Positions 1 to 37,243 of a stretch of DNA of 37,243 bases are shown here, piece by piece; positions within the stretch are counted from its first letter, which is position 1, and every line of letters begins with the position of its first letter. Source of the stretch: Clostridia bacterium (GTDB lineage: Bacteria; Bacillota; Clostridia; Oscillospirales; CAG-272); assembly GCA_017540175.1 (NCBI GenBank), contig JAFYBN010000022.1:1-37243 (forward strand), given 5' to 3'. The translations under genes and the position numbers were made by a program. The notes under the pieces were generated by a model. The model was not told the origin of the DNA, did not search any database, and was given only the letters and a program-made list of their open reading frames with translations.

Positions 1-218
1 CGTCCTTTTTCTCCTTTATCAGAGGAGCCGGTTCAGCAAGCTGAACCCAAAAGGACCAAAAAGAGGAACTCTTTCAAAGTCTTGGGTGTTCCGAGGTCGG
101 AGAGTTCGCGCTCCGCGCGAATCTCGGGACCTCGGGTCAGGGCGTTGCTCACCCCACCACCTTTTGAAAAAGGTGGACGAAAACTTTTTTCCTATTTGCG
201 ACAGACCCGCGTATCGGA
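1..218. repeat. Gene-free stretch, probable dispersed intergenic repeat
   Basis: No convincing gene is present downstream of the Nudix gene. The stretch holds a perfect 8-bp hairpin (GGTTCAGC AA GCTGAACC, about 31-48) and a second stem (CCACCTTTT / AAAAGGTGG, about 159-177). Long ORFs occur on both strands at once, which is typical of structured non-coding DNA rather than genes. From general memory of clostridial genomes, the run reading 'gactttgaaagagttcc' on the minus strand resembles a dispersed intergenic repeat. I cannot confirm its copy number from one window. Confidence 0.4.
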
Positions 219-749
219 TCATTTCCACCCGTAAACCGAGCCGCGTTCGTTCAGGTGGAACAGCAGCTCGATGAGGGCGGGGGCGTAGGGGATGAAGGTC
301 CCCTCTTCGATCATGGAAAGGATCTCCTCCCTTCCGGCGTAACGGACCGCGCTCACCTCTTCCTCCTGCAGGCGGAGGGAGGCGGGATCAACGTCTTTTC
401 GGAGAAGGAAATAATCGTCGAAGCCGCCCGTGAAGCCCACGGTCCACACGGGGATCATGCCGCACAGCTCCGGGGCGCGGATGCCGACCTCTTCTTCGAG
501 CTCGCGCATCGCCGCTTCCCCGCCCGTCTCCCAGAAGACCGCGCTGCCGCCGACGGTGACGTCCCACAGTCCCGGGAAAAGCTCCTTCGTCGGCTGACGC
601 CGCTGAATGAGCATTTCCCCGCGCCTGCTAAAAACTGCGACGTGGATGACCGTGTGATAATATCCCGCAGGAATGGGTTCGCCGCGGCGGATCGTTTTGT
701 CCGTTCGCTGTCTGTTTTGATCGAACAGCCCCCAGATTTCGTTTTCCAT
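219..749 (-). CDS. Nudix hydrolase (isopentenyl-diphosphate isomerase-like subgroup)
   Basis: A 176-aa cytosolic Nudix protein. The full Nudix box is visible at residues 68-90: G-x5-E-x7-RELEEEVGI, with the metal-binding RE..EE core. The N-terminal part (EIWGLFDQ..., then PAGYYHTVIHV) and the overall size match the YfcD/IDI-like subgroup, which hydrolyses or isomerises diphosphate substrates. The actual substrate cannot be read from sequence. It is the last gene of the run. Its ATG lies 3 nt after the sulfatase stop, and a Shine-Dalgarno-like AAGGCGG sits inside the sulfatase 3' end, so translation is probably coupled. The family assignment is sure, the substrate is not. Confidence 0.9.
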   Translation of the reverse strand: MENEIWGLFDQNRQRTDKTIRRGEPIPAGYYHTVIHVAVFSRRGEMLIQRRQPTKELFPGLWDVTVGGSAVFWETGGEAAMRELEEEVGIRAPELCGMIPVWTVGFTGGFDDYFLLRKDVDPASLRLQEEEVSAVRYAGREEILSMIEEGTFIPYAPALIELLFHLNERGSVYGWK

Positions 750-752
750 GGC

Positions 753-2159
753 TCAGTCCGCCTTGATTTTCCGTATGATGCGGTCGACGACCCAGTTTTC
801 CCGATAGTACGTCACGGGATGAAAGCGGTCCCCGACTCTTTCCATTTCCCGCGCCATGCTTTCCTTCAGCGCGGAAAGGACGTCGGCATACGCCGGGTCG
901 AAAGCGAGATTTTTCATCTGAAGCGGGTCAGCAAGGTTGTCGTAAAGATGCTCTTCCCCATCCGCGCGGTAAACGGCATAGGTGTACCGCTTCGTGCGGA
1001 ACGCGCGCCATTCGTGGCCCTCGGACCAGTCCGCGGTCGCGCCGGTGCCCATCATGAGCGCGCCCTCGGGCTCTTCGGCGTTCGGGTCGCGGAGTATGAC
1101 GGGGGACAGATCCCTTCCCTCGACTTCGTCCGGAATGGGCACGGAGCAGAGGGAGCAGAGCGTGGGCATGATGTCCACTGTGTTGAGGCAGACGCCGCAG
1201 AACCCGGTCGGGATCGTTCCGGGACAGCGCATGAGGAACGGGACGCGCACCGCTTCCTCGTAGAAGATGTTCTTCGCCCGCCGTCCGTGCGCGCCGAAGA
1301 GCTCGCCGTGATCGGAGGTGAAGACAAAGATCGTATCTTTTTCGATGCCGAGCCGCTGTATCGCGTCAAGCATGCGCCCGACGTTGTGATCCACGTTCGC
1401 GGCCATGGCGTCATAGACGCGCATCCATTCGGTCAGCTCGCCGCGCTCCTTTTCGCTCAGCCGCGCCCAGCCGTCCGCGTGGGGATCGTTCTCGGGAAGA
1501 TAATTCTCCGGCAGGGCGTATTCCGTGTCCTCAAACAGCTTCAGCCACTGTGCCGGGACGTTGGAGCGGTCCCACGGGTCGTGGGGCGTGCCGAGGGAGA
1601 GGAAGAGCGCGAAGGGCTTTTCTCCCGCGGCGAGGCGCTCAAGCTCGGCGATCGCCATGTCGGTCTGCACGTCCGGCTCGTACGCGCCCTCTCCGTAGGA
1701 GAGCTTTTCGGGAGTATCGAGGTGATAGTACGAATGCTCGCCGTAATTATCGTGATGGAAATTATACGCGGCGAAATAACCGTCGAAGCCGAGCCGGTCC
1801 TCTCCCTTCGGAATGAAGGAATTCTTCGGGTCGTAATGGTTGCCGAGCTCGTTCGCGTAGAGATGCCATTTTCCGATGTAGGAGCTCTCGTACCCCGCGC
1901 GGGTGAGCGCCTTCGCGAGCGTGTCGTGGCGGGGAGAGATGCGGATCTCGTTGATCACCATGCCCGTTGAGGTCGTGTACTTCCCCGTGAGCAGGGAGGC
2001 GCGGTACGGGGCGCACACGGGATGTCCGGACACCGCGTTTCGGAAATCACAGGAATCGGCGGCAAGCGCGTCGATGCGCGGGGTTTTCGCCGTCTTTGAG
2101 CCCGCGTACCCGCAGGAGGCGAGCCGGAGCTGATCGGCAAACATGTAAACAATGTTCAT
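753..2159 (-). CDS. Sulfatase, Cys-type (CxPxR formylglycine active site)
   Basis: A 468-aa type I sulfatase of the alkaline phosphatase superfamily. Residues 49-53 read C-A-P-Y-R followed by ASLLTGK, the classical sulfatase signature in which the Cys is oxidised to formylglycine. The N-terminal metal motif is NIVYMFADQ, and the later FTSDHGELFGAHG stretch supplies further metal ligands. No signal peptide is visible, so it is probably cytosolic. The start at 2159 is fixed by a GGGGAGG ribosome site and by an ATGA overlap with the stop of the MATE gene; the reading frame stays open further upstream but that part is a shadow of the transporter gene. The likely role is desulfation of host or dietary glycans. 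No maturation enzyme (FGE or anSME) is present in the window. Confidence 0.93.
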   Translation of the reverse strand: MNIVYMFADQLRLASCGYAGSKTAKTPRIDALAADSCDFRNAVSGHPVCAPYRASLLTGKYTTSTGMVINEIRISPRHDTLAKALTRAGYESSYIGKWHLYANELGNHYDPKNSFIPKGEDRLGFDGYFAAYNFHHDNYGEHSYYHLDTPEKLSYGEGAYEPDVQTDMAIAELERLAAGEKPFALFLSLGTPHDPWDRSNVPAQWLKLFEDTEYALPENYLPENDPHADGWARLSEKERGELTEWMRVYDAMAANVDHNVGRMLDAIQRLGIEKDTIFVFTSDHGELFGAHGRRAKNIFYEEAVRVPFLMRCPGTIPTGFCGVCLNTVDIMPTLCSLCSVPIPDEVEGRDLSPVILRDPNAEEPEGALMMGTGATADWSEGHEWRAFRTKRYTYAVYRADGEEHLYDNLADPLQMKNLAFDPAYADVLSALKESMAREMERVGDRFHPVTYYRENWVVDRIIRKIKAD

Positions 2160-3523
2160 AAGGATGCCTCCCCGGAGGCGGCGCGCTTCAGCCTGCGCAG
2201 CCGCACGAGATAGACGGCAAGGTGCGCGAGCGTCGTCACGAGCCATGAGATCGGATAGGAGATATAGAGCCAGAACAGAGTGCGGTACGCGGCGAAAACC
2301 GTCGCGATCCAGACGATGCGCAAGAGGCACGAACCGACGAGGGCGTTCACCATTGGGATGAGGGAAAGTCCCAGACCGCGCTGGCCGCCGACCATCACCT
2401 CCATCATGCCGCAGAGGAAGTACGGGAGCAGGATATAGGTCATGCGGATCTTGCCGTAGGCGATGGCGTCCGGGTCGGTCGGAAGATAGAAGCCGAGCAG
2501 GGGCTCCGCGAGCAGGTAACTCGCCGCGGCGAACGCGAGTCCTATGACCGTGACGATGCCTATGCAGCGGATCATGACGCGGTTGATCTGGTCGAGCTTG
2601 CGTGCGCCGACGAACTGCCCCACAAAGGTGAGCGAGGCGTGATACACCGAGTTCATCGCGATATAGGTAAAGCCTTCGATGTTCGCCGCCGCTCCGTTGC
2701 CCGCCATAACGAGCGAGCCGAAGGAGTTGACCGACGACTGGATGATGACGTTCGAGATCGAAAAGACCGTGCCCTGAAAGCCCGCGGGCAGACCGACGAA
2801 GACGATCTTTTTGAACTTGTCGGAATGGAGGCGGAGCTTCTTCCAATCAAAGCGGATGGGGCCGTCCGCGCGCATCATGTAGACGATCACGAAGACAGCT
2901 GACAGCACCTGCGACGCCACCGTCGCCCACGCGACCCCCGCAACGCCCATATGAAAGACCGTGACGAAGAGGAGATTGAGCAGTACGTTGACAAGTCCGG
3001 AGATCGACAAGAAGTACAGCGGGCGCTTGGTGTCCCCCGTGGAGCGAAGGACGGACGCGCCGAAATTGTACGCCATGTTCGCGGGCGTGCCGAGGAAATA
3101 GATCGAGAGGTATTTCGTAGACAGGGGGAGCACGTCCTGAGGCGTTCCCATCAGGATGAGGAAGGTGCGCGAAAAACAAAGCCCGATCCCTGCGACGATC
3201 ACACCGCCGACAAAGCTGACGAGATAGGATGTATGTACGGTTTTGCTCACCCCCGTCCAGTCCTTCGCGCCGTAATCGTGCGCGACCGCCACCGACGTGC
3301 CGACCGACAGCCCCATGAAGAGGTTGACGAGCAGGTTGATGAGCGAGCCGACCGAGGTGACGGCGGCAAGGGCGCTCGCGCCCTCGAAGCGGCCGACAAC
3401 AATGCTGTCTGCCGCGTTGTAGAGGAGCTGCAGCACGCCCGTGAACATGAGCGGGAGGATGAAGCGGATGATTTTCGGAGTCAGATGTCCGCCGGAGGTC
3501 AGATCCTCCGTTCTGCGGTTCAT
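2156..3523 (-). CDS. MATE family multidrug/sodium antiporter
   Basis: A 455-aa integral membrane protein with about 12 hydrophobic segments. The N-terminal signature (TPKIIRFILPLMFTGVLQ, then LYNAADSIVVGRF) is typical of MATE efflux proteins, which export cationic compounds using a Na+ or H+ gradient. Length is normal for the family. The start is placed at 3523 because it has a GGGGAG ribosome site and forms an ATGA overlap with the upstream esterase stop; a longer version from 3586 would run backwards into the esterase gene. Its stop overlaps the sulfatase start in the same way, so esterase, transporter and sulfatase are translationally coupled. The transported substrate is unknown. Confidence 0.93.
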   Translation of the reverse strand: MNRRTEDLTSGGHLTPKIIRFILPLMFTGVLQLLYNAADSIVVGRFEGASALAAVTSVGSLINLLVNLFMGLSVGTSVAVAHDYGAKDWTGVSKTVHTSYLVSFVGGVIVAGIGLCFSRTFLILMGTPQDVLPLSTKYLSIYFLGTPANMAYNFGASVLRSTGDTKRPLYFLSISGLVNVLLNLLFVTVFHMGVAGVAWATVASQVLSAVFVIVYMMRADGPIRFDWKKLRLHSDKFKKIVFVGLPAGFQGTVFSISNVIIQSSVNSFGSLVMAGNGAAANIEGFTYIAMNSVYHASLTFVGQFVGARKLDQINRVMIRCIGIVTVIGLAFAAASYLLAEPLLGFYLPTDPDAIAYGKIRMTYILLPYFLCGMMEVMVGGQRGLGLSLIPMVNALVGSCLLRIVWIATVFAAYRTLFWLYISYPISWLVTTLAHLAVYLVRLRRLKRAASGEASL

Positions 3524-4299
3524 GCGTTCGTCTCCCCGGGGAGCCAGTCGAGGCTGACGAACCAGTTCTTCATGAGACCCGCCCACTGAGCGACATGGGG
3601 TTCGCTCTGCGCGAGTCCGAGTCCGTGCGCCCCGTGCGGGAAGACGTGCACCTCATGCGGGATCCCGTGCCTTCTCAGCGCCGCGGCGTAGAGATAGGAA
3701 TTGATCACGTTGACGCCCGCGTCGTCGGAGGTGTGCCAGATAAAGGCGGGAGGCGTTTTGTCCGTGACGTTGAGATCGTTCGAGACGGCGGCGTACGGAA
3801 TCTTTCCGCCGCAGAGATTCTGGAACGAGCCGACGTGCGCGACGCCTGTCTCGTCCGGCATATGGCAGACGGGATAGCAGAGGATCGTCGCGTCGGGCAG
3901 AAAATCCTCCCGGTCGATCTCGTCCGCGTCCTCTCCCTCAATGGGGGTGAGATAGGTCGAAACCATGCCCGCGAGATGCCCGCCCGCGGACGAGCCCATC
4001 ACGGCGATTTTATGCGGATCGAGACCGAACTGTGCCGAACGGCTGCGCACCCAGCGCACCGCGCGGCGCGCGTCGAGAAGCGGCAGGGGAAAATAATCCG
4101 GCGCGACGCGGTATTCGCAGACGAAGGCGTCCATGCCGATGGAATTGAGGTACAGGGCGTAGCCCTCTCCCTCGTGCGGCGCGCGGAACGCGTACGCCCC
4201 GCCGGGAAAGATAACGACGGTCGAATCGGTGAGACGGTTTTCAGCCGGGTAATACTCGATGACCGTGCCGCCGTCCTGCCATAAGGTATAGGTTTTCAT
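3520..4299 (-). CDS. Alpha/beta-hydrolase esterase (acetyl-esterase/BD-FAE-like)
   Basis: A 259-aa alpha/beta-hydrolase. The oxyanion-hole segment reads VIFPGGAY, the nucleophile elbow is VMGSSAGGHLAG (GxSxG), and the C-terminal HTSDD...FPHGAHGLGL supplies the Asp and His. This combination is typical of small carbohydrate acyl esterases (COG0657, acetyl-xylan-esterase-like or BD-FAE-like). No signal peptide is visible, so it probably acts on imported acylated sugars. The start at 4299 follows a GGGAGG ribosome site. It heads an overlapping three-gene unit with the MATE and sulfatase genes. A clear paralogue lies at 8497-9285. Confidence 0.9.
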   Translation of the reverse strand: MKTYTLWQDGGTVIEYYPAENRLTDSTVVIFPGGAYAFRAPHEGEGYALYLNSIGMDAFVCEYRVAPDYFPLPLLDARRAVRWVRSRSAQFGLDPHKIAVMGSSAGGHLAGMVSTYLTPIEGEDADEIDREDFLPDATILCYPVCHMPDETGVAHVGSFQNLCGGKIPYAAVSNDLNVTDKTPPAFIWHTSDDAGVNVINSYLYAAALRRHGIPHEVHVFPHGAHGLGLAQSEPHVAQWAGLMKNWFVSLDWLPGETNA

Positions 4300-4633
4300 G
4301 CATGCCTCCCAGGGTATGTATTGGTTTGTCTCAGATTTCGTTCCGAATGGGGGTGGGCGATTCTTCCGGTGAACGCTGCCCGTCCGACGTCCGGAGCCGT
4401 AAAAGCCGCCCACCGATCACATCCGGTAACGGATATCCGCCGATAAGCCGGCGGATTTGCCGCAGCCTTCCGCAACGGGGAGGAGTGTCGGCAAGAGAGG
4501 GCGGCCTCATGCGGAACGCCTGATTTCGCCCGATTTGTCCGGAGCCTGTCTTCTTCATCATCAAGCGCATGCCGTCCCCCATCGGGAGGGGGAGGACATG
4601 CGCTTGACAGATCGTGCTTTCGTTTGTCCTGAC
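4300..4633. other. Intergenic gap between esterase and small lipoprotein genes
   Basis: No gene is supported in these 334 bases. The only clear structure is the stem-loop listed separately at 4562-4606. The upstream region of the esterase must contain its promoter if the unit is not read through from the lipoprotein genes, but I see no convincing -35/-10 pair. Confidence 0.5.
4562..4606 (-). terminator. Long stem-loop after lipoprotein gene, terminator-like without U-run
   Basis: A perfect 10-bp outer stem (CAAGCGCATG / CATGCGCTTG) encloses C-rich and G-rich arms that extend the pairing. It lies 28 nt past the stop of the 4634-5032 gene on the minus strand. No U-tract follows, so it may protect the 3' end or attenuate transcription rather than act as a classical intrinsic terminator. 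Confidence 0.4.
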
Positions 4634-5032
4634 TTATTTCTTCTTAAAGACCATGGTCTGCCCGTCCACATCGAGCGTGAGTTCGCCGTTCTTGAACGGG
4701 AGTTCCGTGGTTTCGCCGTCCGCCGTGATGATCACCTTGTCGCCCTTCAGTTCCCATTTGCCGCTGTCATCCGCTTCTCCCACCTCGGAAAAGCTGGCGG
4801 TACCGTCCGCTTTGAGTTCCAGAGTGAACATTTCCGCGAAAGACTTGAGGTTGAGCATGCTGAGGTACTGGGCAGCTTCATCGCCCAGTTCTTCCTTGAA
4901 GTAGTCCTCAACGCTCTTGCCGTTGACCGTTTTGAGAACATACTCGCCGACAGGGCTGGAGCCGCCGCCGCAGCTCACTGCGAACAAGGTCACGAGCAGG
5001 AGTGCCAGAATCAGAGAAAATGTACGCTTCAT
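4634..5032 (-). CDS. Small lipoprotein, one copy of a repeated beta-rich domain
   Basis: A 132-aa predicted lipoprotein: basic N-terminus MKR, hydrophobic segment, then AVSC as lipobox with Cys at residue 21. The mature part is one domain of about 105 residues, beginning GEYVLKTVNGKSVEDYF and ending in short strands (GKWELKGDKVIIT, then LTLDVDGQ). The GTW/GKW and NGELT motifs recur in the neighbouring 792-aa and 136-aa lipoproteins, so all three belong to one local family. The pattern resembles lipocalin-like lipoproteins of Clostridia of unknown role; I do not recognise a named function. An AGAAGGT ribosome site precedes the start. Confidence 0.8.
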   Translation of the reverse strand: MKRTFSLILALLLVTLFAVSCGGGSSPVGEYVLKTVNGKSVEDYFKEELGDEAAQYLSMLNLKSFAEMFTLELKADGTASFSEVGEADDSGKWELKGDKVIITADGETTELPFKNGELTLDVDGQTMVFKKK

Positions 5033-5512
5033 GATGAAATACCTTCTTTCTTTTTTTGTTATGTTTTGTTTGTTTTTCTGCCGCCGGACGCTTTTGTCTT
5101 TCGTCCCCCCATGCGAAGGGACGAAACTGCGGTCTGTGCTTGAGATCTCGGTCGCCGAGGCAACTTGGTCAGAATGGCAGCTCCGCCGCGAAAGCGAACC
5201 TGCGGATGGGATTACAAAAAAGGAACGGAAGAGATCATCTCATATAGTAAATTATTCAATCACCGCCTTTCCGTAGATTTTATTGTTGAACGCTTGCCTG
5301 CCGATGCCTTCGTCCTCCGACCGCGCGTTCCGGCAGAGCGGGAGGGGGGCGGCGGCGTTCTTTTTCATCCCCGGTGATCAACTCCGGGAAGGAATGCGGT
5401 TCAAGCGTTTTCTGACAGATTTTCGGGACGATTCCGGGAGGATTCCCATGGAATTCGTCCGCGGCGCGAGCGCTCACGGAGGTCTGCGCCCTCATCCAAA
5501 CCCGCGCAGGGT
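5033..5512. other. Intergenic gap between lipoprotein genes
   Basis: About 480 bases without a supportable gene. The part just upstream of the small lipoprotein is T-rich on the plus strand and contains its AGAAGGT ribosome site. A short CCCGG/CCGGG hairpin lies near 5371-5389. I see no convincing promoter pair or RNA gene. Confidence 0.4.
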
Positions 5513-7891
5513 TTACTGCTCGTTCGATTTCACAAACACATACTCCAAGCCGTTTTCGTACATGACGAGCTTGCTGTCGATGACTTCCAGTTCCGACTCC
5601 GCTTCTCCGTCGTCACGGGTCATAATCAGCGTATTGCCGTCACGCGTCCACGTCCCATTGCTGTCCTCCTGACCGAACGCGGATAAGACCACGGTGCCGT
5701 CATCGTTGAGAACAATGGTCATCAGCTCGCTGGGCGACGACATGCCGGTCATTGTGAGGAGGGTGTCGAGGGAAATACCCTGTGTCTCGAGCAGTTCCTG
5801 TATTTCCGCCGATGCCATGAGAGTCGCCCGTGCGGACTCGTCGGAGAGCACATATTTGCCCGCGATGCTGTCGGATCGGTCCGCGCCGTCGTCGGGGCTG
5901 ACGCTGACGCCGTCTGATTTTTGAAAGGCTAAAACTTCATCTCCGGAATCGTGAATGAGCTCACCGCCCCTCAGAATAAATTCCTCCGGTTCGTCTTCGA
6001 TCGTGATGATGACCCGCTCTCCACGCTGTTCCCAGGTGCCCTCGCCGGTCTCTCCCTCCGACCAAACAGCGGCGGTGCCGTCCGTTTTCAGTTCGATGGT
6101 CATGAGTTCTTCGAAGGAACTGATGCCGAGCATGCTGAGGTAATCCGCCGCTTCGTCACCCAGTTCGGCTTTGAAATAATCATCGATGGGCTGACCGTCG
6201 ACGGACTTGAGTACGTATCTGCCCGCGGCGCTGTCGGAAGAGACGTCGGCGCCGCCGGTTTGACCGCTGACACCGGAAGATTTTTGATAGACGAAAACTC
6301 CTACGCTGTTTTCAAGGGTGAGCTCTCCGTTTTCAAGCGGGAACTCCATGGAATCGCCTTCGACCGTGATGACGACGCCGCTTCCCCCGGGCGTCCATGT
6401 GCCGACTCCGATGACTTCCGTCAGTTCCGTGATCACGGCGGTGCCGTCCGATTTGAGTTCAACGGTCATGAGTTCCGCGAAGGAGCTGATGTTGAACTGA
6501 GCGAGGTATTCCGCCGCCTCGTCGCCGAGCTGGGATCTGAAATACTCCTCGACGGGCTGACCGTCGTAGGTCTTGAGCAGGTACAGGCCGACGATGTCGT
6601 CGGACGGGACGTCGACGCCGTCGGTTCTGCCGGTGTCGTCGCCGGTCGTATCGTCAATGTCAGCGGTTTTTCGGAATACGAAAACTCCTTGTTCGGTATC
6701 GAAGGTGAGTTCTCCGTTTTTCCACGGGATCGCCTGCGTATCGCCCTCGATCGTTATGAGGACGGCACCCTCCCCTTCCTGCCATGTGCCGCTGTTGCCG
6801 AGGCCGAGGCTCTCCATCAAAACGGCGGTGCCGTCCGGCCTGAGTACGATGCTCATGAGCTCCTCAAAGGCGTCGAGGTCGAGAATGCTGAGGAATGCCG
6901 CAGCTTCTTCGCCGAGCATGGCTTTGTAATAATCCGCGATGGATTGACCGTTGACGGACTGAAGCGTATATTTCCCGGCGACGCTGTCGGATACGGAGAT
7001 GTCGTCCCCGGGTCCTTCGCCGGTCCCGCCCGACGGAATGCTGACGCCGTCGGACAAATGAAAGACGAAAACTTCGCTCCCGGTATCAAAGGTGATCTCG
7101 CCGTTCTCTATCGGGAATTCATGTGTTTCACCGCCCATCGTAATGAGGACGCCGCTTTCCGACCGCTGCCACGTGCCGCTCTCGCCGTCCTCGAGAAATT
7201 CTGTGAAGACTACGGTCCCGTCCGGCTTCAGCTCGAGGGTCATGAGATCCCCAAAGGCACTGAGGTTGAATAAGCCGAGGTATGCCTCCGCCTCCTCCCC
7301 CATCTGAGCTCTGAAATACTCCTCGACGGTCTGACCGTTGACGGACTTGAGCATGTATTTACCGGCGATGCTGTCGGTTGTATCGGCGGTGTCGGTCCGG
7401 TCGTTTGCGCTGTCCGGTTTTTCCTCGACGACAGGTTTGTCTGCGCTGTCCGGCTTTTCCTCGACGGCAGGGTTGTCTGCGTTGTCGTCGGTTTTGCCGC
7501 CGTCGTCGGATGAGTCGGCGATGGTGTCGGTCTTTTCGCCGTCGTCGGTGCTGCCGGTGATGTCTTCGGTCTTTTCGCCGTCGCCGGTGCTGCCGGTGAC
7601 ATCGTCGGTCTTTTCGCCGTCGTCGGTGCTGCCGGTGATGTCTTCGGTCTTTTCGCCGTCGCCGGTGCTGCCGGTGACATCGTCGGTCTTTTCGCCGTCG
7701 TCGGTGCTGCCGGTGACGTCTTCGGTCTTTTCGCCGTCGTCGGTGCCGCCGGTGATGCCCGCGTTCGCGGCAATGTCGGAAATGGCGCTGATATCGCCGG
7801 AAGCGGCGGTGTCTTTTTTGCGTCTGACACAGCCGGCCGCGCATGAGGCAACCAGAAGAACTGTCAGAAGGATGGAAAGATAACGCTTCAT
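5513..7891 (-). CDS. Large lipoprotein: Asp/Thr-rich stalk plus five copies of the local domain
   Basis: A 792-aa surface lipoprotein candidate. The N-terminus has a signal peptide with Cys at 17 (VASC) or 21 (AAGC). Residues about 22-174 form a low-complexity Asp/Thr/Gly/Lys stalk, including six 13-residue repeats of the GSTDDGEKTEDVT type. Then follow five tandem domains of about 110-120 residues, each starting (I/V)AGKYxLxS and containing ELMTxxLxxDGT, GTW and NGELT motifs; the fifth is the most divergent. The start at 7891 has an AGAAGGT ribosome site like that of the 4634-5032 gene. The stalk plus repeated globular domains suggests a display protein spanning the cell wall. The ligand is unknown. 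Confidence 0.85.
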   Translation of the reverse strand: MKRYLSILLTVLLVASCAAGCVRRKKDTAASGDISAISDIAANAGITGGTDDGEKTEDVTGSTDDGEKTDDVTGSTGDGEKTEDITGSTDDGEKTDDVTGSTGDGEKTEDITGSTDDGEKTDTIADSSDDGGKTDDNADNPAVEEKPDSADKPVVEEKPDSANDRTDTADTTDSIAGKYMLKSVNGQTVEEYFRAQMGEEAEAYLGLFNLSAFGDLMTLELKPDGTVVFTEFLEDGESGTWQRSESGVLITMGGETHEFPIENGEITFDTGSEVFVFHLSDGVSIPSGGTGEGPGDDISVSDSVAGKYTLQSVNGQSIADYYKAMLGEEAAAFLSILDLDAFEELMSIVLRPDGTAVLMESLGLGNSGTWQEGEGAVLITIEGDTQAIPWKNGELTFDTEQGVFVFRKTADIDDTTGDDTGRTDGVDVPSDDIVGLYLLKTYDGQPVEEYFRSQLGDEAAEYLAQFNISSFAELMTVELKSDGTAVITELTEVIGVGTWTPGGSGVVITVEGDSMEFPLENGELTLENSVGVFVYQKSSGVSGQTGGADVSSDSAAGRYVLKSVDGQPIDDYFKAELGDEAADYLSMLGISSFEELMTIELKTDGTAAVWSEGETGEGTWEQRGERVIITIEDEPEEFILRGGELIHDSGDEVLAFQKSDGVSVSPDDGADRSDSIAGKYVLSDESARATLMASAEIQELLETQGISLDTLLTMTGMSSPSELMTIVLNDDGTVVLSAFGQEDSNGTWTRDGNTLIMTRDDGEAESELEVIDSKLVMYENGLEYVFVKSNEQ
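7514..7747 (-). repeat. 39-bp tandem repeats, six units, coding for the lipoprotein stalk
   Basis: The segment encodes residues about 49-126 of the large lipoprotein as six 13-codon units of near-identical DNA (period 39 bp). Units alternate between TDDGEKT and TGDGEKT forms. Such coding repeats are prone to unit gain and loss by slippage, which would change stalk length without frameshift. Confidence 0.85.
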
Positions 7892-8018
7892 AGCAAGATA
7901 CCTTCTTCGCTTCGATTTATGAGTCAATGGGGGAAAGTCTCAGCCGCTTCGTTCTCGTTCCCGGGCGCGCAGACGGCGGGCTTGCCGGGGTTGAGGGCAG
8001 GTTTCCGGATCTGCAGGC

Positions 8019-8429
8019 TTATCTCTTGCGGAAGGTCATAACGCCGTCACCCAAATCAAGGGAAAGCTCGCCGTTTTTCAGCGTCGCTTCTCTCGTCAGG
8101 TTGTCGATCGTTATCATGACCTTGCCGCCCTGCCGCTCCCACGTGCCGGTTTCACTGTAGGCCCCGGCCGCTTCCGAATAAACAACCGTCCCGTCCGCCT
8201 TGAGTTCGATGGCAAACAATTCATCGAGGGATCTGAGGTTGTACGTTTGGAGGAACTGCGCCGGCTCCACGCCGAGGGATCTGACATATTCCTCAAGGGA
8301 TTGGCCGTTGACCTTTGCGATGCCATATCTGCCCGCCGGGTTTGAATCGGACGAACCGGATCTGCGGCAGCCCGCGGCGAACGCGCAGACAAGGAGAATC
8401 GCGAGTGTGATCGAGAGAAAACGTTTCAT
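8019..8429 (-). CDS. Small lipoprotein, one copy of the repeated domain
   Basis: A 136-aa lipoprotein with MKR N-terminus, hydrophobic stretch and AAGC lipobox (Cys21). The mature part carries a single, more divergent copy of the domain: GRYGIAKVNGQSLEEYV, ELKADGTVV, GTWERQGGKVMITI, LKNGELSLDLGDG. It is the third member of the local family. The start at 8429 has an AAGGAT-type ribosome site. The longer reading frame upstream of this ATG has no supporting signal. Function unknown. Confidence 0.82.
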   Translation of the reverse strand: MKRFLSITLAILLVCAFAAGCRRSGSSDSNPAGRYGIAKVNGQSLEEYVRSLGVEPAQFLQTYNLRSLDELFAIELKADGTVVYSEAAGAYSETGTWERQGGKVMITIDNLTREATLKNGELSLDLGDGVMTFRKR

Positions 8430-8496
8430 GGAAATAGCATCCTTATCTTTTTTGATTTCGATTTCCGTTCTGTTTTCCGGGTTTTGCCGCCCGGTT

Positions 8497-9285
8497 TCAC
8501 ATCCCCATACCGTCAAACCATTTGAGGAGCAGTCCTCCCCATTGTCCGACCGAGGGATTCCCCATCGCGAGCCCGAGCCCGTGACAGCCGTGCGGGAATA
8601 CGTGCACCTCGTGCGGCACGCCGTGACGCGCGAGAGCGAGGGCATACCGGTATGCGTATTCGACCTTGACCATCTCGTCGTCCGAGGTGTGCCAGATGAA
8701 GGCGGGCGGCGTCGATTCCGTGACGTTTTTCGCCGGGGCGCATGCTGCGGCGTTCTTCCATTCGCCGTCCCCCATGAGGGTATCGTAGCATTCGCGGATG
8801 ATGTCGTCCAGCGGGTCGTCCGTCACGCCGTAGCAGATCACAGTCGCGTTCGGGAGCGCGGAGACTGTGCTCAGCTCGTCCGCTTCCTCGCCCTCCAAGG
8901 GCTCGGTATAGGTGGAGACCGCCGCCGCGAGGTGCCCGCCCGCGGACGAGCCCATGACGGCGATCTTTGTGGGATCGATGCCGTAATCCCCGGTATGGGC
9001 GCGGACAAGGCGGACTGCCCGGCGCGCGTCGAGAAGGGGGTACGGATAGAGGGGCAGACCGGGAATTTTGACGCGGTAATCGCACACGAAGGCGTGGTAG
9101 CCCGCCGCGGCGAGGAATTCGGCATAGCCCTTCCCCTCGTGCTCGGCGAGCATGACGTATCCGCCTCCCGGAAAGATCACAACGGCGGCGTCGCGCTTCG
9201 GTTCGTGCGGCTCGTAATACGTCATGCGCGGCAGGACCCCGTCCGTGGGTCCCGGCAGGGTGTTCCATAAGGGAATCTGTTTCAT
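8497..9285 (-). CDS. Alpha/beta-hydrolase esterase, paralogue of the 3520-4299 gene
   Basis: A 262-aa esterase with oxyanion segment FPGGGY, nucleophile elbow VMGSSAGGHL and C-terminal HTSDD...FPHGCHGLGLAMG supplying Asp and His. It shares most motifs and length with the esterase at 3520-4299 and is probably a duplicate with a different acyl-sugar preference. A GGAGG ribosome site precedes the ATG, and the start is only 24 nt after the GH42 stop, so the two are likely co-transcribed. This fits removal of acetyl groups from sugars that the galactosidase cleaves. No signal peptide is seen. Confidence 0.9.
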   Translation of the reverse strand: MKQIPLWNTLPGPTDGVLPRMTYYEPHEPKRDAAVVIFPGGGYVMLAEHEGKGYAEFLAAAGYHAFVCDYRVKIPGLPLYPYPLLDARRAVRLVRAHTGDYGIDPTKIAVMGSSAGGHLAAAVSTYTEPLEGEEADELSTVSALPNATVICYGVTDDPLDDIIRECYDTLMGDGEWKNAAACAPAKNVTESTPPAFIWHTSDDEMVKVEYAYRYALALARHGVPHEVHVFPHGCHGLGLAMGNPSVGQWGGLLLKWFDGMGM

Positions 9286-9309
9286 GATCGCCTCCGATCG
9301 CCGATCGGC

Positions 9310-11277
9310 TTATTTTTTCAGTACGTACACGCCGTAGGGTTCGACCTCGAGCGTGCCGGAGAACTCTTTTCCGGTGAGCAGGTCGGTCATCGGGGCGTCC
9401 AGCTCGATCGACGCGGGCGCGTGAGCGGTCTCGCAGAGCACGAGCCCTTCCCCGCCCTCTCCCTCGCGCGGGACGACGCTGAGCATTCCCATCGTCTTGT
9501 ACGGCGTCACGCCGGCGTCCTCGTATGCGATGGCGAGCAGTCTGTCGATGTCCGGATCCTCGAGCAGCGCGCCGCAGAGGATGACCTCGCCTTTGCCGAC
9601 CTTGTATTTCGCGATGACGACCTCGCCCTCGAGCGCACAGTGCCCGCCGGTAATCGACGCGAGCGTCTCGCCGCCTCTCAGATTCGTGTACGCCTCCGCC
9701 CATTTTCTGACGTGAAGCGTCTCGCCGTCCGTCCAGGCGCATTTGAGCACCGAGCCGTCGGTGGGGATGGAATAATCCTGCCGGATGCCGAGCCAGTCCT
9801 CAAGCATGCCCATCGCGCGGTCCTTATAGTGCGCGCCGATGGAGTCGCGGACGTCGGTCAGCGGTCCCGCGACCCAGACGCCGCCGTTTTCGACGAAGGC
9901 TTTGATCTTGTCCGCGAGGTCGCCGTCCTCCAGCGTCATGACGCAGGGGGAGACGAGCAGTCGATAGCCGTCGAGGGAATGGGTCGCGCCGATGACGTCG
10001 GGACGAACGCCGCCGCGGATCATCGAGCGGTGGACCTGCTGCACGTCGCCGCAGTACCAGTTGCCGTCGAAAACCGCCTGTTTGTCGAAGAGCTTCCACG
10101 CCTTGGTCGTCATATGCAGGGCGACGGGCGTTTTGACCTTGGTTCCGGCGAGGAAATCCGACGCCTTCGCGTATTCGTCCGAGGTGCGGCGCACCTCGCC
10201 GAAGGTATGGGTCGGTCTGCCCTCGGGAGAGAGCACGGAGCCGTGCACAAGCTCATGGCCCGCCCAGTGCTGACGCCAGAGCCAATACATGTTCGATTCG
10301 CCGCCGAGCGCGACCGGGAGCCACGAGTTGACGCGGCAGTATCCCTCCGGCTTGAGCGCCTGCCCGATGGCGACGGAGCCGTTCCACGTCGTCGCGGTTT
10401 CGGTGTTCCAGAAAGGGCGGTCCTTCAGGGTGCGGAGAAAATCGAACCAGAACACCGCGTCGGAGAGATTCGACGGGGTGTTGTAGTGGTTGAACATCAC
10501 GACGTCGAGCCTGTCGCACATTTCTTCGTAGCCCATCGCGTTGGTGGGCATCATGTCGGTGCCGATGGGCGCTTTTGTATAACGGCGGAGGATCGCCGCC
10601 TGCCGGTGCATGAAGTTCACGTCCGAGTCGTAGTGCGCCGCCGCCCACTCGTATTTCAGGTGGGGATTGTGCCACGCCTTCCAGTCGCCGGGGACCTCGT
10701 CGAAATCGTCGTACGCCTGGCTGAACAGATTGAGGTTCCAGCGGGCGTTGAGGTTTTCGATCGTGCCGTATTCGCGCTTCAGTCTCTTGTGGTAGGCGTC
10801 CATGCAGTGAGAACAGGTGCACCCCGTTCCCCACGTCAGGATCTCGTTGTCGAGCTGCCAGCCGATGACGTTCGGATCGGAGCCGAATTCGCGCCCCATG
10901 GCGTGAACGATCTGATCGGACGCCTCGAGGTAATGCGGATTGTTCGAGCAGCAGTGACGCCTGCCGCCGTGCGAAGCCCTCGTGCCGTTCTCGTCGAGCA
11001 CGAAGATATCCGGGAACGCCTTGCCGAGCCAGATCGGCGGCGTCGCCGTCGGAGTGCCGAGGACCACCGCGATCCCGGCTTCTCCGAGCGCGTCCACCAC
11101 GCGGTGGAGCCACGCAAACTCATACTGCCCTCTTTTCGGCTCCATTTTGCGCCAAGCGAATTCGCCGATGCGCGCGCAGGTGATGCCCGCCGCCTTCATC
11201 ATGCGGATATCGTAGGAAAGCTGATCGTCGTCCCAATCCTCGGGATAGTACGCGCAGCCTAAGAACGGGGTTTTCAT
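9310..11277 (-). CDS. Beta-galactosidase, glycoside hydrolase family 42
   Basis: A 655-aa GH42 enzyme. It opens with FLGCAYYPEDW, has the acid/base motif WQLDNE (Glu145) and the nucleophile region FWNTET (Glu293). Cys109/110, Cys153, Cys155 and Cys158 form the zinc cluster known from GH42 structures. The C-terminal half covers the trimerisation and small beta domains. There is no signal peptide, so it hydrolyses imported beta-galactosides in the cytosol. The ATG at 11277 follows AAGGAG; a longer frame to 11307 lacks support. It is downstream of the HRDC gene and directly upstream of the esterase. Confidence 0.95.
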   Translation of the reverse strand: MKTPFLGCAYYPEDWDDDQLSYDIRMMKAAGITCARIGEFAWRKMEPKRGQYEFAWLHRVVDALGEAGIAVVLGTPTATPPIWLGKAFPDIFVLDENGTRASHGGRRHCCSNNPHYLEASDQIVHAMGREFGSDPNVIGWQLDNEILTWGTGCTCSHCMDAYHKRLKREYGTIENLNARWNLNLFSQAYDDFDEVPGDWKAWHNPHLKYEWAAAHYDSDVNFMHRQAAILRRYTKAPIGTDMMPTNAMGYEEMCDRLDVVMFNHYNTPSNLSDAVFWFDFLRTLKDRPFWNTETATTWNGSVAIGQALKPEGYCRVNSWLPVALGGESNMYWLWRQHWAGHELVHGSVLSPEGRPTHTFGEVRRTSDEYAKASDFLAGTKVKTPVALHMTTKAWKLFDKQAVFDGNWYCGDVQQVHRSMIRGGVRPDVIGATHSLDGYRLLVSPCVMTLEDGDLADKIKAFVENGGVWVAGPLTDVRDSIGAHYKDRAMGMLEDWLGIRQDYSIPTDGSVLKCAWTDGETLHVRKWAEAYTNLRGGETLASITGGHCALEGEVVIAKYKVGKGEVILCGALLEDPDIDRLLAIAYEDAGVTPYKTMGMLSVVPREGEGGEGLVLCETAHAPASIELDAPMTDLLTGKEFSGTLEVEPYGVYVLKK

Positions 11278-11319
11278 GGTTCGTCTCCTTTTCTGTGTGG
11301 TATTCAATATGATGGATAC

Positions 11320-11580
11320 TCACCGGCTCTGTTTCCGGTATTCGCGGAGCACGGCGAGGAACTGTTCGCCATAGCGCTGTGCTTTGACCTGACCGATGCC
11401 GTTCACCGAGAGCATTTCGTCGACGCTGTCCGGCAGAACGCGGCACATATCGACGAGGGTCGCGTCCGAAAAGACGATGTAGGCGGGAACCTTGTTCTCC
11501 CGCGCGATTTCGGTGCGCATGCACAGCGAAACAGCGCCTTTGGCGTTCCCCGTCACGCCTTCACAGCGGTGAGCGTCCAC
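11320..11580 (-). CDS. HRDC-domain-only protein (RecQ C-terminus-like)
   Basis: An 86-aa reading frame whose residues about 20-83 match the HRDC domain found at the end of RecQ helicases: RTEIARENKVPAYIVFSDAT, then LPDSVDEMLSVNGIG and RYGEQFL. HRDC domains bind DNA structures. No helicase or RQC domain lies upstream; the preceding DNA codes the methyltransferase in another frame and the two genes overlap by 28 nt. Either it is a stand-alone HRDC protein or the remnant of a recQ gene. The true start is uncertain; a shorter version could begin at Met21. Confidence 0.65.
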   Translation of the reverse strand: MDAHRCEGVTGNAKGAVSLCMRTEIARENKVPAYIVFSDATLVDMCRVLPDSVDEMLSVNGIGQVKAQRYGEQFLAVLREYRKQSR

Positions 11581-12305
11581 CGCTCGGTCATGGAGGTCGG
11601 CGCGGCGTCGGTATAGCAGTCCGTGACGGAGGCGAGTAGAAGCCCGTTTCTCTCGAGCGCGTTCTTTACCGCCTTCAGCCCGAACGCTTTTTCACGTTCC
11701 ACGCCGTCCGAGCGCAGCCAGACGCCGTTCTTTTCTTCAAAAACCGTCAGGTAAAAATCCGCCGTCGTCCCCGATTTCGACACGCGGCTTCGGAAACAGC
11801 ACAGCGCGCCGTCCTCCTCGATGACGTAATCGCGGTCGGCATAGGTCGTGCGGAAGCGGTACGGCGTGTTGAGATCGAAGACGAACGCCCCGCCCGGCTC
11901 GAGATAGTTCGAGACCAGCGCAAAACAGTCGTCCAGCTCTCCCCGCCCGGTCAGGTGGTTCAGCCCGTCGAGACAGCAGACCGCCGCCTCCACCGTGCCG
12001 TACAGCTCAAAATCGCGCATATCACCCGAGAGGAACAGGATGGACGTGAGCCCCTCCGCCCGCGCCTTGCGGTCCGCCTCGGAGAGCATGTCGTCCGAGA
12101 GGTCGAGCGCGGTCATGTCGTACCCGCGGCGGGCGAGTTCGACGGTCATGCTGCCCGTTCCGCATCCGAGCTCGAGCACGGAGCACGGCTTTCTTCCCAT
12201 GACGGCGAGAAACCGTTTTTCGATGTAATCCGCCCATGCCGCGTAATCGACCGTGGAATTGAGACGGTCGTACACCGGCGCGAGCGTGCGGTAGCCCCCG
12301 GTCAT
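11553..12305 (-). CDS. Class I SAM-dependent methyltransferase
   Basis: A 250-aa cytosolic methyltransferase. SAM-binding motif I reads VLELGCGTGSMT (residues 43-54), followed by the acidic ALDLSDDML and the GDMRDF segment. The N-terminal YRTLAPVYDRLNSTVDY is typical of the YqeM-like/methyltransferase-25 group. The substrate is unknown. The ATG at 12305 overlaps the stop of the YerC-like regulator as ATGA, so the two are translationally coupled. Confidence 0.9.
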   Translation of the reverse strand: MTGGYRTLAPVYDRLNSTVDYAAWADYIEKRFLAVMGRKPCSVLELGCGTGSMTVELARRGYDMTALDLSDDMLSEADRKARAEGLTSILFLSGDMRDFELYGTVEAAVCCLDGLNHLTGRGELDDCFALVSNYLEPGGAFVFDLNTPYRFRTTYADRDYVIEEDGALCCFRSRVSKSGTTADFYLTVFEEKNGVWLRSDGVEREKAFGLKAVKNALERNGLLLASVTDCYTDAAPTSMTERWTLTAVKA

Positions 12306-12643
12306 CGCTTCTGATCCGGATCATCCGGGCCCGGGAAATCCGGCCGTTCGATCCCCTTTTCGGCGAGGCGCTTCAGAATCTTGACATACCCGTCGCTCCC
12401 GTATTTCAGGCACCGGTTGATGCGGCTGATGGTCGCGGTGCTCAGCCCGGTCTTTTCGTTGATTTCGGTATAGACGGTGTTTTCCTCCAGCATTTTCGCG
12501 ACGCACATCCGCTTTGCCATTTCCGTATTTTCCTTGATGGTGCAGAGATCGTCGAAGAAATTATAGCAGTCGTCGATGGTTTCGAGCGAAAGGATCGCCT
12601 CAAAAAGATAGTCGCGCGCGGGATCGCGCCTTTGGTTCGCCAT
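12302..12643 (-). CDS. YerC/YecD family TrpR-like DNA-binding protein
   Basis: A 113-aa protein matching the YerC/YecD family of TrpR-superfamily regulators. The body reads FFDDLCTIKENTEMAKR, and a helix-turn-helix follows at VYTEINEKTGLSTATISRI. The ATG at 12643 has a GGGAGG ribosome site and sits downstream of a clear promoter; the frame runs open much further upstream but that is a shadow of the divergent gene. It heads the minus-strand run and is coupled to the methyltransferase. The regulatory target is unknown. Confidence 0.92.
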   Translation of the reverse strand: MANQRRDPARDYLFEAILSLETIDDCYNFFDDLCTIKENTEMAKRMCVAKMLEENTVYTEINEKTGLSTATISRINRCLKYGSDGYVKILKRLAEKGIERPDFPGPDDPDQKR

Positions 12644-12677
12644 GCTGTCCTCCCTGAACGGTTGGTAACTGCCTCTA

Positions 12678-12706
12678 TTATACATCAAGATTTTCACGAA
12701 GTAAAG
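12678..12706 (-). promoter_or_regulatory. SigA-type promoter for the YerC-led unit
   Basis: On the minus strand TTTACT, a 17-nt spacer and TATAAT precede the YerC-like start by about 35 nt. It diverges from the promoter at 12738-12766. Confidence 0.7.
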
Positions 12707-12737
12707 TGTTCTGTGAAAACTGCGCAAAAAACTTTTG

Positions 12738-12766
12738 TTGCAAGACGGGAAAACCTGTGATATAAT
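12738..12766 (+). promoter_or_regulatory. SigA-type promoter for metallophosphoesterase-PPTase operon
   Basis: TTGCAA, 17-nt spacer and a perfect TATAAT lie 36 nt before the ATG at 12803. It drives the two overlapping plus-strand genes and is divergent from the YerC promoter. Confidence 0.78.
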
Positions 12767-12802
12767 GAGGGCAAGGAATTCAGCAGAAGGAAACTGTCCG
12801 CG

Positions 12803-13573
12803 ATGATTTTGAGAACTCTTCCCGTCCCCGCTCCGGCGGATCAGGTCCTTGCCGTCTGCGCGGATTTTCACTCCGTATACCGGAACATGCGGCTTGACGA
12901 AACCCTGCGTCTTCTCGAGGAAGCGATGCCCGACCTGATCCTCTGCCCCGGCGATATTTTCAACATCATCGCGCCGGATGACGCGCCCGAGAGCTGCTTT
13001 AACCAAAACGGCATGGATTTTCTGCGCCGCGCCGCCGCTCTTGCGCCCGTGTTTTATTCGATCGGCAATCACGAGCACGCCGTCACGACGGAGCATCTCT
13101 CCGAAATCGCCAAAACGGGCGCGGTCGTGCTCGACAACTCTTTCGTGCGGTGCGGGGAGCTTGTGATCGGCGGATATACGACCGGTTTTCTCGGCATGAA
13201 GGGAAAGCACACAGGGCCGAAGGAGCCGGATCCGGATTTTCCCGCCGTCTTCGGCGCGCAGGAGGGCTATAAGATCCTGCTCTCCCACCACCCGGAGTAT
13301 TGGGAAAAAACCATCCGGGGCCATGGGATCGATCTCACGGTCTCGGGGCACGCGCACGGCGGGCAGTGGCGCTTTTTCGGACACGGCGTTTTCGCGCCCG
13401 GTCAGGGGCTCTTCCCGAAATACACGAGCGGGCTTTATTCTTACGATGCGGGCAGCAAAACGGAATTCCTTGCGGTGAGCCGGGGCATGCGCAACACACA
13501 GCGGCTCATTCCGCGCTTCTTCAATCCCTGCGAGATTTTGATTCTGAGATTATCCCCGGAGGCGCGGCTATGA
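12803..13573 (+). CDS. Calcineurin-like metallophosphoesterase (YkuE-like)
   Basis: A 256-aa metallophosphoesterase with all five metal motifs: D21-x-H23 (ADFHS), GD at 50-51, GNHE at 88-91, the His pair in LSHHPE (162-163) and GHAH at 182-185. Order and spacing match the YkuE-like group of binuclear metal phosphoesterases, whose substrates are often lipids or nucleotides. No long membrane segment is visible. Its stop overlaps the start of the phosphopantetheinyl transferase gene by ATGA. The substrate is unknown. Confidence 0.9.
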   Translation: MILRTLPVPAPADQVLAVCADFHSVYRNMRLDETLRLLEEAMPDLILCPGDIFNIIAPDDAPESCFNQNGMDFLRRAAALAPVFYSIGNHEHAVTTEHLSEIAKTGAVVLDNSFVRCGELVIGGYTTGFLGMKGKHTGPKEPDPDFPAVFGAQEGYKILLSHHPEYWEKTIRGHGIDLTVSGHAHGGQWRFFGHGVFAPGQGLFPKYTSGLYSYDAGSKTEFLAVSRGMRNTQRLIPRFFNPCEILILRLSPEARL

Positions 13574-14121
13574 CGAATGTTTTGATCTACTATACGCTCT
13601 CGGGCGAGCCGTCCGCGTCGCTGCTTGTGCGGGCGGCGTCGCTCTGCACGAACCGGCCGCCGGAGCAGATTTCGATCCGCCGCGAAAGCGGGAGAAAGCC
13701 CGTCTTCCTCTCACCGTTCCCGCTTTACGCGTCGGTTTCCCACAGCGGGGGCGTTTGGGCGGCGGCGTTTTCGGATGTTCTGCCCGTGGGGCTCGATCTT
13801 CAGAAGACCGTTTCGGTGCGCCGGATGGACGGCATCCTCACGCGGTATTTCCATCCCGCGGAGCGCGAAGCCGTGCTCGCCGCATCCCCCGAAGCGCGCG
13901 ACGCCGCGTTCTGCCGGATGTGGTCGCGCAAGGAGGCGGCCGCCAAGCTCTCCGGGCGCGGCATCGACGGGGGATTTTCCTCGTTCGACGCGTCGGCAAG
14001 CCCGACCGAGGTGTTCGGGGAGACGCTTTTCATCCGGGATTTCGCCCTGCCGGGCTTGCTGGAGCTTGCCGCGGCGGCGGTATTTCCCGCGGAGTTTGAA
14101 ATCACGCTCATCCCGTTCTGA
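13570..14121 (+). CDS. Small 4'-phosphopantetheinyl transferase (Sfp/AcpS superfamily)
   Basis: A 183-aa PPTase-fold protein that would transfer phosphopantetheine from CoA to a carrier protein. Visible motifs are VSHSGG (about 56-61), VGLDLQ (73-78), FHPAERE (94-100) and the hallmark WSRKEAAAK (118-126). The Mg-binding acid pair usually reads D-x-E; here it is D76-L-Q78, a Gln variant also known in the AASDHPPT branch. At 183 aa it is shorter than Sfp (about 220). The start is set by an ATGA overlap with the phosphoesterase. No carrier-protein or NRPS/PKS genes are nearby, so the target lies elsewhere. Confidence 0.87.
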   Translation: MTNVLIYYTLSGEPSASLLVRAASLCTNRPPEQISIRRESGRKPVFLSPFPLYASVSHSGGVWAAAFSDVLPVGLDLQKTVSVRRMDGILTRYFHPAEREAVLAASPEARDAAFCRMWSRKEAAAKLSGRGIDGGFSSFDASASPTEVFGETLFIRDFALPGLLELAAAAVFPAEFEITLIPF

Positions 14122-14128
14122 CGGAAAA

Positions 14129-14161
14129 AACCTCCCGGATCCGCGTTCGGGAGGTTCTTTC
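14129..14161. terminator. Bidirectional intrinsic terminator after the PPTase gene
   Basis: A perfect 9-bp stem (AACCTCCCG / CGGGAGGTT) is followed by TCTTTCT on the plus strand and preceded by six A residues that form a U-run on the minus strand. It ends the phosphoesterase-PPTase operon and could stop minus-strand transcription too. Confidence 0.8.
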
Positions 14162-14162
14162 T

Positions 14163-14463
14163 CTTCGGTTTCGGCGCGGGGGCAGCTTATCGGCAGGAGC
14201 CTTGCCGTCTCCCCTGTCTCGAGATCGACGCGGAGGTAATACCGGCGGTTTCCGAATGCCATGCCCCCCGTCCGCATGATCTGAACGTCGCACATGGCGA
14301 AGATCGCGTAACGGTCTTCGACCATGCGCGTGAAAGACGGGATCCGTTCTTCATCGCCCGGATCCCAGTCCTCGAGCAGACGACGGTCCTCACCCGTTCT
14401 GTAATCGTGTAAGTACAGGATGTCGAGCTCCCCGTCGTGTGCACCCACACGCTCGACGGCGCG
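14163..14463 (-). pseudogene. Truncated C-terminal copy of the 17.3-18.6 kb lipoprotein gene
   Basis: The minus strand here encodes VERVGAHDGELDILYLHDY through FGNRRYYLRVDLETGETARLL, nearly the same as the C-terminal ~95 residues of the gene ending at 17289. There is no start codon context and no upstream part. The original stop codon has become a sense codon, so the frame runs on into unrelated sequence. I count about 20 differences in 301 aligned bases with no indels. This is a decaying partial duplicate. Confidence 0.85.
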
Positions 14464-14566
14464 AAATAACCGTGATTCAAACATTTTTTCTTCACACCCA
14501 ACCTTTTCCCCGATTTCTGTATCTATCTTTATGAACCCCGAAAAATACCCCGAAAAGGAGACCGAC

Positions 14567-17161
14567 ATGACGAAATACGCGGTCATGAACGACGAAACGC
14601 TGGTCGAAATCTGCCTGCTCGGCGAGAGTGGCGCGTTTGAAGAGCTGGTGATGCGCCACGAAAACGCGGTGATGAACACGGCGAAGCGCATCACGGGCAG
14701 CCGCTTCACCGCCGAGGACGCCTCCCAGGACGCCTTTGTCTCGGCCTGGATGCGCCTCGATTCCCTGCGCGACCGATCGAAGTTCAAGCCGTGGGTCTGC
14801 GCCATAGCGAAAAACTGCGCGATGGCCCTCCTCACCCGGTACCGCAGCGTCGTTCCGGATATCTCGCTTCACCTTGTCGAAAACGAAGAGCTGTCGGACA
14901 ATCCCGATCCGGAGCTGTCCGCGCTTCTATCGTCCGAGACCGACGAGGAGCTTCACGCTTTGGTGGACGCGCTGGGCGAAAAGCTCCGCGAGACGATCCG
15001 GCTCCATTATTTCGAAGGGTATTCCGTCGCGGAGATCGCCGATTTGCTTTCCGTACCGGTGGGAACGGTGAAATGGCGGCTCGCGGAGGGGCGAAAACAA
15101 TTGCGGAAAGGATACGGAATCGTGGGAAAGGAATACAACGAAAACGAAACCCTCGTCTCCCGCGTGATGCGGCAGGTCGAGGAGCTGAAGCTCTGGCAGT
15201 TCAAAAGGGACAAGACGGGCTTCGAGGAAGACTACAAAAACGTCCTCGCGGCAGTGGAGGCGCTGGATGAATCGAAGGAAAAACAGCACATGCTGGCGGA
15301 CGTCTGGCTCCGCGGGGCGTGGTGGATCCCCGGAAAGGCGAACGAGGAGGTGTTCTCCGAAATCAAGCAGGCGGCGCTCGCCGGACACAACGACGACGTG
15401 ATGCAGTCTGTCGCGGCGCGGGAATACAACAAAGTTCCGTTTGGTGAGGAACGCATGAAATTCATGCGGGATACGCAGATCCCGGAGCTTTTGGCGGGGG
15501 GATTCTCAAAGGCCGCCGGCATGGTGTCCTTCTGGTGCGGCGTAGAGCTGGGTGACCTCGGCCGGATGGAGGAGGCATACGAGGCGTTTGAGAAAACGAT
15601 CTCCCTCCTCGAGCCGACGAACGTCTATTACGCAATCGCGCTCTCCGCCATCTGGACGGAGAAGAAGCTCGTCGAAGCTATCGCCGCCGGGGACGAGGAC
15701 GCGGGTGTGGCGTACATGGGCGAGACCTGTCAGAGAATCGGCGAAAAATGGTACTTCTGGCAGGAGCCGGGTTACTATCGCAGGGAAGGTATTGACGATA
15801 TCGAGATCGCGCCGCTCTACTGGCTATCCCGCTGCGGCGAGCTGATCGACGATCCGGACATGAAGCCGGGGGACACACGCACCTCAGCGGACGGCAAGTC
15901 CACCATGACCTGCCGCCTCGCGGAGAAGCCCGTCGTCACACCTGCCGGAACCTTTGAAAACTGCTTCGAATTCCGCACGACGGATAAAAGCAGGAGAGAC
16001 GCTGACACAACGACCTTCATCGCCCCGGGGATCGGCGTCGTGGAACAGATCAATCACCCCCTGAAGTGGAGGATCGTGCTCAAAGGGTACCGCATCAACG
16101 GCGGAGACGGGCGCATCCCCTTTGCGGTCGGCAACCGCTGGGAATACCACATCGAGAAAGAGGGTCACCTGATCGAGGACGAGCAGGTCATGGAGGTCAC
16201 GGGCGTGACGGACAGCCTCGCCGCCATGTCCATCGGCATATTCGCCCGCCTTCGGTACGATGAGAATTCGTGGTTCGGCTGCACGCTTGCGGCGAGAAAC
16301 GAGTATTTCATCCCCGACGGTGAGAACAGCGGTCATCTCGTCGATGTGGAAAAATACCTCGCGGGAGCCGAACGGACTGCGAAGACCCGCCGCGAAAAGG
16401 TTCACACCGCCGTCGCCAACAAGGTCATGCGGAGTATCTTTGAGACGGACGACGTCTTCAATCCGGCCTATACCGAAAAGCTCCGCTGGACATTCTTCGA
16501 GCTCTATGCCCCGTGGAAGAAGGGGGATTCGCTTTGTCTGGGAGAAAGCGACAGAACGTATTCCTTCGAGCTAAAGGACTGGTTCTGGAAGGACGGCAAG
16601 AGCTGCTTCGACATGTTCGCCGTCGGGTGCAATTTCCTCTATGACATCGTGAACTTCGCCCTCGGCGCGCTGTGGTCGGACAAGTGGATTCCGGGTTATT
16701 CCGAGAATCGGAAGTTCAAACAGTACGGTGACATGGACGTCTCGGGCAGAATCAAGGTCTGCGAGGACGAAGCCGTCGAGACTCCGGTGGGATCGTTCCT
16801 CGCCTGCCGCCACCTCGTCGCGGATATGCAGGGAGGTTACGGCTATTGGTCCGGGCATACCGAATTCTGGTTCGCGGAGGGCGTGGGCCTTGTGAAGTTC
16901 CTGCGCACCATAACGGAATGCGGCGAACCGTGGAAGAACGCGGTCTGGCTCCTGACGGAAATGACAGGCACTGGCAAGGGCTTTTTCCCGATGGAAGACG
17001 GTTTCTTCCGCAAATACGAGGCACAGGGATTGGAGAACGGCTATCACGGCTCCGTGGAATACACCTATCTCGAGGACGAGCAGGGTCTCACGATCTTCAT
17101 GGCCGCCTTCGGCACACAGGACAGAAGCGAATACCTGAAACAGGAAGGAAAAGAGGTTTGA
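14567..17161 (+). CDS. ECF-like sigma-70 factor with very long C-terminal extension
   Basis: An 864-aa protein. Residues about 8-85 match sigma-70 region 2 (AFEELVMRHENAVMNTAKRI, AEDASQDAFVSAWMRL) and about 137-182 match region 4 (LRETIRLHYFEGYSVAEIADLLS, GTVKWRLAEGRKQLR). About 680 residues follow: a helical part to about 430, then two similar beta modules (TPAGTFENCFEF...APGIGVVE near 458-492 and TPVGSFLACRHL...AEGVGLVK near 738-776) around a VGNRWEYHI segment near 520. No membrane helix is seen. Usual ECF factors are about 170-200 aa, so the extension is probably a built-in sensor or regulatory domain. The start at 14567 follows AAGGAG. A terminator follows the gene; it converges with the lipoprotein gene. 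Confidence 0.88.
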   Translation: MTKYAVMNDETLVEICLLGESGAFEELVMRHENAVMNTAKRITGSRFTAEDASQDAFVSAWMRLDSLRDRSKFKPWVCAIAKNCAMALLTRYRSVVPDISLHLVENEELSDNPDPELSALLSSETDEELHALVDALGEKLRETIRLHYFEGYSVAEIADLLSVPVGTVKWRLAEGRKQLRKGYGIVGKEYNENETLVSRVMRQVEELKLWQFKRDKTGFEEDYKNVLAAVEALDESKEKQHMLADVWLRGAWWIPGKANEEVFSEIKQAALAGHNDDVMQSVAAREYNKVPFGEERMKFMRDTQIPELLAGGFSKAAGMVSFWCGVELGDLGRMEEAYEAFEKTISLLEPTNVYYAIALSAIWTEKKLVEAIAAGDEDAGVAYMGETCQRIGEKWYFWQEPGYYRREGIDDIEIAPLYWLSRCGELIDDPDMKPGDTRTSADGKSTMTCRLAEKPVVTPAGTFENCFEFRTTDKSRRDADTTTFIAPGIGVVEQINHPLKWRIVLKGYRINGGDGRIPFAVGNRWEYHIEKEGHLIEDEQVMEVTGVTDSLAAMSIGIFARLRYDENSWFGCTLAARNEYFIPDGENSGHLVDVEKYLAGAERTAKTRREKVHTAVANKVMRSIFETDDVFNPAYTEKLRWTFFELYAPWKKGDSLCLGESDRTYSFELKDWFWKDGKSCFDMFAVGCNFLYDIVNFALGALWSDKWIPGYSENRKFKQYGDMDVSGRIKVCEDEAVETPVGSFLACRHLVADMQGGYGYWSGHTEFWFAEGVGLVKFLRTITECGEPWKNAVWLLTEMTGTGKGFFPMEDGFFRKYEAQGLENGYHGSVEYTYLEDEQGLTIFMAAFGTQDRSEYLKQEGKEV

Positions 17162-17208
17162 GCGCGCGGCGCCTGACCCTCTGAAAGCAGATTTTCGGAG
17201 CACGGAAA

Positions 17209-17245
17209 AGGACCTCCCCCGCATCGGGCGGGAGAGGCCCTTTTT
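17209..17245 (+). terminator. Intrinsic terminator of the sigma-factor gene
   Basis: A G+C-rich stem (CCTCCCCCGC / GCGGGAGAGG with one mismatch, 4-nt loop) is followed by CCCTTTTTCT, 47 nt after the stop. Confidence 0.8.
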
Positions 17246-17269
17246 CTCGCATCGGCTGTGAAGCTCTTT

Positions 17270-17570
17270 CTTCGGTTTCGGCGCGGGGTCAGTTTGTCGG
17301 CAGGATACGCGCCGTCTCCCCCGTCTCGAGATCGACGCGGAGGTAATACCGGCTGTTTCCGAATGCCGCGCCCCCCGTCCGCATGATCTGAACGTCGCAC
17401 ATGGCGAAGATCGCGTATCGCTCTCCGACCATGCGCGTGAAAGACGGGATCCGCTCTTCGTCGCCCGGGTCCCAGTCCTCGAGCAGACGACAGTCCTCAC
17501 CCGTTCTGTAATCGTGGAAGTACAGGATGTCGAGCTCCCCGTCGTGCGCACCCACACGCTCGACGGCGCG
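17270..17570. repeat. 301-bp direct repeat, partner of 14163-14463
   Basis: This segment, the 3' end of the broken lipoprotein gene, aligns without gaps to 14163-14463 at roughly 93% identity by eye. The two copies are in the same orientation and flank the sigma-factor gene. Recombination between them would delete that gene. Confidence 0.85.
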
Positions 17571-18224
17571 CCCGTCCGCGCCTGACCAATACACAATGTC
17601 CCTTGTGTTTTCCCAGACGTGCGGCTCGTCCTCTTCACCGACGTACAAAAGATACCGCAGACTATTGCCCGTGAGTTCGGCGCGCGGCATGACGTAGCCC
17701 CCGAGATCGGCGCAGGGCTCGTGCCGGACGGGAATGTACTCAGGGTTCTGATTGTCGGGATCGCACCGAATCCAGAAATCCTCATGATCCTCCCAGAGCT
17801 CGGAGGCGTTCGGGTTCAAAAAGCCGTAATAGTTCCAGATGTACCCGGCGTTCACGATGATGTGCGTATAGCCGAGATAATCCCCGAGGTCGGCGGTCTT
17901 GCCGGTATCGAGGTCGACGCGGAACAACTCCTGGCAGACGCGGTCGTCCTCTTCGGAGATCCAGTCGACATAATACAGTACGTCCCCGTAAAGCTCCATA
18001 TCGAACGGCTCGCGTTTCGGCAAGGGACGGTCGACGGCGCGGAGGATGATTTCTTTTTTGAGACTCATCGGATCGTAGCGCCATATGCCGTAACCGCCGC
18101 CGTCGTTCATTTCTCGCACGCTTTTGAATCCATCGTCCGTCGCGTAATAAACGTCCGTCATGGCTCTGTCCCCGCCGCACAAAACGATCTGTCCGTTCCA
18201 AAAAACGCGGGCAGATTCGTCCAT
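17289..18224 (-). CDS. 3' part of a frameshifted lipoprotein gene (beta-propeller-like)
   Basis: A 311-residue frame beginning at an internal Met. It carries repeated short beta-blade-like units with alternating hydrophobic residues (IWRYDPMSLKKE, DVLYYVDWIS, ELFRVDLDTGKTADLG, YYLRVDLETGETARIL), suggesting a DUF5050/WD40-like propeller. It continues the protein encoded at 18158-18619 in another frame: inserting one T into a TTTT run near 18231-18234 would restore a single lipoprotein of about 440 residues (...CPLFQNMDESARV). Its last ~95 residues are duplicated at 14163-14463. It is convergent with the long sigma gene. Whether the frameshift is real or a read error cannot be told here. Confidence 0.75.
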   Translation of the reverse strand: MDESARVFWNGQIVLCGGDRAMTDVYYATDDGFKSVREMNDGGGYGIWRYDPMSLKKEIILRAVDRPLPKREPFDMELYGDVLYYVDWISEEDDRVCQELFRVDLDTGKTADLGDYLGYTHIIVNAGYIWNYYGFLNPNASELWEDHEDFWIRCDPDNQNPEYIPVRHEPCADLGGYVMPRAELTGNSLRYLLYVGEEDEPHVWENTRDIVYWSGADGRAVERVGAHDGELDILYFHDYRTGEDCRLLEDWDPGDEERIPSFTRMVGERYAIFAMCDVQIMRTGGAAFGNSRYYLRVDLETGETARILPTN

Positions 18225-18619
18225 GTTCTGAAAAGCGGACAGGAAAAAACGAAGGGGTATTCGCCGTTCTGCGACTCGTGGACGCAGAGCGGATCATGAC
18301 ACAAAAGTGTCGTGCGCGTCGAATACGGATTGACAAGGTAGATCAGCGGCGTTTCACCATTCTCAAACTTCAGGATCAGATCGTCCTTCATCGGCTCGTA
18401 CCCCTCCGGCACAAGCTCGTCCGTATAGACCGGCTCGAAGGGGAGCTTATTTCGATTTTTCTGCGCCTCCCGGTAGGCGGTCCGGTCCCCGCTCGGATAG
18501 AATACGTGCTCCGATTCCCCGCAGGAAAAGACAAGCAGACAAAAAACGAGCAGAAGCGGCAGAAGCCCCGCCCTCCCCACACCGCAGACTTTCCTGCGGT
18601 TTTTCGTTTTCCGTTTCAT
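18158..18619 (-). CDS. 5' part of the frameshifted lipoprotein gene
   Basis: A 153-residue frame. It begins with a basic N-terminus (KRKTKNRRK), a hydrophobic stretch and the lipobox VFSC at Cys33, so the intact product would be a membrane-anchored lipoprotein. The mature part includes YLVNPYST and a CHDPLCVHE...CPLF cysteine motif, seen in clostridial propeller-like lipoproteins. After CPLF the frame leaves the family pattern and ends about 25 codons later, while the matching continuation lies in the overlapping frame that ends at 17289. A GGGAGGAAGGGAG ribosome site and an excellent promoter precede it, so the gene is expected to be transcribed. Confidence 0.75.
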   Translation of the reverse strand: MKRKTKNRRKVCGVGRAGLLPLLLVFCLLVFSCGESEHVFYPSGDRTAYREAQKNRNKLPFEPVYTDELVPEGYEPMKDDLILKFENGETPLIYLVNPYSTRTTLLCHDPLCVHESQNGEYPFVFSCPLFRTWTNLPAFFGTDRSFCAAGTEP

Positions 18620-18672
18620 TCTCTTTCTCCCTTCCTCCCTGCGCTCTTCCTGTCTGCCGCCTTTGTTCTTCT

Positions 18673-18701
18673 ATTATAGCTCTTCCGACGATCTTTGTCA
18701 A
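18673..18701 (-). promoter_or_regulatory. Consensus promoter of the frameshifted lipoprotein gene
   Basis: On the minus strand a perfect TTGACA, a 17-nt spacer and a perfect TATAAT lie about 55 nt before the start at 18619. Confidence 0.85.
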
Positions 18702-18773
18702 TAGTTCTTTTGTACATTTGCTTAATATAAAACTGAGCTGGGAAGAGATATCCCGCGGCGTTCGCCGCAGATT

Positions 18774-18809
18774 CGAAAAAAGCCTCCTCCGTGAAACACG
18801 GAAGAAGCC
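18774..18809 (-). terminator. Intrinsic terminator after the recombinase-SpoVT gene
   Basis: On the minus strand a stem GGCTTCTTCCGTG / CACGGAGGAGGCT (with G-U pairs, 3-nt loop) is followed by a run of six T, starting 6 nt after the stop at 18816. It is presumably the original spoVT terminator. Confidence 0.85.
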
Positions 18810-18815
18810 ATGTGT

Positions 18816-20933
18816 TTATGATTCAAGCTGCTTGCCGAGGAAGAGCGCGGCGGTCTGGACGAGCTTTGCCTCCACGTCCGGCGCGACGGGGGACTTCTCT
18901 TCCCCCCTTACGGACGCGACGCAGCCCGCGATGTCTCCTTCGGTGATGATCGGCATCAGGCATCCGACGGGCTGGCCGCCTTCGACGACGCTGACGGTCT
19001 CGCCGCCGGCGGGGACATAGAGCTGACGGTTTTCCACGATCCGCTCGACCTCGGCGGTGAGCTTGCGGTCGGCGTAATCCCTCTTCGGGACACCCGCGCA
19101 GGCGATGACGGCGTCGCGGTCGCAGATCACCACGGAGAGCCCGCAGGTTTTCGACAGAGTTTCGGCGTACTGCCCGGCAAACTGTGCAAGCTCTCCGATG
19201 GGGGAATATTTCTTGAAGATGACCTCGCCCTCGCGGTCAGTGTAGATTTCGAGCGGGTCACCGTCACTGATAACGTCTACACCGATGGGCGCGATTTTGT
19301 CCTCTTCGGTCGGCAAAACGCTCATGGAAGTGTCCGCATCTCCCGCGCGGAGGATGGCGTCGACATCCGGCTTCAGTTTGATTTCGACATGGTCCTTGTA
19401 CACTACGATAGTATCCACGATCATTCCGACATCCCTCTTATCCAGCGAATCCTTGCAGAGGATATCCCGGAAAACCTCCGTTAAAGTTTTCGCGGTGCGC
19501 CGGATGCGGATGTTGTCGCTCCTGCTCTGCTGAATCAGTTCGATCTGGTTGGTCAGTCCTTCGATCTTGCTCTGGACCTCGTTTTCCAGCTCGTCGTAGG
19601 TTTCGTCGAGCACCTCCTCCTGTTCCGGGTGCTTCATGATGTCGCGGATCCGCTGACGCTTCGTAGCCTTCAGCTCCTCCCTGAGCCCCGCGATCGTCTC
19701 CGTCAGCTTCGAGATGGTTACGTCCGCGTTCCGCTCGTCGATCTTTCCGACCTTCTCCTCACGCTCGAGCGATTCGAGCATCGCAGAGGAGGTATCGATC
19801 AGGCGGGCGATATAGGTTTTCACGATCGCGTCGAGCTTATCCGCGCGGATTGTATGCGCGGAGCAATGGGCCCTGCCGAGCCGGAAGTAGGTCCCGCACA
19901 GATACGCGGGCGCGAGGTTCGGACGGTTCCGGCAGAACATCGGAGCACCGCAGTCCCCGCACCGCAGGAATCCGGCGTAGACGTTCTCATGCTTCTTGAC
20001 GCCGCGGTAATTCGTCTTTGACCGATGCTTCCTCAGTTCCTGCGTTTCGGCGAAGGTTTTGTAATCGATTATGGCGGGATGGTGGTCTTCGATGACGATG
20101 TGATCCGCCTCGTCCTTTTTCACGTCCTTGCCGTTGATTTTCGCCCTGGTGTATTTTCCCTGTCTGAGCGTCCCGATATAGAAGTCGTTGTCGAGAATCT
20201 CCTGAACCGTGATCAGGCTCCATTCCCGTTTGGCGATTTGCCTGTTTTCCCCGCCTTCCGCCTCCGCCCGCATCTTTTCCGTCATGCGCGGCGTGGGGAT
20301 GGCATGGTCCGTCAGGTATTTCGCGATCTTTTTGTACCCGTAGCCTTCTTCATTATATAGCTCGAAGATCTTTTTCACGACGGCGGCGGATTCCGGGACG
20401 ATCTCGAATTCGGACTTCTTATTGACCCTGTACCCGAAGGGGGCGGCGCAGATCCACTTCCCGTCCGCCTGTCTGCGCTTGATGACCGCTTTGATCTTTT
20501 TGGAGGTATCCGTCACGGGCATTTCGTTGATCAGGAACTGGAACTGGATTTTGAGCCAGTCGTCATCGTTCGGGAAGTCGATCCCGTCGCTGACGGAGAT
20601 GATGCGCACCCCGGCGTCCCTCAGGTCCTCAAGCTCCACGAGTCCGCGGCTGTTGCGCCGCGAGAATCGGGAGAAGTCCTTGACGATCAGGATGTCGTAC
20701 CGGTGCGCCATCAGGCCCCGGCGCATTTCCTGATATTGCTCACGCTGTTCGAATGTATAACCGGAGCGGTCCCGGTCCTCGTAGAAGGTGAGGGAGCTGC
20801 CCGGGAACCGCTGTTTGACGTAATCCTCGATGATATCCTTCTGGTTTTCGATCGAGGTGTTGTCCCGGTCAAGCTCGAGGTCCACCGAGATCCGCGCGTA
20901 TCCGGCGATGGCGTATGTTTCTGTCAATGTCAA
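18816..20933 (-). CDS. Large serine recombinase fused in frame to the C-terminal part of SpoVT
   Basis: A 705-aa chimera. Residues 7-150 are a serine-recombinase catalytic domain (AGYARIS, Ser16; KDFSRFSRRN), about 165-290 the Recombinase domain, Cys325/328/346/357 the zinc ribbon and about 375-475 a coiled coil, as in integrases of clostridial mobile elements. A typical end is reached near residue 530 (YKDHVEIKLKPDVDAIL). From residue 557 the sequence becomes SpoVT: DGDPLEIYTDREGEV, KKYSPIGEL, then the whole GAF-like domain to VQTAALFLGKQLES. Only the first ~31 residues of the SpoVT AbrB domain are missing. SpoVT is a forespore regulator. The natural reading is integration of an element into spoVT with the recombinase at the junction. 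Confidence 0.9.
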   Translation of the reverse strand: MTLTETYAIAGYARISVDLELDRDNTSIENQKDIIEDYVKQRFPGSSLTFYEDRDRSGYTFEQREQYQEMRRGLMAHRYDILIVKDFSRFSRRNSRGLVELEDLRDAGVRIISVSDGIDFPNDDDWLKIQFQFLINEMPVTDTSKKIKAVIKRRQADGKWICAAPFGYRVNKKSEFEIVPESAAVVKKIFELYNEEGYGYKKIAKYLTDHAIPTPRMTEKMRAEAEGGENRQIAKREWSLITVQEILDNDFYIGTLRQGKYTRAKINGKDVKKDEADHIVIEDHHPAIIDYKTFAETQELRKHRSKTNYRGVKKHENVYAGFLRCGDCGAPMFCRNRPNLAPAYLCGTYFRLGRAHCSAHTIRADKLDAIVKTYIARLIDTSSAMLESLEREEKVGKIDERNADVTISKLTETIAGLREELKATKRQRIRDIMKHPEQEEVLDETYDELENEVQSKIEGLTNQIELIQQSRSDNIRIRRTAKTLTEVFRDILCKDSLDKRDVGMIVDTIVVYKDHVEIKLKPDVDAILRAGDADTSMSVLPTEEDKIAPIGVDVISDGDPLEIYTDREGEVIFKKYSPIGELAQFAGQYAETLSKTCGLSVVICDRDAVIACAGVPKRDYADRKLTAEVERIVENRQLYVPAGGETVSVVEGGQPVGCLMPIITEGDIAGCVASVRGEEKSPVAPDVEAKLVQTAALFLGKQLES
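19245..19265 (-). other. Probable attachment-site junction (element/spoVT)
   Basis: Codons 557-563 (DGDPLEI) are where similarity to SpoVT begins; the preceding VDVIS is not SpoVT-like. In intact SpoVT this point lies in the RIREGDPLEI segment of the AbrB fold, so crossover most likely took place at or near GGTGACCCGCTCGA. The partner half-site with the SpoVT N-terminus is not visible in the window. Confidence 0.6.
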
Positions 20934-20967
20934 TCACCACCAATAATTCGTTTATGATAACATTGTA

Positions 20968-21270
20968 TCACTTTTCTTCCGGATAGCAAGCGTTTTTCTG
21001 AAAACTTTTTTTGTACAAATCGCGGCTATCGTTATAGTCTGCGTTTTCCCGAAGGCTTTTTTTATACAACTCGTAATTATGGAGAGCCAGTTGTCGGGTG
21101 CATTCCCGAAGGTCCTCTCTGCCGGACCGGAAAACGACGACGCCGATGCCGAGCGTTTTCATATATCCCGTGAATTCCCTGATCTTTTTCTCGATCCGTT
21201 CATCGCCCGTTTCCGCTTTCATCAGCCAGATTTCGAGCATGCACAGTTCGGGATTCATAACTGTGATCAA
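20968..21270 (-). CDS. Small hypothetical protein upstream of the recombinase
   Basis: Up to 100 aa, mostly charged and helical. It contains TGDERIEKKIREFTGYMKTL and two similar C-terminal stretches (LYKKSLRENADY and LYKKSFQKNACY), an imperfect internal repeat. The start is uncertain: TTG at 21270 has AAGGAT at good spacing, while ATG at 21258 is the alternative. It lies 34 nt before the recombinase gene and is probably co-transcribed with it. I do not recognise the family; position suggests an accessory or regulator of the recombinase. Confidence 0.6.
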   Translation of the reverse strand: MITVMNPELCMLEIWLMKAETGDERIEKKIREFTGYMKTLGIGVVVFRSGREDLRECTRQLALHNYELYKKSLRENADYNDSRDLYKKSFQKNACYPEEK

Positions 21271-21329
21271 TGGCGCACCATCCTTTGTTTTTCAGTTTTC
21301 CATACGATTATTCTCTGTTTCACGGCGGG

Positions 21330-21560
21330 TTAAACACGGGGGCGGTATCTGCCGCCGGATTGCCCGGCGCGCCGGGGTTTCGATATTTCGAGGATCAGGA
21401 TTTTGTCGCTGTGCGCGCAGTCGATGGCACAGCGATCACAGCTCAGATGTCTGCCGGTATAGCAGCAGATGTCACAGGAACGTTTGAAACGCCTGTCCGC
21501 TTCTTCCCTGCTCCGGCTGTTCTGCTGCATTTCCACTCCGATTTCTTCAAATCGTGTCAT
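21330..21560 (-). CDS. Small cysteine-rich protein
   Basis: A 76-aa basic protein with a cysteine cluster C-x2-CC ... C-x2-C ... C (SCDICCYTGRHLSCDRCAIDC), probably zinc-binding. The ATG at 21560 is preceded by GGAAGG located right behind the MazF stop, so it is likely translated after MazF. I do not recognise a named family. In principle it could be the unknown partner of the MazF toxin, but nothing in the sequence proves this. Confidence 0.6.
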   Translation of the reverse strand: MTRFEEIGVEMQQNSRSREEADRRFKRSCDICCYTGRHLSCDRCAIDCAHSDKILILEISKPRRAGQSGGRYRPRV

Positions 21561-21577
21561 CCATCATGTCCTTCCTT

Positions 21578-21949
21578 TTATAACTGATAGATATGTCTGT
21601 TTTCCTCCCCGATGGCGAGACTGATGGCGAGAGCCCTGTCGAGGCGCAGATGCGTCGTCCTGTCCACGTTCCCGAGCCGTTTGACCAGACGCTTTGTGTC
21701 TATGGTCCGCAACTGCTCGGTCATGATCATGGACTTCCGGCTGAGCTCTCCCTCCTCCATCCGGACGGGGATATGGGTCGGCATCCCGGTTTTCTTGGCC
21801 TTCGTGGTGATACAGGCAACGATCACGGTCGGGGAGTGCCGGTTGCCGATGTCGTTCTGGACGATCACCACGGGGCGGGTACCTGCCTGTTCGCTGCCGA
21901 TGCTCCCGGACAGGTCTGCGACGTAAACTTCACCGCGTTTGATTGGCAT
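21578..21949 (-). CDS. PemK/MazF family mRNA interferase (orphan toxin)
   Basis: A 123-aa MazF/PemK protein: RGEVYVADLSGSIGSEQAGT, RPVVIVQND and the later TEQLRTID segment are diagnostic. MazF toxins cut RNA at short motifs. The start at 21949 has AAGGAGG. No AbrB- or RHH-type antitoxin gene precedes it; the upstream 434 bases hold no clear gene, and the downstream small proteins are not known antitoxins. It belongs to the recombinase cluster of the mobile element and may stabilise it. Confidence 0.92.
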   Translation of the reverse strand: MPIKRGEVYVADLSGSIGSEQAGTRPVVIVQNDIGNRHSPTVIVACITTKAKKTGMPTHIPVRMEEGELSRKSMIMTEQLRTIDTKRLVKRLGNVDRTTHLRLDRALAISLAIGEENRHIYQL

Positions 21950-22383
21950 AAAGCCCTCCTTGTTGAGGTGGTATGTAAAGCCTCCCGGAGGTTGTCCGAA
22001 AAAGAACAGACTTCCCCCGGGGGGCGGTTAGTTACGTCGTTTTGTGATATGTCTCCGTATTTGTCCTGGACACCCCCGGAGTGGGCATCGGGCAGACGGC
22101 TGATTGCTGGTCAGCCTCATGGGATTCTCACCCCCGCCGGGTTCTCCGCCGGCCGCGCCTTTCGGCTGCGGAAGTATCATTGTCCCCGCTGATGGTCGTC
22201 GCGGTCCGGGAGGAGCAGTCTCTCGGTCGGGGAGCTTGCCGGAACCGGCGGTTTCGGTTTGCTCCCCGGTCGCTTGCATCTCTGCGTCAACGGGAAGGTA
22301 TCTGCCTGATGGGTTATTCAGTTCTCAATGAGCGGTGAGGAGATTTTGTCCCCTCACTTACCTATTGCTGAATTTTTTCGTGT
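21950..22383. other. Structured gene-free region between MazF and sigma-like genes
   Basis: G+C-rich region full of self-complementary segments: CCTCCCGGAGG, CCCCCGGGGGG, and a nested hairpin GGGGAGC (22229-22235) / GCTCCCC (22261-22267) enclosing GCCGG-AA-CCGGC (22238-22249). A 30-codon frame on the minus strand at 22028-22120 (start MRLTSNQPSARCPLRG) might be a leader peptide but is weak. The structure suggests a regulatory RNA or leader ahead of mazF, or a recombination/transfer site. Confidence 0.4.
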
Positions 22384-22962
22384 TTAACAAACACCTTTTT
22401 CAAAGTATTTTCTGATTTTTTTGAAAATCTTTTTTTTCTGATAGTTGACAGCCTGTTGTGTCATTCCTAACACCTCTCCGGTTTTTTTCTCTGACAAAGG
22501 GTTTGTATCATTGTAAAGACAGTCAAGCAAACGGTTTTCATCATCCGTCAAAAATCTCCGCGCTTTTCTCAGGGTCAGCAGCATCATCCGATGGATTACC
22601 TCGCCCTCAACGTCGACATACTCATCCTTGATAATGTCGTAGAGGTTCGTCTCATCTCCATCTGAATTCTCAATCGTTTGATCCAAAGAAACCTCAATGA
22701 TTCCAGAATCCTCTTTCACCTGTTCCAAATAGTCTTCTCGGTTTTTCTCCGCCTTGACCTTCTTTGCCAATTTTGCAGGGACTTCAACCCCAATTCTGTC
22801 TGTTCCATATTCATTGTCCTTATAGAACACCTTGTTTTTTCCTTCCTTGCTATTTAGATACTCAAATAACGCTTTTCCCTTCAGAGCCATGTAGCGGATA
22901 TCCCCGTCCACGGAGGGAAACGATCCATTCTTGGAATCTTTTACATAGAAAATCTTAGACAC
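22384..22962 (-). CDS. Sigma-70-like factor of the mobile-element type
   Basis: A 192-aa protein starting SKIFYVKDSKNG. The N-terminal half (RYMALKGKALFEYLNSKEGK, then GTDRIGVEVP) and middle (LYDIIKDEYVDVEGEVIHR) are typical of small sigma-like proteins carried by clostridial conjugative elements. The C-terminus is a region-4-type helix-turn-helix (LSEKKTGEVLGMTQQAVNYQKKKIFKKI). I place the start at a GTG (22962) with AAAGGA 7 nt upstream. The frame stays open to an ATG at 23130, but that part does not fit the family. It probably controls element genes. It is clearly A+T-richer than the chromosomal genes on the left. Confidence 0.8.
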   Translation of the reverse strand: MSKIFYVKDSKNGSFPSVDGDIRYMALKGKALFEYLNSKEGKNKVFYKDNEYGTDRIGVEVPAKLAKKVKAEKNREDYLEQVKEDSGIIEVSLDQTIENSDGDETNLYDIIKDEYVDVEGEVIHRMMLLTLRKARRFLTDDENRLLDCLYNDTNPLSEKKTGEVLGMTQQAVNYQKKKIFKKIRKYFEKGVC

Positions 22963-23190
22963 TTCTGTTTCCTTTCCCCTTGGATCATCAGGCAAAGGAA
23001 ATCCATAGACCGTTTTCAATATCCCGGTTCTGACGGCAGGACGGCCAGCATCAAAAAATGGACGCACAAGGCCGAGGGTGCCGTCCGAAGCGAAATAACT
23101 CCCGTTTGGGGTCGCGCTTCGTATGAACATCCTTTGCCCGTATGCATCCAGGCTTTGAATATGTTTTGTTAAGGTGGGGTCAGCCGCTTC

Positions 23191-23391
23191 TCACAATCTT
23201 TGTGACAGCTCGGCTGCAGCTGGTTTTCTTGACAACATGACCACTACGGGTATCTCCCGATGGCGGTCTGCCAGATCTCGTGTATCTTCATCCTCTTTAG
23301 ACCTTCTACTTTTGACCGGAAAATAAAAAGCCGGGGTATAGACATTAAACCATTCCTCCAAAAGGAACAGTTCTCGTCTATACCCCGGCAC
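23191..23391 (-). CDS. Possible 66-aa protein whose 5' end forms the terminator hairpin
   Basis: A GTG-initiated frame starting MPGYRRELFLLEEWF and ending KPAAAELSQRL. Its first 22 codons lie within the perfect hairpin at 23330-23389, so the DNA there is constrained by structure. I do not recognise the product. It may be a chance frame. Confidence 0.25.
   Translation of the reverse strand: MPGYRRELFLLEEWFNVYTPAFYFPVKSRRSKEDEDTRDLADRHREIPVVVMLSRKPAAAELSQRL
23324..23389 (-). terminator. Strong terminator-like hairpin after the RecA operon
   Basis: A perfect 14-bp stem (GCCGGGGTATAGAC / GTCTATACCCCGGC) with a 32-nt loop is followed on the minus strand by TTTTTA. The loop contains a small inner stem (TTCC/GGAA) holding a GGAGG sequence. 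It lies 264 nt beyond the RecA stop; the 23390-23652 interval shows no gene. It separates the RecA series from the sigma-like gene. Confidence 0.75.
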
Positions 23392-23652
23392 ACTTCACGA
23401 TAAACGGATGGCACGTAAGACAGGTATTAGGTTTTTCCCACCACCATGCCGAATCTGCACACCTTCGACAGACCACGGTCTCACAGTTTTCATGTGGCTA
23501 GGCCGGAACCTCAACTGAAGACGACCAGTGAGTGTACCGGTTTCAGAACATTTCAGCTTGTGCCAATAGTCCTGAATTTGTGTTAGAATTGTTTTTCAAC
23601 ATCAATTCTGGCTAGTCACCTCGAAGCATCCTGATCCAGATACGGCAGGTTG

Positions 23653-24807
23653 CTATTCGTAATCTTCCCCCAGTTCAAGAGTCCTAATATCAAGATCGTC
23701 ATCCATTCCGTCGGAGAGCAGCGCATCTTCGTCGATTGGAAGATCTTCTTGATTCATGTCCGCACTCCTTGCTTTTTCCTTGATCTTCACTTCGATTTCA
23801 GCCGCAAGTTGAGGGTTCTGTTCAACAGCGATCCTGGCGTTGTCTTTGCCTTGAGCCAGACGATTCCCGTTGTAATAGAACCATGCGCCGCTCTTTTCAA
23901 GAATGCCCAGGTTTACTCCCAACTCCACGATTTCTGAGGCTTTGGAAATTCCAGTTCCGTACAGAACATCAAACTCAACAATCCTGAACGGAGGCGCGAC
24001 CTTATTCTTTACGACCTTGCATTTGGTCCTGTTGCCATAGATTTCAGCTCCGTTCTTGAGGGATTCGCTCTTCCGTATTTCAATTCGCACGGAGGCGTAA
24101 AACTTCAGAGCGCGTCCTCCAGTAGTAACCTCCGGATTGCCGTACATCTGGCCGACCTTTTCCCGAAGCTGGTTGATAAAGATGACGATGGAGTTTGTTT
24201 TGGAGATGGTACCGGAGAGTTTACGGAGAGCCTGTGACATCAGTCTTGCCTGAAGGCCGACATGGGCAGCGCCCATATCCCCGTCGATCTCTGCTTGTGG
24301 AACAAGCGCTGCGACGGAGTCTATTACAATGATGTCCACAGCGCCGGATCGTACCAAAGCATCGCAGATCTCAAGTGCCTGCTCGCCGGAATCAGGCTGA
24401 GAAACGAGGAGGTTATCGATATCCACCCCCAGGTTCTTCGCATAGACGGGATCCAGCGCATGCTCCGCGTCAATGAACGCGGCGGTACCGCCTGCCTTCT
24501 GCATTTCGGCGATAGCATGGAGAGTCAGAGTAGTCTTACCGGATGATTCAGGTCCATAGACTTCGACAATTCTTCCCCGCGGAAGACCTCCTACTCCAAG
24601 CGCAATGTCAAGGCCGATGGATCCGGTCGATATGACTTCTACGTTCATCTTTGGCGTCTCGCCCATACGGATTATTGTTCCCTTTCCAAACTCCTTCTCG
24701 ATCTGGCCGAGCGCGGTGTTAAGAGCTTCCTTTTTCCCTTCAGCTGTAGTTAGATCGAATTCTTTCTTCTTGATTTTAGTGGCGTTTTTCTTGTCTGCTG
24801 GCATCAT
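23653..24807 (-). CDS. recA: RecA recombinase, element-borne
   Basis: A full-length 384-aa RecA. Walker A is GPESSGKT (85-92), Walker [11 protein letters not shown] (about 159-168), and the DNA-binding L2 region follows [20 protein letters not shown]. The C-terminus is long and acidic ([19 protein letters not shown]), as in RecAs whose tail moderates DNA loading. RecA forms filaments on single-stranded DNA, promotes strand exchange and activates SOS self-cleavage. AGGAAGG precedes a double ATG. It is the last gene of the series from the XRE repressor and lies 58 nt after the SRAP gene. Chromosomal recA usually sits elsewhere, so I infer a second, mobile copy; I cannot see whether the host has its own. 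Confidence 0.95.
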
Positions 24808-24865
24808 GTGTTCCTTCCTCGATTTAATAATCGTTTTGTTCGTATGTTTTTTCCTCGATATGACC

Positions 24866-25513
24866 TCACCCTGCCGCTACATACAGGTCGGTCAGAGCAT
24901 ACCTTATAAGCTTTGCCGGATCCTTCTGCGGCGTAATCCATTCTTCCATGAAAGATGATGGAAGGATAACCGGCATCCGGTTGTGGATAGCGCGCATATC
25001 CCCGGCGCTGTCTCTCGTAAGGATCGTAAATGAGGGGTAGGTCAAACCACTCACTGTTTCGGTATGGTACAGCCCCGCCAGCCATGTTGGCGATGTACCT
25101 TTGGATTGTATAATATACCTGGCTTTTCCTGCTTTAGTTAGACGGACGTTATCCTCAGACTGCGGTGGCCCCCACTCGAAAAAGTAACTTGCTGGGATGA
25201 TACATCTATGAGAAGCCCACGCGTCCCGGAACGAGGGAACAACAGCAGCTGTTTCCACGCGGGCATTTACCAACGGTCTTCCTCTTCGGGACGGTTCCGG
25301 CGTAAAGCCCCAAACCATAGGGAAAGCCCGGATTGAGCCTTTTTTGTCCCACGCAAGCACCGGAACCATATCGGTCGGACTTATTTCTCCGGATATTCTC
25401 AAAGGGCGGGCAAGACGGGCCACCATCTTATCCTTCAGCGGTGAAGCCGCTGCTTGTTTGAAGTATTCTGCGAATTCGTCTGCTTTGTCGTCTATGTAGT
25501 AGCGGCAGCACAT
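24866..25513 (-). CDS. SRAP domain protein (HMCES/YedK-like abasic-site shield)
   Basis: A 215-aa SRAP protein starting M-C-C-R-YYIDD. After Met removal Cys2 forms the thiazolidine link to abasic sites in single-stranded DNA. Other catalytic residues are visible: Asn83/Arg85 (VNARVET), Glu113 (FFEWG) and His177 (AIHNRMPV). It protects abasic sites at stalled forks. The start at 25513 is chosen because Cys2 must become N-terminal and a perfect AGGAGG lies 7 nt upstream. The reading frame, however, stays open for 113 further codons upstream (see next entry). It sits between the YolD-like and RecA genes. Confidence 0.9.
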
Positions 25514-25852
25514 TGCGGTTTCCTCCTGTCTGTCTTCTGGCTTAACGTATTGTATCATGGAATCAAGAGGGGTGTCAAGAGATTCGGGAATCCTGACGGT
25601 GATCAGCTTCTGGACGAATGTTACGTGAGCTCCCTTTCGTGACACTCCTATATGCATACCGCGAATAAACCCGAAGCAGGTAAGCAGCGCAAGGGTTTCC
25701 TCCCTCGACAGGAAATCCACTGTGCAAATGACATCAAGTATTCGCGTGGACTCCGAAATGAAGAATATGATCGGAAAGAAAGACCTGTAGATGTAGTATC
25801 GTATCCCGTTATGTTCTTCTGATGTCGGAATAAGAAGAGGCGGTTTATTCAT
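25514..25852 (-). CDS. 113-codon in-frame extension upstream of SRAP, function unknown
   Basis: This frame starts at an ATG overlapping the YolD stop (ATGAATAA arrangement, typical of coupled genes) and runs without stop straight into the SRAP frame, so a 328-aa fusion would end at 24866. The segment looks protein-like: RYYIYRSFFPIIFFISES, CTVDFLSREETLALL, MHIGVSRKGAHVTF. I do not recognise a family. If translated through, Cys2 of SRAP would be internal and inactive as a crosslinker. Internal initiation at 25513 would give active SRAP. Either two products are made from one frame or this is a separate gene that lost its stop. Confidence 0.5.
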
Positions 25853-26357
25853 CGTCGTCCTCCCACGATTCCACTGCTATCCCTCGTTTTTCAAAAACCG
25901 GACCGTTGATCTGGCGGATGTTTTCAAAACCGATTGCTGCTTCCCCGACCAGTATAACCCGATTTACCGGGTCAACCAGCCATACCACTCCTGTTACAGT
26001 ATCATATGTTCCTCCAGTTCCGTATGCTTCGCTATAGATATCAGCGCACGGAGCGAAGTATTTGATGGAAACTACGATCCGGTTCTCTCTGGCTTGTTTT
26101 CCGTTCTTGGTGAGCTGTGCCAGCAGCCGGAGCCGCTTATCCAGTGTTGCTGCCTCATCCTCCGATAAAGCTGTCTGAGTTAGGTAAACAACATCCTTGA
26201 ACCTTAAGGTATGATCAAATCCATCCAATGCGTCGAACGGGGCAAAAATCTTTGCCCGGTGTGTCCGATCCATAGGTGGATGTTTTCGCAGGAAGATGTC
26301 GTCGTAGCGGGGCGGTCCTGCAAGAAGCGTTTTTGCATATTGGAATTCTGTTGCCAT
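25845..26357 (-). CDS. YolD-like protein, partner of the Y-family polymerase
   Basis: A 170-aa protein with the YolD-like core HRAKIFAPFDALDGFDHTLR near residues 33-52 and a C-terminal beta-rich part (YDTVTGVVWLVDPVNRVILV). YolD-like genes typically sit next to UvrX/UmuC-type polymerases in Bacillota and are thought to act as UmuD-like accessory factors. Here the start is 38 nt after the polymerase stop, with AGAGGA as ribosome site. The stop overlaps the start of the following frame. Function is inferred from family and neighbourhood. Confidence 0.85.
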   Translation of the reverse strand: MATEFQYAKTLLAGPPRYDDIFLRKHPPMDRTHRAKIFAPFDALDGFDHTLRFKDVVYLTQTALSEDEAATLDKRLRLLAQLTKNGKQARENRIVVSIKYFAPCADIYSEAYGTGGTYDTVTGVVWLVDPVNRVILVGEAAIGFENIRQINGPVFEKRGIAVESWEDDDE

Positions 26358-26395
26358 GATTCTATCCTCTTATAGTTGGCTTGAGGCGATATGGA

Positions 26396-27859
26396 TCAGG
26401 ATGTATCCACTGTTCGCAGCGGTGGATGAACCGGTTTCGGATCAGGCTGTTTCTGCGGAAGAGGCGTTGCTCCTGCCTTATGACCTCCTATACTCTCGTT
26501 CCGTGAGATTGTCGTTCCGCTTTTGCCCAGATTCATCCCGCGAACTACGGCATTAAGACCATACCGCCTCCGCACCTGAACCATCACGCGCTGTAGTTCG
26601 CGTTCCTTATCAAGCTCATCGGCTGATGTAAACATATCCAACTGTCCGTCGCCGATATCGTGCAGAGTATTGCAGGCGCAGATGCCCAGACGTCGGATGA
26701 GAAACCGCGGATCGACATGGGTCTTAAAAGACGCGCAGAGCGCTTCCATAATCGCCCTTTTGCTGTTCGTTCGGGTGCGGAGCCTGACTGTTCCGTGAGC
26801 AGCTTTCGGCTGAATCTTATGGTAGAAGTCTTCTTCGAGTTCGTTTTCTTTCAGGGTAATCGAATCCAGGGTCGTCGGATCGAAAATGATCCACCAGGTC
26901 ATGGAGTCAGTGGTAAGATTCTTTGCCACAAGGTCAGAACAGAGTAGGTCTGTCATCTCCTTGAAAACAAGAAACCCTTCATTGTGTTTATATGCGCGAG
27001 GCAGGACCTGCCCAGTGCTCAAACTGTGTCCCTGCGGCTTGTATGCTTTGATATCCGCCATAGTTGCCGTCTCAATGCCCCATGCATGATCGATCAAAAG
27101 CTCCGCGTTGATGCCAAACAATTTGTACAGGATTTCAGGGGTTGAAAGGCTCACAGTAGCGATATCACCCATCGTGCGCATTCCGTGCGATATGAGGCGG
27201 CGGGCGGTTCCCGGTCCGACTTGCCAAAAATCTGTCAAAGGACGGTGAGACCACAGTTTAAGGCGGTATGTTTCCTCATCCAAAGTGGCGATGCGGACGC
27301 CATCCTTGTCTGGGGCTGCTTTCTTGGCGACTATGTCCATCCCGATCTTGGCAAGGTAAAGATTTGTTCCTATTCCAACTGTGGCAGTTACGCCGGTGAC
27401 TCTGAGTACCTCCCGCACGATCTGCATGGCTATGTAGTGAGGAACGCTCACCCCGGCTTCCGCAGCAGCTTTTCCGTACATCATTTCATATCGTCCGGCG
27501 TCCACGAAGAACTCGTCGACGGAGTACACATGGATGTCTTCCGGAGAGACGAATCTCTGCGCGATCTCGTAAATCTTAGCGCTCGTTCGGATATACTCTG
27601 CCATTCGCGGTTCTGCAATGATATAGTCGACTTTGCACCGATGCTGTGCCTCGTATAGAGCGATAGCCTGTTTTGCCTCAAACAGCCTCGGACGGCTTGG
27701 CACGCCGATTGCTTTTAAGGCAGGGGAAACCGCCAGACAGATTGTTTTATCCGTTCGGGACTCATCCGCAACGAGAAGACGGGCGGTAAGCGGATCAAGC
27801 CCTCGCGTTACGCATTCTACGGAAGCGTAATAGCTTTTCATATCTACTGCGAAGTACAT
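26396..27859 (-). CDS. Y-family DNA polymerase (UmuC/UvrX-like)
   Basis: A 487-aa translesion polymerase. The palm motifs read YFAVDMKSYYASVE (metal-binding Asp6) and VYSVDEFFVD (Asp115, Glu116). Helix-hairpin-helix residues follow (FWQVGPGTARRLISHG), then the little-finger domain. A beta-clamp-binding motif QLDMF lies near residue 405, and a Pro/Gln-rich tail ends the protein. Catalytic residues are intact. The ATG at 27859 has GAGGAG 7 nt upstream; a slightly longer frame to 27880 is not supported. It is followed by its YolD-like partner, as in Bacillus uvrX-yolD pairs. It copies damaged DNA with low fidelity. Confidence 0.93.
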   Translation of the reverse strand: MYFAVDMKSYYASVECVTRGLDPLTARLLVADESRTDKTICLAVSPALKAIGVPSRPRLFEAKQAIALYEAQHRCKVDYIIAEPRMAEYIRTSAKIYEIAQRFVSPEDIHVYSVDEFFVDAGRYEMMYGKAAAEAGVSVPHYIAMQIVREVLRVTGVTATVGIGTNLYLAKIGMDIVAKKAAPDKDGVRIATLDEETYRLKLWSHRPLTDFWQVGPGTARRLISHGMRTMGDIATVSLSTPEILYKLFGINAELLIDHAWGIETATMADIKAYKPQGHSLSTGQVLPRAYKHNEGFLVFKEMTDLLCSDLVAKNLTTDSMTWWIIFDPTTLDSITLKENELEEDFYHKIQPKAAHGTVRLRTRTNSKRAIMEALCASFKTHVDPRFLIRRLGICACNTLHDIGDGQLDMFTSADELDKERELQRVMVQVRRRYGLNAVVRGMNLGKSGTTISRNESIGGHKAGATPLPQKQPDPKPVHPPLRTVDTS

Positions 27860-27913
27860 GCGAATCTCCTCAAAGAGCATGGCGCTCGATATTTACACTC
27901 CCTGCATCGCTGC

Positions 27914-28231
27914 TCAAATGATGCAGACCGGGGAACTGAGGTTATTGGCCTCCGCCCATTCGAGGAGTCCGGTCACCTCGTCCTCGAGTGCAGTTACAGG
28001 GAGTTTCTTCTCCTTCCAGAAGAAGATCAGCCGAACGATTGCAAACAGCAGGCGCTGCCGGGATTCATGACCCTGAGCGGATGCGATTTCGTTGATCCGG
28101 TCAGCGTACCTTCCTACGAAGTAGTTGATAGCTGATATCGCTTCTCCATAGGAGGTTAACCTTGTCGGACAGGGTAGTTCAGCCGGAATGAACGGCTCGG
28201 TAGATGTAAGATTGATATGTTCCATTGTCAT
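27914..28231 (-). CDS. Hypothetical 105-aa protein before the polymerase
   Basis: A helical protein with RLTSYGEAISAINYFVGRYADRI and ARHESRQ-like charged segments, ending LLEWAEANNLSSPV. The start at 28231 is chosen for GAGGAG just upstream; the frame remains open to 28345. It lies 54 nt before the polymerase gene and 158 nt after the zinc-ribbon gene. I do not recognise the family. Context suggests a damage-response accessory. Confidence 0.65.
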   Translation of the reverse strand: MTMEHINLTSTEPFIPAELPCPTRLTSYGEAISAINYFVGRYADRINEIASAQGHESRQRLLFAIVRLIFFWKEKKLPVTALEDEVTGLLEWAEANNLSSPVCII

Positions 28232-28327
28232 TGTTCTCCTCTTTTGCCGTGGAATGTCGCGGCATTTCATCTTTTTAGCAGCCAAACAGATTATTTTTTG
28301 TGATAAATCGTTATGCGGAATGATTGC

Positions 28328-28357
28328 AAATATATGTTCTTTCATTGGCGCAAAAAA
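28328..28357 (-). promoter_or_regulatory. Possible internal promoter with LexA-box-like sequence
   Basis: On the minus strand a weak -35 (TTTTTT), a 17-nt spacer and TATATT lie about 100 nt before the 105-aa gene. GAACATATATTT overlaps the -10 and differs by one base from the GAAC-N4-GTTY core of Gram-positive LexA sites. Weak evidence, supported mainly by its place in the largest gap of the series. Confidence 0.3.
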
Positions 28358-28389
28358 TCCCTATGTATAGCATCTCTGGCGGAGGGGTG

Positions 28390-29256
28390 TCACGCCGTCT
28401 TTTTCCTTTTTCCCGCGGAAGGCCTTTTCCTCCACGGTTTGATTTCTTGTTTTTCTTGTTTCTTGCTTCTGAATGGGATCTGGCTTTCGAATTCGTCGCT
28501 GAACAATATGCGGTGCAAGGGCTTTTCATCCGAGTCCTTTATGGGAAGATCGTCTATGAAGTCACCTTCGTCGTCCGACCAGAAATCGCTGGAATCATCT
28601 GCCCAGAAGGTCTCATCCCTGTCGGCCCAAAGGAAATCGGTATCATCGTCTATGAAGTCTTCGTCACCATCGGACCAGAAAGAGCTTGTATCTTCGTCTG
28701 GGAACCATCTTGTGTCCGGCGGTTTGAGCGATCTTTCTGCATAACTGAAGTCTTCATCCTCGCCATCATCGATTGGCAACCCGTCTTCATCGACAGCAAA
28801 GCCAGCTTTATTTGCCGATTGATTGTTGGGGGCGTACGGATCTTCCCGCATCCGAATCTCATCAAAGGACGGAGTTCTCTGATCATCCCAATCCAATTCT
28901 GGAGATTCGGGTTCGTCCTCCCATACAATATCCGGCGGTTCATAGAATTCGGAACGTGCCAGTTTCGCTTCTTCCTTCGTTGCCGGGCGAACCGCTGCGA
29001 TTTCTTCCTTTACCTTGTCATCGAGCGAGGGAGGAATCTCTGGGGGAGACTCCTTCTGTTTCCTCCCGGACGGCTTCCTGTTTTTACGCTTGGCATCCCT
29101 CTCAGCTTGTTTCGCCATCAGGAGGGCTGCTTCTTCGACGGCAATCTGTCTTCTGGACCAGATGACGGTCGTACTCTTACAATACGGACACTTGATATCT
29201 TCTCGGACAGGAATGTGGTCAAACAGCCCTTTACAGCTACGGCAGCAATAAATCAT
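28390..29256 (-). CDS. Zinc-ribbon protein with acidic aromatic repeats
   Basis: A 288-aa protein of three parts. Residues about 3-27 form a zinc ribbon (CCRSCKGLF...IKCPYCKS). A charged linker follows. From about 165 to 245 comes a very acidic stretch with repeated Phe/Trp-Asp units (SFWSDGDEDFIDDD, FLWADRDETFWADD, DFWSDDEGDFIDDLP). The last 35 residues are strongly basic (KPWRKRPSAGKRKKTA). The start at 29256 has GAGGTG. It lies between ImmA/IrrE and the polymerase block. I know no named family. The acidic-aromatic units recall DNA mimics or SSB-tail-like peptides; this is speculation. Confidence 0.75.
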   Translation of the reverse strand: MIYCCRSCKGLFDHIPVREDIKCPYCKSTTVIWSRRQIAVEEAALLMAKQAERDAKRKNRKPSGRKQKESPPEIPPSLDDKVKEEIAAVRPATKEEAKLARSEFYEPPDIVWEDEPESPELDWDDQRTPSFDEIRMREDPYAPNNQSANKAGFAVDEDGLPIDDGEDEDFSYAERSLKPPDTRWFPDEDTSSFWSDGDEDFIDDDTDFLWADRDETFWADDSSDFWSDDEGDFIDDLPIKDSDEKPLHRILFSDEFESQIPFRSKKQEKQEIKPWRKRPSAGKRKKTA

Positions 29257-29300
29257 AATCGTACACCTCACTCAAAACGCGATCTATTGTTTGATTCACA

Positions 29301-29888
29301 TCATTCACACCATTCTGTCGAACTGCTTCCGTGAATGCTGCCCATGAAATTGTTCTTTGGTAGATACGGAAGCTGTCTGAGATTATATCCTTCCCTGCGT
29401 AGCGAATCGATCTTATACATCAGCAGATTAACGTTGACGTGAATTGCAGAAGCTATCTCCAGAAGTGTTTTTTGAGAATAAAGGAGATCGAGCAGTTCTT
29501 CTTTGTCGATTCTGATGTCCGCCGCAAAAGTATTCGCTTCTGCTTCACGGGGAAGGCGCACATTGAAAATCTCGTATTCTTTTATTGGGGAAAGCTTCAA
29601 CTCTGCCCTGTGCAGAACAGCATGCCCCAATTCATGAGCGCCTACCTGCAGAATGTCATCCCTCATCGCTTCATCGGTGTACAGCTTGTCTTTGGCTTGC
29701 ATAGCTTCGAAATAGGCTTTATTGATGAAGATAGAAGGACGGTTCGCTGCTAGGCAGGTCAGTCCGGGAAGCTTTGATTCAGGATGATGGAGATAATGGA
29801 CCTTAATTTCCAAATATTCGGCTATCTCAAAGGGATTGCGGGTGCCGAATCTCCTGACCAAAGCGGTGGGGTCCCGCGAGAATGACAT
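29301..29888 (-). CDS. ImmA/IrrE family metallopeptidase
   Basis: A 195-aa zinc protease with HELGH at residues 85-89 in the context VGAHELGHAVLH and the downstream EAEANTFAADI segment (third ligand Glu). ImmA in ICEBs1 and IrrE in Deinococcus cleave XRE-type repressors after DNA damage. Here the gene is 15 nt downstream of an XRE repressor gene, the classical pairing. The predicted role is damage-triggered cleavage of that repressor. Confidence 0.93.
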   Translation of the reverse strand: MSFSRDPTALVRRFGTRNPFEIAEYLEIKVHYLHHPESKLPGLTCLAANRPSIFINKAYFEAMQAKDKLYTDEAMRDDILQVGAHELGHAVLHRAELKLSPIKEYEIFNVRLPREAEANTFAADIRIDKEELLDLLYSQKTLLEIASAIHVNVNLLMYKIDSLRREGYNLRQLPYLPKNNFMGSIHGSSSTEWCE

Positions 29889-29903
29889 TTTTCGTTCCTC
29901 CGA

Positions 29904-30332
29904 TCAATTGGAATCCCCTTCTGTGGACTTTCCTTTCTTGGTCTTATTGGCAAAGCGTTTGTTGTATTTCTTGGCGTCCTCATATGTCTGCATCATGGCC
30001 TCTTTGATAAAGTCCAGATCGTCGTCGTCGAGTTCGCCTCCGGCCGCAGCAATACGAAAAGTCCGGACAACATCTTCCGCCTGTCTCCTGCCTCGGCTTC
30101 CATACTGTTCCTGCGCTTTGATGACAAAATCGTCCATATCGTCCATCAATTCTGAAACCTCCAAGCCGAGAGCTGCCGAGAGTTTCTGGTATGACTCTTT
30201 TGTTTTCGGCTTCCGTCCGCCGCTTTCATAGTTCGTGATAGTCCGCAGGGAGATCCCCGTCATCTCGGACAATTCCTTTTGCGACAGGTTCATCGCAAGT
30301 CTTGCTTTCCTTACTTTTTCTCCGAATTCCAT
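29904..30332 (-). CDS. XRE-type (Cro/CI-like) transcriptional repressor
   Basis: A 142-aa regulator with an N-terminal HTH_3 domain (residues about 5-60: VRKARLAMNLSQKELSEMTG, ISLRTITNYESGGRKP). A helical C-terminal part follows (ELMDDMDDFVIKAQEQYG), then a basic tail. The start at 30332 has AAGGAAG. It is the first gene of the minus-strand series and is followed by ImmA/IrrE. The 9-bp repeats in its promoter region are the likely operators, giving autoregulation and control of the opposing promoter. Confidence 0.92.
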   Translation of the reverse strand: MEFGEKVRKARLAMNLSQKELSEMTGISLRTITNYESGGRKPKTKESYQKLSAALGLEVSELMDDMDDFVIKAQEQYGSRGRRQAEDVVRTFRIAAAGGELDDDDLDFIKEAMMQTYEDAKKYNKRFANKTKKGKSTEGDSN

Positions 30333-30398
30333 ACACTCTTCCTTTCTTTGATGGCCGCGGGCTCCCGAAGGTTTTTTCTGAATTTTTCGGATTCCCTC

Positions 30399-30427
30399 TT
30401 GACATCCCCGAGGGGGTCTGCTATAAT
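30399..30427 (+). promoter_or_regulatory. Consensus promoter facing the XRE operon
   Basis: Perfect TTGACA (30399-30404), 17-nt spacer and perfect TATAAT (30422-30427). Transcription would start near 30434, inside the repeat array, and run to the 87-aa gene. It faces the minus-strand promoter at 30458-30486. Confidence 0.85.
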
Positions 30428-30430
30428 TGA

Positions 30431-30482
30431 TACGCAACATACGCAACTTACGCACCTATAATAACACGCAACATGCGCATTG
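30431..30482. promoter_or_regulatory. Array of 9-bp operator-like repeats
   Basis: Adjacent units TACGCAACA, TACGCAACT and TACGCACCT (30431-30457), then after seven bases CACGCAACA and TGCGCATTG (30465-30482). The array lies exactly between and over the two facing promoters, as expected for binding sites of the XRE repressor. Confidence 0.75.
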
Positions 30483-30486
30483 TCAA
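30458..30486 (-). promoter_or_regulatory. Promoter of the XRE-ImmA-RecA series
   Basis: On the minus strand perfect TTGACA (30486-30481), 17-nt spacer and TATTAT (30463-30458). The start point falls within the 9-bp repeats. It is the only strong promoter seen for the roughly 7-kb minus-strand series. Confidence 0.82.
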
Positions 30487-30570
30487 GAGGTGGCGACAGA
30501 AAAAATGTAAATAAATTATGAACTCGTCTGAGCTCGCTGACTGACTGCAACGATAAAACGGAGGATATGA

Positions 30571-30834
30571 ATGGAAGAAAAACAACAGTTCAGGGACGGC
30601 AAGGTTGATCTGGTTGTCCATGGACGATTCAAGAATGCAAAAAAGAGACGCTTGTACACAACGCACTTTCTCCCTTCTGCCAAACCGCGTATGATTGGGG
30701 AACCGTATCGGATCAACGGTAAGCCATCATTGGCTTATGTGAAAGATGGGAAGGTTGAATCATATATTTCATGGGATGAGGCCTCAAAGGAAATCTGCAA
30801 GGACGATCTTCCAGAAATTGATGTAGGGTTCTGA
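30571..30834 (+). CDS. Hypothetical 87-aa protein opposite the XRE operon
   Basis: The only gene read from the rightward promoter of the switch. It is basic at the N-terminus (HGRFKNAKKRRLYTTHF) with a beta-rich middle (RINGKPSLAYVKDGKVESYI). GGAGG lies 6 nt before the ATG and a terminator follows. No HTH is seen and I do not recognise the family. Its position corresponds to that of Cox/Apl-type or excision genes in P2/186-like switches, but homology is not visible. Confidence 0.7.
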   Translation: MEEKQQFRDGKVDLVVHGRFKNAKKRRLYTTHFLPSAKPRMIGEPYRINGKPSLAYVKDGKVESYISWDEASKEICKDDLPEIDVGF

Positions 30835-30857
30835 GATAACCAATTTGATAAATACAG

Positions 30858-30905
30858 AAAAATGAAACTGCGACACTTTACACAGCATACGCGGTTTCAT
30901 TTTTT
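30858..30905 (+). terminator. Intrinsic terminator after the 87-aa gene
   Basis: Stem AAAAATGAAACTGCG / CGCGGTTTCATTTTT with one G-U pair, 17-nt loop, ending in a run of T. It is symmetric enough to act in both directions. Confidence 0.8.
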
Positions 30906-30927
30906 GATATACAGTCACGTATGAGAA

Positions 30928-31068
30928 CATGAATATAAAGATCGAAGGCGTGATCCTCGGTCAGGTCGTGTCGGCGGACAGACCGACGAAGGACGAGCGG
31001 GAGACGCTTGAGTTCGTGATGGAGAAGAAGGTCAGGGAGTTCAGGATCAACAACGGCATCGCGGACTG
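30928..31068 (+). pseudogene. Short frame, probable gene remnant
   Basis: A 46-codon frame starting MNIKIEGVILGQVVSADR and ending FRINNGIAD. It is G+C-rich like the chromosome and protein-like, but short and with only a weak ribosome site. It is immediately followed by a phosphoesterase fragment, so I read it as part of a scar of broken genes. Confidence 0.4.
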
Positions 31069-31094
31069 AAAGCATCCGTATTGGAGGAGAAACG

Positions 31095-31316
31095 GTATAT
31101 TATATCGCAGATACGCATTTCGGGCATGAAAACGTCATCGGCTTCTGCGGCCGTCCCTTTTCGAGTGCCGCGGAAATGGACGAAGTCATGATTGAAAGGC
31201 GGAACCGCAAGGTTCATGGATACGAAATGCTGCTTCATCCTCTATCTTCTTTTGGTTTCAATATAAGCGTTCACTTTTTTAGTCGTCCGTCCGACCGTGC
31301 GTCCCTCCCCGTTTGA
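31095..31316 (+). pseudogene. Truncated metallophosphoesterase
   Basis: The frame reads VYYIADTHFGHENVIGFCGR then PFSSAAEMDEVMIERRN, the N-terminus of a well-known calcineurin-like phosphoesterase group (normally followed by W-x-x-x-V then further metal motifs). After HG the similarity stops and an unrelated A+T-rich tail leads to a stop. No ATG stands at the expected position. GD, GNH and GHxH motifs are absent. A non-functional remnant. Confidence 0.7.
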
Positions 31317-31340
31317 ATTGGGATCCAGCACGTCGTTGAC
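31242..31340 (-). pseudogene. C-terminal remnant of a small basic protein
   Basis: On the minus strand a frame reads VNDVLDPNSNGEGRTVGR then TTKKVNAYIETKRR and stops. It looks like real protein sequence but has an in-frame TGA two codons upstream and no start, although an AAAGGAGG ribosome site lies just before. It may be a frameshifted small gene. It overlaps the tail of the phosphoesterase remnant. Confidence 0.4.
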
Positions 31341-31389
31341 ACAAGATCACCACCTCCTTTCTTTTTCTCGTTTTGCGTTCGGAAACCTA

Positions 31390-31418
31390 TTGAAGAAGAT
31401 GTAAAAACAAGGTATAAT
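31390..31418 (+). promoter_or_regulatory. Promoter ahead of the two-KOW-like-domain gene
   Basis: TTGAAG, 17-nt spacer and perfect TATAAT; the next start codon is at 31599, giving a leader of about 175 nt with no clear structure. Confidence 0.65.
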
Positions 31419-31598
31419 AGGAATGAGAAGGATCCGTTCGCGAGCCGCTCCGATCACGCCGCCTGCGTCACCGAATGGGGCGCACACGGGAACGATGCGC
31501 GGCCATGTTCGCGCCGCCGTGATGATTATTTCGGAACGGGCCGCTTGCCGCTTTTCATATCTTCCCGGAAATACCCGTATCTCATTTGGAGGTCCGTC

Positions 31599-33371
31599 AT
31601 GACCGTCTCCGCGTTTGACTGCGCAAACAATCTCCACGACAGCACGATCGAGCGTCTCGAATACTTTCCCGACAAACGAATCGCCGTCCTGACTATCGAT
31701 TTTGCGATCTGGTTTCAGGGCTGGTTTGTCCATGGGATGCCAGAAAACGGGTATCTGCTCGCGGTCTTCGAAAACGTCGGACGGGTGCGCGTCCCGGACG
31801 GATTCACCTTTTCCGACAACACCGTTTATCTCAGCGAGTATCGGGACGGCGCGCTCCGCCTGTTCTGCGGCTGGCATCCGGACGCCGGAGAAGATTACGG
31901 CGAGATCGCAATCGAAGCGGAAAGCGTTTCCGTGCAGATCCTGCCGCACACCCCCGCCTCCGGGAAAGCAGGGGATGACGCCGACGACGTCCACTTCGTC
32001 TGTCAGGCAGAGCGGGCGGGCGAGAAGAAGACGGCGGACTATCTTGCCGAAGAGCGCTTCGAGCCGGGGGACCTCGTCGTCGTACAGGCAGGCGAGAATC
32101 AACCCGAGGAGCTCGCGAAAATCATTGCCGTCGCGCGGGGCCCCCGTTATTTTCGCAGAAATCCGAAGAGGGTCCTGCGGGTATACCGCGAGGGAGAGCC
32201 GCTGTGGAAGCCGCTCCGCTCTCACCCGATGCGGGGGTATTTTGTCTATGAGGAAGGGGGCTCCTCCGACCCGGCGTTCGAGCGGTATTTCTCCCTTGTA
32301 CGCGAAAAGGCTCAATCCCTGAACAGTGTGTTCTTCCTTCAGGCGGGGGACGGTCACGAGCTGGAGGAGGACGACATGCAGGGCGAGGATCTGTGGGGCT
32401 GGCTCATTCCGATCTCGCTTGCGGACCGCTTCGAAAACCTCTGGGCACACGGATATCGGGAAGGAGACTGGGACGAGGACTATTACTGCCATGCCGAATG
32501 GCGAAGGTCGGACGACGGGCGGCTCGAGATCCGTTTTATCGAATACGGAGAGGACGGGGAGCCCGATTGGATGCGCCCCGAGGCCTCCTTTCGGACCTTC
32601 TACAGGGTCGTATTTCCGCACGGCTCGCAGGAGTATACCTATCTCGGCGGCGATACCGATTATGAGATCGGGGACCGCGTCGTCGTTCCCGCCGGACAGG
32701 ACAACCATGAAGCGGTCGTGGAGATCGTCGGAAAAGAAAAAAAGCCCGGCATAGACGCGCCCTACCCGATGGCAAGGCTGAAAACCATCCTCCGCGCCGC
32801 CGAGCCCGAAAAGCCGCCGCGGGAGGAGATCGCAGAGTTCCATATCACTGCCGAGGACCTGCATTGGCTCACGGAGGACGAAGCGGAAGATTATTGCCTG
32901 CACGGCAGGGCGGCAGCCGCTGTCGGAGGATATGAAATCTCATACGATTCCGTCACGGTCAGCGCGGCGGCGCTGATGCTGCTCAGGACCCTGACGGAGG
33001 ATCACGAAGCGGGCCGCTCCGCCGTCGGGATGCTGCCCTGCTGCGGCAGACCGCTCCCGCCAATGGACAGCGATCCGGAGCACTGTATCCTGATCACCTG
33101 TCCGAACGGGGCGGACTGGTCGGTCCGTCACGACGGGGAGGACGTCATACTGGATATCGGCGATGAGGACGGGTGCGTCTTCCGGGTTCCCCTCGGGCAG
33201 TACCAGGATGAGGTGTGCAGGTTCGCGGATGAAATCGAGGCGTTCTACCGGGCGTCGAAGCCGAAGAAGCTCCCGGAGGACCCGGACTGCGAAGAAGACG
33301 CGGGATACGAGGCGTTTTTGCGCGAATGGCGCGCGCGCCGGGATCCGTACGGGCCGGGAGTCTCGACTTGA
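31599..33371 (+). CDS. Large protein with two KOW-like modules, function unknown
   Basis: A 590-aa soluble acidic protein. The first ~120 residues form one unit (SAFDCANNLHDSTIERLEYF, FVHGMPENGYLL). Two similar modules follow: FEPGDLVVVQAG near 153 and YEIGDRVVVPAG near 354, the second continuing NHEAVVEIVG...YPMARLKTILR. Between them is an acidic region (GDWDEDYYCHAEWR). The modules match a KOW-like domain frequent in uncharacterised Clostridia proteins. The end is highly acidic (DPDCEEDAGYEAFLREW). GGAGG lies 6 nt before the ATG. The combination resembles immunity or effector-neighbourhood proteins, but I cannot assign a function. Confidence 0.75.
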   Translation: MTVSAFDCANNLHDSTIERLEYFPDKRIAVLTIDFAIWFQGWFVHGMPENGYLLAVFENVGRVRVPDGFTFSDNTVYLSEYRDGALRLFCGWHPDAGEDYGEIAIEAESVSVQILPHTPASGKAGDDADDVHFVCQAERAGEKKTADYLAEERFEPGDLVVVQAGENQPEELAKIIAVARGPRYFRRNPKRVLRVYREGEPLWKPLRSHPMRGYFVYEEGGSSDPAFERYFSLVREKAQSLNSVFFLQAGDGHELEEDDMQGEDLWGWLIPISLADRFENLWAHGYREGDWDEDYYCHAEWRRSDDGRLEIRFIEYGEDGEPDWMRPEASFRTFYRVVFPHGSQEYTYLGGDTDYEIGDRVVVPAGQDNHEAVVEIVGKEKKPGIDAPYPMARLKTILRAAEPEKPPREEIAEFHITAEDLHWLTEDEAEDYCLHGRAAAAVGGYEISYDSVTVSAAALMLLRTLTEDHEAGRSAVGMLPCCGRPLPPMDSDPEHCILITCPNGADWSVRHDGEDVILDIGDEDGCVFRVPLGQYQDEVCRFADEIEAFYRASKPKKLPEDPDCEEDAGYEAFLREWRARRDPYGPGVST

Positions 33372-33551
33372 TCACGACCCGAAAAGAACCTGCGGCTTCT
33401 TGAAAGGAAGCTGCGCCGAAGAGGTCCGGCGGCAGGAACCCGATCATTGCGCCCGCACAGCTTTCTTCTCAAAGTGAGGAGAGAGCGCCGCACGGGCAGG
33501 GATATGGGGATCCGGCGTAAATACGATTCATGGTACAGCTGAGGTGTGATC

Positions 33552-35189
33552 ATGGCAAACTACGAGGACAACCGCATCCGCTGCAGCCGCGAGACGGCAC
33601 GGCAGCTGATGACGACGGAGGGAGACGGATATCTCGCTCCCATCGATTTTATGAAAGCGCTCGGAAGAGAACGCACCGCCTCCGGTCCCTGGGGTCTTTC
33701 TTACGGTTGGGGCGTGCTCATTCGGGAGACGGAGGACGGGCGCGTCGATTTCGGCTTCTGTGTCCGGTATTATCCGGATCTTGAAATCGTGAACGCCTTC
33801 ATTTCAAAATACCACGACGCCGAGTGGTGGTTCAAATACGGATGCTCGGAAATCTACCACTATTACTGGCAGGACGGCGAGGTCGTCGAGGACGTCAGTC
33901 CCATTACGGATGAAGAGAGCGAATATCTCAATTCCCTGCGCGACAGGTACGACGAAGCGGGAGATGAAAGCGAGCACTACGACATGATCTTCACGGAAAA
34001 GGAGGATCAGTCGAAATACGTGAACGTCCATCCCGATCCGACAAGCGATCAATACCGGGAATACCGTGAGCTCGTAGAGGATATCGCACGCCGGATCGTC
34101 GATGAAAACCGATTTTACGCCCTCAAGCGATATGACTGGGATTGGGACGGCGCATACAGGCATTACAGCACCTGCTCCGGCATCCGGTCATGGTATCTCT
34201 ATGAATATGAAATCGAAAAGTATTTTCCCGAATACAAGCTCAGTACCATGAGCGAGGACGTTCTGGAGGCTGTTCGGAAGAAGGTTTTCCCTTATGACCG
34301 CAGACTGTACTGCGCGGTCTTCGGTCTGGCGATCGGAGAAGCGCTCGGACTCCCTTTTGAAACGAAGGAACGCGGAACGTTCACGTGCGCGGATATGAGG
34401 GACGGCGCATGGGGGAGCGCGACCGCGATGACGCTCGCGACGCTCGAAAGCCTGAAATCCGCCGGAGGCAAAATCGATCCAGAGGCTATCCGTCGAAGCA
34501 TCGTAAACAGCGTCTTCGGCAAGCCCTTCCCTCCCGCGGCGGACGGCACGGCGAACGGTGCGTCGACGCGCGCGACGTCGTGCGCTGCAGCGCGTGCGAT
34601 GTCGCGTACGACCTCGCGAATGGACCACGGGACCCTCCGCATGCTGACGCATAGGGGACTCTGCTCCGGGAATGAGGAAAACAGCTGCGGCGCGCTGACG
34701 CGGATCTTGCCCCTTGCCTTCGCGGACGCCTCGGACGATGAGATCCGGGCAGCCGCGGGCGTCACGCAGCCGGGACATGACGCAAAAGAGGCGTGCGTCA
34801 TCTATGTCGGCGTCGCCAAAAGACTGCTTCGGGGCGAGGATATCCGGGATATCATCCCGACCCTCCGCTTCCCCGCTCCGTTTGACCGCTTATGTGAGAT
34901 CGACAAGCTGGACGCCGCACAAATCCGGTCCTCCGACCGTGCCGTCGACGTTTTGGAAACGGCTCTTTGGGCGCTCAGCCACGTCGTGCGGACCGAGGGC
35001 GGATATCGTGCCAAGTTCTTCTCCACCGACGTGCCGGATGCGATCAACCTCGGCGGCAGCACCTCGGCGGTCGGCGCGGTGACGGGCGGTCTCGCGGGGA
35101 TCATACACGAGCTTTTCTACACTCAGGAAGAAAAATGGCTTGACCGGCTGCACAATAAAGAGCGGATCCTTGACTGCCTGTGGGACTGA
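33552..35189 (+). CDS. ADP-ribosylglycohydrolase-like protein lacking catalytic Asp residues
   Basis: A 545-aa protein. Residues 1 to about 245 are an unknown domain rich in Tyr/Trp/Asp. From about 250 it is ADP-ribosylglycohydrolase-like: LYCAVFGLAIGEALGLPFE, MTLATLESLKS, CGALTRILPLAFAD and a final INLGGSTSAVGAVTGGLAG. In active enzymes the first metal motif reads TDDTSMT and the last GGDTDT. Here they are GSATAM (about 287) and GGSTSA (about 500), so all the Asp ligands in both are replaced. An odd Ala/Thr/Ser/Arg-rich segment lies near 335-355. Probably a binding pseudoenzyme. The ATG at 33552 follows GAGGTG. Confidence 0.82.
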   Translation: MANYEDNRIRCSRETARQLMTTEGDGYLAPIDFMKALGRERTASGPWGLSYGWGVLIRETEDGRVDFGFCVRYYPDLEIVNAFISKYHDAEWWFKYGCSEIYHYYWQDGEVVEDVSPITDEESEYLNSLRDRYDEAGDESEHYDMIFTEKEDQSKYVNVHPDPTSDQYREYRELVEDIARRIVDENRFYALKRYDWDWDGAYRHYSTCSGIRSWYLYEYEIEKYFPEYKLSTMSEDVLEAVRKKVFPYDRRLYCAVFGLAIGEALGLPFETKERGTFTCADMRDGAWGSATAMTLATLESLKSAGGKIDPEAIRRSIVNSVFGKPFPPAADGTANGASTRATSCAAARAMSRTTSRMDHGTLRMLTHRGLCSGNEENSCGALTRILPLAFADASDDEIRAAAGVTQPGHDAKEACVIYVGVAKRLLRGEDIRDIIPTLRFPAPFDRLCEIDKLDAAQIRSSDRAVDVLETALWALSHVVRTEGGYRAKFFSTDVPDAINLGGSTSAVGAVTGGLAGIIHELFYTQEEKWLDRLHNKERILDCLWD

Positions 35190-35295
35190 CGCCGATCCTT
35201 TGCCGCGGATGTTTCCCGCATACGATACGCCGCGGTCCGCTGTTCCCGCCTGTCGTGGAACCGCTGATTTCGTCGAATCTAATCCGGGAGGAATT

Positions 35296-35748
35296 ATGAA
35301 TCTCAAAATCCTGACGACCGAGGATAAGGAATCCGTCACAAACCTGTTCCGGGATGTCTTCACGCGCGAACCGTGGAACGACGACTGGAGCGATCCGGAA
35401 CAGCTCGCGGCATATATCGACGACCTGATCGGGCAAAGCAATTCCCTCACGTTCGGATATCTGGACGGCAATCGGCTTGTCGGTCTGGCGATGGGACGGA
35501 TCAAGCATTGGCACGAGGGGACGGAGTACTGCATCGACGAATTCTGTGTGGACGCAGCGTTTCAGAACCGGGGGATCGGCAGCGCTTTTCTGAGCGAGAT
35601 CGAAGCTCATCTTTCCGAAAACGGCGTCCGGTATCTCTTTCTCCAAACGGACAGGACCGTTCCCGCCTGCAGCTTCTATACGCACCGCGGGTTCTTTGAG
35701 CTGAATGACAACGTATCGCTCGCAAAAAGGATTGAAGACCGAGCATGA
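35296..35748 (+). CDS. GNAT family N-acetyltransferase
   Basis: A 150-aa acetyltransferase. The acetyl-CoA-binding motif reads QNRGIGSAF (residues 90-98), preceded by the strand EYCIDEFCVD and followed by YLFLQTDRTVPACSFYTHRGF, the typical end. This arrangement resembles AAC(6')-like members. GGGAGG precedes the ATG. The stop overlaps the next start by ATGA. The substrate is not inferable. Confidence 0.9.
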   Translation: MNLKILTTEDKESVTNLFRDVFTREPWNDDWSDPEQLAAYIDDLIGQSNSLTFGYLDGNRLVGLAMGRIKHWHEGTEYCIDEFCVDAAFQNRGIGSAFLSEIEAHLSENGVRYLFLQTDRTVPACSFYTHRGFFELNDNVSLAKRIEDRA

Positions 35749-36326
35749 AAAAGAAACACACTTATCCCGCCAATCTGTTCCTCGATCTGATCAACGTTGA
35801 ATCGAACGACGAAAGGCTCGCCGATTATCTGATCTCTCATCTGCGTTATCTGGAATCCGTGATTGTCAGAGCACGTTATCAGGAATACCGGACGTACCGG
35901 TCAATCGCCGATGAATTGGATTCAAATTCAACCAGCGTATCCATCAGATGTCACCGCGCGCTAAAATACATGAAGGCTCCATTGCATCCCGGTGTTCCGT
36001 TGATATATGAAATCGTAGCGCAGGATTTACTGGAAAGAAAACAGACCGCAATGATCCGGATCACCGAAAACACACCTTTCTACCTTATATCCGATATTTC
36101 AGAAATCGCAGACCGTGCCCTGCCGCGCAACGGAGTTGAGACCCTCGGACAAATTGCCGACCTGTCCGAGGAAGACATCCTCTCACTGCATGGCGTCGGT
36201 CCGAAAACCGCAAAGGAAATTATTCGTTTTCAAAGTACGATTTCCACATGGCTGCTGAAGGGCGAGTATCTTCTGGATACAAGAAGATATGCTCTTTATA
36301 AAGAAAGCCTCACGAACAGTAACTGA
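35745..36326 (+). CDS. Sigma-like HTH plus alpha-CTD/helix-hairpin-helix protein
   Basis: A 193-aa predicted DNA-binding protein. Residues about 36-78 resemble sigma region 4 (VIVRARYQEYRTYRSIADEL, TSVSIRCHRALKYM). Residues about 115-163 resemble the RNA polymerase alpha C-terminal domain or an HhH motif (ISEIADRALPRNGVETLGQI, LSLHGVGPKTAKEI). Such a pairing would touch promoter DNA in two ways. It is overlapped by the GNAT stop (ATGA), so the two are coupled. I do not know a named family. Confidence 0.75.
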   Translation: MKKKHTYPANLFLDLINVESNDERLADYLISHLRYLESVIVRARYQEYRTYRSIADELDSNSTSVSIRCHRALKYMKAPLHPGVPLIYEIVAQDLLERKQTAMIRITENTPFYLISDISEIADRALPRNGVETLGQIADLSEEDILSLHGVGPKTAKEIIRFQSTISTWLLKGEYLLDTRRYALYKESLTNSN

Positions 36327-36433
36327 AAGTACGCCGGAAAATCCCGAAAGGAGCCGATCAACCGACGGACCGTCTTCGATGTATCGCGGAACGCATAATC
36401 AACTGAATGCAGGCGCAGAAAGGAATCACATCC

Positions 36434-37000
36434 ATGAAGAAAACCCTCTCCATCCTGTTTATCGGGAACAGCCATACCTATTATAACGATATGCCGCTCA
36501 TGGTGCAGCAGCGGGCGGAAGAAGAAGGCTTCGACTGCCGTGTCTTCATGATCGCGCACGGCGGCTGGTTTCTCGCACAGCACGTCGGCGAGCCGGACGT
36601 GAGATTCAATCTCCTGTACGGCGGGTATGATTACGTCGTCCTTCAGGAGCACGCCCATCCGTTCGGTCCTTTTGAGAAATTCCGGGACGCTGCCGTCGCT
36701 CTGAACGAACTGATCCGCAAAGGCGGGAGCATTCCCGTGATCTATGAAACATGGTCCCGGAAAGATGAACCTGAAATGCAGGCGGTCATGAACGAGGCGC
36801 ATCGTATGGTTGCCGCCGAGATCGGCGCACTTGTCGCTCCTGTCGGTGAAAACTGGTGGGAATACAAAAAAAGCCACCCGACCCTCGAGCTTTACGCCGA
36901 AGACGGAGGTCATGCTTCCCCTGCCGGTTCCGATTTCGCCGCGAAATATATCTGGGAAACGATACGGGAACATTGGAACCGAGCGTTGTCTGGTCATTGA
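36434..37000 (+). CDS. SGNH-like hydrolase (DUF4886-like)
   Basis: A 188-aa protein. Block I reads FIGNSHTYYND (nucleophile Ser), the middle has YDYVVLQEHAH, and the C-terminal block is DGGHASPAGS with the catalytic Asp/His. This pattern fits the DUF4886-like branch of SGNH/GDSL esterases. No signal peptide is visible. AAAGGA lies 9 nt upstream of the chosen ATG; an earlier in-frame ATG at 36407 is less likely. Probably removes acyl groups from a small substrate. Confidence 0.85.
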   Translation: MKKTLSILFIGNSHTYYNDMPLMVQQRAEEEGFDCRVFMIAHGGWFLAQHVGEPDVRFNLLYGGYDYVVLQEHAHPFGPFEKFRDAAVALNELIRKGGSIPVIYETWSRKDEPEMQAVMNEAHRMVAAEIGALVAPVGENWWEYKKSHPTLELYAEDGGHASPAGSDFAAKYIWETIREHWNRALSGH

Positions 37001-37070
37001 GAATAGACCGGATGATTCGATCACGTCCCAAACACCCCAACGACGGACAAATCGGAATTTGGAGGGTACT

Positions 37071-37243
37071 ATGCTCGACAGAACCATTCCATTTTGCAAT
37101 ATGATTATGAAATGCTCCGATTATGAATACAGGGATGTAGAATTGCCAGATGGTTTTTCTATCGTTTCCTACCAGCCCGGTTTTGAAAGAGAATGGGCAA
37201 AACTGGAGTGCGCCATTGGTGATTTTGATTCGGAAACGGAAGC
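37071..37243 (+). CDS. GNAT family N-acetyltransferase, cut by window end
   Basis: The first 57 codons of a gene with GGAGGG before the ATG: MLDRTIPFCNMIMKCSDYEY, LPDGFSIVSYQPGFEREWA and LECAIGDFDSETE. This opening is characteristic of a GNAT acetyltransferase subgroup common in Clostridia. The catalytic part lies beyond the window. Confidence 0.75.
   Translation, partial: MLDRTIPFCNMIMKCSDYEYRDVELPDGFSIVSYQPGFEREWAKLECAIGDFDSETE

Follow-up and report, generated by a model that had tools for sequence, protein, structure and literature searches.

The window, a 37,243-nucleotide stretch of DNA, carries on its minus strand a tight operon of nine genes (23653-30332) that on balance is best read as a horizontally acquired damage-tolerance cassette under XRE/ImmA control, uniting a Gram-positive Pol V-like mutasome with an SRAP protein and a captured RecA, hereinafter RecA2. 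The genes run in the order XRE, ImmA-type protease, zinc-ribbon protein, small ORF, PolY, YolD, 113-aa ORF, SRAP and RecA. Spacing between neighbours ranges from an 8-bp overlap up to 58 bp; with a start at 28231, however, the small ORF would be preceded by ~160 bp. Sequence and family searches confirm the gene content and coordinates given in a preliminary description of this DNA.

The operon is A+T-richer than most of its surroundings, as had been described. Specifically, a GC scan gives 0.47–0.53 within the operon, 0.53–0.65 left of 22 kb and 0.54–0.63 at 31–35.5 kb. The operon is preceded by a near-consensus promoter, TTGACA-17-TATTAT (30458-30486, minus strand; 11/12 consensus, TG before the −10). 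The preliminary description spoke of one strong promoter, which is incomplete because SRAP and RecA have a further possible 11/12 promoter of their own, TTGACA-18-TACAAT (25549-25578, minus strand), located within the 113-aa ORF; this internal promoter may free SRAP-RecA from XRE control. A divergent promoter with 12/12 consensus, TTGACA-17-TATAAT (30399-30427, plus strand), faces an 87-aa ORF (30571-30834, plus strand). The strong terminator described earlier is present as a rho-independent-type hairpin followed by a U tract (about 23321-23389, minus strand); the segment 23310-23420 folds with −47 kcal/mol and a z score of −7.0. A simple terminator scan did not list this hairpin.

The XRE-family repressor (29904-30332, minus strand; PF01381, 5.5e-13, scored on the longer ORF 29904-30455) adjoins an ImmA/IrrE-type metalloprotease (29301-29888, minus strand; PF06114, 5.1e-9) with HELGH at residue 85. 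A repressor of this family next to an M78 protease with an HExxH motif is the arrangement that marks ImmR/ImmA and DdrO/IrrE switches. ImmA is an established damage sensor only in other systems. Two exact GTTGCGYA half-sites (30431-30447, minus strand) lie between the divergent promoters and form a putative XRE operator. This operator-like sequence recurs in the nearest relatives: GTTGCGYA, which was picked by eye from some of the same sequences that were then scored, occurs exactly upstream of XRE twice each in the window, L141, L159 and L166 and once in L237 (3, 4, 3, 2 and 1 exact copies, respectively, in the whole sequences). With one mismatch allowed, the window has four upstream copies where its own density would predict 0.29, and seven relatives have two to six (L072, 6; L237, 5; L159, 4; L141, 3; L166, 3; L148, 2; L235, 2) versus 0.12–0.49 expected. 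Exact copies are present upstream of XRE in 4/19 relatives and absent in 15/19; one-mismatch copies are found in 7/19 and none in 12/19. A scan for exact LexA boxes found a single GAACN4GTTC in the window, at 4694. Because this site is outside the operon, XRE/ImmA control is likelier than LexA control, and activation of SOS, previously assigned to this RecA, is not its likely role.

PolY (26396-27880, minus strand; PF00817, 3.4e-26; phrog_1268, 3.3e-62) is a UvrX/YqjW-like Y-family polymerase. It contains VDMKSYYA at residue 12 and SVDE at residue 120, which we take to be its catalytic motifs; judged from the sequence, both are intact. Directly beside it, as a mutasome model requires, is encoded a YolD-family protein (25845-26357, minus strand), the predicted UmuD counterpart. 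YolD gave no Pfam match in a single-sequence search, and its homology was established by hhalign (96.7%, E 3.2e-10) against the YolD of Goe14, itself a PF08863 protein (8e-27). The SRAP protein (HMCES/YedK family; 24866-25513, minus strand; PF02586, 7.5e-39) contains NARVE, FEW and HNRMP, of which NARVE and HNRMP are presumably the conserved active-site motifs. A 328-aa form of SRAP was rejected in favour of the start at 25513, where Met-Cys (MCC) stands behind a ribosome site; Met-Cys is also found in 18/18 relatives examined.

The remaining ORFs are less readily classified. The orphan 113-aa ORF (25514-25852, minus strand) overlaps yolD and reads in frame into SRAP without a stop; searches of the remaining 195 family genomes and of the viral contigs found no relative of it. 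An acidic protein with an N-terminal CxxC...CxxC zinc ribbon (28390-29271, likely start 29256, minus strand) matched no family above the cut-off and no relative in the viral contigs, and family searches gave no match for the small ORF (27914-28345, likely start 28231, minus strand).

RecA2 (23653-24807, minus strand; TIGR02012, E 1.2e-164) is a full-length second RecA, as had been proposed; the chromosomal-type recA is on another contig. Two RecA matches occur in 1/25 genus genomes, the present one, and in 2/196 family genomes, the present one and G106, whose second match is a candidate. The host bacterium is related to rumen species. The phylogeny against the chromosomal copy suggested in the preliminary description places RecA2 within the chromosomal RecAs of the genus, as sister to those of G204, G207 and G209 (support 99/92). 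An AU test rejects a single clade of genus chromosomal RecAs that excludes RecA2 (p-AU 0.0128), with the group named after the tree had been seen. A phage or plasmid RecA lineage was rejected, the tree separating RecA2 from the ten mobile RecAs included. RecA2 was apparently captured from a closely related chromosome within the genus. It is under purifying selection, with dN of 0.15–0.17 and dS above 2.4. The dS to its nearest kin is 2.4–2.9 or saturated, versus 0.61–0.66 among chromosomal copies, and fits the nested origin only if codon composition has shifted strongly; RecA2 codons are A+T-shifted. Two substitutions stand out: K27E, a charge reversal in the N-terminal oligomerisation motif at a position that is K in 48/48 family copies, and V220Q, which presumably falls in DNA-binding loop L2.

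The C-terminal tail of PolY has a RecA-NT-like stretch (residues 423–450) where one is predicted. Its match to the RecA2 N-terminus is modest (9/500 shuffles score as well), with the host RecA scoring the same as RecA2 and the RecA of G209 slightly better, so there is no sign that PolY prefers RecA2 over the host RecA.

Parts of the operon recur as modules. Phage contig L072 has XRE (52%), ImmA (37%), PolY (57%) and YolD (45%) in the same order. Among 160 fetched PolY loci, YolD lies within 2 kb downstream in 71 and SRAP in 13, while XRE lies within 2 kb upstream in 17 and ImmA in 9; three family genomes (G048, G038 and G006) have an ImmA match ~0.9–2.5 kb upstream of a PolY match on the same contig and strand. 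The gene co-occurrence raised in the preliminary description therefore holds for XRE(-ImmA)-PolY-YolD and PolY-YolD-SRAP in other Clostridia and phage contigs, but not for RecA, which is found in 0/160 of these loci and may thus be a singular addition to this operon. That absence, the phage contigs with XRE-ImmA-PolY-YolD and no RecA, and the within-genus capture of RecA2, which may have its own upstream promoter, fit a decayed lysogeny or ICE switch, in which PolY-YolD-SRAP is accessory, recA is a chance capture adding dose, and there is no dedicated mutasome. This strongest competing explanation is doubtful. Although synonymous change in RecA2 is large, the protein is full length and shows purifying selection, indicating that it has been kept for long, and PolY-YolD-RecA and recA-umuDC also occur on plasmids, with unrelated RecAs.

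A second explanation, in which RecA2 works not in translesion synthesis but for an element, for example when an incoming phage or ICE recombines or restarts replication, is improbable. PolY is indeed often missing beside mobile RecAs: it matched in 0/13 RecA-bearing viral contigs, and none was seen beside recA in 13/18 fetched plasmid regions. However, the other recognisable enzymes of the operon serve lesion bypass or abasic sites, and the RecA2 lineage is that of the host, not of phage.

A large serine recombinase (18816-20933, minus strand; PF00239, PF07508, PF13408, PF15714) is nearby, as reported earlier, but not immediately beside the operon, being separated from recA by 2.7 kb and three ORFs. 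It sits in a split spoVT, its reading frame continuing into the 3' portion of that gene; spoVT holds one att-like half at 19271. A flanking search found no convincing repeats, second att end or element ends for the operon, and G199 and G210 carry the same recombinase with no such operon beside it in the regions viewed. The earlier label "mobile" is thus not borne out by these searches, and mobility of the operon is something we infer. A neighbouring sigma-70-like protein (22384-23130, minus strand; phrog_13787, 4.8e-13), whose gene has a low GC3 of 0.48, is of uncertain membership. An assembly or binning artefact that joined a 20–31 kb island from another organism to the contig, which the sharp change in GC and GC3 and an assembly of 125 contigs with 3.5% estimated contamination could suggest, is the least probable explanation, since the closest copies of PolY and RecA2 are both in the same genus and synteny with genus mates around spoVT covers part of the left flank.

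The XRE/ImmA-controlled cassette would probably work as follows. In the undamaged cell, XRE would bind GTTGCGYA between the divergent promoters and keep the operon low. Upon DNA damage, the co-expressed ImmA-type zinc protease would cleave XRE and turn the operon on without LexA. PolY would bind RecA2 through its RecA-NT-like stretch, with YolD as the small subunit of the Pol V-like mutasome, and SRAP would cap abasic sites at stalled forks. The recA2 gene would have been copied into the cassette from a close relative's chromosome, and with RecA2 captured the cassette would control both a filament-forming recombinase and the activator of its polymerase. A stronger form is rather unlikely, namely a portable LexA-independent response in which the switch frees a mutasome with a dedicated RecA2 that is specialising (K27E, V220Q) and works without host RecA or LexA. 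A RecA2 so specialised could let the cassette carry out mutagenic repair even in hosts whose RecA or LexA is missing, repressed or incompatible.

The portions of the sources consulted differ on a Pol V-like PolY-YolD-RecA assembly in Gram-positive bacteria: modelling predicts such a mutasome (PMC6511836, PMC12926913), while PolY2-RecA and PolY2-YqjX interactions were not detected in B. subtilis (PMC13335488). The occurrence of PolY, YolD and an independently captured RecA in one operon is evidence, supplied by nature, that they are functionally linked. It also provides a natural test case for RecA as a functional component of Gram-positive mutagenic polymerases, in a compact gene set suited to expression. 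Here a mobile-type damage-tolerance cassette appears to have taken up a housekeeping recA. Such recruitment would allow elements to increase repair and mutation in a new host independently of the host SOS circuit.

RecA within a mobile translesion-synthesis cassette is already known, and the present operon is a variant of such cassettes. The preliminary description called the inclusion of RecA unusual, but there are plasmid precedents in Lactococcus and Serratia. Lactococcus plasmids, typed as conjugative in PLSDB, likewise encode PolY, RecA and a small YolD-like protein in a single row of genes with one orientation. In contrast to RecA2, a within-genus copy, their RecA belongs to a lineage that has diverged from it (about 43%); their small protein matches phage YolD, not the YolD profile of the window, and the annotation of these regions shows neither an XRE-ImmA pair nor SRAP adjoining. 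On a fourth Lactococcus plasmid, a RecA fragment adjoins a transposase and PolY is absent. We take the Lactococcus cassette to be kin of the recA homolog recALP of pNP40, which sits by a umuC-like gene. On a Serratia plasmid, recA-umuD-umuC likewise forms a mobile operon of the Pol V type that supplies its own recA, but UmuD takes the place of YolD and no XRE-ImmA or SRAP is listed adjoining.

The UvrX-YolD and YqjW-YqjX operons share the polymerase type, the YolD partner and, at the modest match given above, the RecA-NT-like stretch. In B. subtilis they would use the host RecA and are described, in the part of the literature consulted, as LexA-controlled, whereas the present operon carries RecA and has no exact LexA box. 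UmuC-like polymerases have been linked with SRAP-like proteins, according to the consulted part of PMC12926913.

For the switch, the ICEBs1-type ImmR/ImmA pair provides an XRE repressor adjoining an M78 protease on a mobile element. To our knowledge, irrE and ddrO of Deinococcus do not neighbour a translesion polymerase. There, as far as the consulted part of PMC8072749 goes, an XRE repressor and an M78 protease similarly control recA independently of LexA; the DdrO/IrrE regulon is genome-wide, whereas the present system is a compact operon. TnSmu1 is described, in the source portion consulted, as bearing a module related to the ICEBs1-type switch. ICEBs1-type switches govern activation of the element, whereas the genes downstream of the switch in the present operon are those of damage tolerance.

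The operon at 23653-30332 (−) is real and unusual. The window comprises all of contig C116 (37,243 bases) in a genome of 3.90 Mb and 125 contigs, with 93.5% completeness and 3.5% estimated contamination. The nine minus-strand genes given in the preliminary description are confirmed, with two refinements that concern the identity of YolD and the extent of SRAP. The 170-aa ORF 3' of the Y-family polymerase (PolY) gives no Pfam hit when searched as a single sequence. A profile built from it and 19 relatives (20 sequences) aligns in hhalign with the YolD profile of Bacillus phage Goe14 at 96.7% probability and an E value of 3.2e-10; the Goe14 reference itself matches PF08863 at 8e-27. This profile match identifies the 170-aa ORF as the YolD protein of the operon and rules out the ORF that precedes PolY.

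The apparent 328-aa SRAP frame contains two reading units, namely a 113-aa orphan ORF (25514-25852), which overlaps yolD, and SRAP, which follows in the same frame without a stop. SRAP has its own start at 25513, with Met-Cys as the first residues and an AGGAGG site in front. The SRAP match starts at Met-Cys in all 18 relatives examined (17 of the 20 loci with a SRAP match plus locus L035; L152, L164, and L245 were left out), ruling out a 328-aa fusion protein. An in-frame, stop-free ORF also precedes SRAP in loci L157 (about 9470-9640) and L158 (about 4105-4336), where it is YolD-like by contrast with the 113-aa ORF of the window. The arrangement recalls the autoproteolytic release proposed for the N-terminal Cys of SRAP in PMC3765255. 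Viral contigs yielded no relatives of the Zn-ribbon protein or the 113-aa ORF, and the other 195 family genomes yielded none of the 113-aa ORF.

The operon ends with RecA2 (23653-24807, −). The preliminary description would have been undone if this were the only recA of the genome; that reading is ruled out by a chromosomal-type copy on another contig (C49), which is 82% identical to RecA2 and is flanked by frames that we take, by eye, to be uvrB and recF. Two RecA matches occur in one of 25 genus genomes (any match in 24) and in two of 196 family genomes, this one and, as a candidate, G106 (any match in 177).

In a tree of 59 RecA sequences, from which the partial RecA of L315 was left out, RecA2 branches within the genus, where the chromosomal copies of three relatives (G204, G207, and G209) are its sister group (support 99/92), while ten plasmid and phage RecAs are separate from it. 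A tree that keeps the genus copies as one group to the exclusion of RecA2 is worse by 32 log units (p-AU 0.0128; AU test on 45 rows, leaving out L315, the 10 mobile RecAs, and 4 family rows), for a group chosen after the tree was inspected. The tree and the AU test rule out a phage or plasmid lineage for RecA2, which is nested among the chromosomal RecAs of the genus.

The GC3 of RecA2 is 0.55, compared with 0.85-0.91 in its nearest kin. To these kin, dN is 0.15-0.17 and dS is 2.4, 2.9, or saturated, compared with a dS of 0.61-0.66 among the chromosomal copies. We read this pattern as a marked change in base composition followed by purifying selection over a long time; without such a change, the high dS would be hard to square with a nested origin. 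At five positions where at least 95% of 48 family RecAs agree, RecA2 has a different residue, including K27E at a residue that is K in 48/48. Because 7 of the 48 carry as many or more such deviations, functional specialisation of RecA2 is only a hint.

The lower GC content reported earlier holds, at 0.47-0.53 in the operon; the sequence to the left of 22 kb has 0.53-0.65, and that from 31 to 35.5 kb has 0.54-0.63. The operon promoter matches the consensus at 11/12 positions. The claim of a single promoter is incomplete, as a second 11/12 site, a possible internal promoter, lies within the 113-aa ORF just before SRAP. The scan found 14 sites of at least 9/12 compared with 9.2 expected by chance, so weaker matches mean little. 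An oppositely directed promoter, the strongest match of the region (12/12), stands in front of an orphan 87-aa gene (30571-30834, +), which shares the putative XRE operator zone. On the 3' side of recA, a hairpin is followed by a U tract, with a folding energy of −47 kcal/mol for the stretch (z −7.0); the hairpin is not listed by a simple terminator scan.

Exact GTTGCGYA half-sites occur twice upstream of XRE and once elsewhere in the 37-kb window. Among related loci, L141, L159, and L166 each have two exact half-sites upstream of XRE, and L237 has one. When one mismatch is allowed, the window has 4 sites upstream of XRE, where its own density would predict 0.29; seven related loci have 6 (L072), 5 (L237), 4 (L159), 3 (L141 and L166), or 2 (L148 and L235) versus 0.12-0.49 expected. 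The remaining 12 of the 19 loci have no half-site upstream of XRE even with one mismatch; these 19 include L232, where 2 bp of upstream sequence make a match impossible, but not L188 and L285, the two of 21 XRE-matching loci that have XRE on the other strand. Because the motif was picked by eye from some of the sequences tested, support for a putative shared XRE operator is confined to the nearest relatives. In L141, L159, L166, and L237, the half-sites stand close to promoters of XRE-ImmA-PolY operons that are only distantly related; in the first three they form inverted pairs, judged by eye.

LexA control through an exact box is ruled out, as the sole exact GAACN4GTTC of the window, at 4694, is outside the operon. 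Judged from the sequence, we conclude that the operon is probably controlled by XRE/ImmA. ImmR/ImmA provides an analogue for protease cleavage of a repressor. By analogy with this pair and with DdrO/IrrE (PMC8072749), we infer that ImmA would cleave the XRE repressor.

The serine recombinase (18816-20933, −) runs in-frame into the last 150 residues of SpoVT, with the junction at 19271. Three of 25 genus genomes (this genome, G199, and G210) share this fusion to spoVT, at an identical codon and with recombinases that are 61-64% alike. In G199 (contigs C76/C98) and G210 (C91/C36), a separate contig carries the 5' half of spoVT, broken at the same GGCGACCCG core. Another 13 genus genomes have a SpoVT match without the recombinase, and spoVT is intact in all five of these that were read. 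The junction looks like a skin-like split of a sporulation gene, and the element is possibly excised in sporulation; the papers listed on skin-like elements show no occurrence of spoVT. Neither the 5' half of spoVT nor the other end of the insertion was found in the window genome. A small ORF upstream of the recombinase (20968-21270, −), alike by eye in G210 (L118, 5162-5416), is a possible recombination directionality factor.

The operon is probably not fixed cargo of this recombinase: it is missing beside the recombinase in the stretches seen of G199 (about 15 kb) and G210 (about 5.8 kb), and the recombinase has a GC3 of 0.79 versus 0.47-0.58 for the operon genes. The operon is foreign-looking and phage-related. 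Between it and the recombinase lie a PemK/MazF-like toxin gene with host-like GC3 of 0.78 (21578-21949, −; PF02452, 3.8e-31), for which no antitoxin was identified, and a sigma-70-like protein (22384-23130, −) with weak phage-type matches and also a match of 40% to viral contig L240, itself a carrier of PolY. At about 31060-31250 (+), what looks by eye like the start of a metallophosphoesterase gene is interrupted at around 31.2 kb, together with a rise in GC; this break may be the right edge of the island. A 480-bp segment at 35287-35766 is 91% identical to a contig of a relative (G099:C98) while the surrounding DNA is unmatched there, which suggests that it moved recently.

Related PolY loci were fetched with an alignment of six polymerases, from which L035 was left out because of a stop in its polymerase reading. 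Of the 160 loci, 80 are the best of at least 583 confirmed in genomes, and the other 80 come from viral contigs; flanks exceed 4 kb on each side in 87. Neighbours were counted by single-query tblastn, so that all counts are lower bounds. YolD and SRAP lie within 2 kb downstream of PolY in at least 71 and 13 of the 160, and XRE and ImmA within 2 kb upstream in at least 17 and 9; within these limits, SRAP occurs jointly with XRE or ImmA in one locus (L168). At any distance, the counts are 73 (YolD), 21 (XRE), 20 (SRAP), and 12 (ImmA). None of the 160 has a match at any distance to the Zn-ribbon protein or to the 27914-28345, 113-aa, and 87-aa ORFs. The nearest match to the operon is phage contig L072, in the order XRE-ImmA-PolY-YolD. 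From these counts, the operon unites two recurrent modules with RecA, the Zn-ribbon protein, and two orphans. The expected co-occurrence in other genomes is borne out for the XRE/ImmA-PolY-YolD and PolY-YolD-SRAP parts but fails for RecA, found at no position in the 160 loci. This absence is a main weakness of our reading, in which regulation, complex, and movement are predicted.

According to PMC6511836 and PMC12926913, Gram-positive bacteria are predicted to have a Pol V equivalent in which YqjW/UvrX polymerase, YolD, and RecA assemble by way of a RecA-NT motif located at the tail of the polymerase; PMC12926913 also links UmuC-like polymerases to SRAP-like proteins. Observations reported from B. 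subtilis speak against such a complex (PMC13335488). As annotated here, all three predicted subunits are encoded by the operon. The best match of PolY to the RecA2 N-terminus is in the tail, at residue 423, with 9 of 500 shuffles as good; host RecA scores equally and the RecA of G209 slightly better.

Among 18 plasmid recA regions, picked from 60 + 40 records listed of 351, recA is adjacent to a PolY or UmuC gene in five (three Lactococcus, two Serratia). The gene tables of PLSDB have gaps, two of the 18 lack annotation and were checked by tblastn only, and two look chromosomal by gene names. In a fourth Lactococcus plasmid, RecA is a fragment and PolY is missing, and 13 RecA-bearing viral contigs have no match to PolY. 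On-board RecA is therefore rare but not new: its inclusion is unusual, as first described, but not unprecedented. Titles and abstract starts of the open-licence literature yielded no description of an XRE/ImmA-PolY-YolD-SRAP-RecA operon. Two points are new: the RecA of the operon has a nested, within-genus origin, and an XRE/ImmA pair is combined with SRAP and the three subunits of the predicted mutasome. Of two small ORFs compared from the three Lactococcus plasmids, one matches phage YolD at 92.6% and the other at 42.6% (hhalign), and neither matches the window YolD profile. The three Lactococcus plasmids resemble the operon in carrying PolY, a small ORF, and RecA together, and the two Serratia plasmids, with recA-umuD-umuC, resemble it in having an on-board recA beside the polymerase gene.
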